Positions 1 through 64,000 of a stretch of DNA of 64,000 nucleotides are shown here, piece after piece. This DNA is from a virus. The stretch's first letter is position 1. Each line of letters opens with the position of its first letter. The stretch is from IMG/VR virus record IMGVR_UViG_3300010883_000013, positions 20,944-84,943 of that record; one strand, written 5' to 3'. The notes under the pieces are model-generated. The model did no database searches and had not been told where the DNA came from. It saw nothing but the letters and a program-made list of their open reading frames with translations. The translations under genes were made by a program, and so were the position numbers.

Positions 1-2
1 GC

Positions 3-389
3 AAAATACGTGTTAAGAGTGCGGACAAGCAAGTCGTTAAGATACAGATTTGTTCTGAAAACAAAGAGTACAAACTCAAATCAATCCACCCCATGTCAAT
101 CGTGGGTGCGATGAGATTGTATTGCTTTAACATCAAGTCAAAGAAACTGATCGAATACGTAAGCCATAAGGCAACAGGGTTTGAAGTTAAAGGAACATCA
201 CTTAAGGGTTGGGATGCAGATCTATCAAGGCAGATCACACTCCGTAAACCAAATGATGTTCTCCCTGTTGCCTTAAGCAAAACGCCAAATCAAATTGGTA
301 AGGCGTGGAGTGCACTAACTACCAATACTACCGCTCCAAACGGAAGACTAAATAGGGATACAATCATCTTAAGGGCAATGAGTAAATGA
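3..389 (+). CDS. Unknown protein, C-terminal part (start lies left of the window)
   Basis: The reading frame is open from base 3, so the gene begins before the window; the first in-frame ATG (base 93) is probably internal because the frame before it encodes ordinary protein. The visible part is about 128 residues, basic and rich in Lys and Thr. No motif was recognised. Its stop overlaps the start of the next gene by four bases (ATGA), implying translational coupling with the gp33-like gene and membership of an operon that leads to gp32. In T4 the genes near 32 belong to recombination and late transcription, which makes a DNA- or RNA-polymerase-related role conceivable, but this is inference from position only. 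Confidence 0.7.
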   Translation, partial: KIRVKSADKQVVKIQICSENKEYKLKSIHPMSIVGAMRLYCFNIKSKKLIEYVSHKATGFEVKGTSLKGWDADLSRQITLRKPNDVLPVALSKTPNQIGKAWSALTTNTTAPNGRLNRDTIILRAMSK

Positions 390-619
390 GTGAAACAGAG
401 TTTCTAAATAAGAGCAAGTTCTCAAGCATGGTTGAAGCATCCGCATATGACAAGAACCTATCCTATATGGATGCAGTCATCGATGTCTGTGAAGATACAA
501 ACATTGAACCAGAGGATGTAAAGAAGTTTCTTAACAACGTTATCGTTGAGAAGTTAGAGGGGGAAGCTATGAAGTTGAACTATCTCCCTAGACAAAATGT
601 ACTATTGTTCGATGATTGA
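386..619 (+). CDS. gp33: gp33-like late transcription co-activator (putative)
   Basis: A small acidic protein of 77 residues between an unknown gene and gp32, which fits gp33, the T4 protein that bridges host RNA polymerase and the gp45 sliding clamp at late promoters. The middle has a helical, charged pattern (residues 25-60) ending in KLEGEAMKLNYLP. The extreme C-terminus is hydrophobic-acidic (LLFDD), the kind of tail T4 gp33 and gp55 use to bind the clamp. The presence of TATAAATA late promoters elsewhere in the window shows that this phage needs such a factor. It overlaps the previous gene by four bases. The call rests on size, tail motif and neighbourhood; similarity is weak, so another small regulator is possible. 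Confidence 0.55.
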   Translation: MSETEFLNKSKFSSMVEASAYDKNLSYMDAVIDVCEDTNIEPEDVKKFLNNVIVEKLEGEAMKLNYLPRQNVLLFDD

Positions 620-622
620 TGG

Positions 623-651
623 TTGACACCACATCGAATCTATAGTATAAT
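623..651 (+). promoter_or_regulatory. Consensus sigma-70 promoter of gp32
   Basis: TTGACA at 623-628 and TATAAT at 646-651 are both perfect consensus hexamers separated by exactly 17 bases, in the gap just before gp32. A start site near 658 would leave a leader of about 45 bases with a GAGGA ribosome site before the ATG at 705. This is an early/host-polymerase type promoter, unlike the TATAAATA late promoters in the structural region. Confidence 0.85.
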
Positions 652-704
652 AATTCAGTACACAATAATACAATCATAATTCAGCAAATACGAGGAACAT
701 ATAA

Positions 705-1619
705 ATGTCTTTTGCAAATCTAAAAACTAAACGCAATCAAATCGGTGATCTACTAGCGGCGGCAGATGCCGCAGGTGGTGGTGCTACTGGTAAGAAGAGC
801 TATGGCGATGACCGCCTATGGAAACCAACGGTGGATAAGATGGGTAACGGTTATGCCGTTCTACGCTTCCTACCTGCGGCAGAAGGACAAGCCCTACCAT
901 GGGTTCGTTACTTTGATCACGGCTTTCAAGGCCCAGGTGGTTGGTATATTGAGAAGTCTTTGACTACTCTTAACGAACAGGATCCTGTATCCGAATACAA
1001 CTCAACACTATGGAACAATGGTACTGAAGAGGGCAAGACACTTGCTCGTAAACAGAAACGCCGTTTGCACTATGTTGTTAATGCATTGATCGTATCAGAT
1101 CCTGCGAACCCTGCCAACGAAGGTAAGGTAATGTTGTATCAGTTCGGTAAGAAGATCTATGATAAGATCATTGATGCCATGCAACCAGAATTTGCAGACG
1201 AGAAGCCTGTAGATCCATTTAACTTCTGGGAAGGTGCAGACTTCAAACTGAAGATCCGCCAAGTCGAAGGCTATCGCAACTACGATAAGTCTGAGTTCTC
1301 TCCTCAGAGTGCATTGTCAAGCAACGATGCTGAGTTGGAAGTCATCTATAACAAGATGCACGACTTGAATGAGTTCAACGATCCAAAGAACTTTAAGTCA
1401 TATGCAGAGTTGAAAGCTCGTTTTGAGAAGGTTACTGGTCAATCGACTATGACCACACAGGCAACCGAAGACCTTTCACGTACAGCACCAGCACCATCGT
1501 TTAATGATGCTCCACCTGCACGAGAGTTTGCGCCTGTCACGGCAGAGGCAATGGAAAGTTCTACTGTTGGCGAAGAAGACACACTGTCTTACTTCTCTCG
1601 TCTAACCGCAGAAGAATAA
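705..1619 (+). CDS. gp32: gp32-like single-stranded DNA binding protein
   Basis: T4-family gp32, 304 residues, which coats single-stranded DNA during replication, recombination and repair. The N-terminus is basic (SFANLKTKR, residues 2-10) as in the cooperativity domain. The core contains recognisable gp32 blocks: DPVSEYNSTLWNNG, the basic RKQKRRLHY stretch, DPANPANEGKV..YQFGKKIYDKI and FWEGADFKLKIRQVEGYRNYDKSEF. The C-terminus (about 255-304) is Pro/Ala/Thr-rich then acidic, matching the protein-interaction tail. There is no cysteine anywhere in the protein, so the zinc site of T4 gp32 is absent, a trait I recall from marine relatives. GAGGA ribosome site before the ATG; preceded by a strong promoter and followed by a hairpin terminator. 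Confidence 0.95.
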   Translation: MSFANLKTKRNQIGDLLAAADAAGGGATGKKSYGDDRLWKPTVDKMGNGYAVLRFLPAAEGQALPWVRYFDHGFQGPGGWYIEKSLTTLNEQDPVSEYNSTLWNNGTEEGKTLARKQKRRLHYVVNALIVSDPANPANEGKVMLYQFGKKIYDKIIDAMQPEFADEKPVDPFNFWEGADFKLKIRQVEGYRNYDKSEFSPQSALSSNDAELEVIYNKMHDLNEFNDPKNFKSYAELKARFEKVTGQSTMTTQATEDLSRTAPAPSFNDAPPAREFAPVTAEAMESSTVGEEDTLSYFSRLTAEE

Positions 1620-1640
1620 CATCGGCAAGTAACATCGGCA

Positions 1641-1666
1641 AAAGGCAGGGGGAAACCTCTGCCTTT
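1641..1666. terminator. Bidirectional hairpin terminator between gp32 and the leftward genes
   Basis: The stem AAAGGCAG / CTGCCTTT is extended by three pairs (one G-T) around a GAAA tetraloop at 1652-1655, giving 11 base pairs, with A-rich and T-rich flanks. It lies at a convergent junction: gp32 reads in from the left, and the stop codon of the small minus-strand gene falls inside the stem. A 12-base direct repeat, TAACATCGGCAA, at 1617-1628 and 1630-1641 precedes it. Confidence 0.8.
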
Positions 1667-1859
1667 ACGCTTGCAAGTCCTTAACCATCTTAACACATTT
1701 GGTTATATGTGTAGCATCAGCATCTGGTCTGGTAAGATCTAATATCTTATTCTGTAGAGTCTTTGCTCTCATACAATCATTCAAAGTAGTGAATGTTATG
1801 TTAGGTGCCTGTACAGAAAACTGACCGTGAAGCATCAATAGTGTTATCATTACATACAT
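1665..1859 (-). CDS. Small exported or membrane protein, unknown
   Basis: Encodes 64 residues. The first 18 are hydrophobic and end in a plausible signal-peptidase site (...QFSVQA), followed by a short polar domain with two cysteines (about residues 29 and 55) that could form a disulphide outside the cytoplasm. A good ribosome site (AGAGGA) precedes the ATG, which argues for a real gene despite its size. It is the last gene of the leftward tail block, directly after the tape measure. Small exported phage proteins often act in lysis or superinfection exclusion, but no family was recognised. Confidence 0.6.
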   Translation of the reverse strand: MYVMITLLMLHGQFSVQAPNITFTTLNDCMRAKTLQNKILDLTRPDADATHITKCVKMVKDLQA

Positions 1860-1874
1860 TTCATTTCCTCTAAT

Positions 1875-3713
1875 CTAAAATGCTGTCATACGCCTACGTA
1901 GTAACATTTGTTCTTCAACCCAAGCGTCAGCGCCAGGATTTGCATCTAGTCTAATTTCATTATTAATTGAGGTGGAGTTATCCACACCACCGCTTGGGGC
2001 TGAGAATACAACAGTGTTACCACTACCATCTTGTGGCAATGCGTCTGGCACTACGGTTAGGAGTGCTCTTTGTGCTCTCAGTTCTTCTTTTAGCCTGTCG
2101 GCATTATCTTGTCTTTGCTGAACGTCTGCCCTAAGTTCTTCCAGTGTATCGTCACTAACAATCCAACTACCTGTATATTCCTTAATAGCTTCAACAGCCA
2201 TGACCTTTAGTTTAGGTCCGATCATCGACATCCATAACCCTAGATCGACAAATGCTTCTTGCATCTTAGCAACAGCATTGTCCCATTTGTTCTTAATCCA
2301 ACCAGTGATACTAAAGTCATCATCAGCGAACTCGAAACCAAACTTAGACGCAACCCAATTGAATGCATCGTTACCATATTTCGTTATCAAAGTAACTGGA
2401 TTTAGAGTAAAGCCTTCTGGTAGTTCAAATCCAAATATACCAGCAAGCCAGTTTATAGCGGCAGTTGCGGGTGCTACAGCAATCTGACCAATGATCTGTC
2501 CTACAGACATACTCTTATCAAAACCCATAAGAGCTAGGGCGTCATCAAATATAGATTTCAGAACACCGCTCATGCCACCACCTTCTCCTTCATCAGAGAA
2601 TATAGCAAACTTCTCTTTGATCCAATCGAGAACACCTATAATAGCATTGAATGGTGCTTTAACAAACTTGCCAATCAGTTCGGTGAATGAAAAGTCTGTA
2701 GCGGCTTGTAGTATCTTACCACTTACAGTCGATGTGTCATAATTACCGTCCTCATCAACTTCTGCGCCTGTAATACTACGGATAATCCAAAGGATGCCAT
2801 TCTTAATCATATCAAACGGAATACCAATAAAGGATCCAACCATTGCCGCAAGACCATCACCGAATCTACCAAAGATTGTGGCTTCTTCAGAACTCTGATA
2901 TGCTTTCATGCCATCAAATGCTGACATAAGAATACCAATAGGCCATAGTATTTTACCCATTAGCCTAAGAAATCCAGCACCTCTACCAAGGAAAGTCCTA
3001 ACAAAGGTCATAACCTTTGCTCCTGCTCCTGTGAACCAACCACCAATAGCAGTCGATAGCCGAGTTATAGGTCTAAAGAGGCTGTTTATTCTCACGCCAA
3101 GTCTAGACACAATGCTTTGTGGTCTGAACTTACCATCAGCACCTTTGACCGTGACAGGTTTTCCGTCAACACCAAGACCAAAGATCCTATAATACTTCTG
3201 TTGTAAAGCAGAGAACCAAGTTCTTATAGCATTAGCCAACTGTGTAGTTAATGGTGTGGCAAGAGTTCTCTTACCCTCAACAGCTTTACCCAACGTAGGA
3301 TCTAGTCCCAACCGTCTAAAAAATGTAGCTCTCAGATTGATGAACTTTTGATTCAACAGCTTAGTGAACCCACCGAAATTATTCAAAGACTTAATAGCCT
3401 TGAGTTCCCATCCTCTGAAACCCACTAGAGCCGCACCTAATGCGCCGAAGCCAGCAATGAATGCTGTCAAAGGTCCAATTAGTTTACCCAAGATCATGAA
3501 ACCGCCTTTAGCGTTGTCTTTAGGTCGTTTGGAACGCTCTTGCTTCACCTCAAGAGGCCTGGCTTTCTTGCGCTCTCTAGCTTCCTCTAGAGCATCAAGA
3601 CGTGCACGTTCCATAGCCTTGAACCATGTGTCAAAGCTTCTAGCCAGCAAAGCATCTTTTGCTTGACCTTTCTGTAGGGTTTTGACTACATCATTGAGAG
3701 TGGTTTCAGCCAT
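1875..3713 (-). CDS. gp29: Tail length tape-measure protein, gp29-like
   Basis: Encodes 612 residues. The N-terminal 70 are charged, helical and rich in Lys/Arg/Glu. After that come several long hydrophobic, Gly/Ala-rich stretches (about 72-100, 255-270, 290-310, 405-445), the usual look of a tape measure that is also ejected into the host envelope. Length is close to T4 gp29 (590 residues), which would predict a T4-sized tail. Position is the strongest evidence: it lies directly downstream of the gp26 gene and its frameshift extension, the slot the tape measure occupies after frameshifted tail chaperones. Its ATG overlaps the end of the extension by eight bases. A baseplate-hub assignment in T4 nomenclature is equivalent. 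Confidence 0.7.
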   Translation of the reverse strand: MAETTLNDVVKTLQKGQAKDALLARSFDTWFKAMERARLDALEEARERKKARPLEVKQERSKRPKDNAKGGFMILGKLIGPLTAFIAGFGALGAALVGFRGWELKAIKSLNNFGGFTKLLNQKFINLRATFFRRLGLDPTLGKAVEGKRTLATPLTTQLANAIRTWFSALQQKYYRIFGLGVDGKPVTVKGADGKFRPQSIVSRLGVRINSLFRPITRLSTAIGGWFTGAGAKVMTFVRTFLGRGAGFLRLMGKILWPIGILMSAFDGMKAYQSSEEATIFGRFGDGLAAMVGSFIGIPFDMIKNGILWIIRSITGAEVDEDGNYDTSTVSGKILQAATDFSFTELIGKFVKAPFNAIIGVLDWIKEKFAIFSDEGEGGGMSGVLKSIFDDALALMGFDKSMSVGQIIGQIAVAPATAAINWLAGIFGFELPEGFTLNPVTLITKYGNDAFNWVASKFGFEFADDDFSITGWIKNKWDNAVAKMQEAFVDLGLWMSMIGPKLKVMAVEAIKEYTGSWIVSDDTLEELRADVQQRQDNADRLKEELRAQRALLTVVPDALPQDGSGNTVVFSAPSGGVDNSTSINNEIRLDANPGADAWVEEQMLLRRRMTAF

Positions 3714-3899
3714 TTTTCTGTCGCTTCCGTTCTTCTTCTTGTTCTTTTATGTATTCCGAAAGCATACTAATATACACTTCCTTTTCCCATGGTATCAATC
3801 CGTCTATCTCATCTAAACTATACTGGTGATGTTGCATCAGTGCGAAGTTGTTCTTATAGTAATTAAGTATACTATTATGGGATAGACATATTAAAAAAA
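3706..3899 (-). CDS. gp51: gp51-like extension, probably made by -1 frameshift from gp26
   Basis: This frame has no good start. The only in-frame ATG with a sensible downstream protein (at 3837) lacks a ribosome site, yet the frame continues upstream across the end of gp26. A -1 slip on the slippery run at 3900-3894 would fuse gp26 to about 63 extra residues ending in a charged helix (IPWEKEVYISMLSEYIKEQEEERKRQKNG in two parts: IPWEKEVYISMLSEY then IKEQEEERKRQKNG). The segment is short, acidic/basic and helical, like gp51 baseplate-hub assembly proteins of marine T4-like phages and like the T part of lambda gpG-T. Its end overlaps the tape-measure start. Independent initiation at 3837 remains possible. 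Confidence 0.65.
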
Positions 3900-4601
3900 A
3901 TCTTGCATACCCTCTAAGGTAAACTCGTTCTTGTGACCACATTCAACACAGTTGAAATCGATGTCATGTTTCAGTGTGGGCATAGCTTCGATAAAGGTTT
4001 TGATAGATCCAAAGTTTTCACTCGTCATAGAGTTGACAAAGTCATCTCTTTCCTTTGCGCTTTCCTCATCAAACTTGATACGCTCATCATCAGTACATAC
4101 ATGACTAATGCAATGTTTAATCATAGAGAATGTAGCTTCTGCACCACCACTAATAACAGTCTTGTCGTTTGCAATAGTCTTATAACGAGGCCACTGTAGA
4201 TCGATGCTAATACCACTTCCCAAATCTACTTTTGCAGTTTGACTATTCATATCACCTTTAACGCCAACATCATCCATTGGAACCGTTACAGGGTTTTGTG
4301 CTTCACACTTTGTACATGACAATTCAATCTTAGCACTTTCGCCCACCGATTTAGTTCTCAGCTTAGTGAATAGGTATTCAATATCAAACGTTGTTAGAGC
4401 ATTTGCGTCAATATCGCCTAACACACACGCCTCAAGAGTATCAACAATAGCAGATAGGATCTGCGACTGATCTTGGCTCTCCATAGCGAGTAGGAGAACC
4501 TTTTCTTCTTTGACCAAAAATGGTCTGATTCGAATCTCAACACCACTAGATGGGATTGTCAAGTCGTATTTTGGTTGATCATTTAGTTTAGGTAAAGCCA
4601 T
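3891..4601 (-). CDS. gp26: gp26-like baseplate hub / tail assembly protein
   Basis: Encodes 236 residues from the ATG at 4601, chosen because GGAG lies six bases upstream (a longer frame starts at 4631 without one). The N-terminus (MALPKL..., then IRPFLVKEEKVLLLA at about 26-39) is characteristic of the marine T4-like gp26 family. Two Cys pairs, C96-x2-C99 (CTKC) and C218-x2-C221 (CVEC), probably form a zinc ribbon. Gp26 takes part in building the baseplate hub in T4. The gene sits between the tube-family gene and the tape measure, and its last codons carry the frameshift site, so like lambda gpG it may be made both alone and as a longer fusion that chaperones the tape measure. Confidence 0.75.
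   Translation of the reverse strand: MALPKLNDQPKYDLTIPSSGVEIRIRPFLVKEEKVLLLAMESQDQSQILSAIVDTLEACVLGDIDANALTTFDIEYLFTKLRTKSVGESAKIELSCTKCEAQNPVTVPMDDVGVKGDMNSQTAKVDLGSGISIDLQWPRYKTIANDKTVISGGAEATFSMIKHCISHVCTDDERIKFDEESAKERDDFVNSMTSENFGSIKTFIEAMPTLKHDIDFNCVECGHKNEFTLEGMQDFF
3894..3900 (-). promoter_or_regulatory. Programmed -1 ribosomal frameshift site, T TTT TTT
   Basis: On the minus strand the end of gp26 reads GAT TTT TTT TAA. The heptamer T TTT TTT, in the zero frame of gp26 and immediately followed by its stop codon, is an ideal -1 slippery site; after slipping the ribosome reads on as TTA ATA TGT into the gp51-like frame. The frame relationship was checked from the coordinates. A stop codon directly after the site could itself promote pausing. 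Confidence 0.7.
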
Positions 4602-4615
4602 AATAACTCCATTGT

Positions 4616-5263
4616 TTAAGTAGACACCCAATCGTCATATGAAAATTGGACATTAATTTCAAGCAAACCATTTTGCTCATTGTTTAGTTGTAAAGCATTC
4701 AAGGTTGTTGGGAATGCGTTTATCAATTTGCACTTATACACTTCAACTGCTGGGGCTACGATGCCCCTCTTCGTCTTAGTTATGTCTAGGTCAAATCTTA
4801 GATTATCATTGATATCAAAACCAATGTTAGTTGTGCTAGATTTGGATGCAGTTGCTACACCCTTTCTATATTGTATAATTTCAATGTCGTGAGTGTATGT
4901 GTTCTTATATTTTAACTCTTTTGTTTCGAAATCAATTATCTGTTCTTGCCAATTTTCAAAGTATCTTTTCATGCCATAATCGTTCATAAGATGGAACGTC
5001 ATAGACACGTCCTCATACCCATACCCATATGCAACCTTACGGTTAGTCATACCAATCTGACGTTCCTGTGTTAGGATCTGTCTTCCTGGTAGGTTCACAT
5101 CTTTACATAGTAGGTTAATATCACGTATGTCTTCAGCGAGACCACGTCTATCAGTCTGTCTTGATATAGTTCTTGGTGCAGGAAGTACTACTCTGAATTG
5201 GTTGGCTTGTGCGAAGCCACCCTTTTTAGAGATCATTGCCTTCATTTCATCCACATTGAACAT
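4616..5263 (-). CDS. Tail-tube family protein (gp54/gp19-like)
   Basis: Encodes 215 residues of the T4 tube fold family. The segment CKDVNLPGRQILTQ...NRKVAYGYGYEDVSMTFHLMNDYGMKRYFENWQ (roughly residues 53-105, quoted in pieces) is the typical core of phage tube and baseplate-tube proteins: an N-terminal strand that picks beta-clamp contacts, then VSMTFHL. It could be the tube initiator gp54, which sits on the baseplate and starts tube polymerisation, or a tube protomer gp19. Its neighbours in this block (gp2, gp4, gp26) and gp48 just across the divergent junction favour gp54; the length is short for T4 gp54 (320). The start overlaps the stop of the gp2 gene as TAATG. Confidence 0.7.
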   Translation of the reverse strand: MFNVDEMKAMISKKGGFAQANQFRVVLPAPRTISRQTDRRGLAEDIRDINLLCKDVNLPGRQILTQERQIGMTNRKVAYGYGYEDVSMTFHLMNDYGMKRYFENWQEQIIDFETKELKYKNTYTHDIEIIQYRKGVATASKSSTTNIGFDINDNLRFDLDITKTKRGIVAPAVEVYKCKLINAFPTTLNALQLNNEQNGLLEINVQFSYDDWVST

Positions 5264-5856
5264 TAGATCATTTTCCTTGAGTCTCTATACACCTGAGTTG
5301 CACTTGCTTTCTTCCACTGTGCCATAGGTAAGAATATTGCAATCTCCCATTCGGCGGCTGGAACTTTAGCTAGACGTGTTTTAACATGTGATGTTAGATA
5401 GTGCTTAATTGTCGGTTTGAATGCGGCATACTTAGAAGATCCTTTGAGCAGATCGTAGGACAACATCAGTTTAGTTCTTTTGTTGTACTTATCGTTACTC
5501 GCTAGATCAAGTAAGGCTTTTAATAGTTTTTGACGCAATAGTGGTGGTAGGTAATGAAGGTTCATACCCAAGAACCCACCGGGCGCATCTCCGAGAACAA
5601 AAATTAAAGGAAATTGGTCATAATATGGTAATGTCTCTTTGTGCTTAGGGTCATAGAAAAACATGTACATGCTTCCCACAACAGACTCTGTCCTACCAGT
5701 GGACTGCATCTGTTCGGCTTGCATAATACCTTCTCTGTTGACTCTTCGCATTGCTTGTGCACGTCTACGAAACCATGCACGGCTTTGATCAGTCCGTGGA
5801 GTAATACCTGCACGGAATGCTTCTATCTCTAATCTGTCGAATACGCTTTTGTTCAT
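5263..5856 (-). CDS. gp2: gp2-like DNA end protector / head completion protein
   Basis: Encodes 197 residues, mostly basic and helical at the N-terminus (RAWFRRRAQAMRRVNREG, about 26-43) and with a conserved block YYDQFPLIFVLGDAPGGFLGMNLHYLPP (about 78-105, quoted in pieces). I associate this block with proteins encoded beside gp4 in marine T4-like phages. In T4, gene 2 (whose product protects the DNA ends in the mature head from RecBCD) is next to gene 4 (50/65), the arrangement seen here. The name therefore rests on synteny plus remembered similarity and might be wrong; an unnamed structural role is the alternative. A TATAAATA octamer lies just upstream. Confidence 0.55.
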   Translation of the reverse strand: MNKSVFDRLEIEAFRAGITPRTDQSRAWFRRRAQAMRRVNREGIMQAEQMQSTGRTESVVGSMYMFFYDPKHKETLPYYDQFPLIFVLGDAPGGFLGMNLHYLPPLLRQKLLKALLDLASNDKYNKRTKLMLSYDLLKGSSKYAAFKPTIKHYLTSHVKTRLAKVPAAEWEIAIFLPMAQWKKASATQVYRDSRKMI

Positions 5857-5861
5857 AATGT

Positions 5862-5869
5862 TATTTATA
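5862..5869 (-). promoter_or_regulatory. T4-type late promoter octamer directly before the gp2-like gene
   Basis: TATAAATA on the minus strand, ending five bases before the ATG at 5856. With a normal start site six or seven bases downstream, the transcript would begin essentially at the start codon, so it would be leaderless for this gene or would serve the genes after it. The octamer is exact, but at this composition one chance copy is possible. Confidence 0.45.
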
Positions 5870-6388
5870 CTACTTTTTAGTCCGCTTTTTGACCTTCAAC
5901 GGTTTTAATGGTTTAAACGCAACCTTAGCCGACTTAAGTGGCTTGGTCTTTTTAGGCATAAGACCCATCTTTTCTAATGTGTGCTCAGTCCAGATCTGGA
6001 AACCCCAATCCCTATCCTTGGCGTAGCTTCGGGCAGTTGTCCATTTGTTTTGGTTCTTGATGTAAGTCAAACTCTCATTGATATAACGCTTGGTCTTCTT
6101 ACCCTTATATTCTGGTGGTCTTGTCTCTTTGTCTGGTTTGATCTCAATAAGATCCACAGATCCATCCTTCCATGTGATCTTGAGATCCATGAAGTATCTA
6201 TGCATGCGTTTATCCACATCATACATGTAGGGAATGACCACTTCTTCACTTGACCAATACTTCACCATAGGACTATCGTCACACCACTTAAAGCATCTTA
6301 GTTCCCAACCAGACCTATAAGTGATCTTTGTGTAGTCTCCCTTGTACTTTGTTATGTTTTTAGGTTTAAATTTTCCACTATGCGCCAT
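5870..6388 (-). CDS. gp4: gp4-like head completion protein
   Basis: Encodes 172 residues of the T4 gp4 (gp50/65) family, which finishes filled heads before tail joining. Diagnostic pieces are FKPKNITKYKGDYTKITYRS (7-26), WELRCFKW, EEVVIPYMYDVDKRMHRYFMDL and LIEIKPDKETRPP; the last contains an endonuclease-like E-x-K core (IEIKP) typical of the family. The C-terminus (about 140-172) is very basic, suiting DNA contact. First gene of the leftward block, divergent from gp48, with late-promoter elements in the 51-base gap between them. Followed by the gp2-like gene as in T4. Confidence 0.85.
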   Translation of the reverse strand: MAHSGKFKPKNITKYKGDYTKITYRSGWELRCFKWCDDSPMVKYWSSEEVVIPYMYDVDKRMHRYFMDLKITWKDGSVDLIEIKPDKETRPPEYKGKKTKRYINESLTYIKNQNKWTTARSYAKDRDWGFQIWTEHTLEKMGLMPKKTKPLKSAKVAFKPLKPLKVKKRTKK

Positions 6389-6397
6389 GATTTGCCT

Positions 6398-6405
6398 TAT
6401 AAATA
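6398..6405 (+). promoter_or_regulatory. T4-type late promoter for gp48 and the rightward baseplate genes
   Basis: Exact TATAAATA on the plus strand, 35 bases before the gp48 ATG. A start near 6411 leaves a leader of about 29 bases. It faces a one-mismatch octamer on the other strand at 6428-6421. Confidence 0.8.
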
Positions 6406-6420
6406 ATACCGATGCACTTC

Positions 6421-6428
6421 TATTTATT
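6421..6428 (-). promoter_or_regulatory. Probable late promoter for gp4 and the leftward genes
   Basis: The minus strand reads AATAAATA, one mismatch from TATAAATA. A start near 6415 would give gp4 (ATG at 6388) a leader of about 27 bases. It faces the plus-strand octamer at 6398-6405, in the same geometry as the exact pair at 40737/40768. Confidence 0.5.
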
Positions 6429-6439
6429 AAGGTTTAAAC

Positions 6440-7423
6440 ATGCCACAACAACTTAAACAGGTCTATGAATTCCCCATTGACAATAAGGGAGAATATCCTG
6501 CAATCATTTCTTTCAGACCACGAGAAATTGCACCATTGGATATATCAAAGTTTGTTAGTAATTCTGCGGATATCGCAAGGACTGTTGCAGAAGTTTCGGC
6601 AGATGTCGCAGAAGGGCAAGAGGGAAACAGTGCGGCGGATGTGGCGAATAATGTAGCCTCAGAAGCATTAGAAGCGGCACTAAACGTTCAACCAAGAGAA
6701 CCAAACCTAAGTATCAAACGTATGGATCAGGGAAAATTGGGTGATTGGTCGATTCAGCTTAGAATGCCATCAGCACAAAACTTCAATGATACCATTGGAT
6801 ATCAAAATGCAGATCTAGGTGCCATTGGCGCAGGAGTAGAAGCTGGAATGTCGAATGGATCTGGCATGATCGCTTCAGCCGCAAGCTCAATGGGTAATGA
6901 AGCAAAGGGCTTTATTGATGCTATTGTTGGTACTGCTGGTGGATCTGGTGGATCGTTAGCGGCACTAAAAGTTGCAAGTAGGTTAAACACACAGGCCGCA
7001 CAGGGTGTATCATCTGCTACACGTGTTGCTCTAAACCCCAACAGTCGTACACTGTTTCAAAGCGTTTCTTCTAGATCCCACTCATTCACTTTCAAGCTAG
7101 TGCCTAATAGTGCAGAGGAAGTAGAGCGTATCAAAGAAATCATTAAGAAATTTAGAGTGGCAATGTATCCAGATGAGATTGGTGTTGGTCAAATTGCAGT
7201 CGGATATAAGTTTCCAGATCCTTTTGACATTACCATGAAATATAAAGGTAAAAGTGTATTTACTAAAATCTTGACTTCATACCTCACGAACTGTCAGGTC
7301 ACTTATAATAGTGCAGGACAAGGTTTTTATGATGATGGTGGCTTTACTGATGCTCAGATTACCCTATCGTTTACAGAGATCCGTCCTCTCAATAAACAAG
7401 ACATAGCACAGATGGGGAGATAG
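6440..7423 (+). CDS. gp48: gp48-like baseplate tail-tube cap
   Basis: Encodes 327 residues. In T4, gp48 caps the baseplate hub and, with gp54, provides the platform on which the tube grows. The C-terminal half carries the family pattern: NPNSRTLFQSVSSRSHSFTF (about 200-219), then a charged helix (EEVERIKEIIKKFRVAMYPDE) and YKFPDPFDITMKYKG, with a terminal beta region (QITLSFTEIRPL). The middle (about 110-190) is Ala/Gly-rich and low complexity, unusual for a tube-fold protein and likely a helical insertion. Begins the rightward baseplate operon behind a late promoter. The tube-family gene lies on the opposite strand just across the divergent junction. Confidence 0.8.
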   Translation: MPQQLKQVYEFPIDNKGEYPAIISFRPREIAPLDISKFVSNSADIARTVAEVSADVAEGQEGNSAADVANNVASEALEAALNVQPREPNLSIKRMDQGKLGDWSIQLRMPSAQNFNDTIGYQNADLGAIGAGVEAGMSNGSGMIASAASSMGNEAKGFIDAIVGTAGGSGGSLAALKVASRLNTQAAQGVSSATRVALNPNSRTLFQSVSSRSHSFTFKLVPNSAEEVERIKEIIKKFRVAMYPDEIGVGQIAVGYKFPDPFDITMKYKGKSVFTKILTSYLTNCQVTYNSAGQGFYDDGGFTDAQITLSFTEIRPLNKQDIAQMGR

Positions 7424-7427
7424 ATAG

Positions 7428-8153
7428 ATGTTTTTTAAGAATTTTCCAGATACGATATACAAGTTTGGTTCGAATGAGCCGTTTGTCAAGTTTCAAAACT
7501 TTGGTAAAGCCGCAATTCTGTCAGAAGAATCGGTGGGCAATACTACGATATATGAAAAGTATACAATTATGCAAGGCGAAAGACCCGACACTCTATCGTA
7601 CAAACTCTATGGAACAACCCAATACTATTGGACTTTCTTCCTATGTAATAATTCTTTGAAAGAAAGTGGTTGGCCTTTAGGATCTAACGAGCTATATCAC
7701 ACAGCTTTGGAGAACTATCCCCATAGAGTTGTTACGACAACAACTGATATAGGTACGACTAACTTTAAAAAGGGGCAGATCGTTACAGGTTCTCAGTCGG
7801 GTTCTACAGGACCTGTTGTGGAAGTAAACCTTAATCTTGGTACTATTGTTATCAAAACAAATGATAACTTCAACGTAGGCGAGACCCTTACAGTTGGCAC
7901 AGGCGGTGACATTCAAACATGTATCATCACTGGTGAAAGCACACAATATGATTCAGTTCATCACTATGAGAATGCTGAGTTAGAGTATGCCGATATCAAT
8001 CCTCATAATCCAGACTTGGGTGGCCTCACAGCCAAGACCCATATACAAAGAATGATTGACTTCAACGACAATCTGTCTAACATTATTGTTCTTAATCCTA
8101 AAATAGTTCAAAGAGTTGCCTCACAGTTTAGTTCTAAGTTAAAGGAAACTTAA
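7428..8153 (+). CDS. gp53: gp53-like baseplate wedge protein
   Basis: Encodes 241 residues. Gp53 clamps adjacent baseplate wedges together in T4. A LysM-like segment is clear at about 45-75 (YTIMQGERPDTLSYKLYGTT then YYWTFFLCNN), as described for gp53, preceded by an N-terminal strand region. Residues about 100-165 form a Gly/Thr-rich beta insertion (FKKGQIVTGSQSGSTGPVVEV), absent from T4 gp53 as far as I recall. The C-terminus is helical. Starts five bases after gp48 with a GGGGAGA ribosome site; gp48-gp53-gp27-gp5 order makes a complete hub/wedge module. Confidence 0.8.
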   Translation: MFFKNFPDTIYKFGSNEPFVKFQNFGKAAILSEESVGNTTIYEKYTIMQGERPDTLSYKLYGTTQYYWTFFLCNNSLKESGWPLGSNELYHTALENYPHRVVTTTTDIGTTNFKKGQIVTGSQSGSTGPVVEVNLNLGTIVIKTNDNFNVGETLTVGTGGDIQTCIITGESTQYDSVHHYENAELEYADINPHNPDLGGLTAKTHIQRMIDFNDNLSNIIVLNPKIVQRVASQFSSKLKET

Positions 8154-9392
8154 ATGTCTGACACAACGGCAAGTCAATATCAATATCAAAAAGCAATTAT
8201 TATAAAGGGTGATCAAGAGATTGATGTCTCTACTGTTATTGGTGAACTGATACTTGTTGAGAATATAAAAAGCATTGGGATTTCTGGTAAGATACTTATT
8301 GTTGACAACGCCAACTTGTTTGCTAGTTCGCAGTTCACTGGTACAGAGATACTTGAAATAGAAGTATTAAACCACGTCCAAGAGAAGAGCATTAAGAAGC
8401 GTTTTATCATGTATGAAACAGCTTCCGTTACAGTAGTGAACGACACCACTATGACATATGTATTTTCTTTAATGACTGAGCATGTATTCAGAAGCCATCT
8501 TCAAGTGATTAGTAAAGCGTATGAGGGTACACCAGAACAGATCGTTACGAGAGTTCTTGATGGTGAGTTGGGTGTGAGTTTAGACACCACTATGATGAAC
8601 ATAGATCCTGTTCAGAGATCTCTGTCCATTGTTACACCATATATAACACCAGTCGTAACTCTAAATTGGGTGCTAAACGGTTTGACAACCAATAAAGGAT
8701 TTCCATACTTCTTGTTTGGATCTATCAAGAGTGATGATGTCTTTATGACAAGTCTAGAAGATATTCTAGATGCAGAACCACTGTTCAATAGACCATTTGT
8801 TAAATCGAGTGCTATTGCGGCAAGTGCCGATCCTGATAAAAACCTATTCACAATAGAAAACATTGAATATAGCAGTAGGAACGATACTTTAGTCAATATC
8901 TCAAGTGGTTCGGTTGGTGCCAGATATGATGTGCTAGATACTGTATTCGGAAACAGAATTAGTAATCCAGAATTTAAGATAACTGAAATGTTACCTGACA
9001 CTCAACTAATCGATACGGAATTTGAGGTTGGGGGTAAGAAAATTACTGAATATGAGTCAAACTTCGTCTTTGGCATTACAGCACCTTCATCGGTTAGAAT
9101 GGATGGGTATGGATATGACGAAGAAGTTGATAATCTAAAGTCTAAGATCAGACGAAAAGCTGTTATCAAAGCAATGGGCAATAACACGGCTGTTATGACA
9201 GTCACTGGTACTCTGTTCATGCAACTTGATACTCCAACAATCGGCGGTAAAATCGAATTGGAAGTTACTGCTATGGAAGGTGAAGAGACAGTTCTTGATG
9301 ATCAAAAGTCTGGTGAGTTTATCATATCATCCATACGGCATAGCTTCTTTGACGAGAAGCACAAAGTAACACTAGGAGTTTCTAAATTATGA
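8154..9392 (+). CDS. gp27: gp27-like baseplate hub protein
   Basis: Encodes 412 residues (T4 gp27 is 391). Gp27 forms the trimeric hub that joins the tube to the gp5 puncturing device. The N-terminus (KAIIIKGDQEIDVSTVIGEL then IKSIGISGKILIVDNANLF) has the beta-barrel pattern of hub proteins, and the region about 125-160 (SKAYEGTPEQIVTRVLDGEL) matches the hub helical insertion. The C-terminus returns to a beta-barrel (GGKIELEVTAMEGEE, then SGEFIISSIRHSFFDEKHKV), as in domain 3 of the family. Its stop overlaps the gp5-like gene by four bases (ATGA), which fits tight co-assembly of the two products. Confidence 0.8.
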   Translation: MSDTTASQYQYQKAIIIKGDQEIDVSTVIGELILVENIKSIGISGKILIVDNANLFASSQFTGTEILEIEVLNHVQEKSIKKRFIMYETASVTVVNDTTMTYVFSLMTEHVFRSHLQVISKAYEGTPEQIVTRVLDGELGVSLDTTMMNIDPVQRSLSIVTPYITPVVTLNWVLNGLTTNKGFPYFLFGSIKSDDVFMTSLEDILDAEPLFNRPFVKSSAIAASADPDKNLFTIENIEYSSRNDTLVNISSGSVGARYDVLDTVFGNRISNPEFKITEMLPDTQLIDTEFEVGGKKITEYESNFVFGITAPSSVRMDGYGYDEEVDNLKSKIRRKAVIKAMGNNTAVMTVTGTLFMQLDTPTIGGKIELEVTAMEGEETVLDDQKSGEFIISSIRHSFFDEKHKVTLGVSKL

Positions 9393-10255
9393 GTTTCACA
9401 CCCATTCAATCCAATTTCTACGGAGATATTCATAGGTGGTTCATTGGTGTTGTAATCGATGTGCAAGATCCATTAAGAGTTGCTAGAGTTAGAGTTAGGA
9501 TATTTGGAATTCATAACGAAGATGTTAATGAAGTTCCAGAAAGCTCACTGCCATGGGCGCAAGTCCTTATTCCAACCACTGAGGGTGGTATGTCTGGAAT
9601 TGGTAGATCTGTGGGTTTACTTCCGGGTGCTCAGGTATTTGGTATGTTTATGGATGGAGAACAAAGTCAAGTACCAGTCATCATGGGATCGATGCCACGA
9701 TTTGAACAAGGGGATCCGATTGATCAGCATGTTGGTAGAAACTCTTCTACTGGTGCCACACCAGTGGGTAGCCCTGTCGTATCAAATAATACAATTGATA
9801 CTAGGAGTGCGGTTGGTGGATCTAATTCGGAAAAATCGTTTAACTTCTTTGTAACTAATGGCTTTACACCAATACAGGCATCTGCTATAATAGGAAATCT
9901 TATTCAAGAATCTAACCTAGATCCGGGTGTCACATCTGGATTTACAGGAGAGGACTCTTTTGGTATTGCTCAGTGGAACCCAGCGGCTGGAAGACTACAG
10001 TTGTTAGAGGACTTCTCTGAAGAACGTGGATTGCAGATTGGTGAATTGGAAACTCAACTAGCATTTTTATTGTATGAGTTTTCTACAATAAATCCGGGAT
10101 ACTATGGGTATTCCCAATTTAGAGAAATGACAAATATCACAACTGCAACAGAGTTCTTCTGCGACAAGTACGAAGCACCTAATGCAAGGTATGCACATAA
10201 GGCACAGCGTGTAGCACATGCTAAAGCAGTATTGGAGGCTTATAATGGCAATTAA
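9389..10255 (+). CDS. gp5: gp5-like hub protein: OB fold plus tail lysozyme domain
   Basis: Encodes 288 residues in two domains. Residues 1-110 match the gp5/VgrG OB fold (IGVVIDVQDPLRVARVRVRI, PWAQVLIPTTEGG, PGAQVFGMFMDGEQSQVPVI). Residues about 145-285 resemble the phage tail lysozyme family: FNFFVTNGFTPIQASAIIGN followed by LIQESNLDP (putative catalytic E174) and DSFGIAQWN (190-197). Together they match the front of T4 gp5, which cuts peptidoglycan during tube penetration, although the lysozyme family differs from the T4 lysozyme-fold domain and the gp5 needle is missing here; it appears to be encoded two genes downstream. The last bases overlap the amidase gene. Confidence 0.85.
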   Translation: MSFTPIQSNFYGDIHRWFIGVVIDVQDPLRVARVRVRIFGIHNEDVNEVPESSLPWAQVLIPTTEGGMSGIGRSVGLLPGAQVFGMFMDGEQSQVPVIMGSMPRFEQGDPIDQHVGRNSSTGATPVGSPVVSNNTIDTRSAVGGSNSEKSFNFFVTNGFTPIQASAIIGNLIQESNLDPGVTSGFTGEDSFGIAQWNPAAGRLQLLEDFSEERGLQIGELETQLAFLLYEFSTINPGYYGYSQFREMTNITTATEFFCDKYEAPNARYAHKAQRVAHAKAVLEAYNGN

Positions 10256-11720
10256 TATCAACAATCTTAATAGTCAACTATCTGGCATTTTAAAGAACAG
10301 TAATCTTGATGCGATACTTGAGAAAAAGTCTCAGATTGTAGGCGCAACATCTTGTAAACTAGAGACATCACTAACTAAGGTTGGTGAAGCGGTGTCGGGT
10401 ATCCTTCCCCTTAGTGGTGGAGACAATATCCTTGACAACGTGAGTGCTTTGGATTCAATTGTAGAGATCACAGGCCAAGTTCCTGGATTATCAAACGAAC
10501 TCATTGGTGACATATCATCTACAACTAGCAATATCAGTAGTGCGATTGGAGAAACAATTGCCAACGGTGAATTGGATCTTATAATTAGTTCTGGCGCACC
10601 CGAAGCTATCTCAAGAGCACTCACGAATGTGACAGGCAAGACCGCAGAAGATATTAGTTCAGTGTTAAAATCCGTTGCTACACTAGATGGGCAAGAGGGT
10701 ATTAGTAAAATAACAGCATCCATTTCGGGAGGGCTTGGCATTTCAACTGGTATTGCGGATGTTACTAAGGCATTTGAAGGTAGCTTCAAGGATCTTATGG
10801 GTAGTGTTGGCGGTGGTCTCCTAAGCAATTTGATTAGGAAAGCGGACAAGAGTTTTGATTTGATAACTCAAGGTCTACTAATCGGTACTGACATCGATAT
10901 CGATATCATTGCAAGTCTGATTGAGAGGGGTGATAAAGCTACAGCAATTGCTCTTATCTCTGCACAATCGACTTTACCATTCGGAGAGATAGAACAAACG
11001 GTCAACAACCTTGACCTATCACCAAGTGCTAACATAAGTAATGGTGCCAGTCCTGTTGTGGGGCAGAAGACAACCGACTGCTTTGAGATTGGATCGAACA
11101 ATGCTACATGGGAAGGTTCTAATACACCAATAACCACTGGTCAGTTTTCTTACGTTGACTCTCCCGAAGAGTTAATCGCAGAGTTCAGAAACACTAATAG
11201 GGAAATTACACAGTTTGTTGCCCACTGGACAGGCACATACACTAACCAAGATATCGGTTCGGACGAAGTGCATTCTTGGCATTTAGATCGTGGCTGGTCT
11301 GGGTGCGGATACCACTACATTATACGCAGGGATGGAAGACTCCAAAGGGGAAGACCATTGGATAGACAGGGTGCACACTCAGGCGCATATGGTCACAACA
11401 GACGTTCAATCGGCGTCTCTATGGCAGGGGGGTACAACTGCCCAAGTGGAACGCCAAATCCCAATAGATACATTAGTGCACAAAGCTTGTCACCTGCATC
11501 TATGAATACATTTAGAATGTTTGTAAGGTCGTTCTATGAGGCATGGCCTGATGGTCAGGCGTTAGGACACAATGACACATCAGATGCAGGTAAAGTAGAT
11601 CCTGGGTTTGACGTACCAGAATATGTTAGAGCAACCTTTGGTAAAACAAACTTGATAACAAACCCCAAATCATCGGGTCCACTTACAACAGCACAGATTA
11701 ATGCAGGAATACCAGTATGA
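10245..11720 (+). CDS. Tail-associated N-acetylmuramoyl-L-alanine amidase
   Basis: Encodes 491 residues from the ATG at 10245, chosen for its GGAGG site six bases upstream. Residues 1-270 are low-similarity, Ser/Ile/Gly-rich and probably structural. Residues about 310-470 form an Amidase_2/PGRP domain: zinc ligand H327 in FVAHWTG, HSWHLDRGWSGCGYHYIIRR (about 346-365), GHNRRSIGVSMAGG, and GHNDTSDAGKVDPGFD supplying the second His and the K-x-D-P-G signature. Such enzymes cut the bond between MurNAc and the stem peptide. Lying between the tail lysozyme and the needle gene, it is probably carried in the baseplate rather than serving as the lysis endolysin, though the latter is not excluded. Confidence 0.85.
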   Translation: MAININNLNSQLSGILKNSNLDAILEKKSQIVGATSCKLETSLTKVGEAVSGILPLSGGDNILDNVSALDSIVEITGQVPGLSNELIGDISSTTSNISSAIGETIANGELDLIISSGAPEAISRALTNVTGKTAEDISSVLKSVATLDGQEGISKITASISGGLGISTGIADVTKAFEGSFKDLMGSVGGGLLSNLIRKADKSFDLITQGLLIGTDIDIDIIASLIERGDKATAIALISAQSTLPFGEIEQTVNNLDLSPSANISNGASPVVGQKTTDCFEIGSNNATWEGSNTPITTGQFSYVDSPEELIAEFRNTNREITQFVAHWTGTYTNQDIGSDEVHSWHLDRGWSGCGYHYIIRRDGRLQRGRPLDRQGAHSGAYGHNRRSIGVSMAGGYNCPSGTPNPNRYISAQSLSPASMNTFRMFVRSFYEAWPDGQALGHNDTSDAGKVDPGFDVPEYVRATFGKTNLITNPKSSGPLTTAQINAGIPV

Positions 11721-14020
11721 CAACGGAAAGAGACGATCTAAAGGATAGAGAAGAACGCTTTGGCACAGGCTTTACGCAAACCCAAGGTATGTCATATGAC
11801 GCATTTGGAGATCCTAGTAAGCAATTCCCAAGGAAAACATACGAAAATCAATCAGGTGTAAACGAGGCCATACGTTCTGGCAAGACCCATAGATTACGGT
11901 TGGGTGCTGATATCGAACTCCCACCAGTAATTTCAACGGTATATCCACATTCTGATGTTAAAGAAACAGTCAGCGGTCACGTATTCGAATTCAATGATAC
12001 TCCGGGCGGTGAGCGTATTCTTATTAAGCACAACAGTGGTGCTGGTGTTGAATTACTTCCAGACGGAACAGTAGTTGTTTTAGCAACAAGTAACAAGGTT
12101 GAAGTTACTCACGGTGACCAAAAGGTGATAGTAGAGGGTAACGGCACACTCACATATGAGGGCGACTTGAACTTGAATGTCAAGGGCGACTTTAATGTTA
12201 ACTGCAACAGTTTTGACCTCACTGCTAAGAATGACAAAACAGAGACTATCCAAGGGCATTCCAGAACTAAGGTATTTGGTAACGAGGGTAAGACTGTGTC
12301 AGGCAACTCATCTAATACGGTTGTTGGCAGTACAGTAAATACCCACCTTGGAAATGTCACTACAGCTATTAAAGGCAACAACAAGCAAGCGACTGAAGGA
12401 AGCCATATCATTGCGGCTTCTGACAAGCTAGAGTTGACTGCCGCTACACGTATAATCCAATCATCACCTAAGATGAATTTGCAAGCAACAGAAATGTATG
12501 TTTGGGGTGACGGTGGTACTATCGGTGGTCTTGAAATGAGAATTCACGGTCAAGGTGCGCACTTCAGTGAAGGTGTAACAGCACCTGCATTTTGGGGAGA
12601 TCTACAGGGTACGGCAGTTCGATCTATTACGGCAGACGTAACAAACTCTCAGAACTATTCGGATCCAGATACTGATCCGGGTTCGGCTGGTAACACAGGT
12701 TCGGCGGCAGGATATACGGCAGATGACACAGAACAGCCACCTGTATATACAGCACCATCTGGTATCCTAAAATCTGTCCTTGAAAAATCAGAACTAGGTG
12801 TTAAGAAAGTTAAGGTTGATATTGATGACTTCCTAAAGACCTCACTTCGTACACGTGTGCTTGAAGAAGGTGATGTTAGATCCAAGTTAAGAGATCCTAT
12901 CAATCTCGCTAATCCAGATTTCACGGCGAAACAAGTTGGTGCTGGTACGTTGAACCCAAGCTTTGCTTCTACATCACCACCTAATGGATTTGGTAGAATT
13001 AGAAACGCTGGTGGCAATTGTCAAAGAGGAACAGTAACTGTGGGTAACGCTTCCACATCACCTCAACAGGATCAAAGTAGTCCTAATTTAGGCAACACGG
13101 TTACTGTTGCAGAGGCTGAAGACACAGATGTTACTACTACTACCACTTCTGGCAACACTACCACTACCACTAATACCACTACTACTGGTGGAGGATCTAC
13201 TACTATTTCGGCACCAGAAGGGGAGTCAACACCACCACCATTTACTGCATATGATCCAGCGTCAGCACCACCACCGCCATTTGCGGGCTTTGGAGATGCT
13301 GATCTAGACGATGACCTAAATGGTTGGGTTCCTAGAAGAAATTCTTCATCCGCCGCTAAGACTTTCCGTGTAAAACGAAAGAAGAAGGTGTTTAAAAACG
13401 CTATCGGTGGGCACGGTCCAATGGACAATAAGACTCACATTGGTACAGGTACTAAACTGATTAAAAAGATACGCTTTGCTAGGTTCATTAATGCCAACGA
13501 TGCTGGTGCATTTAAACACCTGAGCTTGGCTGATAAAAAGGCAATTGGTCATAATTATATTGAACACGCTACACTAACAGACTTTGTTAATGGGGTGGAT
13601 GGTCAATTTGCAAACCACAGGCTTAAGGTTATTGAAGGGTTCTATGCTAAGGAAATATATGGTAGAGAAGGTCCGAATGGATTGGAAACTGAAGAACTTA
13701 CTCCTGATGGCATACTGGATCTGAGAAGCAAGGGTAGGGCAGTTGTATACGAACTGCACGACTCCAAAGGTTCTGATCTTGACGCCACATATGAACTTGC
13801 ATGCGCTCTAGCAGAAATTGGCAAATTCGATAAACTTACCCTAGACTATGACACCTTTGCTCCTGATGGATCTCTGAATGTTCAAATCATTATCGAACTT
13901 CCAAATTACGTGGGCGAAACGGCGACATATGATGGAGTTGTTGAAACCAAATACAATAACGCATTACAGGCATCAGATAGTTTAGTGGAAATCGCACCAC
14001 CATCCACAGGTCCTCAGTAA
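11717..14020 (+). CDS. Cell-puncturing needle (gp5 C-terminal type) with extra C-terminal domain
   Basis: Encodes 767 residues. About 75-300 is a gp5C/VgrG-like triple-stranded beta-helix needle: short repeats such as VTHGDQKVIVEGNGTLTYEG, LNLNVKGDFNVNCNSFDL and TVSGNSSNTVVGSTVNTHLG. Residues about 470-540 are Thr- and Pro-rich linkers. A globular C-terminal domain (about 565-745) carries TEELTPDGILDLRSKGRAVV and LTLDYDTFAPDG; I do not recognise its fold. Overlaps the amidase by four bases. Together with the two preceding genes it supplies what T4 packs into single-chain gp5. Ends before a late promoter. Confidence 0.75.
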   Translation: MTTERDDLKDREERFGTGFTQTQGMSYDAFGDPSKQFPRKTYENQSGVNEAIRSGKTHRLRLGADIELPPVISTVYPHSDVKETVSGHVFEFNDTPGGERILIKHNSGAGVELLPDGTVVVLATSNKVEVTHGDQKVIVEGNGTLTYEGDLNLNVKGDFNVNCNSFDLTAKNDKTETIQGHSRTKVFGNEGKTVSGNSSNTVVGSTVNTHLGNVTTAIKGNNKQATEGSHIIAASDKLELTAATRIIQSSPKMNLQATEMYVWGDGGTIGGLEMRIHGQGAHFSEGVTAPAFWGDLQGTAVRSITADVTNSQNYSDPDTDPGSAGNTGSAAGYTADDTEQPPVYTAPSGILKSVLEKSELGVKKVKVDIDDFLKTSLRTRVLEEGDVRSKLRDPINLANPDFTAKQVGAGTLNPSFASTSPPNGFGRIRNAGGNCQRGTVTVGNASTSPQQDQSSPNLGNTVTVAEAEDTDVTTTTTSGNTTTTTNTTTTGGGSTTISAPEGESTPPPFTAYDPASAPPPPFAGFGDADLDDDLNGWVPRRNSSSAAKTFRVKRKKKVFKNAIGGHGPMDNKTHIGTGTKLIKKIRFARFINANDAGAFKHLSLADKKAIGHNYIEHATLTDFVNGVDGQFANHRLKVIEGFYAKEIYGREGPNGLETEELTPDGILDLRSKGRAVVYELHDSKGSDLDATYELACALAEIGKFDKLTLDYDTFAPDGSLNVQIIIELPNYVGETATYDGVVETKYNNALQASDSLVEIAPPSTGPQ

Positions 14021-14026
14021 AACTGT

Positions 14027-14034
14027 TATAAATA
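14027..14034 (+). promoter_or_regulatory. T4-type late promoter for gp25-gp6
   Basis: Exact TATAAATA, 24 bases before the gp25 ATG, within the 38-base gap after the needle gene. A start near 14040 gives a leader of about 18 bases. Confidence 0.8.
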
Positions 14035-14058
14035 AAAGCATAAGTTCAAGGATAATCA

Positions 14059-14499
14059 ATGGCACGTGTACTATCAATAGAAGATAAAGATCCGAATGTG
14101 GAAAGTATTCTTACTTCTCGCACAAGATCGTATTCAGATATAGACTTGACTTTTGCTAAAAGACCATCAGGCGATATCTATAAAAAGAATGATTCGGCGG
14201 CGGTTAAACAAAGTGTTAAGAACATTGTTGCTACAGGAAGACTAGAAAAGCCTTTTGATCAGGACTTCGGTGCAGACCTTACGTCCTTGTTCTTCGAATT
14301 GGCTGATGAGTCTATTGCTGATGAAGCAAGAGAACAGATAGAAAGTTCACTTTATATCTACGAACCACGTGCTGAAGTTCTTGACATTAATGTAAATCTG
14401 CAACCAGATAGAAATTCGCTTTCTGTTTCAATTACTTTTAAGGTAGTTAATACAGAAGAAACTGTTACACTCAATACATTCGTTACGAGGTTAAGATAA
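14059..14499 (+). CDS. gp25: gp25-like baseplate wedge protein (GPW/gp25 family)
   Basis: Encodes 146 residues with the lysozyme-like gp25 fold that links wedges to the sheath in contractile tails. The core is SDIDLTFAKRPSGDIYKKND (about 26-45), AVKQSVKNIVATGRLEKPF and DFGADLTSLFFELAD, with the conserved E-x-P-R segment EPRAEVLDINVNL near 112 and a terminal strand pair. Length is near T4 gp25 (132). Followed one base later by gp6, its binding partner in the wedge core, and preceded by a late promoter. Confidence 0.92.
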   Translation: MARVLSIEDKDPNVESILTSRTRSYSDIDLTFAKRPSGDIYKKNDSAAVKQSVKNIVATGRLEKPFDQDFGADLTSLFFELADESIADEAREQIESSLYIYEPRAEVLDINVNLQPDRNSLSVSITFKVVNTEETVTLNTFVTRLR

Positions 14500-14500
14500 T

Positions 14501-16324
14501 ATGGCTACCACAATTAAATCAACAGAGCTTGACTTCGATACGATCAAGAACAACCTAAAGACAAACTTTGAAAGACATGCAGAGTTTTCTGACTATAACT
14601 TTGAAGGATCTGGCTTGTCCAATATTCTGGACGTATTAGCCACTAATACCCATTACAATGCACTTATTGCCAACTTCGCATTAAACGAATCATATTTGTC
14701 TACTGCACAACTTCGCAGTTCTTTGGTGTCTCTTGCAGAAGGTATTGGATATATCCCTAAGTCGAAGACTGCATCTAGAGGTACTGTAACACTAACGACA
14801 AACACTGGCGACTTATCAGGAAGACCTTCAACACTATCTCTACCAACTGGTACTAAGTTTACGGCTACTGTTGATGATGTGACATACACATTCCAAACTA
14901 GAGAAACTGTTACTGCTACTGACAATGGATTTGGGTACTATGCATATAAGACCCCATCATCATCTTTAAATATTGATCTCCTTGAGGGTCATAGTCACAC
15001 CAAAACTTTCTTTGTAGGACCAGACAGTGTGGATGATGTTTATGTCATTCCAGACAAGAACATTGATATGGAAACTGCCATAGTAAAGGTATATGAATCA
15101 TCAACTGATACTACATTTGCAAACTATATCAACATCTCTAAAGCTTCTACGATCAATGAGAATACCAAACTCTATATTATGAAGGAAGCCCCTAATGGTT
15201 TCTACGAGATTACCTTTGGTGATGGCGTAACTCTTGGTAAAGCACCTGTTGCAGGTAATAAGATTGTAATCGAATACTTGCAAGTTAACGGATCTAAAGC
15301 TAACGGAGCTACGGCTTGGACTGCTAACAATAGAATATCTGTTCTTGGTACAAACTATGATGTAACACCAGTCACTGTAGTCAACTCTCTTGGTGGTGCA
15401 GAAGCAGAAACAATGGCTTCTATTCGTAAGAATGCCCCATTCCAATATGCCACACAGAACCGTATGGTTACGGCAGTCGATTACTCTACCCTTGTGTTGA
15501 GCAATTTTGGTACAATCATTAAAGACATTCAAGCCTTTGGTGGTGAAGATGCTCTTAAACCAGAATTTGGTACAGTGTTCTTATCAATCGTGTTTAACGC
15601 AGACGTAACAGCAGAAACTATTGCAACAACAAAAAACTCTATTGTAGATCTAACTAAGCAACTTGCGGTTGTGGGATTTGATACGAAGTTTGAAGATCCA
15701 GTTACCACATTCGTTGAGACAGAGATCTTCTTCCAATTCAACCCTAAGCTTGGCGCATTGTCGTTGACAACCGTACAGGATAACGTACAGGTAGAAATTG
15801 ATAGGTATTTTACTGAAAATATCGGAAAGTTCAACCAATCATTCCGTAGATCAAATCTATTGAACGATGTTGATGAGGTTGACACGGCTGTTCTATCATC
15901 ACGTGCTAACATCAAGTTGCAACGTAGATTTACTCCGACAACAAATACGCTACAGGATCACACACTGAGATACCCTGTTGGAATTGCAGAGGCTGATGAT
16001 AAAGACATCATTGTCAAATCAACGCCATTTAACTTTAATGGTACGACATGTAATATACAAAACAAACTAGGATCCAATAAACTTCAAATCGTTGCATTAG
16101 GCAGTAAGATTGTGCAATCGGATAACATTGGTTCATACAATTCCGCAACAGGGATTGTTAGCATCGTTGGTCTTAACGTCAATTCTGTTATTGGCGGAAA
16201 TCAATTCATCAAGGTAAGTGTTGTTCCTGCCAATCAATCTGCCATTAGTCCACTAAGAAATGACATTCTTGAATATGACTCAGGTCCATCATTTGCTACA
16301 GGAGTTGTGGTATCTACCACATAA
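14501..16324 (+). CDS. gp6: gp6-like baseplate wedge protein
   Basis: Encodes 607 residues (T4 gp6 is 660). Gp6 forms the continuous ring of the baseplate wedge and is the counterpart of phage P2 gpJ. The N-terminus (LDFDTIKNNLKTNFERHAEF, then NILDVLATNTHYNALIANFALNESYLSTAQLRSSL split over residues about 40-80) is highly typical, as are GYIPKSKTASRG and the YEITFGDGVTLGKAP block near 230. The C-terminal half contains the dimerisation-type segments (AVVGFDTKFEDPVTT). Immediately downstream of gp25 in the usual contractile-tail order. Confidence 0.92.
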   Translation: MATTIKSTELDFDTIKNNLKTNFERHAEFSDYNFEGSGLSNILDVLATNTHYNALIANFALNESYLSTAQLRSSLVSLAEGIGYIPKSKTASRGTVTLTTNTGDLSGRPSTLSLPTGTKFTATVDDVTYTFQTRETVTATDNGFGYYAYKTPSSSLNIDLLEGHSHTKTFFVGPDSVDDVYVIPDKNIDMETAIVKVYESSTDTTFANYINISKASTINENTKLYIMKEAPNGFYEITFGDGVTLGKAPVAGNKIVIEYLQVNGSKANGATAWTANNRISVLGTNYDVTPVTVVNSLGGAEAETMASIRKNAPFQYATQNRMVTAVDYSTLVLSNFGTIIKDIQAFGGEDALKPEFGTVFLSIVFNADVTAETIATTKNSIVDLTKQLAVVGFDTKFEDPVTTFVETEIFFQFNPKLGALSLTTVQDNVQVEIDRYFTENIGKFNQSFRRSNLLNDVDEVDTAVLSSRANIKLQRRFTPTTNTLQDHTLRYPVGIAEADDKDIIVKSTPFNFNGTTCNIQNKLGSNKLQIVALGSKIVQSDNIGSYNSATGIVSIVGLNVNSVIGGNQFIKVSVVPANQSAISPLRNDILEYDSGPSFATGVVVSTT

Positions 16325-16333
16325 TAAACACGC

Positions 16334-17281
16334 ATGTCAAAAGATAAAACATTAAAAGATAATAATAGAAGGGAGCTTTCCCTACAGGATCACAATTCTG
16401 TAAAAGAAGTTCTGCCCAGTTACTTTATAGAAGAGTATCCTAAACTAGTATCTTTCCTTGAAGCATACTACCAATTTGAAGACAGTGATGTCTCACCTTC
16501 TAAGTTAGTAAGTGATCTATTTGTTAGTAGAGATATCACCGCAACAGATCTAACTAACCTATCGTTTATCGAAGACGAGCTATTACTTGGGCAACAATAT
16601 TTTGAGGGCTTCCAAAACAAACGTGCGGCGGCTAAGTATTCTAACACACTATATAGATCTAAGGGTACACTATACTCTATTGAACAGTTCTTTAGAACTT
16701 TCTTTGGTATTTCGCCTGACGTTGTTTACACTAAGGAAAATATCTTTAATGTTGGTGAAAGCACTTCAACTATTGGATCCGAATCGCTCAAGTATCTTAT
16801 TGATGATAAACTATATCAGAAGTATGCACTGCTTGTCAAGGCTCCTATTCCTATTAGTGAGTGGAAAGAAGCATATAAACTATTTGTGCATCCTGCTGGC
16901 ATGTATATCGGTGGTGAAGTACAAATCGTTTCTGAGAACATACAAGATCTCCTAGTTATGCCTACAGTGGACTTGGTTGCAAACACAGATCCAGTCGTTG
17001 AAGGTATTGCTACAGCAATCTTTGGTGCTCAACTTGAAGCAACAGGAATTGTTCCAACTGATACACGTGTGGATCTACTACGCAAACTACAAGATTATGA
17101 AAATATCACACTTGAACAGCTTGATAGAAACTATGATACGATTGAAGAGTGGGCTGGAACACAGTCACCAACGTTTGATGAAGATAGTGCTGGGATTGAT
17201 TACCGTACACCAAGAATGTCTACAGATTTAGACACATTTGATGAAGTTAATTTCCCTTGGTACGACAGTGACTCCGCATAA
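16334..17281 (+). CDS. Baseplate wedge-region structural protein
   Basis: Encodes 315 residues of a type common after gp6 in marine T4-like phages: VLPSYFIEEYPKLVSFLEAY (about 25-44), a charged helix, LYRSKGTLYSIEQFFRTFFG (about 114-133) and an acidic C-terminus rich in Asp/Tyr. By position it occupies the slot of T4 gp7, a 1032-residue wedge protein, but it is far shorter and may hold only the gp6-contacting part. No enzymatic motif is visible. The function as a wedge component is inferred from synteny with gp25, gp6 and gp8. Confidence 0.7.
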   Translation: MSKDKTLKDNNRRELSLQDHNSVKEVLPSYFIEEYPKLVSFLEAYYQFEDSDVSPSKLVSDLFVSRDITATDLTNLSFIEDELLLGQQYFEGFQNKRAAAKYSNTLYRSKGTLYSIEQFFRTFFGISPDVVYTKENIFNVGESTSTIGSESLKYLIDDKLYQKYALLVKAPIPISEWKEAYKLFVHPAGMYIGGEVQIVSENIQDLLVMPTVDLVANTDPVVEGIATAIFGAQLEATGIVPTDTRVDLLRKLQDYENITLEQLDRNYDTIEEWAGTQSPTFDEDSAGIDYRTPRMSTDLDTFDEVNFPWYDSDSA

Positions 17282-17285
17282 GCCT

Positions 17286-17293
17286 TATAAATA
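17286..17293 (+). promoter_or_regulatory. T4-type late promoter before the fibre/gp8 genes
   Basis: Exact TATAAATA in the 43-base gap before the ATG at 17325. A start near 17299 leaves a leader of about 26 bases. Confidence 0.8.
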
Positions 17294-17324
17294 AAGATAA
17301 CAGATTTAGAATAGAGATCAACCA

Positions 17325-18317
17325 ATGGCAAGACAGAACATAGACAGAGGCACTAATGCTAATGACGGAACTGGCGATACTCTCAGAGTAGCTGGTCTTA
17401 AAATTAATCAGAACTTCGCAGAAGTTTATGAGATGCTTGGTGGCGACTCAGGTGAGTTGAGCGCAGGCATCACTATGACCGATCAGGGCATTGTCTTTGA
17501 AGGCACTAATGTTGATCAGCATGAGACAACTTTGGCGGCTGGCAATCCATCTGGTGATATTACACTATCTCTTCCTATAGTCGGTACTGAATTGATCTCC
17601 AATACCGCTACACAGACAATGACTAATAAGACATTGACTACACCTATTATCACTACACCACAAATCAACGACTTGTCTTCAGACCATAAGTATATGGTTG
17701 TAGCAAGTGAACTAGCGGCTGATCGCAACATCACATTGCCTGTACTTGGCACTAATGATACTTTCGTATTTGCGGCGGCTACTCAGACATTGGCGGCTAA
17801 GACATTAACATCTCCTCTTATCAACACAGGTAAGATTGGTACTAGTATCAACGACACCAACGGTGCTGAGTTGATCAAAGTAACAGCTACTGCATCGGCA
17901 GTGAACCAGATCTTGGTTACGAACTCCGCAACAGGCAACAGCCCCTCAATTTCGGCAGATGGGGATGACACTAACGTATCTCTTATTCTAGCTTCTAAGG
18001 GTACTGGTGCAGTTAATATCAATAACAAAATTGTGCATCGTGAACACTTTTTAACAGGCGATGGCGCAGTAAACCTAACAATTCCTCTAACAATCTTCAA
18101 TGCGTCTTCTGCACTTGCTATTACGATGGCAGATGGGACGATTACTGGCGAGACTAAATACTTTGTGAATAGGGGAATAGGTACTGCTACAGTAACGGTA
18201 ACAAGCTTAGTCGGTACAGGTAACCCATCAACAGTAGCATTTGCGGCACATGAAGCTGGTTTCATGATGTGGGATGGTGCAAACTGGCACTTAGCCTCTA
18301 AAACAGTTGCTTCTTAA
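17325..18317 (+). CDS. Fibre-like virion protein with GTGDTLR..KINQNF N-terminus
   Basis: Encodes 330 residues, low in charge and rich in Thr, Ala, Ile and Asn, as in trimeric beta fibres. The N-terminus NDGTGDTLRVAGLKINQNFA (about 12-31) is an attachment-type segment seen in many marine phage structural proteins. A repeated TQTMTNKTLTTPIITTP / TQTLAAKTLTSPLINTG motif (about 95-170) is the fibre heptad-like pattern that also recurs in the fibre genes at 45534 and 50830. No adhesin or enzyme domain was recognised. It sits between wedge genes, so it may be a short fibre or a wedge decoration. Confidence 0.7.
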   Translation: MARQNIDRGTNANDGTGDTLRVAGLKINQNFAEVYEMLGGDSGELSAGITMTDQGIVFEGTNVDQHETTLAAGNPSGDITLSLPIVGTELISNTATQTMTNKTLTTPIITTPQINDLSSDHKYMVVASELAADRNITLPVLGTNDTFVFAAATQTLAAKTLTSPLINTGKIGTSINDTNGAELIKVTATASAVNQILVTNSATGNSPSISADGDDTNVSLILASKGTGAVNINNKIVHREHFLTGDGAVNLTIPLTIFNASSALAITMADGTITGETKYFVNRGIGTATVTVTSLVGTGNPSTVAFAAHEAGFMMWDGANWHLASKTVAS

Positions 18318-18328
18318 GGACATAGAAA

Positions 18329-19696
18329 ATGACAGCGATTATTACAGACACACTCAAAAAGCAACTATTAACTAATATCATTACTGATATTGATAGTGCG
18401 GCAAATGACTATTACATTGGCTTAGGTCGTTCGGAGACATGGGACGGTACAGATACCGCACCCACACCTAAGAACGCACAACGAGATACTCGTAACTTGG
18501 GACTTTCATTGCAGTCTGTCAAAGCAGTTGCCGATAAGTCTTTGGTTGTTCCACGCACAGATTGGTCATCGGGTGCAACGTACTCAAGTTTTAATGACAA
18601 TGTCGAAGGACATCCTGTCTCTGCATATTATGTCTTTACTGACGAGAACCACGTATACATTTGTTTACAAGCTGGTCGTAATGCCGCTGGCAATGTGGTT
18701 AACTCTACGGTTAAACCTACAGGCACATCCACAAACGCATTTAAAACGGCAGATGGTTATGTCTGGAAATTCTTATTCTCTATCGGTGCTTTAACAGCAT
18801 CTAAATTCCTCTCTGCTAACTTCCTTCCTGTTACCTTCATTGTTTCAACAGACAGTGATAGCCCAGCATCTATTGTTGAGCAAAAGGGTATTCAAGATGC
18901 GGCAGTAGCAGGAGAAATCGTTGGTTATACAGTAACTGCTGGTGGGACAGGTTACACATCAACGCCGACTGCAACAATCGTAGGTAACGGTGGCACATTG
19001 GCTAAAGCTGATGTCACGGTATCTGGTGGTGCAGTATCTAAATTGGACGCACGTGACTCATCTGGAACACTTGTGTTTGGTGCGGGCTACACGTATGCAA
19101 GCATTACCTTATCGGGTGGTGGTGGCACAGGCGCATCTGTTAGGCCAATCTTTGGTCCTAAATTAGGTGTGGGTGCAGATCCAAGAGACGATCTAAGAAC
19201 ACGAGCAATCATGTTCAACACAAAACCAGAAGGTATTGAAGAGGGTGACTTCATTGTAGGAAACGATTTCCGTCAAGTTGCTCTAATCAAAAATCCTCTA
19301 ACACATGCTGGTGCAAAGCTAACAGATAACACAGGCAATGCTCTTAATAGACTAAACCTATCTACAATCTCATCGGCATTCAGTCCAGATAAAACTATCC
19401 TTGGTTCCACAAGTGGTGCTCAAGCATATATCGATAAGGTAGACTCAGATAACCTCTACTATCATCAAAACGAGACAACAGGCTTCATTCAGTTTGAAGA
19501 AGCTGAATCTATCTCAGAGACAGATGGTTCTGGTTCTGGTGTTCTTGCATTAGCAAACGCTGATGGTGATACAAATGCATTTATCAATGGGGATTTAAAC
19601 CCATTAAGTGGTGATATTTTGTATATAGATAATAGAGCGGCTGTTACTAGATCGGCAGAACAAACTGAAGATATTAAAATCGTTATTCAACTTTAA
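18329..19696 (+). CDS. gp8: gp8-like baseplate wedge protein
   Basis: Encodes 455 residues, longer than T4 gp8 (334). The N-terminal region is characteristic: DTLKKQLLTNIITDIDSAAN, YYIGLGRSETWDGTD (about 31-45), and YVWKFLFSIGALTASKFLSA (about 143-162). A Gly/Thr-rich insertion at about 190-265 contains two copies of a GYTVTAGGTGYTSTPTATIVGNGG-like repeat (quoted in part as AGGTGYTSTPTA and SGGGGTGASV), a short beta domain common in marine phage structural proteins. Gp8 dimers sit in the T4 wedge and change position on sheath contraction. Confidence 0.8.
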   Translation: MTAIITDTLKKQLLTNIITDIDSAANDYYIGLGRSETWDGTDTAPTPKNAQRDTRNLGLSLQSVKAVADKSLVVPRTDWSSGATYSSFNDNVEGHPVSAYYVFTDENHVYICLQAGRNAAGNVVNSTVKPTGTSTNAFKTADGYVWKFLFSIGALTASKFLSANFLPVTFIVSTDSDSPASIVEQKGIQDAAVAGEIVGYTVTAGGTGYTSTPTATIVGNGGTLAKADVTVSGGAVSKLDARDSSGTLVFGAGYTYASITLSGGGGTGASVRPIFGPKLGVGADPRDDLRTRAIMFNTKPEGIEEGDFIVGNDFRQVALIKNPLTHAGAKLTDNTGNALNRLNLSTISSAFSPDKTILGSTSGAQAYIDKVDSDNLYYHQNETTGFIQFEEAESISETDGSGSGVLALANADGDTNAFINGDLNPLSGDILYIDNRAAVTRSAEQTEDIKIVIQL

Positions 19697-19712
19697 ATTG
19701 GTGTAAAAAAAC

Positions 19713-22700
19713 ATGACTAGAGACTTTACAAAAGACCTTTTTGCGTCAACATACAAAGACGACTTTGCTGATAGTGACAATTATCACAGAATTCTCTTTA
19801 ACAATGGTCGTGCTCTACAAGCTCGTGAGTTGACTCAAATGCAAACTATTACCCAACGAGAGATTTCTCGAATGGGTAGAAACATCTTCAAAGAAGGTGC
19901 GGCAGTCAATCCGGGCGGAACAACTTGTAACAACGGATATGAGTTTATTAAACTTGATGGAGAACTTCCAACCAATTCAATTGTTGGTGTGCAGTTTACT
20001 TCAACAGGTAACTCTATCATCGTACAGGTTCATGAGGCAGTTGCACGAGTATCAGAATCTGAACCAGCTACAATCTACGTAAGATATGTAAGCACGTCAG
20101 GTGGAACTAGTGGATCTTCACCAGTACGTGTATCAGCAGGTGATACTCTATCGGGTGGTGGTGAAACACTTACTGTTCAAGCAACAAACACTGTTGCTAA
20201 CCCATGTGTTGGTCAAGGTACTAGAGTTTCTATCCACGCAGGTGACTTCTTTGCTAACGATAGATTTGTATTTGCGGCAGAACAGTCACTAATCGTCTCT
20301 AAGTATACACCGACAGCAAATGCTATTATTGGTTTTAAAGTTACTCAAGATATTGTTACAGTATCAGACACTACAGCATTATATGATAACTCAGGTGCTA
20401 CACCTAACGTGTCTGCCCCAGGTGCTGACAGATACCGTATTAGATTAACTATTACTGATCAGGCTAATGTTGCATCAGATGAGAACTTTATCTATATCTG
20501 TAAGATTACTGATGGTATAATTGTGGCGCAAGTCGAACCAACAGACAACTATAATACAATCGAAGATAGGATGGCTCTTCGTACTAAAGAAGAATCAGGC
20601 AACTACATTGCCAAGAGATTTACAGTAAGTTTTGACACCAATGAAACTGATGATACTAAGCTAGACTTCGACATTACTCCGGGTGTTGCATATGTAGATG
20701 GTTATAGGGCAGTTATTAACTCTCCTCTATCAATTCCAGTTTCAAAACCTAGAACAACGATCACAGAAAACAATAACGTTGTTGCGGCGGCATACGGTCA
20801 GTATGTTATTTGTTCTGGAAACAAAGGTCTGCCAAACATTGACACATTTGCACTGGTAAACCTATACCCTAACACAGCAGGTACAGGAACTCTTATCGGT
20901 ACAGCACGTGTAAGATCTGTTGAAGAAGATGGCGCAAACTTTAGAGTTTACCTGTTTGACATTAAGATCAATGCTAACAAGAACAAAAACAACATTAAGT
21001 CGCTTGGTACTGGTTCTACAGACTACATGACACTAGTGCTTGAAAACTCCCTAGCGGCGTTTAAAGACGAAGCGGCTACAAGTCTATTATTCCCATTACC
21101 AGAAGATCGTCCAAAGGTTATTACAGACATCACACTAACTACACAGCGTAAACGTAGTGCGGTTGTTTCTGGTCAGTCTGGTACACTTACACTAACTGCA
21201 ACAGGAGAAACCTTTGCGGATACTAGTGCTTGGATTGCGGCACATGCAGACTCAGATGTCAACACAAACATTACATTCAGTGGTGCTGGTGGTACAGCTA
21301 GTACAATTGGTGGTAACATTCCAGATGGTACTTATGAGGTCTTAACATATGTTAATAAATCTGCTGGTACTGTTAGAACCAAGAGCATAACAGAAGTTAC
21401 AGAGACTATTACTCCAGATGCATCTGGAAATCTAAACTTCACAAAAGCTGATATTAGTAGCATTGAGAGAATTACTCTTGCAGATTCAGATGGTGCGGAT
21501 TTAACAACATCTTATGACTTGGATAATGGTCAACGTGACTTTGCTTATCTAAATGGTAGGATGGTTAAGAAAGCTGGAGTTACTCAATCGGCTGATGTGT
21601 TTGTGAGATATAAGCACTTCACACACGGCGCATCTGGCGATTTCTTTGCTGTTAACTCTTACACTGGACAGATTGATTATGGTGATATTCCATCATACAC
21701 TCAATCAAACGGTGCAGAAGTTAATTTAAGAAATGTTCTAGATTTCCGTTCAACAGTTAACTCATCTGGCAACTTTGGTTCTGGTGCTCGTATTAACGAG
21801 ATGCCTAAGAACACAAGCTTGATCTCATGTGATGCAGAATACTACTTGGGTAAAAAAGTACGTGTTGTTATTGATAGGGAAAGTAATGTTACTGCAATTG
21901 AAGGTGAACCTAGTGTAAACCCAATGTTGCCACCAATTCCTACAAATGCTTTGGATATGTTCCACGTGAACATGAACCCATTCACAATCAATGACGCAGA
22001 TGTAACATCCACTACTATTAGAGCCAAACGTTTTACTATGCGTGACATCGGTAAGATCGAAGAACGTATCGATAGACTAGAAGAATCTACAGCATTGAGC
22101 CTTCTTGAATTGGAAACCAATTCGTTTAATGTTCTAGACGCAACTGGAAACAACAGAACTAAATCAGGTTTCTTTGTAGATAACTTTGCTGATCAAGCAA
22201 GATCCTTCCAATCGGCAGACTATAGAGCATCTATTGATCCAGAAGCTAAACTAATGCGCCCTTGGTTCTCAGAAGCAAACGTAAGAATGCTTTACGATAG
22301 TGATCTATCTACAGGTGTAATTCTTAAAGGTGATAGCGTTTACCTTAATCACACAAACCAAAACTATATTGATCAACCACAAGCTACCGAATTCATGAAC
22401 ATTAACCCATTTGCGGTTATTATTGGTCAAGGGTTTATTGAGCTATCTCCCGCTTCAGATGAGTGGGTTGACGTTGACCGTAAACCAGATCGTGTTGAAG
22501 ACGGTGGTACAAGACTACGTAACAACGGCACTGCAACACTGTGGAACAATTGGAGATGGAATTGGGTTGGTCGTGAGGATCAGCTAAACGTTGGAACACA
22601 ACTTGCATCATCGACAGTGGGAAGAACTACATCAGTCGATAGAGTTGTTGCTTCAGAGACAGTTCGTGAGTTTGTTGAAGATCGTGTACTAGACGTTGCT

Positions 22701-24752
22701 TTCATCCCATTCATGAGATCTAAGAAAGTAAGCTTCCGTGGATTTGGTTTAAGACCAAATACTCAAGTGTATGCATTCTTTAATAACAAGCCAATTGCAG
22801 ATTGGGTAAAAGCAGAATCGTTTACAAGATTTGCTAATACTGTTGAAGATTATGGTAACCAGTATATTAATGCTGTTGAGCATCCAAATGGAAAGTCAAC
22901 ACTTACCACAGATGCAGAAGGTAGTATTGAAGGTTCGTTCTTCATTCCAAACGGTGCAACTAAATTTAGAACAGGTACTCGTGAATTCAAAATTCTAGAC
23001 ATTAGTGTTCCAGAAGAAGAGTTTGCAACATCTGTTGCGATGTCTCCATTCACATCGGCTGGTGTGTTGGAAACAAGACAAGCGACATTCACATCTACTC
23101 GTGTACTTACTATCGGTGGTTCAACGACTACTGTTCCAAGACCGAGACCAAATCGCCCTGTTACTCAACCACAACAAACTACTAACCGTAATAATAACAG
23201 AAGATCGGATCCATTAGCTCAGACATTTATGGTCAATGAGACTGAAGGTCTGTTCGTAACTCGTATCGGTGTTAGGTTTCAATCAAAGGATACTACTGTT
23301 CCTGTTATTTGTCAAATTAGACCAACAGTTAATGGTGTACCATCGGCAGATGAAATTGTTCCTAACGGCGTAAAATCATTATCACCAAGTGCTATTAGTA
23401 CAAGTGAAGATGGTACTGTGGTAACATACTTTGAGTTTGAAGAGCCTGTATACTTAAACGGTAATACAGAATACTCTATGGTATTACTAGCAGACACAAC
23501 TGGATATCACGTATTCGTTGCGAAGGCAGGGGATCTTATCGTGGGATCTACAGAGAAACGTGTTACTAAACAACCTACATTGGGTTCATTGTTTAAGTCT
23601 CAAAACGCAAGAACTTGGACAGCAGATCAAGAGAGAGACTTGACATTTACACTTGATCGTGCTAAGTTTGATACGACAGGTGATGTGGTTCTAGAGAATG
23701 CCAATGTACCAGTAGTTGCTTTAGGAGCAAATCCATTGGGAGTTACAAACTCATCAGGAACTGTTCAAGTATTGTCAATTGGTCATGGTCTATTAGTTAA
23801 TGACAAGACAACAATTGCAGGCGCAGTAACATTCGGTGGTATTGCGGCGGCTAACATCAATGGTCAAAGAACAGTGACTAAGGTAGATGGCTATGGATTT
23901 GAATTTACGGCAGGTGCATCAGATGTAGCGTCTTCTACTGTAGCAGGCGGTGGTTCTGCCGTGACTATGACGAGAAACGTTGAAATCGACACACTAATTC
24001 CTTACTTCGAAACGTTATCACCACCATCAACCTTGATATCACACTCAGCTAAGTTTACATCAGGTAAGTCTTGGGCTGGAACTGAAACGGCGTACACTAA
24101 AGATACGGTTTATGCGCCCATCTCTAATAGAAACAACAATATCTTCTTAACAACTAGAACGATTGCTTCTTCAGAGAACTCGACGCTAAACATGAGTGGT
24201 GCTAAGTCTATTACACACAAGATCAATCTAAAGACTAACACTGATCTTGTATGTCCTGTGGTGGATCTACAACGCTCGTCTGTAACTGGTATCAAGAACT
24301 TAGTGGATAGACAGGTTGCCAGTAGTGCGGCAAGTAATGAAAACGTTCCACTCGTATACATTGCAGAAACCAACTCAACAGGTGGCTCAAGTCTATCTAA
24401 GCACATCACACAACCAGTTGCTTTAGAAGAAAGTGCAGTAGGAATTAAGATCCTAATTGGCGCAAACAGACCTTCTGCGGCAGACTTTGATGTTTACTAT
24501 AGAACAAATGCCTCAGATACGGATGCGGTTGGTAACCTATTAGACTCGACTTGGGTGTTAGCCACTAAAGAAACTGAAATACCTTCAGATGAAAACCCTA
24601 ACGTGTTTAGAGAATATAGATACCTTGTAGGTGGAGATGGTGGCACTATGGAAGCATTCTCACAATTCCAACTTAAGATTGTGCTGAAATCTAGTAACAC
24701 ATCAACACCACCAGTCATCAAAGACCTAAGAATCATAGCGTTGAGTGTATAA
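19713..24752 (+). CDS. Giant virion structural protein, DUF4815-like N-terminus
   Basis: Encodes 1679 residues, the largest gene here. The N-terminus YHRILFNNGRALQARELTQM (about 24-43) is the hallmark of a large baseplate/fibre protein family of marine T4-like phages (I believe DUF4815). The body is Thr/Asn/Val-rich beta sequence with a helical stretch near 775-805 (MRDIGKIEERIDRLEEST) and a low-complexity Pro/Arg/Asn segment near 1140-1165 (TTVPRPRPNRPVTQPQQ). The end repeats beta-sandwich-like sequence. It probably extends from the wedge periphery and connects fibres, the role T4 gives to gp10 and neighbours. No protease or glycosidase motif was seen. Confidence 0.7.
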   Translation: MTRDFTKDLFASTYKDDFADSDNYHRILFNNGRALQARELTQMQTITQREISRMGRNIFKEGAAVNPGGTTCNNGYEFIKLDGELPTNSIVGVQFTSTGNSIIVQVHEAVARVSESEPATIYVRYVSTSGGTSGSSPVRVSAGDTLSGGGETLTVQATNTVANPCVGQGTRVSIHAGDFFANDRFVFAAEQSLIVSKYTPTANAIIGFKVTQDIVTVSDTTALYDNSGATPNVSAPGADRYRIRLTITDQANVASDENFIYICKITDGIIVAQVEPTDNYNTIEDRMALRTKEESGNYIAKRFTVSFDTNETDDTKLDFDITPGVAYVDGYRAVINSPLSIPVSKPRTTITENNNVVAAAYGQYVICSGNKGLPNIDTFALVNLYPNTAGTGTLIGTARVRSVEEDGANFRVYLFDIKINANKNKNNIKSLGTGSTDYMTLVLENSLAAFKDEAATSLLFPLPEDRPKVITDITLTTQRKRSAVVSGQSGTLTLTATGETFADTSAWIAAHADSDVNTNITFSGAGGTASTIGGNIPDGTYEVLTYVNKSAGTVRTKSITEVTETITPDASGNLNFTKADISSIERITLADSDGADLTTSYDLDNGQRDFAYLNGRMVKKAGVTQSADVFVRYKHFTHGASGDFFAVNSYTGQIDYGDIPSYTQSNGAEVNLRNVLDFRSTVNSSGNFGSGARINEMPKNTSLISCDAEYYLGKKVRVVIDRESNVTAIEGEPSVNPMLPPIPTNALDMFHVNMNPFTINDADVTSTTIRAKRFTMRDIGKIEERIDRLEESTALSLLELETNSFNVLDATGNNRTKSGFFVDNFADQARSFQSADYRASIDPEAKLMRPWFSEANVRMLYDSDLSTGVILKGDSVYLNHTNQNYIDQPQATEFMNINPFAVIIGQGFIELSPASDEWVDVDRKPDRVEDGGTRLRNNGTATLWNNWRWNWVGREDQLNVGTQLASSTVGRTTSVDRVVASETVREFVEDRVLDVAFIPFMRSKKVSFRGFGLRPNTQVYAFFNNKPIADWVKAESFTRFANTVEDYGNQYINAVEHPNGKSTLTTDAEGSIEGSFFIPNGATKFRTGTREFKILDISVPEEEFATSVAMSPFTSAGVLETRQATFTSTRVLTIGGSTTTVPRPRPNRPVTQPQQTTNRNNNRRSDPLAQTFMVNETEGLFVTRIGVRFQSKDTTVPVICQIRPTVNGVPSADEIVPNGVKSLSPSAISTSEDGTVVTYFEFEEPVYLNGNTEYSMVLLADTTGYHVFVAKAGDLIVGSTEKRVTKQPTLGSLFKSQNARTWTADQERDLTFTLDRAKFDTTGDVVLENANVPVVALGANPLGVTNSSGTVQVLSIGHGLLVNDKTTIAGAVTFGGIAAANINGQRTVTKVDGYGFEFTAGASDVASSTVAGGGSAVTMTRNVEIDTLIPYFETLSPPSTLISHSAKFTSGKSWAGTETAYTKDTVYAPISNRNNNIFLTTRTIASSENSTLNMSGAKSITHKINLKTNTDLVCPVVDLQRSSVTGIKNLVDRQVASSAASNENVPLVYIAETNSTGGSSLSKHITQPVALEESAVGIKILIGANRPSAADFDVYYRTNASDTDAVGNLLDSTWVLATKETEIPSDENPNVFREYRYLVGGDGGTMEAFSQFQLKIVLKSSNTSTPPVIKDLRIIALSV

Positions 24753-24970
24753 TGATTAAAGTAAGTGGGCATTCGGATTTGGTAAGAGACCCAAATTCGG
24801 GTGCTATAATCAATATAAATAGAGATGAGATCACAACAGCACGTGAACGTAAAAAGACACGAGCTACAAAAGACCGAGAAGATAAACAACTGAAAGCAGA
24901 TGTACGAAACCTACAGAATGAATTAGGCGATATCAAACAACTGTTGGCTCAAATTGTAGAGAAAATTTAA
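24752..24970 (+). CDS. Small coiled-coil protein
   Basis: Encodes 72 residues. The N-terminus (MIKVSGHSDLVRDPNSGAII) is a short beta motif that I have seen in equally small proteins of cyanophages; residues 28-72 form a very charged, heptad-like coiled coil (REDKQLKADVRNLQNELGDI). Its ATG overlaps the stop of the giant structural gene and its stop abuts the next fibre gene, so it is clearly co-expressed with them. It may be a fibre trimerisation or assembly factor. The function is not known to me. Confidence 0.75.
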   Translation: MIKVSGHSDLVRDPNSGAIININRDEITTARERKKTRATKDREDKQLKADVRNLQNELGDIKQLLAQIVEKI

Positions 24971-26392
24971 ATGGCTAGAACGCACGTAACACTCACGGAT
25001 ACTGTATCCGCTTTCAAAACAAAAGTCAACGATATCTCTTATGATGTCGGTGATATCACACTGATGTCCACTTCGGGGGCAGACAGTGACGTTGTACAAG
25101 CCATTAACAGTTTGGATAGTGACATTGGAGGAATTGCCAATCTCACAACAATAGACAAGTCTAGCATCAAATCGGCTATTAACGAGCTAGATGCAGAGAT
25201 TGGTTCAGCTTCCCTAACAACTAGTGCGTCCACTATTAAGGGCGCAATCAACGAACACGAAGTCCAAATCAATAACCTTGACAGTGACGTAGGTACAAGA
25301 ACTTCCTTGACTACAGATGCTGATCAGAACATTGTTGTTGCTATTAACGAAGTAGATGCTAATGCTTCAACTGCACTAACAAAAGCGAATGCGGCAGAAA
25401 CATCTCTAGGTACGATTTCAGTTGGTGTTATGGGTACGACAGCAAGCACAGTTGGTGCGGCTATTGGCGAAATCCATGCACAAGTGGATAGTGCGGCGAC
25501 AGTTGTGGGTCCTCTTGGGGATCTACTGACAGTAGCAAAAAATAGTATTGTTGGAGCTATTAACGAAGTTAAGATCGCTGGTGTTGACTCAGACGTTGTT
25601 ATTGAAATATTCGGTGCGGCAAATAGTGGTACAGGATATGGTTCTCTTGCATATGGTAACAATGGTGTCTACACATATAATAAAGTAACGAATACTAATA
25701 TTAGAAGTGCTATTTCAGCAGGCGAAGGTATAGACATTTCATCTGGTGTGATATCAGGTGAGGATGCTTCATTAACTAACAAAGGCATTGCATCATTCGA
25801 CTCAGCATCATTTGATGCAACTAGTGGTCACATTGCTATCAAGTCAGGCTCATTAGATGCTTCTTTGATTGAAGACGGATCTATCACTGCGGTTAAATTA
25901 GCAACAAACTCAGTCATTACCAATAAACTCAATACTTCGGCGGTGACAACAACAAAGATTAATGCTTTAGCGGTGACAACTGCAAAGATCGCAGATTTAA
26001 ATGTGACCACAGGTAAGGTGGCAGATGATGCAATCACTTATGCCAAGATGCAGAATGTCGTTACGGCTAATAGAGTATTAGGATCCACATCAGCAGGCGG
26101 TGTTGTTTCTGAGCTATTAATCACTTCAGACTTACTTGGTGCTGATGCTGTTAACGGAACTAAGATTTCAGACGATGCTATCGCTTCAGAACACATTTCT
26201 GACGATGCGGTAACTGCGGATCACATTGCGACAAATGCCGTAACTGCGGATGGTATATCAGCAGGTGCAGTGGGCGAAAGTGAAATTGGAGATGATGCCG
26301 TTTCTCAAGCAGAACTAAAAGACGTTGTTACATTCGTGATATATAGTTCTGATGGCACGGCAGTCAAGACACTATATGGTGCAGGAAGTTAA
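24971..26392 (+). CDS. Tail fibre protein with AINELD repeats
   Basis: Encodes 473 residues. The N-terminal 230 contain about six degenerate repeats built on AINELDxxIG (for example SAINELDAEIGSASLTT, GAINEHEVQINNLDSDVG, VGAINEVK), a pattern of trimeric alpha/beta fibre shafts. Residues 280-450 carry a second repeat family (TSAVTTTKINALAVTTAKI, then DDAIASEHISDDAVTADHI). The C-terminus VIYSSDGTAVKTLYGAGS is nearly the same as the end of the collagen-like fibre gene at 50830, indicating a shared terminal cassette. It begins directly after the coiled-coil gene. Confidence 0.75.
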   Translation: MARTHVTLTDTVSAFKTKVNDISYDVGDITLMSTSGADSDVVQAINSLDSDIGGIANLTTIDKSSIKSAINELDAEIGSASLTTSASTIKGAINEHEVQINNLDSDVGTRTSLTTDADQNIVVAINEVDANASTALTKANAAETSLGTISVGVMGTTASTVGAAIGEIHAQVDSAATVVGPLGDLLTVAKNSIVGAINEVKIAGVDSDVVIEIFGAANSGTGYGSLAYGNNGVYTYNKVTNTNIRSAISAGEGIDISSGVISGEDASLTNKGIASFDSASFDATSGHIAIKSGSLDASLIEDGSITAVKLATNSVITNKLNTSAVTTTKINALAVTTAKIADLNVTTGKVADDAITYAKMQNVVTANRVLGSTSAGGVVSELLITSDLLGADAVNGTKISDDAIASEHISDDAVTADHIATNAVTADGISAGAVGESEIGDDAVSQAELKDVVTFVIYSSDGTAVKTLYGAGS

Positions 26393-26396
26393 TTAG

Positions 26397-27323
26397 ATGA
26401 CAGTTAGAACTCCTCTTATACTAGATGGGTCGAATAATCTCATAGAGATGACAACGGCTCAAATAGACGCAGTTAAAGATAGATGTAGATATTTGTATGG
26501 AGCCTCTCCATCTGTTACACTATCACGTGTTGCGTCTTCTGGTGGGTTGGGTAATCTTTCTGATACACGTAAACAAGCTGGTGCAGTGTCAACAAGCACA
26601 ACAGCATTACCAGATGAAGCAACCACGGCGGAACCATCTACAGTTACAGTCCAACGTGCTCATATTACTGAAACTAGAACCGATACAACGGCTACGGCAG
26701 ATACTAATAGTGTTGCATTTCCAGTCTATCAGACAAGTGGTGATATCCAAGCCATGACTTTAACTGATGTTTATGATACATTTATCTACCCTTCTATTGA
26801 TACGATCACAGGTGCCGCTGGACAACCAGGAACATATTACATTCATACAGCCACAACATTAAGTGGATATAGTGCAGTATCTACAGACATAGTATATGCC
26901 GATACAAGAGCAGATACCACTCTATATACTGCGGCTGAAATAGAAGAGACATTAGACCAACCTACTACAGTTACTAACTACTATCTTCTGGCGGCTGATA
27001 ACATTGCGGCTCCTTCTATGTCACAGATGTTGTTTATCAGAAACGCAGATAAGAATATAGAACAATATACTCAGGCAGAGATGGATGCGTGGCTACAGAA
27101 CTGTATGAAACATGCCGCATCAGAGATCGTTGGGAGTAAAATATCATACAATCTTAATGGCACTGGAACTAATCTAGGATCTGGTATGGCAGATACTATC
27201 CTTAATGGCGATGGTGATCACCAAACACGTTACGTTGGTCTTGATGACTATCGTGCACAGGAATTCCCTAACGGTTCTGCCGTTACTGCTTCAACCCACA
27301 GACTTAAAATGGAACAGGTGTAA
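26397..27323 (+). CDS. Virion structural protein, unknown
   Basis: Encodes 308 residues, Thr/Ala-rich with few charges. The N-terminus (TPLILDGSNNLIEMTTAQID) and a later similar phrase (MLFIRNADKNIEQYTQAEMD, about 220-239) look like an internal duplication around a central beta region containing SVAFPVYQTSGDIQAMTLTD (about 101-120). Starts five bases after the fibre gene and ends one base before the next start. Probably a fibre-associated or baseplate protein; no family recognised. Confidence 0.65.
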   Translation: MTVRTPLILDGSNNLIEMTTAQIDAVKDRCRYLYGASPSVTLSRVASSGGLGNLSDTRKQAGAVSTSTTALPDEATTAEPSTVTVQRAHITETRTDTTATADTNSVAFPVYQTSGDIQAMTLTDVYDTFIYPSIDTITGAAGQPGTYYIHTATTLSGYSAVSTDIVYADTRADTTLYTAAEIEETLDQPTTVTNYYLLAADNIAAPSMSQMLFIRNADKNIEQYTQAEMDAWLQNCMKHAASEIVGSKISYNLNGTGTNLGSGMADTILNGDGDHQTRYVGLDDYRAQEFPNGSAVTASTHRLKMEQV

Positions 27324-27324
27324 A

Positions 27325-27834
27325 ATGACAATACACAATTTAGAAATCAGCACAGCACACTTCACTAACAATGAACGTACCGAGATTGAGGCAATGCTTT
27401 TTGCTGAAGAATCGACTGAAGATCATGTGGTTCTTATTCCCTTTCACATCGAAGCTAAGGCTGGAGATGCTGATTATGAGTGGTTGACAAGTAAGATCGA
27501 CATCGACATCATTCACGAAAACACTTTCAACAAGTTCCGTAGAGAGAACGAAGCATTCAAAGAGATGATCATTGCCACTGGCAAAGAGATGGAACTTATT
27601 TATGAGGGCGAAGGTGTAGATAATAACCTACACGAAGCGTTGGTGGATACACTATTTGAACCATATGACGATGATGATATGAAAGAAAAGTTGTTTCTAA
27701 CAAAGCTCAGAATATTTGAAATGGACATTATCAAAACGAGTAAAGACCGTGAGACTAAGGCGAAGCTTAGAAAGGCTAAAACCTTTATTGACGTTGTGAA
27801 GTATACAACAATGCTCCTCTCACCCGAAGTATAG
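27325..27834 (+). CDS. Acidic helical protein, unknown
   Basis: Encodes 169 residues from the ATG at 27325; the frame extends further left but only across the previous gene. It is acidic (many Glu/Asp) and predicted largely helical, with EPYDDDDMKEKLFLTKLRIF near 105-130. Composition is unlike the fibre proteins before it and suggests a soluble chaperone or assembly factor, possibly for those fibres. It is the last gene of the rightward block and overlaps the end of the converging glycosyltransferase gene by 15 bases, with no terminator seen between them. Confidence 0.7.
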   Translation: MTIHNLEISTAHFTNNERTEIEAMLFAEESTEDHVVLIPFHIEAKAGDADYEWLTSKIDIDIIHENTFNKFRRENEAFKEMIIATGKEMELIYEGEGVDNNLHEALVDTLFEPYDDDDMKEKLFLTKLRIFEMDIIKTSKDRETKAKLRKAKTFIDVVKYTTMLLSPEV

Positions 27835-28593
27835 ATCAAACTTCTTATGAACAAAGTGTAGAAAGTGTGCGGCAGATGTAATCTGTTGCTCATTATGATC
27901 TACTATGAAGTTCCAAGACATTCCAATATTAGTAAACGGTAGGTTATCTTTCTCTATAATATATGATATTATGACTTCATTGTTTAATTCCCAACTCTTA
28001 GTCATTTCGGGCATATATAGGCTATCTTCTAATGACTCATCGAATGTGAGTACAGCCTCTACAGATCTCTCTGCAAAGTTTAGGTTAGCAATACAATCAG
28101 AGTTCATTAATAGAACACCTGTGTTGATGCAACTTTCACTTCCATATATGTCGTGTAAGAGAAGCATGGCCTTCTTGTTAAGGGCTTTGCTATACATGTC
28201 CATGGCATCCCAAGCAAAATTATCTCTAAATCTATGTTTGATAATTTCTGGATCCATAGCAACATCTATGTTAAAAGCGCATATGGTGTTTAGATCAAAC
28301 TTATCGAAGATGTTCACTGTAGTATTCGGTATGACATCAAAATCTAGGTACATTACTTGATCGTACTTATGTCTCAACTCCTCAAACATGTTAAGCTTTT
28401 CGAATTGTACGTCAATGTAGTCTGTTGAGTTTGGTTTGAATATCTTATAGTCTGCGCCACACAGATCTGCATATTCTCTCTGCTTATTTTCTAACTGATC
28501 CGCATACTTAGCGAACTGTTGTCGTTTGATATCGGGCACAGAAGCATGATCATCAAGATCATTTCTATATAAACTGAATATTATTCTTTTCAC
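27820..28593 (-). CDS. GT-A fold glycosyltransferase (GT8-like)
   Basis: Encodes 257 residues. The N-terminal half has the nucleotide-sugar fold of family GT8-type enzymes, ending in VMYLDFDVIP with the metal-binding DxD at 84-86. The region SCINTGVLLMNSD (about 154-166) is the typical acceptor-side strand-turn, and a terminal AHFLHFVHKKFD supplies a His that often completes metal binding. It would transfer a sugar from a nucleotide donor in the cytoplasm. Last gene of the leftward accessory operon; paralogous to the next gene upstream. The acceptor cannot be told from sequence. Confidence 0.75.
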   Translation of the reverse strand: MKRIIFSLYRNDLDDHASVPDIKRQQFAKYADQLENKQREYADLCGADYKIFKPNSTDYIDVQFEKLNMFEELRHKYDQVMYLDFDVIPNTTVNIFDKFDLNTICAFNIDVAMDPEIIKHRFRDNFAWDAMDMYSKALNKKAMLLLHDIYGSESCINTGVLLMNSDCIANLNFAERSVEAVLTFDESLEDSLYMPEMTKSWELNNEVIISYIIEKDNLPFTNIGMSWNFIVDHNEQQITSAAHFLHFVHKKFDLYFG

Positions 28594-29419
28594 ACCATTG
28601 CCTCACATAGTCAAAGTCCTTACTAATACAATGTACAAACTTTGCTTCTTTAGTTATATAGCTCCACTTGTCCATAAGGTGGTGCCATTCTCCTAACTCC
28701 TGATAAGGAACTTCGTTTAGATATGTCTTAACCCCCCATACAGTTTCGTTATCATAACCAAACATGTAACTGATGGTATCGGGATAGAACTCATCACATA
28801 TCATACCTTCCATCGTGTCAAGAGTTTCCTCAAAATCATCGAAGTATTTAAGTTGTTTTAGATGTTCTCGTTTTGCCCCCACTATCGCAGTGTTGAACAC
28901 ATCAGGTTGATCTACTCCCATACCATAGTCGGATATGAGACATTTACTGTTCCACATCTTAGCCATAGGAGACCTCACACTATGTGTGTATGAAAGGGTT
29001 GCTTGCTTGGTGACAGGCATTTGTCCATTGGCAGTACCAGTCATAACAGCAATACCTTTAGACAGATCTATCTCCTCAAAGAAGTTTAGATCTGTCATTG
29101 GTATGACATCAATGTCTAGGTAAAGAACCTCATCATACTCTTCAGACAAGTCCATCATTAGACGGATCTTGTAAAAGTTGATGATATCATAGTAAGAGAT
29201 CTGTGGATAGTTATCCTCAAACCATTCAGCATATGTATCAAACGCTTCGTCTTTAGTGAAGTGTTTGTACTCTACACCTATCTTATTAGCATAATGTTTC
29301 TGACTTGTCAATAGCCAATCGTAATTATCGGCAAACTTCTCCTTGGAGCTGTGGTGTGATACCAATAATTCTGTGGGAATTTCAATGTAGAAACTGTATA
29401 TAACTCTACTGATAGCCAA
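28565..29419 (-). CDS. GT-A fold glycosyltransferase, paralogue of its neighbour
   Basis: Encodes 284 residues with DxD at 102-104 (VLYLDIDVIPMTDLNFFEEI) and the GT8-like phrase DVFNTAIVGAKREHL near 175. The layout matches the neighbouring gene, pointing to duplication. The reading frame has no early ATG; the best start is TTG at 29419, just inside the end of the upstream gene, with an AAAGG stretch before it. The ends overlap neighbours on both sides (28 and 14 bases), so the operon is translationally coupled. Confidence 0.7.
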   Translation of the reverse strand: MAISRVIYSFYIEIPTELLVSHHSSKEKFADNYDWLLTSQKHYANKIGVEYKHFTKDEAFDTYAEWFEDNYPQISYYDIINFYKIRLMMDLSEEYDEVLYLDIDVIPMTDLNFFEEIDLSKGIAVMTGTANGQMPVTKQATLSYTHSVRSPMAKMWNSKCLISDYGMGVDQPDVFNTAIVGAKREHLKQLKYFDDFEETLDTMEGMICDEFYPDTISYMFGYDNETVWGVKTYLNEVPYQELGEWHHLMDKWSYITKEAKFVHCISKDFDYVRQWCEKNNIQFI

Positions 29420-30182
29420 TTACCATAAACCTTTTATAACCATTAGTCATCATCATACTGCCTTTATATACAACCTCTGTTATTTCAGAAGTTTCGACAA
29501 GCTCATCTTCACTATTTACGCAGTTGACATGCTCCTCAAGGTGCGTCATGTTGTTACTTTGTAGCACATATAAACATGTTGGCTTTGGGTTCTTATCCTT
29601 AAACAGTTGAGGTAGTGGTGGCATATGTTCGGATGATGTATTGATTAGGACATCAATGCTATTAGATCTAGGATTATTATCCAAGAAATTTGCACAAGTG
29701 CCAATTAGTCGAACATCTTTATCTAGCTTCTTTTCGTTAGCAATCTGATGAAATACTGATATCGCATTTTCGTCAAGGTCGATATTTTCTATAAAGTCCA
29801 GATCGCCTTTAAAGATATCCAGAAGAATGTTGGTTAATGGAAATCCAAACCATCCACCCACTAATTGAATTCTTTTCTTTCCAACTGGATATGTGCCATC
29901 TTTCAATTTCCCCCCTTGTTTGAATTCGGAAACTTTACTCAACTCTTCTTTAAGCCACGTTTTGCTGACACTCTGATTGGGTGACATGCTGTCCCAAAAG
30001 TGAGGAATATCATAGTCCCTATTGATAGCAAACATCAGTGCTTTAAACTGTTCTGGTCTCATATGAGGTTGCAATAGATCTCTCACGGCATGAATAGATT
30101 TGCCCAAATCATCTACAACATCGTTCAGCTTCCATATACTATGCCAAGCATGTCTATTAATTCCAGTAATGTTCGAAACCAT
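29406..30182 (-). CDS. Putative SAM-dependent methyltransferase
   Basis: Encodes 258 residues from the ATG at 30182, chosen because GAGGG lies just ahead of it (an alternative ATG is at 30194). The central part has a Rossmann-like pattern: KKRIQLVGGWFGFPLTNILL followed by an acidic strand end (IENIDLDENAI) and a later DVLINTSSEHM, consistent with a class I methyltransferase (motifs I, II and IV). The N-terminal 90 residues are helical and unassigned. It lies between glycosyltransferase genes and could methylate a sugar or an amino acid-derived group. The family call is moderate. Confidence 0.5.
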   Translation of the reverse strand: MVSNITGINRHAWHSIWKLNDVVDDLGKSIHAVRDLLQPHMRPEQFKALMFAINRDYDIPHFWDSMSPNQSVSKTWLKEELSKVSEFKQGGKLKDGTYPVGKKRIQLVGGWFGFPLTNILLDIFKGDLDFIENIDLDENAISVFHQIANEKKLDKDVRLIGTCANFLDNNPRSNSIDVLINTSSEHMPPLPQLFKDKNPKPTCLYVLQSNNMTHLEEHVNCVNSEDELVETSEITEVVYKGSMMMTNGYKRFMVIGYQ

Positions 30183-30897
30183 TGTAACCCTCATTGTCTA
30201 ATATATAATCGTTTTCAGCCTTATCGCTCCAACGCTTTCGTCTCCACCCATTAAAGATACATATCGTATGGTCTTCACTGTAGTACAACTTCTCAGGGCC
30301 AGGAGTACCATATGTGTACCAATAATCATTCTCATCTATACCATATGCTCTTGAGTAGATCTCTCCCCTTGGGAAGAAAGTTAATTTTTCCCCATGATCG
30401 AAATTAAGATACGAATCAATTCCTCTATATTTCAGTAGATAGAATTCGATATCTGCGTGAAACGTATTCCATATTTCAGTAAGATCTCCGCTCCAAACTA
30501 AGACAGATGAGTTTAGATTCATGTCGAAACCCTTCTTAGCAATAGGCTCAATATCTTCCAACCAAGGTTTCCAATACGCCTTGATCATCATTAGTTTATC
30601 TTTTTCAACGTAATCTTTGTAGTGTGTTATATCGCCTTGGATTACATTGTCGAGATCAAAGAACATATTGACTTCATCAGTCGGTTGTTGGAACAAGACA
30701 AGCTTCCACCACCACACCTCAAGATCTAATGACAAGTCAAGAGGAATGATCTTAATGTCGGGATGAATGTTTGTAGGATCTTCGGTATGACACACGAATG
30801 TGAACTCCTCATGGAAGTTCTTACATACCATCTTGTATAGTCTATTCACATGCTCGTGACTAAACTTATCGCCCCACTTTACGCACGATATAATCAT
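30157..30897 (-). CDS. Putative glycosyltransferase with DLD motif
   Basis: Encodes 246 residues. A GT-A-like N-terminus (MIISCVKWGDKFSHEHVNRL) leads to EVNMFFDLDNVIQGDITHY, in which DLD (81-83) is the probable metal/nucleotide site, and the C-terminus has a His-containing strand (HTICIFNGWRRKRW). This resembles glycosyltransferase-like proteins found in capsule and glycan clusters. Overlaps both neighbours (26 and 32 bases). The donor and acceptor are unknown. Confidence 0.6.
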   Translation of the reverse strand: MIISCVKWGDKFSHEHVNRLYKMVCKNFHEEFTFVCHTEDPTNIHPDIKIIPLDLSLDLEVWWWKLVLFQQPTDEVNMFFDLDNVIQGDITHYKDYVEKDKLMMIKAYWKPWLEDIEPIAKKGFDMNLNSSVLVWSGDLTEIWNTFHADIEFYLLKYRGIDSYLNFDHGEKLTFFPRGEIYSRAYGIDENDYWYTYGTPGPEKLYYSEDHTICIFNGWRRKRWSDKAENDYILDNEGYNGFEHYWN

Positions 30898-32377
30898 TGA
30901 TTACCACCATATCCATTTTTGTTTTATTAAAAGTATATAGAGCTTCTTTAGGAGTCTCTACAATAGGCTCTTGACAGTTGAAGCTAGTGTTAAGTACCAT
31001 AGGAATGCCAGTGATCTTGTAGAATTCGCTAATCAACTCATGATACTTAGGGTTGTCTTCCTTACTAACAGTTTGTATTCTGGCAGTGTTATCTAGATGT
31101 GTAATACCAGGAACCTTATCAGATTTGACAGGACAGATCCTTGCCATGTACGGACTAGGCTGATTAGTATCAAAATATTCTTGGTAATGCTCTACAAGGA
31201 CAGACGGTGCAAATGGTCTAAAGTCTTCACGATTCTTAATGGTGTTGTTAATAATAGATTTGATCTCAGGGTTTCGTGGATCTGCAAGGATACTGCGATT
31301 ACCCAATGCCCTATGACCACTCTCAGACTTACCTTGGAACCAACCAACAATCTTACCATCAGCTATAGCCTGTGCTACCTCTTTAATATTAACTTTCTCT
31401 TCACCAACATAGTCATAATCTTCACCAGAATATACACTTGGTATATGTACATTATCGTTTAGAATATAGTCTGCATGCATGTAAGTACCAATCGACTGAC
31501 CTTCATCTCCAGGAGCAGGTGGCACATATACGTTATCCCAAGTCTTGGTTAGCATCTCATTCATGTAGCCATTGTATGCAACTCCACCAGATACACATAA
31601 GTTATCACTTGTTTTCAAAGCAAGTACATAGTCTCTAACACGTTCTTCAGTTGCTACTTGAAGTGTTTTGGCGATGTTTTCTGGCCTAAGTTGATGTAGT
31701 GATCTTAGTTTTCCCCAAGACATTCGGCTATCGGGTAACTTACCGAATTCCCAATATCTTTCTAAATGCATATGTATCTCATGACAGTATTCGCCATAAG
31801 CGGCTAACCCCATAAGTTTGCTTGCACCTAGATTACCAAATCCTAATTCTTTTGCGAAATGGTTCCAAAGGATTCCCATATTCATATCATCAGACAGATC
31901 TGTTATGTCACCGTTCTTATTCACGAAGATGCAATTGAACTTCCACCCCCTACCATCAATAGCAAGGATATCACTCTCTTTGTAACCAGATTGAAGAAAT
32001 GCATATGCCGCATGAGATTGGTGATGATCAATGTAATATTGATTACCTTCCATAGAATAGTCCCACAGGTTGGTGGGTGTAAAGTCTAAGAACTTTTGAG
32101 GGAATGCGGCATTATCAATCTGCTTCAACCCACCTATAGTTGTTGTGAAAGCAAATACCTCATGCTCATCAGGTTTGTATGTCTCATCATAGAACTTCTG
32201 CCCAGCACTGTTATCGTTTTGATTCATCTTATCTGCGGTGGTGTGATGAGGGTATGAATCGAAATGCCAAGGCACATTGTGCTTTAATCTACTATATCTT
32301 TCTACTTGATTGTGCCACACACCATCATACGTATTGTGATCGTGAGGACCATAAGATGCACTAAAGATAGTTTTCAT
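30866..32377 (-). CDS. O-carbamoyltransferase, NodU/CmcH/TobZ family
   Basis: Encodes 503 residues with both domains of the family. The YrdC/Kae1-like N-terminal domain has ASYGPHDHN, ERYSRLKHN, the metal-binding DHHQSHAAYAF (about 117-127) and LAIDGRGWKF (about 138-147). The C-terminal domain has GWFQGKSESGHRALGNRSIL (about 346-365) and REDFRPFAPSVL. These enzymes make carbamoyl-adenylate from carbamoyl phosphate and ATP and move the carbamoyl group to a hydroxyl, usually on a sugar. It is flanked by glycosyltransferases, so a carbamoylated glycan is a reasonable product. T4-like marine phages occasionally carry this gene in such islands. Confidence 0.92.
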   Translation of the reverse strand: MKTIFSASYGPHDHNTYDGVWHNQVERYSRLKHNVPWHFDSYPHHTTADKMNQNDNSAGQKFYDETYKPDEHEVFAFTTTIGGLKQIDNAAFPQKFLDFTPTNLWDYSMEGNQYYIDHHQSHAAYAFLQSGYKESDILAIDGRGWKFNCIFVNKNGDITDLSDDMNMGILWNHFAKELGFGNLGASKLMGLAAYGEYCHEIHMHLERYWEFGKLPDSRMSWGKLRSLHQLRPENIAKTLQVATEERVRDYVLALKTSDNLCVSGGVAYNGYMNEMLTKTWDNVYVPPAPGDEGQSIGTYMHADYILNDNVHIPSVYSGEDYDYVGEEKVNIKEVAQAIADGKIVGWFQGKSESGHRALGNRSILADPRNPEIKSIINNTIKNREDFRPFAPSVLVEHYQEYFDTNQPSPYMARICPVKSDKVPGITHLDNTARIQTVSKEDNPKYHELISEFYKITGIPMVLNTSFNCQEPIVETPKEALYTFNKTKMDMVVINDYIVRKVGR

Positions 32378-32903
32378 AGACGTATTTTCCTATTTTTTCA
32401 TGACCAATTTCAGACGGATGGTGATCAGTCTTGCTTATCATATCACTAGTATTCCATCTAAGCACTTTGTCTTGCACGGATATTCTTGCCCCAAGCTCTT
32501 CCTTATGTAGCAATTCAAGCATTTGAAGCGATATATATCTTATACCATAATGATTACATAATAGCTCTAACATACGCTTATATCTAGCGGTTCTTTTTAA
32601 ATGATATGAGATATCTCCACGAAGATCCACTCTATCGTTCATCCATCTTCCATGATTTTGATAATCTCTCCTTTGGGACTTAGACCATGCGGCAATTATC
32701 ATATCTGGCTTCACGGCATCAGATGCAAGGTAATCATATATGCTAGAGAAGATGTGTTCATTTCCAGAACCATTACGTGCTAAGTTTATGGTATCCATAT
32801 CCAACTTATCGGCAATGTAATGATACCAACGACTATTTATACCATCACTCTCAGGGTCGTGATTAGTAAAACTACACCCACTTACCAATAAGTTCTTACG
32901 CAT
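32361..32903 (-). CDS. SGNH-hydrolase-like protein
   Basis: Encodes 180 residues from the ATG at 32903 (GGGGA upstream; a longer frame from 32993 lies wholly inside the previous gene). The SGNH-type blocks are GCSFT (9-13, nucleophile Ser), LARNGSGNEH (41-50, with the Gly/Asn oxyanion residues) and DHHPSEIGH near the end, which supplies D-x-x-H. These proteins are esterases, for example acetyl- or acyl-transfer on glycans. A second protein of the same type lies at 37096. The family call is good but the substrate is unknown. Confidence 0.7.
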   Translation of the reverse strand: MRKNLLVSGCSFTNHDPESDGINSRWYHYIADKLDMDTINLARNGSGNEHIFSSIYDYLASDAVKPDMIIAAWSKSQRRDYQNHGRWMNDRVDLRGDISYHLKRTARYKRMLELLCNHYGIRYISLQMLELLHKEELGARISVQDKVLRWNTSDMISKTDHHPSEIGHEKIGKYVYENYL

Positions 32904-32904
32904 T

Positions 32905-33195
32905 CTATTCCCCACACCATATTTTACATTGAGATATGGTTTTGGTTTCATCTTTCCATGAATCTGGTAAGGTTTTAGTAAACCATTCTCCATTAATGAT
33001 ATCTTTCATATCATTGGTATGTATATTGTACTTTTCTTTGTTATCATTATATTCTTGCATAACCACCTCGTTGTTGGTTCTATCCTTTTGCTTTAGTTGC
33101 CAATCTTTGTTGGCAAGGTAACAACAAGGTAATACTTGACCATCTGGATTAACAAGTATTCTATTATCCTCTAACCACTTACACTTTATAACCAT
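32905..33195 (-). CDS. Stand-alone SPASM-like iron-sulfur domain protein
   Basis: Encodes 96 residues consisting only of what looks like a radical SAM C-terminal auxiliary cluster domain: KCKWLEDNRILVNPDGQVLP followed by CCYLANKD, with a terminal cluster ISQCKIWCGE. There is no radical SAM core. The gene directly follows a core-only radical SAM gene and overlaps its end by 17 bases with a shift of frame, so the two halves are made as separate but coupled chains. The same split occurs again at 35028/34682, which argues against a sequencing error. Confidence 0.7.
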   Translation of the reverse strand: MVIKCKWLEDNRILVNPDGQVLPCCYLANKDWQLKQKDRTNNEVVMQEYNDNKEKYNIHTNDMKDIINGEWFTKTLPDSWKDETKTISQCKIWCGE

Positions 33196-33856
33196 CAAGT
33201 ATCCTACTTTGTTCTAACTTTTGAGCATTACCCAATTCATCTGTAAAGTTAAATACTGCGCCCTTTTCCCATCGATCCGAAGGAGTAAACTCAATTGTGC
33301 TTGCTCCATGAGAACGCACCAACTCTTCTATTTGTTCAAGGTAGTCTTCGTTGTGTTTAAATACGATTGTACGTACTCTAGGTTTAGATCGTGTTTGTGA
33401 TATAGATTCCATATTAGCTAATACCTTTTTAAGGTCAGTATTTCTTCTATAGTGAGAATGCATCTTCTGGTCTATGCCATCAACAGCAAAGGTTGCGTGT
33501 AGCCTTCTGCCACCAATTATTCCTAAATTCCACCACCATTCTTCATCTCTTATACTTCCGTTAGTGTCTATGCTAATGGTGGCATTGCTGTTGTCAATAA
33601 TATATTGTATCATGCCCAACAGTTCTCTATTCATTACAGGATCGCCCCAAGTTCCACAGAACTCAAAGGAGTGATATCGAACTCTAGGTTTATCTAAATT
33701 ATAAGCCTTCTTAAAGGTTTCAAGATTCCATTGAATCAGAGGCAACCAATTTACTTTCCCTAGACCGTTAGGATCAGTTCTATGACACTGAGGACAGGCG
33801 GCATTGCAGTATGTCGATATGTCTAAGAATACGCTAAGGCCATGGGACTTATACAT
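33179..33856 (-). CDS. Radical SAM core protein (no SPASM domain)
   Basis: Encodes 225 residues with the cluster motif C17-x3-C21-x2-C24 (CNAACPQC). The next strand has FEFCGTWGDPVMN in place of GGEP, followed by TISIDTNGS and LHATFAVDGID, all normal for peptide-modifying radical SAM enzymes. The protein stops about where the core ends; its auxiliary cluster domain is the next gene. The start overlaps the previous radical SAM gene by eight bases. The substrate is unknown; neighbours suggest a sugar or small peptide. Confidence 0.85.
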   Translation of the reverse strand: MYKSHGLSVFLDISTYCNAACPQCHRTDPNGLGKVNWLPLIQWNLETFKKAYNLDKPRVRYHSFEFCGTWGDPVMNRELLGMIQYIIDNSNATISIDTNGSIRDEEWWWNLGIIGGRRLHATFAVDGIDQKMHSHYRRNTDLKKVLANMESISQTRSKPRVRTIVFKHNEDYLEQIEELVRSHGASTIEFTPSDRWEKGAVFNFTDELGNAQKLEQSRILDGYKV

Positions 33857-34682
33857 TCCTCATCTCATATTCGTTTAACATTTCTAATACCTTGACTGCC
33901 CTATAATGTCCTGTTGCCCCCAAATGCTCGGTACAATTAACGCAATACTTTTCATACTTAAACAACTTAAACGTCATCATCTTATGCAAGTTATCCTCGG
34001 TCACATCAAAGTGCCTAGACCCATTAATGAACTTCTTACTACAGTGTCGTATCTTCTTTATCTCAAAGTCAATCACAGGGACTGATGGGAACATAGAACA
34101 CATCTTCCTGTCTTCAACGGCGGCTTGTGATGTCGCATCATAGTCGGGGGATCTTGAATTGAACGGTTTTAATATAGTTGATGCGTGATCAATCTCTGTT
34201 AAATCGTGGTTCTCTCTATACTTGAAGTAGTTGGGAGTTTGAATTACGAGATTGTAGTTGTTGCATTCATTAGGCTGAATAAAAGGATAGTTACCTAGCT
34301 TTTCAATTCTATCTTCATGAAAGTCCAATACTAGATGCTCCATGTAAATGATATCTGGATCCTCAAGAATGTGTGGATAGAACTTTCTAATTAAAGAGTT
34401 TGATAGAACTGATATTATGAAGTTAGGATACTTACGGATTTCTGCAATGACTTCGTCAAGGTTCTTAATAAGTCCGGGCTCACCACCCAACAGATTTATC
34501 TTAGTGGGAAACGGAGCAAGGCCATCTAAACATGTTCTCAGGAACTCCATATCAACATGAAGATTGCGCATCTGTAGTGTCCACGCCGTGCAATAATGGC
34601 ACGATTTGTTACACGACTTACTTAGGTAGAAATCCACAGACTTGTAGTTACTACCATACAGATGCTTTGTGCCTAATTTCAT
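33849..34682 (-). CDS. Radical SAM protein with C-terminal cysteines
   Basis: Encodes 277 residues. Cluster motif C24-x3-C28-x2-C31 (CNKSCHYC) and GGEP at 66-69 (INLLGGEPGL) show a complete radical SAM barrel start. The C-terminal region has further cysteines (RHCSKKF, then YCVNCTEHLG) that could hold an auxiliary cluster. It starts as TAATG directly at the stop of the stand-alone SPASM gene upstream. Its place between two core/SPASM pairs suggests that three radical SAM reactions belong to one pathway. Confidence 0.87.
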   Translation of the reverse strand: MKLGTKHLYGSNYKSVDFYLSKSCNKSCHYCTAWTLQMRNLHVDMEFLRTCLDGLAPFPTKINLLGGEPGLIKNLDEVIAEIRKYPNFIISVLSNSLIRKFYPHILEDPDIIYMEHLVLDFHEDRIEKLGNYPFIQPNECNNYNLVIQTPNYFKYRENHDLTEIDHASTILKPFNSRSPDYDATSQAAVEDRKMCSMFPSVPVIDFEIKKIRHCSKKFINGSRHFDVTEDNLHKMMTFKLFKYEKYCVNCTEHLGATGHYRAVKVLEMLNEYEMRNV

Positions 34683-35038
34683 TAGGTGTGTTTACCCTTT
34701 TTCACTTCCCCAGTTTCGGTATCTATAAACAACTCTGCTTTATGTTGTGGAGATTCTCTCTTTTTACATATAGTATAACACACATCAAAGACATTATCGC
34801 CTTTTTCTAAGTTCTCTGCAAATTCAATCCACTCGTCTTGTAGGAAGATTTCTTCAACACTATCGTAATCATTAATGTTAGAAACAGCCACTAGATTCTT
34901 ATAGACAGGATCTCTCCTCACTCTATCGGTATCAGCCCAACAGCATGGAATGACTTCTCCCCTATTGGTTAAGCCAAAAGCCTCTTGCTTACCATTCATA
35001 CACTTAGGATCTATTTCAACATTATCTTTATTTTTCAT
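34682..35038 (-). CDS. Second stand-alone SPASM-like protein
   Basis: Encodes 118 residues without a radical SAM core. EIDPKCMNGKQEAFGLTNRG is followed by EVIPCCWADTD, the same x-G-x-V/E-x-P-C-C-x layout as in the protein at 32905, and a later pair of cysteines (FDVCYTICKKR, about 85-95). It overlaps the end of the core-only gene at 35028 by 11 bases. The C-terminal 25 residues are charged and probably disordered. Confidence 0.7.
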   Translation of the reverse strand: MKNKDNVEIDPKCMNGKQEAFGLTNRGEVIPCCWADTDRVRRDPVYKNLVAVSNINDYDSVEEIFLQDEWIEFAENLEKGDNVFDVCYTICKKRESPQHKAELFIDTETGEVKKGKHT

Positions 35039-35708
35039 TTTTCACAATCCTATCATTCTTTTTGTTAACGTCTTCGCTATACAAATCTAATCTCATAGCA
35101 GAGTTCTTAGGCTTTAACGGATCATCATGACTTCTCCACCGTGAAGATATGAGAGTCATAAACTCTACATCAATAGCCTTTGCCATTTTTAAAGCATCCT
35201 GTATGTGGTTCTCGTTATAACTGAATACGATGTACTGCCATACTGGTTTTGATACCAAGATACCTCTAGCAACTTCCATCATCCTATATATCTTTTCACC
35301 GTCTTGATTGATCCGATACATATTACTCTCTTCTGGCAATCCATCAATACCAAATATCCACCTAGCTTTGGGATTAGCGGCAAATGCCTTTGGATACCAT
35401 TTCTCAGGCTTTGCTCCCGATGCGTGATGAACACTCACACTACGTTTCATAACGGCAGTATGTTCAAGGATCTCAATAAATTTAGGGTGATGTACTGGAT
35501 CAGATACCTGTCCACAGAAGTTCAGATGTAGGAAGTGATCAGCTAACTTCTTAAAGTTATCAAGCGAAATGTCTTCGCCAGGAACTTTTATTCCATGGCG
35601 GATAAATGAACTCCACCGTTGACAACAAAGACACTCAAGGGGGCACCTATGAGTAATGTCTAAATTCATCTTCTTTCTAGAAAACATACTGTGCTGATCA
35701 GGTCTCAT
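35028..35708 (-). CDS. Radical SAM core protein (partner of the SPASM gene next to it)
   Basis: Encodes 226 residues. The cluster motif is C22-x3-C26-x2-C29 (CPLECLCC); a GGEP-equivalent LNFCGQVSDPVHHP and WIFGIDGLPEES follow, matching the layout of the protein at 33179 (FCGTWGDPV and FAVDGID). The two are therefore probably paralogues, each with its own detached SPASM partner. The frame ends soon after the barrel. Overlaps the upstream unknown gene by 11 bases. Confidence 0.82.
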   Translation of the reverse strand: MRPDQHSMFSRKKMNLDITHRCPLECLCCQRWSSFIRHGIKVPGEDISLDNFKKLADHFLHLNFCGQVSDPVHHPKFIEILEHTAVMKRSVSVHHASGAKPEKWYPKAFAANPKARWIFGIDGLPEESNMYRINQDGEKIYRMMEVARGILVSKPVWQYIVFSYNENHIQDALKMAKAIDVEFMTLISSRWRSHDDPLKPKNSAMRLDLYSEDVNKKNDRIVKNEK

Positions 35709-36072
35709 ATTGTGCCACTATCCTTGAGTTCGTTTTGGTTTGCATGACACCATTGAGAAACACATTGAATGCCGTGATGATTTTCATCTTAGTTTTTTGA
35801 TTTAAAGTCTTACTAAATTTATATATACTATGGTTCGTTGGGTTGGTTGTCGCATATATCTTCTCTATTAGAAATAGGTATATGTCATCCACCTCATCGC
35901 CTATAAGACTGTGATCGATAATATCATCTTGTACTAGATTGGATATTAGTTTGTGCAGAACGTTTTCCTTTTCAAGATCCATTTGTATCATGTTGTAATT
36001 GGAATCGAGTAGACAAAACGTAGACAGGTCTTTATCCCAAATTAAGTTTAACTCATCAGTATCATATTGCAT
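35698..36072 (-). CDS. Unknown helical protein
   Basis: Encodes 124 residues from the ATG at 36072 (a second ATG at 36102 inside the aminotransferase gene is also possible; neither has a strong ribosome site). Acidic in the first half (DDIIDHSLIGDEVDDIYLFL) and basic in the second. No motif recognised. It is embedded in the operon between the aminotransferase and a radical SAM core gene, overlapping both, which supports expression. Confidence 0.55.
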   Translation of the reverse strand: MQYDTDELNLIWDKDLSTFCLLDSNYNMIQMDLEKENVLHKLISNLVQDDIIDHSLIGDEVDDIYLFLIEKIYATTNPTNHSIYKFSKTLNQKTKMKIITAFNVFLNGVMQTKTNSRIVAQYET

Positions 36073-37124
36073 AAGCGTTCTACTTCTTCGTCCATTAGCC
36101 ATGCATGAATAGGCAATGACATTACAGTGTCTGCCGCATGTTGTGCGTTGTGGCAGTCATCTTTTCTATACTCTATGTTACTATATAGCGAATTGTTAGA
36201 TAGAGTATTCTCGTAGTGAATGGACAAGTTTTGCCCCTGAGCCTTAACTGCATTCTTTACTCGTTTACGCTCATCCTTACTTTCAAAGCCAATGACATAT
36301 TTATGGAAGTTGTGCTCAAGTCCTTCGGATACAATTTGGCAACGGAATTCATCACTCAACATCTCGTGGTAGATCCAAGCAATCTCATTACGCCTTTTCT
36401 GCCATGTCTCCATGCTTCTCATACGCATAAGAATGACATCAGCATTGCCTGTGTACATCTTAGAGTTGTAACCCAACATAGAGAAGTCTTTGTTCTTACC
36501 ATGGCGTCTCATCAGTTTAGCATAATCGCCTAGAGCATCGTCATCAGTCATCAACACACCACCGCCACACAGCCCAGCAATAACCTTATTGGCGTTAAAG
36601 CTATATGAGCTAACATGTCCGATAGTACCTGCTTTGCGTCCATTCAAAGAAGATCCAAATGATTGAGCACTATCCTCAATGAAACGAATGCCGTTACTAT
36701 CACACCAATTTTCGATCTCAGTAGTGTCTGTCATGTTACCATAGAGATGTGTGTAGATAAGAGCCTTGGTCTTATCCGATTTCATCCGTTTAATGCTTTC
36801 AATGGATATGTGGTAGCTATCTGGATCGATGTCACAGAAGACAGGTGTTGCTCCTACGTGTGAGATGCAAGAGGATGTAGAGATCCAAGAGAAGTCTGTG
36901 ACAAGTACCTCATCACCTTCCCAAATTCCCATAAGGGAAAACCTAAGAGCGTCCGTTGCATTTGCCATACTGACACAATGCTTTCTACCAGTATATTCAG
37001 CAATGGCATTCTCAAGGTTCTCAGTCTGTCCTTCGGGATCCTTAGCCATCATCAAATCAAACACTGCCGTATAATCGTCAATGCTCTCTAAGTATTCAAT
37101 GTCCCAACCGTTGTATTTCATCAT
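36048..37124 (-). CDS. PLP-dependent aminotransferase, DegT/DnrJ/EryC1 family
   Basis: Encodes 358 residues. The fold-type I sugar aminotransferase pattern is clear: CVSMANATDALRFSL (about 50-64), GDEVLVTDFSWISTSS (70-85), FIEDSAQSFGSS (148-159, Asp binding the PLP ring) and SSYSFNANKVIAGLCGGGVL (172-191), where K180 is the expected PLP lysine. Family members transfer an amino group to 3-keto or 4-keto nucleotide sugars. With the carbamoyltransferase and glycosyltransferases it suggests a rare aminosugar. No dehydratase for making the keto-sugar is seen in the window, so the substrate would come from the host or from outside this segment. Confidence 0.88.
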   Translation of the reverse strand: MMKYNGWDIEYLESIDDYTAVFDLMMAKDPEGQTENLENAIAEYTGRKHCVSMANATDALRFSLMGIWEGDEVLVTDFSWISTSSCISHVGATPVFCDIDPDSYHISIESIKRMKSDKTKALIYTHLYGNMTDTTEIENWCDSNGIRFIEDSAQSFGSSLNGRKAGTIGHVSSYSFNANKVIAGLCGGGVLMTDDDALGDYAKLMRRHGKNKDFSMLGYNSKMYTGNADVILMRMRSMETWQKRRNEIAWIYHEMLSDEFRCQIVSEGLEHNFHKYVIGFESKDERKRVKNAVKAQGQNLSIHYENTLSNNSLYSNIEYRKDDCHNAQHAADTVMSLPIHAWLMDEEVERLCNMILMS

Positions 37125-37878
37125 ATATCCATTCTGCTATCTGTTTGTGCCCTTGGGCGTTTGGGTGAGAGTCGTCAATTTCTATTCTATATTTCGGATC
37201 AATGCATACCTCATACTGAACTTCTGGAAGAGCATTGTATGAAGTTAATCGTTTAGCTCTGCCCCAATAATAATTATAAATTGCTTCCCTATTGCAAAAG
37301 AGCAGTTCTCCTACTGATGTTGTAGATGGAAGCCCTAATCTTTCTGCTTTTTGTTGCGATAGTGACTGTCGTGGGTCAATTAGGTCAAACATTGGATCTT
37401 TTCCATGACTTTCTTCACTAGAAGCACAAAGCATATTAAAGTCTACAAGTCTAACACCCAATTGTTTACATAAACTCCCCAGAGACCATCTCCAATTGTT
37501 AGATTTTGCAACCATAAAGTCGAGATCCTTAGAGTATCTTGTGTACCCTTCGTGCCTTGGTATGACACTTTGCCATTGTTTGTCTCTTAGGCTTGGATCA
37601 TGTGTAATCCAATCTTCACGCCTACATCCACTCCATGCGGCTACGACTAACAATATATCCTTTGGATCAATTTCTAATATAGTATCCTTTAGAGTTGTGT
37701 ATATAAATTCATTACCCATACCACTCCGACCAAAATTGATTACTTCGGCATCACAGTCTATCATGTTTCTCAGATGGTCAGGCCATTTAACAAAGTCATA
37801 ACTTGTTCCACCTCTATCGTATTTGGGTCTGTATGGAGATGTCCAACTACAACCACTAACTACTATGTATTTCATCAT
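37096..37878 (-). CDS. SGNH-hydrolase-like protein, second copy
   Basis: Encodes 260 residues with the same signature as the protein at 32361: VSGCSWT (8-13, nucleophile Ser), INFGRSGMGNEF (block with Gly and Asn) and DDSHPNAQGH near the C-terminus giving D-x-x-H. Longer by an insertion of about 80 residues in the middle. Probably an esterase or acyltransferase acting on a carbohydrate. Overlaps both neighbours by 29 and 23 bases. Confidence 0.7.
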   Translation of the reverse strand: MMKYIVVSGCSWTSPYRPKYDRGGTSYDFVKWPDHLRNMIDCDAEVINFGRSGMGNEFIYTTLKDTILEIDPKDILLVVAAWSGCRREDWITHDPSLRDKQWQSVIPRHEGYTRYSKDLDFMVAKSNNWRWSLGSLCKQLGVRLVDFNMLCASSEESHGKDPMFDLIDPRQSLSQQKAERLGLPSTTSVGELLFCNREAIYNYYWGRAKRLTSYNALPEVQYEVCIDPKYRIEIDDSHPNAQGHKQIAEWIYDEIQRLGH

Positions 37879-38728
37879 ACGCCCTTAGTATAGCGTTAAC
37901 ATTAGGCGTTTTTGCACCACGTTCTATATATACAGATCCACCATCGTGCATGTCTGGTCTATCAACTACAACGTTCTTCCCATAGTGCCAACACTCTTGT
38001 AGTATTCTAGGTGCAGGATCGAATGTCTTCTTGAGGTAAACATACGTATCGAATATTCCCATTAAGTTCTTAACAGGTGCTCTTACGTTATTGAGATTTA
38101 GATTAACGTAGTCTGGTGGACAGTAACCTATTATACCATGATCAGGATATTTGTCAATAGATTCTTCTGCCCATTTGTAATAGTCTGGTGTGGTTCCAAG
38201 AAATAGATACTTGAATTGTATATCATCCACAGGATCTTTATAGTTATCAAAGTGAATATACTTCTCAAACTGTTCTCCTACACCATTAGGATATACATCA
38301 TGGTCACACAAATCATAAATCTTCTTGGGCTTAAAGAAGTCAACAGCCTCATCATACTCTATAGGGTGGTTTTCCGAGTAAACAGATATCAATGGGTTTT
38401 TAAATAGAAGAGACATACTAAACTGTTTATCTTCATCATGATCGCCTCTCTGTTTATAAGCAAGAGTAAGCATACTTCTGCCCATAATTAGATTAACTTC
38501 ATTGGGTTCTGGAAAGTAATCATCGAATATAATTGGTATGGTTTTAGTGTATTTCTCTTTTACCGAATTTAGATATTCCTTCTTAGGAAAATGTGTTCCA
38601 TTTCCTCCCCCTGCCCTAAAGACAATCAATTGTACATCAATTCCTAGAGATGAGAGTTTGAAGTAGTGTTCACAACTGTAGAAGAATAGACCATCAGATG
38701 GTTTACCTGTTACTACAATGTTTAACAC
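37856..38728 (-). CDS. Glycosyltransferase-like protein (GT-B type)
   Basis: Encodes 290 residues. The C-terminal half carries FDTYVYLKKTFDPAPRILQE and CWHYGKNVVVDRPDMHDGGS (about 230-270), the acidic-plus-helix pattern by which GT-B enzymes hold the sugar nucleotide. The N-terminal half looks like the acceptor Rossmann domain (MLNIVVTGKPSDGLFFY). The call is structural pattern only; the family is not certain. Confidence 0.6.
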   Translation of the reverse strand: MLNIVVTGKPSDGLFFYSCEHYFKLSSLGIDVQLIVFRAGGGNGTHFPKKEYLNSVKEKYTKTIPIIFDDYFPEPNEVNLIMGRSMLTLAYKQRGDHDEDKQFSMSLLFKNPLISVYSENHPIEYDEAVDFFKPKKIYDLCDHDVYPNGVGEQFEKYIHFDNYKDPVDDIQFKYLFLGTTPDYYKWAEESIDKYPDHGIIGYCPPDYVNLNLNNVRAPVKNLMGIFDTYVYLKKTFDPAPRILQECWHYGKNVVVDRPDMHDGGSVYIERGAKTPNVNAILRAYDEIHSS

Positions 38729-39453
38729 TCAAATGCCCACTTCTTTTCATGACACCAGAAGCATACGCCACACGGTTCGGTATGAAAATTAGTATTTTTA
38801 GCACTACCAATGCACGATGAAGTTACTTCATAGAGATCCATGATATCATTACTTCGATATATATCGGCAACAAACTTCTTGTCTACGTTGACAAATGGTT
38901 GATAGTTAAATCCATATTCCTTAGCAACCTTACCATCATCCCTTCGTTTCTCACGAACATCATAGAACCCATGTTTCTTCATTTCCTCAACTGATGGGTT
39001 GCCAGTCATACCAGTCACAATCATAGGGTTTTTGTGCTTATCCCAAACAGAATGAGTAAACTCTCTAATCATTAGGATCTTGGCTAGACCATTTATTGTG
39101 CTACACCTTTCAACTCTTTTACCACCAACCAATACCTTTTCATTCTCCCACTCGTCTTCCGCTCTTTTACGCTGAACAGGATCTTGAACATCAAATTCAA
39201 ACCATTCGTGTTCCTTAATATTGTTATCGGGAAACTTATCTTGCATCCACTGAATGACCATAGTTGCGGATAAGAAATCAAATGGAGCATATTTATCCTT
39301 ACCAGTGTATGGAATGATTTCCATTTGGGGATACTCCTTACATATGATATAAAGTAAGGACGCCGAGTCAAGTCCACCAGACAATGATAGCATAACCTTG
39401 TCTGGAACTCCACGTGAGAATAGATCTAGTTCTATATTGTTGTATTTAATCAT
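38722..39453 (-). CDS. QueC-like PP-loop ATPase, copy 2
   Basis: Encodes 243 residues from the ATG at 39453, which overlaps the end of the paralogous gene upstream. A PP-loop SGGLDS (25-30, in VMLSLSGGLDSASLLYII) binds ATP; the C-terminus has C214 and PCGVCFWCHEKKW (C228, C231, C234), a zinc ribbon like the one ending QueC (7-cyano-7-deazaguanine synthase). About 45 percent of positions look identical to the neighbouring copy by eye. The reaction would be ATP-driven activation of a carboxylate or amidation. In glycan islands, related PP-loop enzymes amidate sugars, so deazaguanine chemistry is only one option. Confidence 0.7.
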   Translation of the reverse strand: MIKYNNIELDLFSRGVPDKVMLSLSGGLDSASLLYIICKEYPQMEIIPYTGKDKYAPFDFLSATMVIQWMQDKFPDNNIKEHEWFEFDVQDPVQRKRAEDEWENEKVLVGGKRVERCSTINGLAKILMIREFTHSVWDKHKNPMIVTGMTGNPSVEEMKKHGFYDVREKRRDDGKVAKEYGFNYQPFVNVDKKFVADIYRSNDIMDLYEVTSSCIGSAKNTNFHTEPCGVCFWCHEKKWAFEC

Positions 39454-40177
39454 CTTCAAATCCCCATTTCTTTTCATGACACCAGAAGCAAGTTCCGCAA
39501 GCAACAGTTCCATAGTCTGTCTTGTCTGGCATCCCCACACACGAGCTTGTGTATGGATATAACTCATCCATTAAATCGTTATCTTTGTACACACCAGCCA
39601 CAAATTTCTTGTTTACATTTATGTATGGAGTATATAGACCTCTCACAAAAGTCTTTCTATTATGCGGTTCATCTCTGACATGTTCAGCCTTATGATAGAA
39701 CCCATGCTTCTTCATATAATCATCAGGGGGGTTTGCAGTTGTTCCTGTAACATGCCATTCATACTTTATCTCATCCTTGATCGTCTGTAGTCCATTCCTC
39801 ATTTGCAAGTTCTTAGAGGTTCCTTCAGCCTGTAGTGCTGTCGCCACACCCCTATCGTGTAGATCTTGAGCTTTCTCTATCCAATACGGATCCCAATGAT
39901 CAAAGGTAAATGATTGATTGTCTAGTATGTTATGATTAGGAAATCTATCTTTCATCCACTCAATAATGTCAAATGCACACAGAGCATCAAACTTTGCATA
40001 AGCATCTATTCCGATCATAGGAGACACTTTAATCTGTGGATAGTGTTTACATATTAGGAATAAAAGGGAAGCCGAATCGAGACCCCCAGATACAGACAAT
40101 CCAATATGTTTGGGAATACTAGGAAGAGACGAATCCGTAAAAAACTCTATCGTCTGGTTAGCATGTGTAATTCTCAT
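39446..40177 (-). CDS. QueC-like PP-loop ATPase, copy 1
   Basis: Encodes 243 residues. SGGLDS at 30-35 and a C-terminal C213-x13-C227-x2-C230-x2-C233 (CGTCFWCHEKKWGF) zinc motif place it with the QueC-like PP-loop enzymes. QueC has a similar C-x8-C-x2-C-x2-C end. The C-terminal motif CFWCHEKKW is identical in both copies, so they diverged from a single duplication. No QueD, QueE, FolE or tRNA/DNA guanine transglycosylase is visible here, so the product is not obviously preQ0. Overlaps the nitroreductase stop as ATGA. Confidence 0.7.
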   Translation of the reverse strand: MRITHANQTIEFFTDSSLPSIPKHIGLSVSGGLDSASLLFLICKHYPQIKVSPMIGIDAYAKFDALCAFDIIEWMKDRFPNHNILDNQSFTFDHWDPYWIEKAQDLHDRGVATALQAEGTSKNLQMRNGLQTIKDEIKYEWHVTGTTANPPDDYMKKHGFYHKAEHVRDEPHNRKTFVRGLYTPYINVNKKFVAGVYKDNDLMDELYPYTSSCVGMPDKTDYGTVACGTCFWCHEKKWGFEDD

Positions 40178-40725
40178 TTTATCGCCTTATACCAATTTAT
40201 TACCTCATCATATTCTGGTTTAGATTCTGAGATAAACGGTCTAACAGCATCATCAGCATAACCTATATGCATGGTGAATTCGACCCTCAAACCATCATTA
40301 GGAAAGTTAGTCCAATAGCTCACATCATCTTTATAACATAACATATATCCAACCGATAGTCCTTGCTCAACACATAGTCCAGTAAGTATTGCGCTGAACA
40401 TGCCCACTTCAATGTTGACTTGAGCTATTTCGTTACTAAAACTATTCGGTTTAGCAAGTCTTGGAGTGAATAATAGGTTATATGGAGCAAGTGATTGAGT
40501 GTTTGATGTTTGACCCAAGTGTTGACTTAATAGATATAGTTCATCCTTCAAGGCATAATGCTCAGGACCTATAACGTGAACAGAATATGGAAAGATGTTC
40601 TGTTTGGATGGCGTCAAGGAAAAGGTCTTGTGCAAAAGATCTTCTATAAGTTCTCTTGATGGGATCTTCTCACTATCAAAGGATCTTATCTGCCTTCTTG
40701 TTGTAAAGAGTTCTTCTATAGTCAT
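40174..40725 (-). CDS. Nitroreductase-family FMN enzyme
   Basis: Encodes 183 residues from the ATG at 40725, the first good start; a longer frame crosses the divergent promoters. The N-terminal ELFTTRRQIRSFDSEKIPSR (about 4-24) is the standard nitroreductase FMN-binding start, followed by TPSKQNIFPYSVHVIG and a later GMFSAILTGLCVEQGLSVGYM (split here) typical of the dimer core. Such enzymes use FMN and NAD(P)H to reduce or oxidise diverse substrates, including dehydrogenation in peptide and sugar modification. First gene of the leftward accessory operon, directly behind a late promoter. Confidence 0.82.
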   Translation of the reverse strand: MTIEELFTTRRQIRSFDSEKIPSRELIEDLLHKTFSLTPSKQNIFPYSVHVIGPEHYALKDELYLLSQHLGQTSNTQSLAPYNLLFTPRLAKPNSFSNEIAQVNIEVGMFSAILTGLCVEQGLSVGYMLCYKDDVSYWTNFPNDGLRVEFTMHIGYADDAVRPFISESKPEYDEVINWYKAIK

Positions 40726-40736
40726 TTTAATTTCCC

Positions 40737-40744
40737 TATAAATA
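40737..40744 (+). promoter_or_regulatory. T4-type late promoter for the gene at 40771
   Basis: Exact TATAAATA. A start near 40750 gives a leader of about 20 bases before the radical SAM gene. It faces the minus-strand octamer at 40768-40761. Confidence 0.8.
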
Positions 40745-40760
40745 GTGAAGTATTCAGGGG

Positions 40761-40768
40761 TATTTATA
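40761..40768 (-). promoter_or_regulatory. T4-type late promoter for the leftward accessory operon
   Basis: Exact TATAAATA on the minus strand, 36 bases before the nitroreductase ATG. A start near 40755 would serve the whole operon down to 27820. It suggests that the accessory operon is transcribed late, together with the virion genes. Confidence 0.8.
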
Positions 40769-40770
40769 AC

Positions 40771-41715
40771 ATGATTAAAAAAGCAGTGATAGAGATATGT
40801 GGCTCGTGCAACTACAGTTGTACGTTCTGCCCACACTCTTTTGACGATGGTAGAGAGAAGTCCTTTAAAAGGATGATGTCATATCAACAGTTCATTAATA
40901 CCTTAGATCAATTGGTTGATATTGGCGAGTGTGAGGAGATCTATCTTGAGGGTTCGGGAGAACCTACCATGAACAAAAGATTACCAGACTTTGTTAAGGC
41001 TGGATCTGATCGTGGGTTTAAGATGTCGTTCATCACTAATGGCTTTTGGTTTAAGAACGATTTAATGAAAAAGACTATTGATGCGGGTATGCACTTTGCA
41101 CGTGTCTCAGTCACTGGTTACGATCAGAAAACCTACGAAGAGAATATGAGCAAAGATGCTTTCTATCAGGTAATGGACAATGCCAATGCCGCAATAGAAT
41201 ATGGTGGAAACCTTGGATCTTATTCACTCATCCTAGACAACAATAACATAGCAGAAGAAGTACGTCAATACCGTGAGAATTGGATTAATCACGTTCCTGG
41301 TATTAAAGCGTCGATTTGGAAGATGCACAATTGGTCGGGACAGTTGGGTGTTGATTGGCGTGAGGGTAAGAAGAAGCGCAGTTGTGGCAGACCATTCTCG
41401 CCAGATCTCATTGTAAGAGCAGGGGGGAATGATAAAAAGACAGGTGCGGTTGTACCTTGTTGTATGGTTCTAGGTCAAGATAGTAAAGCGGTTCTTGGTC
41501 ATCTATCCGAAGAGTCTATCATGGATATTTGGCATGGAGAGAAGTATAATGAATTAAGAAGAGCGCACGAGTTCCATGACTTCGACTCTATAGAATACTG
41601 TAAGAACTGTGACATGTTATATGATGCACCTGATGCTTTGGTGTGGTCTAACTTTGATGCTGATTACAATACACTAACTGGCTCAACTTTCACAATGGAG
41701 AAATATAGAATATGA
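40771..41715 (+). CDS. Radical SAM protein with SPASM domain
   Basis: Encodes 314 residues. Core motif C13-x3-C17-x2-C20 (CNYSCTFC), GSGEP at 61-65 (a GGEP equivalent), SFITNGF and VSVTGYDQKTYE. The C-terminal SPASM part has cysteines at RSCGRPF, AVVPCCMVLGQDS and YCKNCDMLY, a full set for auxiliary clusters. Unlike the split pairs on the other strand this is a single chain. Overlaps the next gene by four bases. Likely modifies a peptide or protein, but no short precursor gene is adjacent. Confidence 0.9.
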   Translation: MIKKAVIEICGSCNYSCTFCPHSFDDGREKSFKRMMSYQQFINTLDQLVDIGECEEIYLEGSGEPTMNKRLPDFVKAGSDRGFKMSFITNGFWFKNDLMKKTIDAGMHFARVSVTGYDQKTYEENMSKDAFYQVMDNANAAIEYGGNLGSYSLILDNNNIAEEVRQYRENWINHVPGIKASIWKMHNWSGQLGVDWREGKKKRSCGRPFSPDLIVRAGGNDKKTGAVVPCCMVLGQDSKAVLGHLSEESIMDIWHGEKYNELRRAHEFHDFDSIEYCKNCDMLYDAPDALVWSNFDADYNTLTGSTFTMEKYRI

Positions 41716-42209
41716 CAAAAATACTTATAAGAGATAACTTCTTATCAGAAGAAACATACAATGCTATACTCTTTGATGCAAGATCTACCAAGCAAGACGG
41801 TAGTGTTAGTAGGCATTGGTACGACTATGATCCAACACCAGAGATTGCGCAGTTTGCAAATTACTTTGGTAAGAAACGTGGTTATAGAGAATTGGCTAGG
41901 TTTATACACACCGCAACCACAGTCCCAAACTTTACCCACAAGATGCATGATGAAGCAGAGTTTAAGATCATGTCAGCAATCATATATCTCAGTCCAGAGA
42001 AAAACCATGGAACGACATTTTATATCGATGGCAAACAAGAGACCATTGAATGGAAACCTAATCGTCTAATGATATTCTGTGGAGAAACAGGTGTGACGTG
42101 GCATGATTATAAGTCTAGCGACGAAACAAGATATACATATAACTACTTTCTAGTAGACCCAACAAGGATTGAAAATGAAGCATATAAAGACCATTGCATT
42201 AGGGTGTAA
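41712..42209 (+). CDS. 2-oxoglutarate/Fe(II) oxygenase-like protein
   Basis: Encodes 165 residues. The central strands fit the prolyl-hydroxylase type jelly roll: H79-D80-E81 in KMHDEAEFKIMSAIIYLSPE (metal-binding H and an acidic residue), GGT-like NHGTTFYIDG, then RLMIFCGETGVTWHDY with H131 and a following R140 (ETRYTYNYF) to hold 2-oxoglutarate. Short for the family but complete in its core. Possible substrates are fibre lysines or prolines, a peptide, or a sugar. The assignment is by motif spacing only. Confidence 0.6.
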   Translation: MTKILIRDNFLSEETYNAILFDARSTKQDGSVSRHWYDYDPTPEIAQFANYFGKKRGYRELARFIHTATTVPNFTHKMHDEAEFKIMSAIIYLSPEKNHGTTFYIDGKQETIEWKPNRLMIFCGETGVTWHDYKSSDETRYTYNYFLVDPTRIENEAYKDHCIRV

Positions 42210-43125
42210 AAGCAACGAAAGAGCTACACCAGAAAACCACATCGTAAAACTTGATGATGGTAACTGTAGAGCATATGCGGCATTGACTTCACAGTTCGCC
42301 CCATTGCTCTATAGAATACAAGTCATGAATGACAGTGGGATTGTCAAAGAACCATACAAAGTATGTATCATGATAGACACTGAATGGTGTAATGGTAAGA
42401 AGGTTAAGGACAGTAATAGTTGGACAGTCATGGAGACCATCATATGGCTTCTGGAAAACTACCACCCACCCACTAATGGTGTGATATTCACCATATACGA
42501 ATATGAAGATGTTTACGCTAATACAATCCAAGAAAGATGGGCATCATCTTCCATATGGCCTTTGAATGAAAGTTGGCAAGCTAAACGTGATGGAGATTAC
42601 ATTACACTCCACGACTTTCAAGATGATCTAAAAGGATCTGCCAAGTATGAAATTGCTAGACATTCTGGACAACTAGATGTTATTGATGATATAGATAACA
42701 TATGTAAGCTACCAGTGAAGCGTGTCGATTATACAATGGGAGAGGAGCAGATCTTCACCCTATTGAAACACAGCAAAATGCATTTCACTTTACATGGTGG
42801 TAGTTATTATGGTGCGGCTATTATAAACCTACCCACAGTATGCTTTGGATCATTTATATCGGGTGACCATTATCATGACGGTTTCTACTTCAAGCACCAG
42901 AAAGATAAGGGTTCTGAGATATCAGTAAGTGTTCAGCATACTAGTTGGAATACTGGTAATGGTAATACGCCCACTAAGGTGTCTCAGTTTGATTTCAAAA
43001 CAAATAGCGTAACGGAACACCCCCAAAGATACTTGCGTCATGCAACATCACCTACGGAACTAAGAAGTTACCTAAATGGTTTTGCCATGGAAGTTGATAA
43101 CCACTATTATTCAATAGATGATTAA
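42175..43125 (+). CDS. Unknown protein, possibly GT-B-like
   Basis: Encodes 316 residues from the ATG at 42175 with AAGGA upstream, inside the last codons of the oxygenase gene. The C-terminal third contains EEQIFTLLKHSKMHFTLHGG and SYYGAAIINLPTVCFGSF (about 200-240), reminiscent of the sugar-nucleotide end of GT-B or GT9 enzymes (a Gly-rich turn after a His), but conviction is low. It ends the short rightward accessory group. After it lies a 179-base gap with two late promoters. Confidence 0.6.
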   Translation: MKHIKTIALGCKSNERATPENHIVKLDDGNCRAYAALTSQFAPLLYRIQVMNDSGIVKEPYKVCIMIDTEWCNGKKVKDSNSWTVMETIIWLLENYHPPTNGVIFTIYEYEDVYANTIQERWASSSIWPLNESWQAKRDGDYITLHDFQDDLKGSAKYEIARHSGQLDVIDDIDNICKLPVKRVDYTMGEEQIFTLLKHSKMHFTLHGGSYYGAAIINLPTVCFGSFISGDHYHDGFYFKHQKDKGSEISVSVQHTSWNTGNGNTPTKVSQFDFKTNSVTEHPQRYLRHATSPTELRSYLNGFAMEVDNHYYSIDD

Positions 43126-43199
43126 CACTCTCTCCCCTATTCTCGAAGCTGATCCTTTATTATACCCAGATTCGTCATTTTTGTCAAGTCCCTAAAATG

Positions 43200-43207
43200 T
43201 ATAAATA
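43200..43207 (+). promoter_or_regulatory. T4-type late promoter (first of a tandem pair)
   Basis: Exact TATAAATA, within TGTATAAATAGAAGAAAC, about 100 bases before the gene at 43305. Confidence 0.75.
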
Positions 43208-43260
43208 GAAGAAACGTTATGATTTATGCAGTGTTAATGAAACTCTCACGATATAATCTG

Positions 43261-43268
43261 TATAAATA
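43261..43268 (+). promoter_or_regulatory. T4-type late promoter (second of a tandem pair)
   Basis: Exact TATAAATA, within TGTATAAATAGAAGTAAC, 61 bases after the first copy and 36 bases before the ATG at 43305. Both promoters read towards the fibre genes. Confidence 0.8.
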
Positions 43269-43304
43269 GAAGTAACAAAACATAGCAATTTATGGGTACG
43301 ATGC

Positions 43305-43658
43305 ATGGCACAAGAAGAAACATTTACAATTGATCAGGGTGCTGATGTGGCTATTGAGCTTCACCTGATTGATCCTACAGGCGGTGCCAAGGATCTGAAT
43401 AACCACACTATAAACGCCAAGATGAAGAAGAACTTTAACTCCGATAGTGCAGACACTCAAATTTTCAATTCAATTATAGCAACACCAGCTACGGATGGTA
43501 TAATTACGTTATCTTTAACGAATGCGCAGACAGATTCTCTAAGAGCAGGTAAGTATGTATATGATGTTGAGATAAGCTTTACAGATAGCGACTCCAATGC
43601 CATTATAGAACGTGTCCTTGAAGGACGTATTGTCGTATCTCCATCAGTAACAAGGTAG
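43305..43658 (+). CDS. Small beta-sandwich virion protein (BppU-N-like)
   Basis: Encodes 117 residues in an all-beta pattern (TFTIDQGADVAIELHLIDPT, TINAKMKK, TDGIITLSLTNAQTDSL, GKYVYDVEISFTDSDSNAII, ERVLEGRIVVSPSV). This is the layout of BppU N-terminal-like domains in phage structural proteins that act as fibre or baseplate adaptors. First gene of the fibre operon behind tandem late promoters. The family name is a remembered resemblance. Confidence 0.65.
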   Translation: MAQEETFTIDQGADVAIELHLIDPTGGAKDLNNHTINAKMKKNFNSDSADTQIFNSIIATPATDGIITLSLTNAQTDSLRAGKYVYDVEISFTDSDSNAIIERVLEGRIVVSPSVTR

Positions 43659-43664
43659 AAAATA

Positions 43665-43922
43665 ATGTCTATTCAAGTTGGTGTGAGTGGAGTACGAGTT
43701 GCTAAAATTAAACTTGGCTCAAGTGGAGTACAAGTTGCTAAAGTTGTCGTAGGAACTCCTGTAAAGAGAGTTACTTCTGGTGCCTTTAACGTATCAAATT
43801 TGGGTGGAGTTGATACCACCGGGGCCGTTACAGGTTCTGTTTTAGTTTATGATGAACAGGTGGGTAAGTTCGTTGCCCAACTAGACTTAACAGATACAAA
43901 CTTTAACGGAGGCCAATACTGA
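43665..43922 (+). CDS. Small structural protein with internal duplication
   Basis: Encodes 85 residues. The first 30 contain a tandem repeat, SGVRVAKIKLGSSGVQVAKV, and the rest (VSNLGGVDTTGAVTGSVLVY, then YDEQVGKFVAQLDL) resembles the start of marine phage fibre proteins. Ends at the start of the next gene (overlap of one base). Probably a fibre adaptor; no known family. Confidence 0.65.
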   Translation: MSIQVGVSGVRVAKIKLGSSGVQVAKVVVGTPVKRVTSGAFNVSNLGGVDTTGAVTGSVLVYDEQVGKFVAQLDLTDTNFNGGQY

Positions 43923-45466
43923 TGGCATCAATAATTAGAATTAAACGCAGTGCGACATCAGGTAACCCTACCACGTTGGCGGCTGGCGAATTAGCATACT
44001 CATCCTTAGCAGATAACGGTTCCAACGGTGGTGATCGTCTCTATTTTGGTCATGGAACAGAAACAGACGGAGATGCCGCAAATCATGAAATCATTGGTGG
44101 TAAGTATTTTACCGATCAATTAGATCATGCTAAAGGTACTCTAACAGCGTCCTCTGCATTACTTGTAGACGCAAACAAAAAGATCAACGAATTACTTGTT
44201 GACAATCTGACAATTGATGGTAATACCATCACTGCTACAGATACGAATGGCGACATCTTCCTAGAACCAAATGGTACAGGATCTGTTGTTCTTAACTTTA
44301 ATAAGATCGAAGACCTTGCTACCCCGGTAGATTCGGCTGATGCGGCGACTAAGGGCTATGTAGATTCGTATAACGCCGCAACTGGTCTTAGAATTTCAGA
44401 TGGTGCTGACTCAGACCTAGTTCTAATTGCTACTGACACTCTTGCTGTCGTAGGCGGAATTGGATTAACATCTTCGGTTACTAACAACCAAGTTTCCATT
44501 GCTCTAGACAATACTGCGGTTACAGCAGGTTCATATGGTAGCGCAACAGCTATTCCAGTGTTCACGGTTGACGATCAAGGTCGTTTGACTTCTGCTGGCA
44601 CTAACAATATCTCTACAACTCTTAACCTCACTGGCGACAGTGCTTCCTCTGGTTCAGTTGCTCTTGGATCTGGAACTCTTGCCTTTAAAGGTATGGAGGG
44701 TATTGACATTACTACTTCTGGTGGTATTGTTACAGTCGGCGCAGAAGTTGCTACTGATACAAACCTTGGTGTTGCTAGGTTTGATGCTACAGACTTCGGT
44801 AATAGCAACGGTGCTATCACAGTTGCGGCATCCACACTTGGTTCAACTAACTTAAATCCGGGTGCAACAGTTACAGATCTAGCAGGTCTTACACAATTAG
44901 ATGTTGACAATGTCCGTGTAAATGGTAATGTCATATCAACGACTGACTCTGCTAATGGTTATATGTGGATCGATCCAGGTAATAACATGGAAGTCACTGG
45001 TAAAGTTATCATTCGTGGTGACCTACAGGTTGATGGTACGCAAACAATAATCAACTCAACAGACCTGTCTATCACAGACAAACTTGTTATTGTTGCCCAA
45101 GGCTCTGCCGATAGTGCGGCGGCAACTGGTGCTGGTATCCAAGTTGATACCGCAGGTGCATCTATCAAATACAACTCATCTACTGCCGCTTGGGACTTTA
45201 ATAGACATGTAAACCTTTTAACTGGTAATGACTTTAAAATTGATGGCATTGGGTTCGATGAACGTATAGATGACAGAATGAATAACTTGCTTCTTGCAGG
45301 TGAGGCTATTGACCTTACTTACAATGATGGTGCAGGTACATTAACTGTTACGGCTGAAATAGCAAGTTCGTCTAATCTAGGTGTTGCTAAGTTTAATACA
45401 GATTACTTTACTGTATCTGGCGCTGGTGATGTTATCATCCATGAGGTCAATGGTGGGACGTACTAA
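43922..45466 (+). CDS. Tail fibre protein
   Basis: Encodes 514 residues, Thr/Asn/Asp-rich beta sequence. The N-terminus SIIRIKRSATSGNPTTLAAG (3-22) followed by ELAYSSLADN and RLYFGHGTE is an attachment motif common in marine T4-like fibres; the fibre at 45534 starts similarly (KKSSVSGRIPDSSDLEYGELAVNY). The shaft contains PVDSADAATKGYVDSY near 140, a known fibre repeat type. The end (FNTDYFTVSGAGDVIIHEVN) has no adhesin enzyme motif. Followed by a 67-base gap. Confidence 0.75.
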   Translation: MASIIRIKRSATSGNPTTLAAGELAYSSLADNGSNGGDRLYFGHGTETDGDAANHEIIGGKYFTDQLDHAKGTLTASSALLVDANKKINELLVDNLTIDGNTITATDTNGDIFLEPNGTGSVVLNFNKIEDLATPVDSADAATKGYVDSYNAATGLRISDGADSDLVLIATDTLAVVGGIGLTSSVTNNQVSIALDNTAVTAGSYGSATAIPVFTVDDQGRLTSAGTNNISTTLNLTGDSASSGSVALGSGTLAFKGMEGIDITTSGGIVTVGAEVATDTNLGVARFDATDFGNSNGAITVAASTLGSTNLNPGATVTDLAGLTQLDVDNVRVNGNVISTTDSANGYMWIDPGNNMEVTGKVIIRGDLQVDGTQTIINSTDLSITDKLVIVAQGSADSAAATGAGIQVDTAGASIKYNSSTAAWDFNRHVNLLTGNDFKIDGIGFDERIDDRMNNLLLAGEAIDLTYNDGAGTLTVTAEIASSSNLGVAKFNTDYFTVSGAGDVIIHEVNGGTY

Positions 45467-45511
45467 ATAGCACTATGATGTAATACAATACGCTGGGCTT
45501 TTTAGTTCGGT

Positions 45512-45525
45512 TTAAGCTTTCTTAA
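45512..45525 (+). promoter_or_regulatory. Small hairpin over the ribosome site of the next fibre gene
   Basis: TTAAG (45512-45516), loop CTTT, CTTAA (45521-45525), directly followed by GGG and the ATG at 45534. The AAGGG that should act as ribosome site begins within the stem, so the hairpin could tune translation. Only five pairs; functional status unknown. Confidence 0.3.
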
Positions 45526-45533
45526 GGGTCATA

Positions 45534-47852
45534 ATGGTCAAACTTATACATAAGAAGAGTTCTGTTAGTGGCAGAATTCCCGATAGTTCTGATTTGGAAT
45601 ACGGCGAATTAGCCGTAAACTACGCAGATGGGTATTTGTACTACAAAGCATCTAACAATGATGTTAATAGGGTACTTGACTCGGCTGTTACAGAAGCTCT
45701 TATTAATAGTAAGATCACGTCTGCCCTAATTCCTGGTGCAAGAGGATCTATTTCTGTCACAGATAACGGTGGTGATGGATCTCTTACCTACACGGAAGCA
45801 ACAGGTGTAATTACTTATGTTGGACCTGCTAAGGCAGATGTTCTCGCACACCTGTCTGCTGGAGGAGACTTATCCTTCAACAGTACCACAGGCCAGTTTA
45901 GTGTAACAACATATAAAGATGCTGACTTTGATACACGTTTGGATACAAAGAGTACTACTAACGTTGCCGAAGGGTCAAACCTATACTATACAGAAGCAAG
46001 AGTAGACAGCGACTTTGATACAAGACTTGCTATCAAAACAACTTCAAATCTTGCCGAAGGGTCAAACCTATACTATACAAATGCTCGTGCAGATGCACGT
46101 GTTATTGCTGTTATGGATAGTGATCAACTTGATCTACTTGCTAAAGCTTATGTCACTAAGACTGCTACACAAACCCTCACCAACAAAACATTAACCGCTC
46201 CTATCCTACAATCAATCATATTGCGTGATAGTGCAGGGGATCAGTCTACAGTACATACTCATGCATACAGTGGTATTTCTTTTAATACTGGTGCAAACTT
46301 TGGCGACTCAAACCATACTGTATATCACTTTGGTGGCGACTCGTCAAGAGACACAGTCATATCTCTTGGTAAGAACGATCAGTTCAATCATGGTATTGGT
46401 GTAACTGGTGTACAGAATGCTAATGACTTTGTTATTGGCTTTGAGGGTAATGCTACAAACTTTAAGATCAAAAAGGATGTAGGTGCCAACTACGATCTAT
46501 CTACTGGTACGGATATGTTCTCTATCGACTCAGAAGGTCGTGTACTTATCCCATCAAATCAAGCTTCTACTAATAAGACTAGTGGTGCTTTGGTTATTAC
46601 AGGTGGTGTTGGTGTATCGGGAGATCTTCGTGGTTCTGAGATTATCGCATCTGGTAACATACAATCCCAAGGTAATTTCATTGGTAACCTTACTGGTCAA
46701 GTAACGGATATATCAAACCACAACACAGGCGATTTGAGCGAAGGTAGTAACAAATACTACTTGAAATCAAGAGCCGACTCAGATATAGACTCAGCATTTG
46801 ATGCAAGAAACACAGGTGATCTGAGCGAAGGTGGTAATCTATACTACACAACAGCACGTGCAGACTCAGATGCTAAAAGATCTGTATCAGTAACGGACGC
46901 TGGTGGGGATGGTTCATTATCTTATAACAATACCACAGGTGTTGTCACTTATCAAGGTCCTGTTGCGGCAGATGCTAGAGCACACTTCTCAGGTGGCACA
47001 GGTGTCACACTTAATTCTTCAAACGGCGTAATCTCAATTGGTCAGGATGTTAGTACATCATCAGTAGTTACATTCGCTGGTGGATCAACAATCTCTGGTA
47101 ACTTGAACGTTTCGGGTGACCTTGTTGTTGGTGGTGATCAAATTAGCAATCAGGTAACAGATCTTCGTGTTACCAACGCAATGATCAAACTTGCTGACTC
47201 CAATACTACAGATGCTGTTGATATTGGTCTTGTTGGTAGATACTCTGATGATGGTGGCTCTACATTAAGAAGAGCAGGCTTTGTTAGAGATGCATCTAAT
47301 GGTGAGTTCTACGCTTTCCAAGGGTTGGTACAAGATGGATTAGATTCATCAGTAGCTGATCAGACTATCAATGTTAACGGAACTGGTTGGGAACTAGGAA
47401 CGTGGAACTTCGGTGCGCTTCGTGGATCTTATCTAGGATTTGACTCGGACTTCTCAGCATTCCAAAGTAATTACAGTGTTAAGACTGGAAACTATACGGC
47501 AGTTGCTGGAGATAGACTAGCAATTGATACATCAGGTGGTGCGTTTACGGTAACACTTCCTTCTAACCCTGTAACAGGGAACACTATTAGATTTATAGAT
47601 ATAGCTAATTGGAATGCGACACTTTACTTAGACGTTGCCAGAAATGGTAATACTATTGAGGGCGTGGCAGATAATTTTAGATTAGATCTTGGTCAAAATA
47701 CGGTTGATTTTATCTTCATAAATAACACATGGAACGTATATGCGGCAATCGGACAGCGTGGCGAACAGGGATTTACTGGTGCCGCAGGTGTTAACGCAGA
47801 TTCAGACACACTTAACAGTAACGCCATAGCATATGCAATTGCTTTAGGATAA
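45534..47852 (+). CDS. Long tail fibre protein
   Basis: Encodes 772 residues. The N-terminus is of the ELAVNYADGYLYYK attachment type. The shaft has repeated phrases: SNLAEGSNLYYTNARADARV, its sister STTNVAEGSNLYYTEARVDS and GDLSEGGNLYYTTARADSDA, spaced along about 130-460, plus two SVTDNGGDGSLTYTEATGVI-like units. These repeats are typical of trimeric fibre shafts. Near the C-terminus (about 650-735) is a compact beta domain (GNYTAVAGDRLAIDTSGGAF) seen in many fibre ends, then TGAAGVNADSDTLNSNAIAY. It probably forms a shaft or tip segment of the side fibres. Confidence 0.75.
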   Translation: MVKLIHKKSSVSGRIPDSSDLEYGELAVNYADGYLYYKASNNDVNRVLDSAVTEALINSKITSALIPGARGSISVTDNGGDGSLTYTEATGVITYVGPAKADVLAHLSAGGDLSFNSTTGQFSVTTYKDADFDTRLDTKSTTNVAEGSNLYYTEARVDSDFDTRLAIKTTSNLAEGSNLYYTNARADARVIAVMDSDQLDLLAKAYVTKTATQTLTNKTLTAPILQSIILRDSAGDQSTVHTHAYSGISFNTGANFGDSNHTVYHFGGDSSRDTVISLGKNDQFNHGIGVTGVQNANDFVIGFEGNATNFKIKKDVGANYDLSTGTDMFSIDSEGRVLIPSNQASTNKTSGALVITGGVGVSGDLRGSEIIASGNIQSQGNFIGNLTGQVTDISNHNTGDLSEGSNKYYLKSRADSDIDSAFDARNTGDLSEGGNLYYTTARADSDAKRSVSVTDAGGDGSLSYNNTTGVVTYQGPVAADARAHFSGGTGVTLNSSNGVISIGQDVSTSSVVTFAGGSTISGNLNVSGDLVVGGDQISNQVTDLRVTNAMIKLADSNTTDAVDIGLVGRYSDDGGSTLRRAGFVRDASNGEFYAFQGLVQDGLDSSVADQTINVNGTGWELGTWNFGALRGSYLGFDSDFSAFQSNYSVKTGNYTAVAGDRLAIDTSGGAFTVTLPSNPVTGNTIRFIDIANWNATLYLDVARNGNTIEGVADNFRLDLGQNTVDFIFINNTWNVYAAIGQRGEQGFTGAAGVNADSDTLNSNAIAYAIALG

Positions 47853-47863
47853 TAGGATAGACA

Positions 47864-50812
47864 ATGGGAAAACAACTTATACGTGATTATGTATTTACTC
47901 CAGGCAATGGTGGTGCAGGCACCGTCGAAATTGCGGGTACATACGCTTTAGATCAAATTCTAATTATCACAAACGTCACAGACAACGTAGTTCTTTACAA
48001 CTTCGCAAGCACAGACTATGCAGGAACAACAACCACGATCAACTCGCAGAACACAGGGGCTTCTGGACATTGGCCCCACATCATGGAAAGAGAGAATGGC
48101 TATACAGTCATTACTTTAGCCAAAAGTAGTGCGGGTATGGCGGCAACGGATGCGCTACAAATCTTTGTAGAAGATCCACAGGGTGATGTGGTCGTAAGAC
48201 CGTATGCATTTGGCACAGACGCTATCGAACGTATGCGTGTATCTCTTCCAGAATCAATGATTGATGCCGACTTTGAGTACGGACTACAGCCTACTAAATG
48301 GGCTGGATATGGTACTGTTAAGGGGTATCCTTCTGTGTATCAGAACGAAGGTATTGATATTGCAACAACGGCAGTTACGACAGACTATAATACAGGTTCG
48401 TCTTCGAACTCGTTAATTACAGTTACCTTTGGATCCGCTCACGAACTTGCTGTTGGTAGTGTTGTTAACGTAACTGGCTTAAATTCTGCGGTGGCTGGTT
48501 TCTCTCGTGGTGATGGTTCATTCATTGTGGAAACAATTGTTAACAGTACAAAGCTTAAATACTATGCACGTGGTATTGTTGGTACATCAAACGGTCAATC
48601 GTTACACACAGAAGAAACATTAACAAGAGTTGGTGGTATTTACGCAGGTGCATCTATTCCAGTTACTTCGGCATCATCAAATGGCGCAAACCCAAGTATT
48701 ATAACTCTAAACTTTGCCAATCCACACGGACTTATTCCAGGAACAAATATTCACGCTATTGCGGCAAGTGGTACTAATAAAGAAGAGGCTTCTGGTCCGT
48801 TCTTTATCAAGTCAACCCCAAGTCTTACTTCAATAACATACACTGCACGTACTGGGGCAGTTGTTGCAAACCCATCAAACATTACACTGTATGCTCTTTC
48901 TAACGCTACAATTCTACACAGACCATCAGATGGTGGTGTTATTCTACAGACTAAGACACCGACATATGCGGCTTCGGTTGTTCGTGTTAGTAAACGTTAT
49001 TTCCGCTATCAGTCTGGTAAGGGCTTCTTGTTCTCAACAGGTACTCTCTTAGCACCAAACTATGACGTAAGAAGCATTTCTGCGGCTGGTACTACAGTAG
49101 GGTCATTGATTACAATCGGTACTGATGAGATTGACCATGGACTACAGCCCGGAGCTAAGGTTCGTCTTGAGGGTATTGAGACATCTGGATATGAAGGAAC
49201 ATATGTAGTTGACTCTATCGTAGATGACTATGTCTATAGAGTTGCGGCTACTCAAACATTAGGTGCTACAGATCCAGTTCTTAAACGTGTATGTACAATG
49301 TATGTTACTGAGTGGCGTGGATCTGCGGTTCGTGCAGGTATGTTTGATGATGTTAACGGAATTTTCTATGAGTTTGATGGTAAACAAGTTTACTGTTGTA
49401 AGCGCACATCAACCCAACAGATCACTGGTACGATTAGTGTGACGAACAACAACAGTGAAGTTACAGGTTTAAGCACAAGACTTACAGAACAGTGTAAAGC
49501 TGGCGACAGGATCGCTATTCGTGGTATGATCCACTTTGTTACTCAAGTTACCTCTGATACTACTATGTATATTACTCCCGATTATCGTGGCATCACTGCT
49601 GGGGGTATTAAGGGTAATATGATTACTGATCACAAAGTTCCGCAAAACCGTTGGAACTTGGATCGAATGAATGGAACAGGTATCCACAACCCATCACTAC
49701 ACACTCTAGATGTTAATAAGATGCAGATGGTTGGTTTCCAATACTCATGGTATGGTGCTGGATTCATCGACTTCATGATCAGAGGACCTGATGGTCATTG
49801 GACTATGGTTCATAGAATGAAGAACAACAACGTCAATAACGAAGCATTTATGAGATCTGGTAACCTTCCAGTGAGATATTCTATTGAGAATGACTCGCCT
49901 ACCACTAGCTTGACTGCTACGATCAACGCCTCTACCACTACCATTGGGGCTTTAGAACTTGGCGAGTTTGATGATTCTGGTACTATTATGATTGATAACG
50001 AGATTATCAACTATACAGGTAGATCAGTGACAACAGGTCCTGGAAACTTTACAGGGTGTACAAGATCCGCAACACTAACACAATATCAGCAAGGTACAAC
50101 GAATAACCTTACTGCTGGTTCGGCGGCTACTCATGCTAACAAGACAGGTATTATTGAGATCTCAAACACTTGTTCGCCAACTCTATCTCACTGGGGTTCT
50201 GCCCTAGTTATTGATGGAGACTTTGACTTTGACCGTGGTTATATCTTTAACTACTCTAACTCACATAACTCTGGTTCAGACCAAATTCAGACAACTCCAA
50301 TTACATCGTTTGTAATTAGACTTGCACCTTCTGTGTCTAACTCCTCAGTGGGCAGACTTGGGGCTAAGGATCTTCTCAATAGATCACAGCTACTCCTCAA
50401 GCAATGTTCTGTTGTGTGTGGTCGTGGGTCATCTTCTTCGGGTGAGGTTCATATTCAAGGGATCATTAATCCTAAGAACTTCTCGGACGCTACATGGAAA
50501 GGTCTATCAGGATCGGCAGAGGGTGGACAGCCTAGCTTTGCTCAAGTTGCAAACAAAGGTACTATCACATGGTCTACTGGATCTTATGCGCTACCAGGAG
50601 AACGTGTTTTCTCATTCGTTGCTGGTACATCAAGATCAGATTCAGTTGTGTCAACACTAGAACTTGGAGACTTGAAAGAACTATCGGGTGCTCCTCTTGG
50701 GGGAGACTATAAATTCCCTGATGGTCCTGACATTCTAGCAGTTAATGCTTTCTGTCTATCGGGTGATGTTAAAGCGTCTATTCAGCTTCGCTGGTCAGAA
50801 GCACAGGCTTAA
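47864..50812 (+). CDS. Large virion structural protein with HGL-x2-G repeats
   Basis: Encodes 982 residues, largely beta. At least three degenerate units with the phrase H-G/E-L-x2-G-x2-V/I occur (FGSAHELAVGSVVNVTGLNS near 187, FANPHGLIPGTNIHAI near 285, TDEIDHGLQPGAKVRLEGIE near 424), a short beta motif common in marine phage virion proteins and present once in the protein at 19713. Several cysteine pairs (VYCCKRTS, KQCSVVCGRG) occur in the second half. It lies in the middle of the fibre operon and probably is a baseplate or fibre component that reaches outward. No enzymatic motif seen. Confidence 0.7.
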   Translation: MGKQLIRDYVFTPGNGGAGTVEIAGTYALDQILIITNVTDNVVLYNFASTDYAGTTTTINSQNTGASGHWPHIMERENGYTVITLAKSSAGMAATDALQIFVEDPQGDVVVRPYAFGTDAIERMRVSLPESMIDADFEYGLQPTKWAGYGTVKGYPSVYQNEGIDIATTAVTTDYNTGSSSNSLITVTFGSAHELAVGSVVNVTGLNSAVAGFSRGDGSFIVETIVNSTKLKYYARGIVGTSNGQSLHTEETLTRVGGIYAGASIPVTSASSNGANPSIITLNFANPHGLIPGTNIHAIAASGTNKEEASGPFFIKSTPSLTSITYTARTGAVVANPSNITLYALSNATILHRPSDGGVILQTKTPTYAASVVRVSKRYFRYQSGKGFLFSTGTLLAPNYDVRSISAAGTTVGSLITIGTDEIDHGLQPGAKVRLEGIETSGYEGTYVVDSIVDDYVYRVAATQTLGATDPVLKRVCTMYVTEWRGSAVRAGMFDDVNGIFYEFDGKQVYCCKRTSTQQITGTISVTNNNSEVTGLSTRLTEQCKAGDRIAIRGMIHFVTQVTSDTTMYITPDYRGITAGGIKGNMITDHKVPQNRWNLDRMNGTGIHNPSLHTLDVNKMQMVGFQYSWYGAGFIDFMIRGPDGHWTMVHRMKNNNVNNEAFMRSGNLPVRYSIENDSPTTSLTATINASTTTIGALELGEFDDSGTIMIDNEIINYTGRSVTTGPGNFTGCTRSATLTQYQQGTTNNLTAGSAATHANKTGIIEISNTCSPTLSHWGSALVIDGDFDFDRGYIFNYSNSHNSGSDQIQTTPITSFVIRLAPSVSNSSVGRLGAKDLLNRSQLLLKQCSVVCGRGSSSSGEVHIQGIINPKNFSDATWKGLSGSAEGGQPSFAQVANKGTITWSTGSYALPGERVFSFVAGTSRSDSVVSTLELGDLKELSGAPLGGDYKFPDGPDILAVNAFCLSGDVKASIQLRWSEAQA

Positions 50813-50829
50813 TAAGGGAATAAGAACTA

Positions 50830-52530
50830 ATGGTTGTTAAACTAAGTGATCATCTAAACATCAGTCTAGGTCTACAGGCACTCGTTGACTCTGCGGCAGT
50901 TACTGCTATTATCAGAGACACTAACATTGCTATGGACTCTGGCACGATGGGTGACTTCGTTGGCACCATTGGCCCCAAAGGGTCTAATGCTGGCATTACT
51001 GTACTTAACTCAGGAACTAACGATGCTGATGTCTTACTAAGATTAGACTCGGCAGTTGCGGCTACATTAAGTGGCACTCAAACTCTTACTAACAAAAGTA
51101 TTAACCTAACAAACAACTCACTGACTGGTACTATTGGTCAGTGGAACGCCGCACTCAGTGGCGGCAATTCCTTTGCAACACTTACTGGTACAGAAACTTT
51201 TACTAACAAGACACTTACAACACCAAGCATTACTGGTGTTGGTGCAATTGGCGGATCTATTACAGATATTAGCACATTCTCTCTTAGAGATAATACTGTT
51301 GCTTCATATGAACTAATACTTGCCGCTAACAGTTCTGTAAATGCAAGTGCTGATAGAACACTAACTTTCGATGTTGGCAATGCCAATAGAACATTAAGTG
51401 CATTGGGCAACCTAGCATTCGGTGGTTCGTTTACGACATCAGGTGCGTATGCAACGACACTTACTACAGGCGGAACAACTGCACTTACTTTGCCAACATC
51501 TGGTACGGTTATCTCGAAAGATGATAGCGGTGACATTTCTGGCATTAGAAACATTACTGTAACAGGTACTGTTGATGGAAGAGATGTTTCGACGGACGGT
51601 GGTAAGCTAGACAATGTGGAAGCTAATGCCGATGTCACAGATGCGGCTAATGTTGGATCTGCTTTAACAGCATTCACAACAGGTACTGATGCGGTAGGAA
51701 CTGATATTATTCCTGTATTCGATGTGTCCGCTGGCACATGGGAAAAGCATACTATTACCAACGCAGGTCTCGCAGGTCAAAAAGGCCAAAAGGGACAGAC
51801 TGGTGGTGCAGGTGGTGATGGAGCCAAGGGTCAAAAAGGCGAAGGTGGAGCTAACGGATCAAAAGGCCAAAAAGGTGAAGTTGGCGTAAAGGGTTCTACT
51901 GGTGGTGCTGGAGACAAGGGTCAAAAAGGCGAAGCTGGAACTAACGGAGCTAAGGGTCAAAAGGGCGAAACTGGAAGCAAGGGTCAAAAGGGTCAAAAAG
52001 GCGAGATTGGTGCTGATGGTAACGGTGCGTCTGGTACTAAGGGCCAAAAGGGTCAAACTGGTGACAAAGGCCAAAAGGGTGAAGTTGGTCAAAAGGGTGG
52101 AACTGGTACTCAAGGCCAAAAGGGTGAAGGCAACGAAGCCATTACAAACACCACAGCACCAGGTAGTGCAGTAGACGGTGACTTGTGGTGGGACGATGAA
52201 ACAGGATCCCTATATATCTACTACGATGATGGTACATCTAGTCAATGGGTGCAATTTAATAATTCGGTTGTTTCTGATGGTGCTATTTCTACAGCTAAAC
52301 TTGCTAATGATGCCGTAACTGGTGCTAAGATTGCTGATGATACAATTAACTCCGAACACTATGCGGCGTATTCCATAGATTCAGAACATTTAGCAAATAA
52401 TTCCGTAATACAAGATAAGCTTGCAGATGATGCTGTTGGCTCAAATGAATTAAAATCTGTCGTATCCTTTGTTATTTACAACTCAGGTGGAACTGCATTG
52501 AAAACTCTATATGGCGCAGGAGGCGCATAA
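50830..52530 (+). CDS. Collagen-like tail fibre protein
   Basis: Encodes 566 residues. Residues 1-300 are fibre-type beta sequence with repeats TLTNKSINLTNNSLTGTIGQ and TFTNKTLTTPSITGVGAIGG. Residues 316-434 are a collagen-like rod of 38 Gly-X-Y triplets with one five-residue break, completely without proline. Then comes a short globular region (PGSAVDGDLWWDDETGSLYI) and a repeat tail (GAKIADDTINSEHYAAYSID) ending VIYNSGGTALKTLYGAGGA, nearly identical to the end of the fibre at 24971. Such rods trimerise and give a rigid stalk. Followed three bases later by a second collagen-like gene. Confidence 0.8.
   Translation: MVVKLSDHLNISLGLQALVDSAAVTAIIRDTNIAMDSGTMGDFVGTIGPKGSNAGITVLNSGTNDADVLLRLDSAVAATLSGTQTLTNKSINLTNNSLTGTIGQWNAALSGGNSFATLTGTETFTNKTLTTPSITGVGAIGGSITDISTFSLRDNTVASYELILAANSSVNASADRTLTFDVGNANRTLSALGNLAFGGSFTTSGAYATTLTTGGTTALTLPTSGTVISKDDSGDISGIRNITVTGTVDGRDVSTDGGKLDNVEANADVTDAANVGSALTAFTTGTDAVGTDIIPVFDVSAGTWEKHTITNAGLAGQKGQKGQTGGAGGDGAKGQKGEGGANGSKGQKGEVGVKGSTGGAGDKGQKGEAGTNGAKGQKGETGSKGQKGQKGEIGADGNGASGTKGQKGQTGDKGQKGEVGQKGGTGTQGQKGEGNEAITNTTAPGSAVDGDLWWDDETGSLYIYYDDGTSSQWVQFNNSVVSDGAISTAKLANDAVTGAKIADDTINSEHYAAYSIDSEHLANNSVIQDKLADDAVGSNELKSVVSFVIYNSGGTALKTLYGAGGA
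51775..52131 (+). repeat. Collagen-like Gly-X-Y coding repeat (first rod)
   Basis: 27 triplets, a GNGAS interruption, then 11 triplets (38 in all). GQK is the commonest triplet; Lys is found only in the third (Y) place of a triplet (20 of 38). Adjacent KGE pairs supply salt bridges known to stabilise collagen without hydroxyproline. The DNA is a degenerate nine-base tandem array. Confidence 0.9.
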
Positions 52531-52533
52531 TCC

Positions 52534-53607
52534 ATGGCGGCAATTAATTTCCCATCATCGCCATCGAATGGCGCAACCCACACCGCTAACAATGTCACGT
52601 GGACATTTGAAAGTGCAAAAGGTGTGTGGAGAGCCACTACCTTTACCGATGCTCCAACTGGCCCAAAGGGACAAAAGGGCGAAAAAGGACAAAAAGGACA
52701 GACTGGAGACACTGGCGCAAAAGGTCAAAAAGGCGAGATCGGACAAAAAGGCGAAGTTGGCGTTAAAGGTCAAAAGGGTCAAAAAGGTGAAGTTGGACTT
52801 ACTGGAGATAAGGGTCAAAAAGGACAAAAGGGCGAAGTTGGACTTACTGGTGAAAAAGGTCAAAAAGGTCAAAAAGGCGAAGTTGGTGTAACTGGAGCAA
52901 AAGGTCAAAAAGGCGAAGTTGGTGTAACTGGAGCAAAAGGACAAAAGGGAGAAGTTGGAGCCACAGGATCTAAAGGACAAAAAGGTGAGATTGGTCAGTT
53001 CGGTGGTGGTAACCTTGATATCACCAACGGTGGTCTTTTCTCCAATGCGTCATCTAACTGGACAGGTGATCCGGGCACAAAAGGTAAAATTCAGTACCAC
53101 TCAAATAGATGGTATATTGTTGCAGACGAATCATCAGACAGAATTGTTCAGTTTAGAAGAAATGGTACAGATACATCATATATTGCTAATGATGGTACAT
53201 TTAATGGTACAGCAACGTCTGCAAACTGGTCGGATTTAGCGGAGAAATATTTAGCCGATAGAGGATATGAACATGGAGATCTGTTGGCTGTTGGTGGCGA
53301 AAAAGAGGTAACTCTATACAAAAAGGGTATGGCTATCGCTGGCATTATCTCTACACGTCCGGGTGTTCGAATGAACGTTAATGAAGATAACATGGAGGAT
53401 CCTCTATGGCCTTTCATTGCGCTTAAAGGACGTATCCCTTGTAAGATAAATGGTACTGCTCAAAAAGGCGACTATATAGTAGCAGATGATAATGGTAAAT
53501 GTAAAGCACTTCCAGCTGATACGACTGCCGCAATGCGCATGAACTTCTTGAACTTTGTGGGTGTGGCACTAGAGGATGGTGAAGGGCTAGTTGAGGTTAA
53601 AGTATAA
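52534..53607 (+). CDS. Collagen-like fibre protein with peptidase-G2-like C-terminal domain
   Basis: Encodes 357 residues. Residues 1-41 form a short adaptor (NGATHTANNVTWTFESAKGV). Residues 43-156 are a collagen-like rod of exactly 38 triplets, with only one proline (first triplet). A beta linker leads to a C-terminal domain (about 230-357) with DLAEKYLADRGYEHGDLLAV, MAIAGIISTRPGVRMNV and ALKGRIPCKI, which resembles the self-cleaving or chaperone-like Peptidase_G2 ends of phage tail proteins. A candidate distal tail fibre. It ends one base before the first Cys/His-tailed gene. Confidence 0.78.
   Translation: MAAINFPSSPSNGATHTANNVTWTFESAKGVWRATTFTDAPTGPKGQKGEKGQKGQTGDTGAKGQKGEIGQKGEVGVKGQKGQKGEVGLTGDKGQKGQKGEVGLTGEKGQKGQKGEVGVTGAKGQKGEVGVTGAKGQKGEVGATGSKGQKGEIGQFGGGNLDITNGGLFSNASSNWTGDPGTKGKIQYHSNRWYIVADESSDRIVQFRRNGTDTSYIANDGTFNGTATSANWSDLAEKYLADRGYEHGDLLAVGGEKEVTLYKKGMAIAGIISTRPGVRMNVNEDNMEDPLWPFIALKGRIPCKINGTAQKGDYIVADDNGKCKALPADTTAAMRMNFLNFVGVALEDGEGLVEVKV
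52660..53001 (+). repeat. Collagen-like Gly-X-Y coding repeat (second rod)
   Basis: 38 uninterrupted Gly-X-Y triplets. Most belong to a 15-residue higher-order unit (GQK-GQK-GEV-GLT-GDK and variants). Lys occupies the Y place in 22 of 38 triplets and never the X place. Ends at GQF before a Gly-rich break. Confidence 0.9.
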
Positions 53608-53994
53608 ATGCCAACCTATGCACAAAATAACACTAGTTTACAGGCACAGGCTGGAAGCCAGTTAAGGACGTTTGATAAAACGATGACGTTTACTGTAACT
53701 GCATATACATTACAAACAGTGTCGCAGACTCAAGCGGGACCGCAAAGCTCGGCTGGCTTTAACCAACGCTTTGAATATACAGGTGCGGCTGACTCAACTT
53801 ATAATAACGATTTGGATGGTGGAATATACACAGGAAGTCGAATGTACAGTCAAGATGTTATCGACTCAATTAATAGTGTTATGCAAAGAACAGTAGATCA
53901 GGTTGAATCTCGTATCACTGACAGATCCATTTCAGCATTGTTATGTCATAGCTCTTGTCACACTAGTTGTCACACATCAAGAGGTCGTAGATAA
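53608..53994 (+). CDS. Cys/His/Ser-tailed 128-residue protein, copy 1 (candidate modification substrate)
   Basis: Encodes 128 residues. The first 112 form a domain with LRTFDKTMTFTVTAY (19-33), RFEYTGAADS and GSRMYSQDVID, then a helix RTVDQVESRITDRSISALL. The last 16 residues are CHSSCHTSCHTSRGRR: three copies of C-H-S/T-S and a basic end. The gene directly abuts the collagen-like fibre gene and overlaps its own paralogue. I interpret it as the substrate of the radical SAM enzymes downstream, with a long leader/carrier domain and a C-terminal core. The repeated H-x-S recalls the His-Xaa-Ser (Hxs) radical-SAM system. A plain virion protein with a metal-binding tail is the alternative. Confidence 0.75.
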   Translation: MPTYAQNNTSLQAQAGSQLRTFDKTMTFTVTAYTLQTVSQTQAGPQSSAGFNQRFEYTGAADSTYNNDLDGGIYTGSRMYSQDVIDSINSVMQRTVDQVESRITDRSISALLCHSSCHTSCHTSRGRR

Positions 53995-54380
53995 TGGGCA
54001 ATTTAACCAGAGATAGTATAGATAGCTACATGCAAACTTACGCAGGTGGTAAGTTAAGAACGTTTGACAAAACTATTACTATAACAACTACAGCATATCA
54101 GAATAACAATCCCACTGCTATGGGTGGAACAGGATCTAATACTACGACACATAGGTTCGAATATACAGGTGCGGCTGACTCTCTATTTGATAACTATATT
54201 GATGCTGGAGTCTCCGCAGGTAGTAGGATATATTCACAAGACATCGTAGACACATTAGAGGACGGAGTGCGAAGAACCGTAGACCTCATTGAAGATAGAC
54301 TTACTAACAGATCTATCTCAGCAGTATTATGCCATTCAAGCTGTCACACCAGCTGTCATACATCAAGAGGAAGACGATAA
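53994..54380 (+). CDS. Cys/His/Ser-tailed 128-residue protein, copy 2 (candidate modification substrate)
   Basis: Encodes 128 residues, same length and layout as copy 1: LRTFDKTITITTTAY, RFEYTGAADSLFDNYID, GSRIYSQDIVDTL, RRTVDLIEDRLTNRSISAVL and the identical tail CHSSCHTSCHTSRGRR. The domain has diverged in roughly half its positions, but the last 16 residues have not, while their codons have (9 of 17 codons from the preceding Leu onward differ, all synonymous). Starts at the last base of copy 1's stop (TAATG) and is followed one base after its own stop by the first radical SAM gene. Strong selection on the tail implies that it is the functional part. Confidence 0.75.
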   Translation: MGNLTRDSIDSYMQTYAGGKLRTFDKTITITTTAYQNNNPTAMGGTGSNTTTHRFEYTGAADSLFDNYIDAGVSAGSRIYSQDIVDTLEDGVRRTVDLIEDRLTNRSISAVLCHSSCHTSCHTSRGRR

Positions 54381-54381
54381 C

Positions 54382-55560
54382 ATGACAATGCAACAATCAT
54401 ATTGTAAGCAGATGAGATACTCAGGACCCGAAAGTCTGGCACCATCTGATGCAACAAAGTTCGATGTTCTTATTCAGATGGAAGTTCTGGCTGGATGTGA
54501 ACAGGGCTGTCTTGGATGTTTCGTTGACAAAGCAATTGATCCTGTAAGCAATCAACAGATCATTGATCGTGCTAAGGAACTTGCTGATGGTGTATTACGT
54601 GTGGGTGGTAACCTAAGAGAGTTTGTTATCGGACCTACAGATCTATTTTCTGCTAAGAATACAAAAGAAGTATTGACAAACCCAACTGTTCAAGCTATAA
54701 TGAGAGAACACACTAATGCACGTATTGCGTCTCCAGCTAAGTTCGACAATGCTTCAATGGAAAAGGTCAGAGAGATCTTTGCTATTCTGGATGACCTAGA
54801 TGCGTATAGACGTGACATGGTTATCGAATTCATTATGCCGATTGGTCGTATTAACGAGATGTTGGATGATGACGATTACTATAACAGAGTTATGGAGAAA
54901 ATAGAGTTCTTTAAGAACGAAACTCCAAAGATGATGGATTGGTCTTGGACATTACAGGCTTCTAACGTTGTCGGTAAGCAGATTGACAAAGAGAAATACA
55001 ATAGGCTGATTGATCGTTCTGTAAACGACTTCGGCACTATTATGGAAATGAACCCTGCATTCGCTAGGGCACCTAATCAAATCATTCAACGTAACAACTT
55101 GTTTGCGTGGAATAAGTTCCTTGAGTCGGTTATTGATGAGAACAATGCTAGTGAGACTGTTATGTCTATGGCTAATCTCTACTGTAACTCAATCAACTTT
55201 GTGGGCATTACTATTGTTCCAGGAGAGAACGGACCTACGACACACTTGAATGTAATGCTTCACGAACAAGCGTTCTTTATAACTAATAAGAACCTAGACG
55301 TAACAGGACTTACATTCGAAGAGATCTTACAACGTAAGAACGAACTGATTACAAAGGGTATAAATAAGTCTAGTAAGGTAAAAGATTGTGCAGACTGTCA
55401 GTTTGCTATGGCTTGTGCAAGTAGATTGGTATTCGAGGCTCAAGATAGTCTCAATATTGATGGGTGTGTATTACCTAAAGAAACATTGAAACACTATAAT
55501 CCATTCGACTTTACATGGAATGATGATGCAACTAAATACAAAATGAAAGACGGAGCGTAA
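54382..55560 (+). CDS. Radical SAM protein A, IGPTD family
   Basis: Encodes 392 residues from the ATG at 54382 just after the second tailed gene (longer frames run through that gene). Core motif C39-x3-C43-x2-C46 in CEQGCLGCF, IGPTD at 83-87 where other radical SAM proteins have GGEP, and a C-terminal C336-x2-C339-x5-C345-x16-C362 set likely to hold an auxiliary cluster. The first member of five paralogues. It differs most from the others in the region before the auxiliary cysteines (MLHEQAFFITN in place of PF-x-YEN). Expected to act on the Cys/His-tailed proteins that immediately precede it; this is inference from position. Confidence 0.88.
   Translation: MTMQQSYCKQMRYSGPESLAPSDATKFDVLIQMEVLAGCEQGCLGCFVDKAIDPVSNQQIIDRAKELADGVLRVGGNLREFVIGPTDLFSAKNTKEVLTNPTVQAIMREHTNARIASPAKFDNASMEKVREIFAILDDLDAYRRDMVIEFIMPIGRINEMLDDDDYYNRVMEKIEFFKNETPKMMDWSWTLQASNVVGKQIDKEKYNRLIDRSVNDFGTIMEMNPAFARAPNQIIQRNNLFAWNKFLESVIDENNASETVMSMANLYCNSINFVGITIVPGENGPTTHLNVMLHEQAFFITNKNLDVTGLTFEEILQRKNELITKGINKSSKVKDCADCQFAMACASRLVFEAQDSLNIDGCVLPKETLKHYNPFDFTWNDDATKYKMKDGA
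55359..55366 (+). promoter_or_regulatory. Intragenic TATAAATA octamer
   Basis: Exact TATAAATA inside the 3' part of radical SAM gene A, about 200 bases before the next gene. It could boost the later genes of the array or be a chance match. Confidence 0.35.
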
Positions 55561-55562
55561 CC

Positions 55563-56666
55563 ATGATCGGTCAAAATCTCTATTACTTAAACAACTCAAA
55601 GTATATCTCAACTATTAACAACTTGGGAACAGTGTGTTTCGAGTTAAACTCGTATTATCACACAGCAACCCCACGTAACATCGTGATTGTACACCGATCT
55701 AATGGTGATCAATTATTGGCGGCTCAGTATGAGTCTATTGCTAATACGATTAGAGCAAATGCTAACGATTTGATTAGTTATATGGATTACGCTGATGTAG
55801 ATGATATCGACTATATTCAAAACAGTGATAAGGTTATCATTCTATTTTCTACTGTTGAAGATATGATCACAGTTTTTGCACGTTACACATCAGGTCTTAT
55901 TACGGCATCTGGTTTCTATGACTCGTCTACTAACGTTAATGCAATGGTTGGAGCATTCCTTGAGAAGATCTTCTCTATGGATGTTATGCTCACTATGGTG
56001 CTTGACAATGAAACTATTTTAGATGTATCAAATCATGTAGACACACTATTCTCCACAGACTCAGGTGGTGGGGCAGTAACTCCTTATACGGTGATCTATC
56101 AGAATGGCAAGAACTTCAGTTATGACCTACTGTTCTTCTTAAACGATTACTATACAAATAATTCAGTACAACTACTAATCAAAGAGAAGTTTACAGTACA
56201 CCAATCCACAATGGCACAAGATGTGATGGAACACTTTACATCAAGACGCCACTACTTGGCTTATATTTTAGCAGTCATCGATTGGATGAATGCCAATGTA
56301 TCACGTAATGCAGAATATGCAACCAACAAGACTACGTGGATCAGATCCTGTTATGTTACTAAGGCTAATGCTGGAAACTATACTGCCGCTTTCTATCAAC
56401 TAGAAGAGTTGTGGAACTTGGTTAAAGACGATACTGCATTCCTTGCGGCTCACCAATCTAAGGCAGATAGTGACGCAGATGGTTGGGAATATATGGATCT
56501 ATACACAGAGTTTAAGAATGTGTTTCCTATCGTGCGCAAGGTATTGCAGAATGACTTTGACATGGACAATCTAACCGCAGATTTGAAGCTGATAAATACA
56601 GATGTGCAGTTCTTCTCTAAGAGACAAAACCGCATTCCATATCTTATCCACAAGTACCCATTGTAA
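55563..56666 (+). CDS. Unknown protein of the radical SAM array, 367 residues
   Basis: Encodes 367 residues, mostly helical in the second half, with no cysteine cluster motif (scattered Cys only). The N-terminal half has phrases such as NIVIVHRSNGDQLLAAQYES and DKVIILFSTVEDMITVFA that look like an alpha/beta fold. It starts two bases after radical SAM gene A and ends 13 bases before the next unknown. I do not recognise a family. Likely roles by position are a precursor-binding partner, scaffold or second enzyme of the modification pathway. Confidence 0.7.
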   Translation: MIGQNLYYLNNSKYISTINNLGTVCFELNSYYHTATPRNIVIVHRSNGDQLLAAQYESIANTIRANANDLISYMDYADVDDIDYIQNSDKVIILFSTVEDMITVFARYTSGLITASGFYDSSTNVNAMVGAFLEKIFSMDVMLTMVLDNETILDVSNHVDTLFSTDSGGGAVTPYTVIYQNGKNFSYDLLFFLNDYYTNNSVQLLIKEKFTVHQSTMAQDVMEHFTSRRHYLAYILAVIDWMNANVSRNAEYATNKTTWIRSCYVTKANAGNYTAAFYQLEELWNLVKDDTAFLAAHQSKADSDADGWEYMDLYTEFKNVFPIVRKVLQNDFDMDNLTADLKLINTDVQFFSKRQNRIPYLIHKYPL

Positions 56667-56679
56667 GGAATACTATATT

Positions 56680-57438
56680 ATGACAACTCCAGACGAGAGT
56701 ACGTGTTATGAGTTACCACTATCTCCTCAACACTTAGTACAGATCTATAAAGACAAGAGTGAACTTGAAGAATACGTTCTTTGGGTTGATTATGCTAAGA
56801 GTAAAGAGAAGTTGTCTGCACAGCACATTATCATCTATTTGGCTAACACTAACTTTAAGACAACGTTCTCTTCTATTGACGAAGACTTGATTAAAGCGTA
56901 TATCAAATCAGACTTTATGGTTGACTGTCCTCTATTGGCTAGGATCATTGTTCTTATTATTAAGTTCAAATATAGACATGACATTGGTGAACAAGAGAGC
57001 CAACTATTATATCTGTTCCCACCAAAACTTATCGATAAGTTTATTGAAGATAATGAACAATTGGTTGACGATTTAATCGCCACAGTTGCATCTTCAGTAC
57101 CATTTGCCCTAACTAAACTATACGATGGGCTTGACGATGATATGAAGCTAACCGAAAAAAATCTAAAAGAACTGGTTGAAGACATCAAGGTAGTTGATAA
57201 ACCAGCTACGTGTGGACCTAATATTGCCAGACTTCTCACTACAGGCTATGATGCGCTTCTACTAATCTTGAGTAAAAACGGATTGTCGATTGAATATAAT
57301 AAACAAGTGTTTAACGACTCCCCCAAATATTTCGGCAAAGATCTCTATCATATTATGTGTGAGACTAAGATTACGGATCAGATCGTATCATTCTTTCCCG
57401 ACGATTTCATGTTGATTCTAGATGATAACAAAGCTTAA
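56680..57438 (+). CDS. Unknown helical protein of the radical SAM array, 252 residues
   Basis: Encodes 252 residues from the ATG at 56680 with AAGGAA upstream; the longer frame starts inside the previous gene. It appears almost entirely helical and acidic, with hydrophobic helices (LLARIIVLIIKFKYRHDIGE near 86-105) and paired acidic patches. No catalytic motif. Overlaps radical SAM gene B by 17 bases, which supports co-expression. Could be a substrate-binding or assembly factor; function unknown. Confidence 0.7.
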   Translation: MTTPDESTCYELPLSPQHLVQIYKDKSELEEYVLWVDYAKSKEKLSAQHIIIYLANTNFKTTFSSIDEDLIKAYIKSDFMVDCPLLARIIVLIIKFKYRHDIGEQESQLLYLFPPKLIDKFIEDNEQLVDDLIATVASSVPFALTKLYDGLDDDMKLTEKNLKELVEDIKVVDKPATCGPNIARLLTTGYDALLLILSKNGLSIEYNKQVFNDSPKYFGKDLYHIMCETKITDQIVSFFPDDFMLILDDNKA

Positions 57439-58447
57439 TGCAACAGAAGCAGGGTACTATCGTTACGTTCATGGCATAAGCCCTGTTAATACCGATTTCC
57501 TACGCACAGAGATCAACTTGGATATTCTCCATGGTTGTGATCAGATGTGTCCCGGATGCTTTATCCCAAGAAAGAACTTGACATCACCTGATCACATGGC
57601 TACTCTATACGATGAGTTGTGTAAGGGACAGTTCTATCCAGATGAAATTACTATAGGTCCAACTGACATCTTTGATGCTCAGAACTTTGATGAGGTGATG
57701 ACACACCCATCGATGACAGACCTGTATGCTATAAGTGGTGTCGGATTTACATCTACACTATTACAAGACCCAAAGGTTGTCAAGCCTAAACTTGATATGA
57801 TTTGGCAGATCTATCGTAACATCAATAGAATTCCAGATATCGACTTTAAGATTGTGTTAGATGTTGAGGCGTATCTTGATGATGACCTTGACCCCAACTT
57901 CCTTGAAAACATAAAGATGTTTACCATTGGATCTGTTCAGTTCAGAGTTAACTACACTCCTGATTTGTTTGACAGAATAGGATATAATGATCTGTGTGCC
58001 AAAGTCAAGGAAGACTTTAACGCACCCATAGTCATCGCACCTTCTTTCTTGACAGACAAGAATGCACGTGGTAAGGTCAATAAGTTTCTTGATATGTTTA
58101 GGGCAGATCTGCGTAAGCAGAAGATAAATGATGAGTGGAGGAACTTATACACATTCTTTGATGCTAGGTTTAATGGATATGGCTGTCAGAACTATAGTTT
58201 CTACAACGGCAAATTATACATCAATCCATTTTTATATGACGCAATCATTCAGAGAACACCTGAGTTTCAAACTACAATGGATCAGGAATGGTTGGGCACT
58301 AACCTAGAGTATGCAAAGACAGTAGACGATTGTAACACATGCGAATACCTAATGAGTTGCGCAGAAAGAAACATACACGTGTATATGAAGTCAAGGAAGT
58401 TGAACACTTGTGTTGCCTTGAAAGAATATATGCATGCCGTTAATTAA
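57422..58447 (+). CDS. Radical SAM protein B, IGPTD family
   Basis: Encodes 341 residues. C39-x3-C43-x2-C46 (CDQMCPGCF), IGPTD at 78-82, a pre-cluster strand NGKLYINPFLYD and C304-x2-C307-x5-C313-x16-C330. The sequence DILHGCDQMCPGCFIPRK is close to gene C (DILDGCHHKCPGCFVHRR), so B to D look like recent paralogues. Overlaps the helical unknown before and gene C after (14 bases). Confidence 0.88.
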   Translation: MITKLNATEAGYYRYVHGISPVNTDFLRTEINLDILHGCDQMCPGCFIPRKNLTSPDHMATLYDELCKGQFYPDEITIGPTDIFDAQNFDEVMTHPSMTDLYAISGVGFTSTLLQDPKVVKPKLDMIWQIYRNINRIPDIDFKIVLDVEAYLDDDLDPNFLENIKMFTIGSVQFRVNYTPDLFDRIGYNDLCAKVKEDFNAPIVIAPSFLTDKNARGKVNKFLDMFRADLRKQKINDEWRNLYTFFDARFNGYGCQNYSFYNGKLYINPFLYDAIIQRTPEFQTTMDQEWLGTNLEYAKTVDDCNTCEYLMSCAERNIHVYMKSRKLNTCVALKEYMHAVN

Positions 58448-59597
58448 GAACAACTTATATTACGAGCTAACCACAGAGACGCAAACTAAACCAGTCTCGG
58501 CGGTTAAACTTCAGCTTGATATCCTAGATGGTTGTCATCACAAATGTCCGGGATGTTTTGTGCATCGCAGAGGTAATGCTAGTGATGAACATCAGATCCA
58601 TAAAGCCAAAGACTTCATACGAGACATAACTGATAGAGGCATCTTGGTTGACGAGATCCTTATCGGACCTACAGACTTTCTTGCGTCCGAAAACTTCTAT
58701 GAGGTCATGCCATCTCTAGTCGATATCATTAATGAGAACTCACCCATTCTTGCATTTGTCAGCACACTGATTGATGGGGATCTTCCACGATGGGTTGCTT
58801 TCATAACAAATAATATTAACATAGATACTGAGATTGAAATTGGTATCGCAACGAATGTTAACAAGTTCTTTGATGAGGATTATGTACAGCATATTCACAA
58901 GATGTTGGAGTACATTGATAAAAACCTAGAACATGAAGTGACATATACGTTTGTGGTCAATATACGTGATTATGGCCTAGACTACGTTAAACTGCATAAA
59001 AGTGCAATAGAACGCTTTAAAACGATATTAGACTTTGTACCGTCTGTTTCACGTTCTCACAAGCCTAAACTAATATTAGATACATTAGACAAGTTTAATG
59101 ACTTCTTTAACGAGCTAAGTGCTTATAAAGAAACAGAATTAAATAACATAATGGTAGACCACTCACACGGTGGCATGAACTATACCGTACTAAACTATAA
59201 AAAGGGCGAATGGTTCATTTCGCCGTTTATGTACGAAAACATGGCATTGTACCATGAGATGTTTAAAGTGGATAACTTTGACGATGTGCTTCCTATTGTA
59301 CAATCTCAGTTGGAAAGGGTCAAGGGCACAGAGTGCGAAACTTGTCCCTTGATGATGTCTTGTTACAATAGAAAGATTATTCTACTCAGAGATTACCTTG
59401 GAGTTGATCGTTGTATTGCTCCTAAGCAGAATATGATGGAACATATACATAACTATAATGCACCTGCTCAGAAGATGTATCAGTGGGATGACTATTCTGT
59501 TGAAAACGATAAGAAGGGTTATCGTAAGAGGTTTCTTGTTACAACAGATGACGATCCAGAACTAGAACGAATTAAGGACATCTCCTATGTTAAATAA
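58434..59597 (+). CDS. Radical SAM protein C, IGPTD family
   Basis: Encodes 387 residues. C34-x3-C38-x2-C41 (CHHKCPGCF), IGPTD at 77-81, GEWFISPFMYENMALYHEMF before the auxiliary set C301-x2-C304-x5-C310-x16-C327. A C-terminal extension of about 60 residues after the last cysteine (WDDYSVENDKKGYRKRF) is similar in place to that of A and is absent from B and E. Overlaps gene D by 11 bases. Confidence 0.88.
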   Translation: MPLIKNNLYYELTTETQTKPVSAVKLQLDILDGCHHKCPGCFVHRRGNASDEHQIHKAKDFIRDITDRGILVDEILIGPTDFLASENFYEVMPSLVDIINENSPILAFVSTLIDGDLPRWVAFITNNINIDTEIEIGIATNVNKFFDEDYVQHIHKMLEYIDKNLEHEVTYTFVVNIRDYGLDYVKLHKSAIERFKTILDFVPSVSRSHKPKLILDTLDKFNDFFNELSAYKETELNNIMVDHSHGGMNYTVLNYKKGEWFISPFMYENMALYHEMFKVDNFDDVLPIVQSQLERVKGTECETCPLMMSCYNRKIILLRDYLGVDRCIAPKQNMMEHIHNYNAPAQKMYQWDDYSVENDKKGYRKRFLVTTDDDPELERIKDISYVK

Positions 59598-60720
59598 TAG
59601 TTGGAAAGACATTGTTAAGCACGGTGGTGTGGGAGAAGAGTTTACTTCAGTATCCTCAATGACGCAGTACAAGATCCAAGTTACTTTAGAATTACTTGAA
59701 GGGTGCTCTTACATGTGTCCTGGTTGTTTTGTTAAACGTAGAGGTAATTGGAATCCCAAGTCAATTAAGATGTTTCACAATCTGGCATACGAATTACATG
59801 GTAGAACTGATGTCGTGTTAGACGATATTGTTATCGGACCTACAGACTTCTATGGTGCAGAAAACCTAGAAGAAATCATACACAATGCCAGATTATCTGA
59901 TGCCATCTCTATGATACCAGAAGGTAATAGAAACATTCAACATAACTGTTCTATCATGGGGTCTCTATCGGAAGATGATATTCTAGGTAAGATCAAGTCT
60001 ATCGAAAAGTCTCCTCTTGGTAAGGTTGTTGAGTCTTGGGATGTGCAGATTGCTTTAGATCTTGTGCGTGTATTGGATGATAAAAGATACAGGAAAGCAT
60101 TGAGAAACAGAGTGATGAACTTCAAAGAGAGTTCGTTGGACTTTGAGATCTCTATGGCAACTAACATTGTAGAGGGTATCGAAGACAGGCTATACGAAGC
60201 TATCGACTACATACGTGAAACCTACGACACGGTCATTGAAATCTTACCCTCTGTTGTCAGATCCTTTAACCATTCTACCAAGCATGGAGACAAACTATTC
60301 GCTTGGAATGATATGTTGACAAACTTGTCTAGTGATGTCAATCGTTTTAAGAACAAGTTTCACTTCTTACAGGGGGATCTATCTCACAAAGCATTTCACT
60401 ATGCGGTGGTGAACATCCACAACGGCAAACTATATGCGTCACCATTCATCTATGAGAATGCTCAGATCTATAAAGATGACTTCGAGATCACCACACATAC
60501 AGTAGAAGGTATCTTAAATTACAAACACCAAGTCGTTACAGATCAGATAATAAATAGTTCTAATAAAGAATGCGGAACGTGTAAGTACCTCAACGTGTGC
60601 TCCAACAGATTGATACCCAAAGTTATGGATACGATGTTTGAGGGAAGATCTGAATGTATATTAAACAAAGATGTTATTGCTCTATTCGATAACGAGGATT
60701 ACCATGGGAATAGTTACTAA
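59587..60720 (+). CDS. Radical SAM protein D, IGPTD family
   Basis: Encodes 377 residues. C40-x3-C44-x2-C47 (CSYMCPGCF), IGPTD at 83-87, NGKLYASPFIYENAQIYKDD and C329-x2-C332-x5-C338-x18-C357 (two residues longer than in the others). DLSHKAFHYAVVN and the equivalent DHSHGGMNYTVLN in C suggest a conserved His in the active-site end of the barrel. Overlaps gene E by 17 bases. Confidence 0.88.
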   Translation: MLNNSWKDIVKHGGVGEEFTSVSSMTQYKIQVTLELLEGCSYMCPGCFVKRRGNWNPKSIKMFHNLAYELHGRTDVVLDDIVIGPTDFYGAENLEEIIHNARLSDAISMIPEGNRNIQHNCSIMGSLSEDDILGKIKSIEKSPLGKVVESWDVQIALDLVRVLDDKRYRKALRNRVMNFKESSLDFEISMATNIVEGIEDRLYEAIDYIRETYDTVIEILPSVVRSFNHSTKHGDKLFAWNDMLTNLSSDVNRFKNKFHFLQGDLSHKAFHYAVVNIHNGKLYASPFIYENAQIYKDDFEITTHTVEGILNYKHQVVTDQIINSSNKECGTCKYLNVCSNRLIPKVMDTMFEGRSECILNKDVIALFDNEDYHGNSY

Positions 60721-61726
60721 CAACAAGAAAGAAGCTCAGGCTGATGCAGACTTTGATCTATCCTTTAACGAAGGACACGAGATCAAGGTTATATTCAATG
60801 CTGAAGTTCTGTCAGGATGTGAGTTCAAGTGTGTGGGTTGTTTTGTAAACAAACTAGGCACTAACATGGGATCCTACGAAAGATTAAACAATGCTATTGA
60901 CTTGTTCAATAATAATGGGTATAGGGTTTCCACTATCAATATCGGACCAACTGATCTATTCGGCAACAACAACGTCATAGAGTTATTGCGAGATGAAACA
61001 TTTCGAGAGTGTTTGAGTAAGGTTTCTACTATACAATTCGTGACGACTCTAACCAACATCTCAACGGAGGTTATCGAATTACTTAACAGCATACCCAAAA
61101 TAGATGGGTTCATGTACGATGCTAACATAGCAATCGATCCTAAAAAGTTCCCCCATGGATACAAAGATATGATCGATAAGCTAAACCTATTCGATGACGA
61201 TCTGAATTACTATCTTGTAATGAATATGGGTAATGACGATAAGACCAATGCCAAAGTCATAGAGTTCTCAGATATTGCTGACGATGAGTTTGACACGATC
61301 TTAACTCTTAACCCATCGTTTCTTAGAGCGGATAAGTTTAAGGTACAGAAACATCTAATAGACAAGTGGAAGAAGCTAGATGATTGGGCAGAAGACGCTT
61401 TTCCCTCTACTATCATCGATCAAGCACAGGGCGGATCCTTAGAACTTAACTACACATACTGTAATGGCAACTTCTTCTGGACACCATTCGTCTACGATAT
61501 TGTTAAGATAGGCACAGACAAGTTTAAAGTACATGATGAGAATGATATTGAATCTTGGATAAGTGCCAAAAGCGACAACTTTGGGTCGCAATTAGCATAC
61601 ACTGCCAATACAGATAGTTGTTCTGGATGTGCTCATATGATGACGTGTATCGATAAGGGTGTGCAATCCTACATGGAGCATCACGGTGTTACGGAGTGTT
61701 TGTTCCCACGTAATCAAATCCTGTGA
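60704..61726 (+). CDS. Radical SAM protein E, IGPTD family
   Basis: Encodes 340 residues from the ATG at 60704 (the frame opens earlier inside gene D without a good start). C39-x3-C43-x2-C46 (CEFKCVGCF), IGPTD at 80-84 (INIGPTDLFGNNN), NGNFFWTPFVYD and C306-x2-C309-x5-C315-x16-C332. Last gene of the rightward array. Its final 38 bases overlap the end of the radical SAM gene on the opposite strand, so the two arrays converge with no space for a terminator. Confidence 0.88.
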   Translation: MGIVTNNKKEAQADADFDLSFNEGHEIKVIFNAEVLSGCEFKCVGCFVNKLGTNMGSYERLNNAIDLFNNNGYRVSTINIGPTDLFGNNNVIELLRDETFRECLSKVSTIQFVTTLTNISTEVIELLNSIPKIDGFMYDANIAIDPKKFPHGYKDMIDKLNLFDDDLNYYLVMNMGNDDKTNAKVIEFSDIADDEFDTILTLNPSFLRADKFKVQKHLIDKWKKLDDWAEDAFPSTIIDQAQGGSLELNYTYCNGNFFWTPFVYDIVKIGTDKFKVHDENDIESWISAKSDNFGSQLAYTANTDSCSGCAHMMTCIDKGVQSYMEHHGVTECLFPRNQIL

Positions 61727-62771
61727 TTTGGTTTTGTCCTGTCTTGTCCATGTAGTTAAACCACATGCGCATTATACAGTCGGGCAGATCTCGTTCACGG
61801 TTCTTCCAATCCCATTGTGTATAACATCTAAAGCCACACTTGTTGTACCACTTACATGACAAGCAACCATTCTCATCCATATAAGCTTGCATCATACCAG
61901 CATTATCTTTAGGCTCATACTTCGTGTTGAAGTCACGTTGGTCATATCTATCCCATCTACAGTTTGATGTAGAGTTATCAGGAAAGATTGTAACCTTGTT
62001 AAGAGCCAAGCAATGCATATGATTTGTTTCGTTATAGATCAGATCCTTGATAGGATTGATGTCTGGATAGTTATGATACACAAACTTTAGGAACTCAAGA
62101 TACTCACTATCTGATGGGATCATATAGTCATAACCACGATCAGGAATGTAATCATCAAAGTAGAAGTTATCAAACTTATTATACAGATAGTGAAAGTACT
62201 CGTCCTCATCTGCCATAAACTTTTTAATAGAAATAGTGGTTGCAACCATATTAATAGATGTGATATAATCAGCAAAGTATTCTATGTTCTTGCCATAAGG
62301 TCCTTTGACAGGTCTACCATCAAAGTCATAAGAACAGATAATATAGGATGGAATGTCTATTGCATTCAAATCATCAAGTAGTTTTTGAACTCTCTCACGT
62401 TTACTAAACTGAAAGGATGTTACCCAAACTACTTTAATGTTCTGCTTATGTTCATCATAGATCTTCTTAATCTCAACTAAGAAGTCGTAGTAGACCTCAT
62501 AAGCCCACTCAGATATTCGGTCTTGAAACAATTCTCCACCAAGCATATTGATCTGAATAACGTCTGCACGGTTCTTCATCTTAATAACATGCTCTTCTAC
62601 TAGAGGGATCTTGGAGAAGATCTCTTCACGAGACAAGCCTACTGTAGACTTCTTGTCGTGGTGACAAAAAGAACAGTTGAGGTGACAGTTCTCAAAGAGT
62701 GTCATCTCAATCTCGGCTATGTCTGGACGTTTAGATTCCAGTAGCTGTTTGGTGAAGTCAAAGTTGTCCAA
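61689..62771 (-). CDS. Radical SAM/SPASM-like protein, different family
   Basis: Encodes 360 residues. C29-x3-C33-x2-C36 (CHLNCSFCHHDKK), a normal GGE at 78-80 (INMLGGELF) and a C-terminal set around SNCRWDRYD and CLSCKWYNKCGFRCYTQWDW. This is the anaerobic-sulfatase-maturase/SPASM look, unlike the IGPTD paralogues. Preceded on the same strand by a small unknown gene and the partial radical SAM gene at the window edge, forming a second array that converges on the first. Confidence 0.88.
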   Translation of the reverse strand: MDNFDFTKQLLESKRPDIAEIEMTLFENCHLNCSFCHHDKKSTVGLSREEIFSKIPLVEEHVIKMKNRADVIQINMLGGELFQDRISEWAYEVYYDFLVEIKKIYDEHKQNIKVVWVTSFQFSKRERVQKLLDDLNAIDIPSYIICSYDFDGRPVKGPYGKNIEYFADYITSINMVATTISIKKFMADEDEYFHYLYNKFDNFYFDDYIPDRGYDYMIPSDSEYLEFLKFVYHNYPDINPIKDLIYNETNHMHCLALNKVTIFPDNSTSNCRWDRYDQRDFNTKYEPKDNAGMMQAYMDENGCLSCKWYNKCGFRCYTQWDWKNRERDLPDCIMRMWFNYMDKTGQNQITGFDYVGTNTP

Positions 62772-63117
62772 TCATGAATTCCTCTTGGTAATACTCATAG
62801 ACATCTGGAACCATACCATTAGTATTATCAAAATTAACTTTAGAAAGGATCTCATCATAGATCTCTTTACTTCTCTCATATGGTAGGAAGTGTGGATCGT
62901 CTGGTAGTAATTCGTTATAGTTTAGTACATCATAGAACTGCTCACCAAAGTCTTCGGCTATCCAATTGGCATAGCAGATTGCAACGAAGAACGACTTCGC
63001 TGGGTAGATCCACTGATCCACTCTCTTATCGAAGTGCATCAAAGCATCTTCTACAATAAATTCTGGCCTATTCAATACATCAACATCCGTCAAATCGTCA
63101 CGGTGGTTTGTTGTCAT
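62758..63117 (-). CDS. Small acidic protein between two radical SAM genes
   Basis: Encodes 119 residues from the ATG at 63117, just after the stop of the upstream gene (a start at 63156 within that gene is also possible). Acidic and aromatic, with HDxD-like MHFDKRVDQWIYPAKSFFVA and EDFGEQFYDVLNYNELLPDD. It overlaps the next gene by 14 bases. It has no Cys motif and no glycine-rich tail, so it does not look like a classical RiPP precursor; a leader-binding or accessory protein is possible. Confidence 0.6.
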   Translation of the reverse strand: MTTNHRDDLTDVDVLNRPEFIVEDALMHFDKRVDQWIYPAKSFFVAICYANWIAEDFGEQFYDVLNYNELLPDDPHFLPYERSKEIYDEILSKVNFDNTNGMVPDVYEYYQEEFMIGQL

Positions 63118-63121
63118 ATGA

Positions 63122-64000
63122 TTATACGCCTTCTGTCTCGCTTTCCAATTTTCCATAGTAATCTAGTAATCCTTTATATCCATTGCAACTGTTGTCTAAA
63201 TCCAATACGTACCGATAGTGCTCGGTAAGACATGTACCGAAATAGGTACAGCTACGACAAATGTCGCTAAGATTATCAACAGCTTCGTTATCTGCCCATT
63301 GTTTATATTCATAATATGTGCTATACTCCTTGAAGTACTCTTTATCATGCTTATCAAACTCCAATACGCCAAACTTACCAGATGGTGTGATATAGACGTG
63401 GTCATTGGAAAAGGCATTGTACTCTTTATCTATACTTCTATAAATGTTGTGTATGTTTTGGAAGTCAAAGTTCTTCTTAGTCTTAGCCTCATCAAACCTA
63501 ATAACGAAGTCCTCAAAGTCTTTATGAGTAACATCAAATGCATTGGCTTGGTTGATAGAGTAAGGCTTGATCTCTACCGACTTGACATTAGAAACCATGT
63601 TAAGAGTGAAGATCATAAACTCCACATCCATCTTCAATACTTTAGGCGATGCAAGGATAAGGACAGCAAGATCCTTATTAGCATTCATCATGTTATTTAG
63701 AACAAACTGTTCTTTCTCTCTTGCGTGGAAGTCATAAGATACCGATAGGGTAACATCATCATCACGGAAGAAGTCTGGAAATGCTGACAGATTTGTGTTG
63801 ATGTGGATACTACCACCATAGTATCTCCTAATCACCTCTTTGATCGAATAATAATACTCTGGTGTTAGTAATCCAATCTCACCGCCATATAAATCAACAT
63901 GAGTTATAGGATCTGTTATTTGACCCATAGAATGTTGTAACCACATTGGGTTTATCTTGTGTCTATCATTTAACTGTTGCTTTGTCAAGTAACAAAAGTC
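63122..64000 (-). CDS. Radical SAM protein, N-terminus beyond the window edge
   Basis: The frame is open to the last base of the window. The first visible residues are DFCYLTKQQL, that is, the final Cys of a CxxxCxxC motif followed by an aromatic, so only a short N-terminal piece is missing. HVDLYGGEIGLL carries the GGE motif, SIHINTNLSAFPDFF and VTLSVSYDFH continue the barrel, and the C-terminus has RSCTYFGTCLTEHYRYVLDL and NSCNGYKGL, a C-x5-C-x(n)-C auxiliary set. An internal TTG at 63988 could be mistaken for a start. About 293 residues are visible. Confidence 0.85.
   Translation of the reverse strand, partial: DFCYLTKQQLNDRHKINPMWLQHSMGQITDPITHVDLYGGEIGLLTPEYYYSIKEVIRRYYGGSIHINTNLSAFPDFFRDDDVTLSVSYDFHAREKEQFVLNNMMNANKDLAVLILASPKVLKMDVEFMIFTLNMVSNVKSVEIKPYSINQANAFDVTHKDFEDFVIRFDEAKTKKNFDFQNIHNIYRSIDKEYNAFSNDHVYITPSGKFGVLEFDKHDKEYFKEYSTYYEYKQWADNEAVDNLSDICRSCTYFGTCLTEHYRYVLDLDNSCNGYKGLLDYYGKLESETEGV

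Follow-up and report, generated by a model that had tools for sequence, protein, structure and literature searches.

Radical SAM peptide maturation is established for small peptides and for enzyme cofactors. In the HxsABCD class (TIGR03976-03979), repeated His-x-Ser units are found together with at least two radical SAM maturases, and an H-x-S unit fits the three-residue ring of triceptide-type maturases. The SPASM Cys consensus serves below for the comparison of the enzyme family X4. We know of no case of a radical SAM-matured peptide on a virion. Among open-licence PMC articles, none was found to contain the letters of the tag studied here, and no title or opening of an abstract connected such a tag with radical SAM enzymes. 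The locus presented here lies in the window, i.e. the whole 64,000-nucleotide stretch of viral DNA that was analysed, and is most likely a RiPP-like maturation system whose product stays attached to the virion. With a probability of about 0.8, the C-terminal tag of a tail protein is modified by radical SAM enzymes and oxygenases dedicated to it, kept, and displayed on a virion fibre.

The tail genes directly follow a collagen-like tail fibre gene of cluster c4 (52534..53607, plus strand; PF01391 at 3.5e-19, tail fibre PHROGs 6320 and 19602), and a member of this cluster precedes them at many of the listed loci. T1 (53608..53994, plus strand; phrog_35144 at 3.3e-9) and T2 (53994..54380, plus strand) encode 128-residue proteins that are 55% identical and whose reading frames share one base. 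According to the ORF translation both finish with the same 16 residues, CHSSCHTSCHTSRGRR (plus strand, 53944..53991 in T1 and 54330..54377 in T2). Since 9 of the 16 tail codons differ (14 nt), AGC/TCA serine switches among them, the identity of the two tags is held at the protein level. No convincing relative of T1 or T2 was found in NCBIfam, Pfam or PDB. A tblastn search of phages with T1 gave zero matches at E 10, yet FLC6 and DT01 have the tag, which the low-complexity filter may hide.

The radical SAM array begins at the ATG at 54382, one base past the T2 stop, and reads A-U1-U2-B-C-D-E on the plus strand. It comprises A (54382..55560), U1 (55563..56666), U2 (56680..57438), B (57422..58447), C (58434..59597), D (59587..60720) and E (60671..61726, true start perhaps later), with gaps of +2, +13, -17, -14 and -11 nt followed by the D/E overlap. 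Each of A-E is recognised by the HMM of family X5 and holds CxxxCxxC and a C-terminal CxxC...C cluster (CADCQFAMAC in A); C also matches PF04055 under the cut-off (6.5e-4). U1, of cluster c8, occupies the place of c5 in single-tail operons. It has no match at a curated cut-off and no convincing PDB relative; its NCBIfam match to LicT (1.1e-4) is sub-threshold. U2 belongs to cluster c3 (122 members, redundant contigs counted), which adjoins the tail gene in both architectures, and is a possible substrate adaptor without a convincing relative in NCBIfam, Pfam or PDB. Its start is uncertain, the ORF opening at 56602. The preliminary description of twin 128-residue paralogues with repeated C-H tails, followed after one base by a co-oriented array of overlapping or abutting genes, agrees with these sequences and coordinates. 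It overlooked two further radical SAM genes of the system, on the minus strand: the core radical SAM/SPASM enzyme X2 (61689..62771; phrog_1802 at 6.5e-19), which has relatives in 7 records of 6 cultured tailed phages, and the core enzyme X1 (63122..63988), whose 5' end is cut by the window and which is complete (309 aa) in the loci L001 and L410. Between them lies c10 (62758..63156, minus strand), a conserved partner of 132 aa. The window holds only part of the system, the remainder lying partly beyond its end: a longer contig, whose T2 and B proteins are identical to those here, continues with X3 and X4, a cupin and a 2OG-Fe oxygenase.

The linkage of tag and enzymes was examined from both sides. 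A DNA scan gave at least 120 tag stretches, and an X-family radical SAM gene is on the contig in all 120 of those listed (114 inside the fetched stretch, 6 elsewhere on the record). Residue invariance in the DNA-scan set is built in, because codons for C, H, R, G and Ser-type residues were fixed by the scan pattern and the set of 129 tail proteins had passed a further RGRR filter. From the enzyme side, 160 X4 loci were chosen blind to the tag (the best 80 of 379 and the best 80 of 405, two sets that overlap in contigs). A CH tag lies at most about 2.4 kb from X4 in 147 of them; 11 are truncated and 2 cut or ambiguous. X4 occurs in 6 cultured phages (7 of 50,697 records), each of which has the tail as well; the cultured phages with the system include Atu_ph07, FLC6, DT01 and Phosso. 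Tails without a radical SAM neighbour, named in the preliminary description as contrary evidence, were thus sought from the tag and from X4, and no counterexample was found; its prediction that the tails have a modification system of their own is supported by the co-occurrence in both directions. Its choice of A-E as the modifiers holds in part. These enzymes belong to the system, but X5 is not the common core, since a search with X4 leads to the tag with no recourse to X5; among the 120 listed tag stretches, many of them short, X4 occurs in 76 and X5 in 42.

Control searches were made with related patterns. At the DNA level, 74 stretches have four or more CHxS-like units; 7 of them have an X-family radical SAM gene, and in all 7 the ORF adjoining X4 has CH units. 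The other 67 have none inside the fetched stretch; 45 of these contain no ORF of three CH units and 22 contain one, mostly of low complexity. Two of these 22 (L224 and L231) carry plain CHTS repeats placed N-terminally in 70-aa ORFs, with no X radical SAM gene inside the fetched stretch. RSRR-type stretches have an X radical SAM gene in 15 of 16 cases. The 15 control genome matches comprise 11 tag ORFs with an X radical SAM gene, 3 cases without such an ORF and one case in which CHET repeats lie in a 530-aa protein and an X radical SAM gene is absent.

The system was described beforehand as phage-encoded, which is true of many large phages but does not cover Pseudomonas megaplasmids, where the X4-tag gene order is as in phages and adjoins a pilus operon. 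The megaplasmid tagged protein (124 aa) has a CHxA tag, an RGWR end and a signal-peptide-like start; its body is a different, probably exported protein. For pBT2436-like and pQBR plasmids, a cluster of radical SAM genes is reported together with a type IV pilus (PMC7070040). The megaplasmids analysed here are not assigned to those families, and the available passages of that article do not mention the tag.

The tag-blind loci gave 109 distinct tail proteins, for which a floor of two units was a search condition. At least three CH units occur in 107, and 106 end in at least three CH units followed by RxRR (85) or I/L (21); the others are two proteins with two CH units and an HSS, and one cut inside a Hint domain. 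Ser occupies the third position of the successive units in 76, 66 and 74 of the 85 RxRR-ending tails, N, Q, A, K and V also occurring there, and the third Cys is missing in two distinct proteins (three loci). The variable third position, the occasional loss of the third Cys and the 21 of 109 tails with an I/L end in place of RxRR do not point to one single chemistry. In nearly all cases the protein stops exactly at the tag. In two exceptions the tag is followed by self-cleaving domains, either Peptidase_S74 (L187; 1.5e-11) or Hint-type domains (L233; Vint from residue 203 at 5.5e-4, Hom_end_hint over the whole protein at 2e-15). One enzyme per repeat is ruled out by a tail of 14 units (L223) that stands with the same six radical SAM types as the 3 units of DT01.

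Tail proteins span 124-309 aa, and the tag is common to bodies without detectable homology in unrelated phages. A comparison of the twin-tail and single-tail bodies with their tags removed showed no homology (hhalign probability 4% at E 0.011, against 0.2% at E 0.35 in the reversed control). The two predicted body models are folded, with a mean pLDDT of 79.6 for T2 and 86.8 for the single-tail protein. None of the 343 PDB chains compared with the T2 model reaches Z>=2, nor does any viral entry match it at E<=0.001. The best PDB Z of the single-tail model is 2.4 among 515 chains, and its four viral fold matches at E<=0.001 are a 178-aa entry, an uncultured Caudovirales protein, Atu_ph07 A0A2L0UZF9 (1.4e-7) and Myoviridae ctijX18.

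X4 carries both CxxxCxxC and the SPASM C-terminal Cys set expected of radical SAM/SPASM peptide maturases; in an alignment of 15 sequences (A4) the invariant residues are C13/C17/C20, C263, C302xxC305x5C311x3C315 and C325. DT01 X4 is closest to anSME (residues 9-316, 1.2e-13), YhhB, PapB and FxsB, and X3 to DynA. Oxygenase motifs were recognised in the putative 2OG-Fe oxygenases. Radical SAM genes number six in DT01, nine in the phage of the window and up to ten per locus.

In the lineages examined the operon stands 3' of fibre or virion genes. The tagged protein of Atu_ph07 is gp170, followed by X4 (gp171) and the cupin (gp172). The virion-protein cluster of this phage is given as CDS 170-215 (PMC6102473), so gp170 is its first gene and X4 and the cupin fall inside the same range. 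From the cluster boundary, we infer that gp170 was detected in Atu_ph07 virions. A tail product carried on the virion, as first suggested from the neighbouring fibre genes, is probable, given the fibre and virion genes upstream and the position of gp170.

That the tag is chemically rebuilt and shown at a fibre tip is suggested because the tag protein adjoins the radical SAM set in many large phages and megaplasmids. The tail proteins would be surface-fibre components of the virion (tip or adhesin), and the substrate would be the very end of the chain, where as a rule three CHx(S/N/A) units are followed by a final R-x-R-R. The putative modifiers are the radical SAM/SPASM core X1-X4 and the X5 copies, with putative Fe(II)/2-oxoglutarate oxygenases, which would act iteratively, unit by unit. 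The likeliest chemistry, at low confidence, is a side-chain cross-link in every unit, for instance a three-residue His-x-Ser ring or a thioether at Cys, perhaps with hydroxylation. The modified tag would remain covalently attached and displayed on the particle, and the resulting rigid, perhaps metal-binding, tip would touch the host envelope. More tentatively, and along the lines of the Ferrojan-horse idea, such a non-proteinogenic tip, with at least three CHx(S/N) units converted by several radical SAM enzymes and putative oxygenases, might be a rigid group that binds metal or a receptor, a virion-tethered, metallophore-like RiPP in contact with the outer membrane, megaplasmids doing likewise at the pilus.

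If true, this would be, as far as we know, the first enzymatically elaborated peptide group of such a kind on a virus particle, and a new route for a virus to widen its surface chemistry. A tag of 12-16 residues across unrelated phages and plasmids would constitute a new class of radical SAM-matured polypeptide. A function would also be suggested for the radical SAM clusters of phage 332-Vera, known here from its publication only and termed highly unusual in a passage of it (PMC12390700), and for those by the type IV pilus in Pseudomonas megaplasmids, as outlined in passages of PMC7070040. The cultured phages Atu_ph07, FLC6, DT01 and Phosso make the system directly testable.

The constancy of the Cys-His pairs, the most constant feature of the tag (107 of 109 tails), is a metal-ligand pattern and would suit a C-terminus that binds metal without being modified, in which case the fibre body, DNA or a small molecule would be the target of the radical SAM enzymes. 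This is unlikely, as tag gene and X-family enzymes co-occur whichever is the bait, across bodies that share nothing detectable except the tag, and on plasmids whose body is different and probably exported. Even less probable is a free RiPP, in which the tail would be cleaved off and set free to act as a peptide toxin or signal. A small repeat core with many radical SAM enzymes does look RiPP-like and the plasmid homologue starts like a signal peptide, but the tail proteins measure 124-309 aa and have bodies folded in both models, the genes stand after fibre genes with gp170 opening a virion cluster, and no protease or exporter match above cut-off was found among the clusters scanned.

Kinship to HxsABCD, proposed in the preliminary description, was not borne out when the HMMs were run, and a divergent member of that class is a highly improbable reading. 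Most tag units contain H-x-S and several radical SAM genes lie alongside, but HxsB and HxsC match some enzymes of the system weakly (19.5-37.3 bits against cut-offs of 267.9-370). Among the matches listed, DT01 X4, X3 and X2 score 19.5-26.2 bits against the cut-offs of 370 and 267.9, DT01 X1 matches neither HxsB nor HxsC, and A-E and the X2 of the window match no Hxs model at E<=1. Five phage tail proteins, T1 and T2 among them, gave no match to HxsA, and U1 and U2 (E<=1) as well as a single protein each of c3 and c5 (E<=0.1) none to HxsD, the presence of these two models in the library being unconfirmed. In the tag, moreover, Ser is replaceable whereas CH is nearly constant. The tag system further differs from HxsABCD by the Cys ahead of each His, the exactly C-terminal position, more radical SAM genes plus oxygenases, and the virion or pilus context.

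The proposed modified and retained tag can also be compared with phage tail spikes bearing intramolecular chaperones. L187 has its Peptidase_S74 shortly past the tag, and cleavage would therefore leave the tag near the fibre C-terminus; most tagged tails, in contrast, are without a chaperone domain and end with the tag itself. Separately, the fibre of another locus (L106) shows a sub-threshold match to the autocleavage chaperone Peptidase_G2 (2.1e-5). With the thioether maturases PapB and SCIFF/CteB the system has Cys-rich substrate repeats in common, DT01 X4 matching PapB at 2.2e-12 and the X4 profile matching the solved structure 5wgg, presumably CteB, at 5.5e-9; it differs in that the tag has no Cys-x3-Asp pattern and its His is about as constant as its Cys. 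For the cyclophane maturases, DT01 X4 scores 49.5 bits with YhhB, 44.1 with FxsB and 42.4 with AmcB, and X3 scores 44.0 with DynA, all below the family cut-offs of 370-450 bits. The likeness to triceptides thus consists of the motif fit and a weak similarity to FxsB, YhhB and DynA, whereas in the present system many enzymes stand beside each substrate, and the part they would act on is the tail of a structural protein.

The two proteins of the window with a C-terminal Cys-His-x-Ser tag, T1 and T2, are encoded with a one-base overlap and are 55% identical to each other. Their last 16 residues are common to both, while 9 of the 16 underlying codons differ, serine codon-class switches included, which points to selection at the peptide level rather than to a recent copy. 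Downstream come the radical SAM genes A-E, all five of family X5, and two unknown genes, tightly packed on one strand, confirming the preliminary description of identically tailed twins ahead of a radical SAM array. On the opposite strand lie the radical SAM families X2 and X1 and the conserved unknown c10, the window ending within X1. A 159.9-kb contig with identical T2 and B proteins carries on with X3, X4, a cupin and a 2OG-Fe oxygenase. Both contigs combined, the system of this phage consists of two tail proteins, nine radical SAM enzymes, two putative oxygenases and the conserved unknowns U1, U2 and c10. Further radical SAM-like ORFs of the window, three at 33179-35708 (minus strand) and one at 40771-41715 (plus strand), sit among genes assigned by eye as aminotransferase-, carbamoyltransferase- and PP-loop-like, and perhaps belong to another fibre or glycan pathway.

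The tag was searched as a DNA pattern for CHxSCHxSCHxxRG, which matched at least 120 IMG/VR stretches and 15 stretches among 84,980 bacterial and archaeal genomes. A tag ORF is present in 118 of the 120 IMG/VR stretches listed, and 149 of their 150 tag ORFs end in R(G/S)RR. Cultured carriers are the Burkholderia phages FLC6, FLC8 and SURPRISE13, Pseudomonas phage DT01, Agrobacterium phage Atu_ph07 and Sinorhizobium phage Phosso. Of the 120 tag matches listed, 114 have an X-family enzyme inside the fetched stretch according to enzyme HMMs for X1-X5 (five seed sets); in the remaining six contigs X4 lies elsewhere in the record. The reverse scan was blind to the tag: X4 alignments yielded 379 and 405 relatives, the best 80 of each being fetched as sets that overlap in contigs. 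Cys-His-x-x repeats (CH units) follow in 75/80 of the first set, the other five being truncated loci, and in 72/80 of the second, where at least two units were counted as a tag; there, six loci are truncated, L333 is cut after another radical SAM gene and L338 runs off the contig. The core proposal, a predicted dedicated modification of the tails by radical SAM enzymes, is strengthened.

The tag is carried by diverse proteins. A clustering restricted to RGRR-ending proteins, genome and cultured-phage loci included, divided 129 distinct full-length sequences into 9 body groups (blastp E 1e-3), and profile comparison of the two largest groups with the tag removed detected no homology. Among 109 distinct tail proteins found tag-blind via X4, 107 have at least three CH units; 85 end in RxRR, 21 of a freshwater lineage end in I or L (CHSNCHGSCHGS-I/L), two have two CH units and HSS ahead of RNRR, and one is cut inside a Hint domain. 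Unit position 3 is Ser in 76, 66 and 74 of the 85 RxRR-ending tails and otherwise N, Q, A, K or V, and the residue between the last arginines is G, S, N or A. Longer tails with VPV/VV linkers were seen in L124 (7832-8515, 13 units) and L223 (7956-8660, 14 units, with the usual enzyme set). A 70-aa ORF beginning MPCVCHTSCHTSCHTSCHQ occurs at L224 2265-2477 and L231 379-591 with no X-family radical SAM gene within the fetched stretch; it either arose as a repeat by chance or uses the motif for something else.

Two gene orders were found. The single architecture reads fibre, cupin, X4, tail, c3, c5, X2, X3, X1, c10, also with the 2OG-Fe oxygenases c7 and c9 and sometimes X5. The twin architecture of the window reads fibre, tail, tail, X5, U1, U2, further X5, with X2, c10, X1, X3, X4 and the cupin often on the opposite strand. 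Both share the fibre gene and U2 (cluster c3), and both occur about 18 kb apart on one phage contig (L005/L084, IMGVR_UViG_3300025138_000014), which has one X4 gene at 29 kb and another at 59 kb. Since the cupin keeps HxD...H, c9 keeps WHxD...H...R and c7 is PF13759, all three resemble Fe(II)/2OG oxygenase families. Some tail operons also contain a member of cluster c15 (18 members, e.g. L105, L116, L087; about 550 aa), whose TRGCPYxCxxC motif we take to suggest a cobalamin-type radical SAM enzyme.

In two proteins the units are internal. Those of L187 (four, residues 181-196) are closely followed by Peptidase_S74 (206-269, 1.5e-11), and those of L233 (188-203) continue as Hint-type sequence (Vint 203-278, 5.5e-4; Hom_end_hint 2e-15 for the whole protein, best stretch 349-387). 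Peptidase_S74 and Hint-type domains are self-cleaving modules, so cleavage would place these units at the C-terminus or close to it. A Hint-like stretch can also be made out by eye in L190, which has no Pfam Hint match. By PHROG, the operon is preceded by a gene for a fibre, tail or virion structural protein in the window, L106, FLC6, Atu_ph07, L124 and L182. In Atu_ph07 the tail protein is gp170 by CDS count in MF403008, a count that agrees with the numbers given in the published account (tRNA nucleotidyltransferase 18, ribonucleotide reductase 123, head completion 125, sheath 132, lysozyme 141). According to the same paper, clusters CDS 31-76, 170-215 and 284-329 hold most virion proteins found by ESI-MS/MS (PMC6102473). 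The second cluster thus opens with the tail protein, and we infer that gp170 itself was among those detected; the same range includes X4 (gp171) and the cupin (gp172).

Relatives of X4 were found in 136 of 72,556 plasmid records (E 1e-10), with 23.9-26.8% identity among the matches listed. A 124-aa protein of Pseudomonas megaplasmids combines a signal-peptide-like start with a four-unit CHxA-type tail ending RGWR (CHNACHGACHGACHGSRGWR); it is encoded at L413 24511-24885 (NZ_OL468012.1 100510-100884) and L415 17001-17375. Its homologues occur in 129 records (128 Pseudomonas, one Stutzerimonas), the tag being little changed (CHNA/CHSA/CHTA, S or A ahead of RGWR) while identity over the whole protein drops to 56.5-59.7%. 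An X4-like gene precedes it in all three loci read. In the two of them that were followed over a longer range, it is embedded among ten radical SAM genes, accompanied by a 2OG-Fe oxygenase, a PEP-utilizing enzyme and adjoining prepilin and pilus genes. The combination of tag, enzymes and surface fibre therefore recurs beyond phages. On a Vibrio plasmid (L414, CP099927.1 201-212 kb), five or more radical SAM/SPASM genes neighbour a prepilin gene, and the 30 kb searched contain no CHxxCH pattern; this is possibly a related system with another substrate.

The same six radical SAM types accompany 14 units in L223 and three in DT01, so repeat and enzyme numbers are uncoupled, as would fit several iterative enzymes each performing one step on every unit. 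Because Cys and His are near-constant and the third residue is small and variable, Cys/His chemistry fits better than a Ser-specific one. Membership in the bacterial His-Xaa-Ser system (HxsABCD), with which the preliminary description had compared the tails, gained no support from the HxsB/HxsC tests. For DT01 X4 the nearest families are anSME, YhhB, PapB and FxsB, and for DT01 X3 it is DynA, all far under the family cut-offs. Among solved structures, the X4 profile finds its best relatives in 8vpo, 5wgg and 4k37, the last an anaerobic sulfatase-maturating enzyme.
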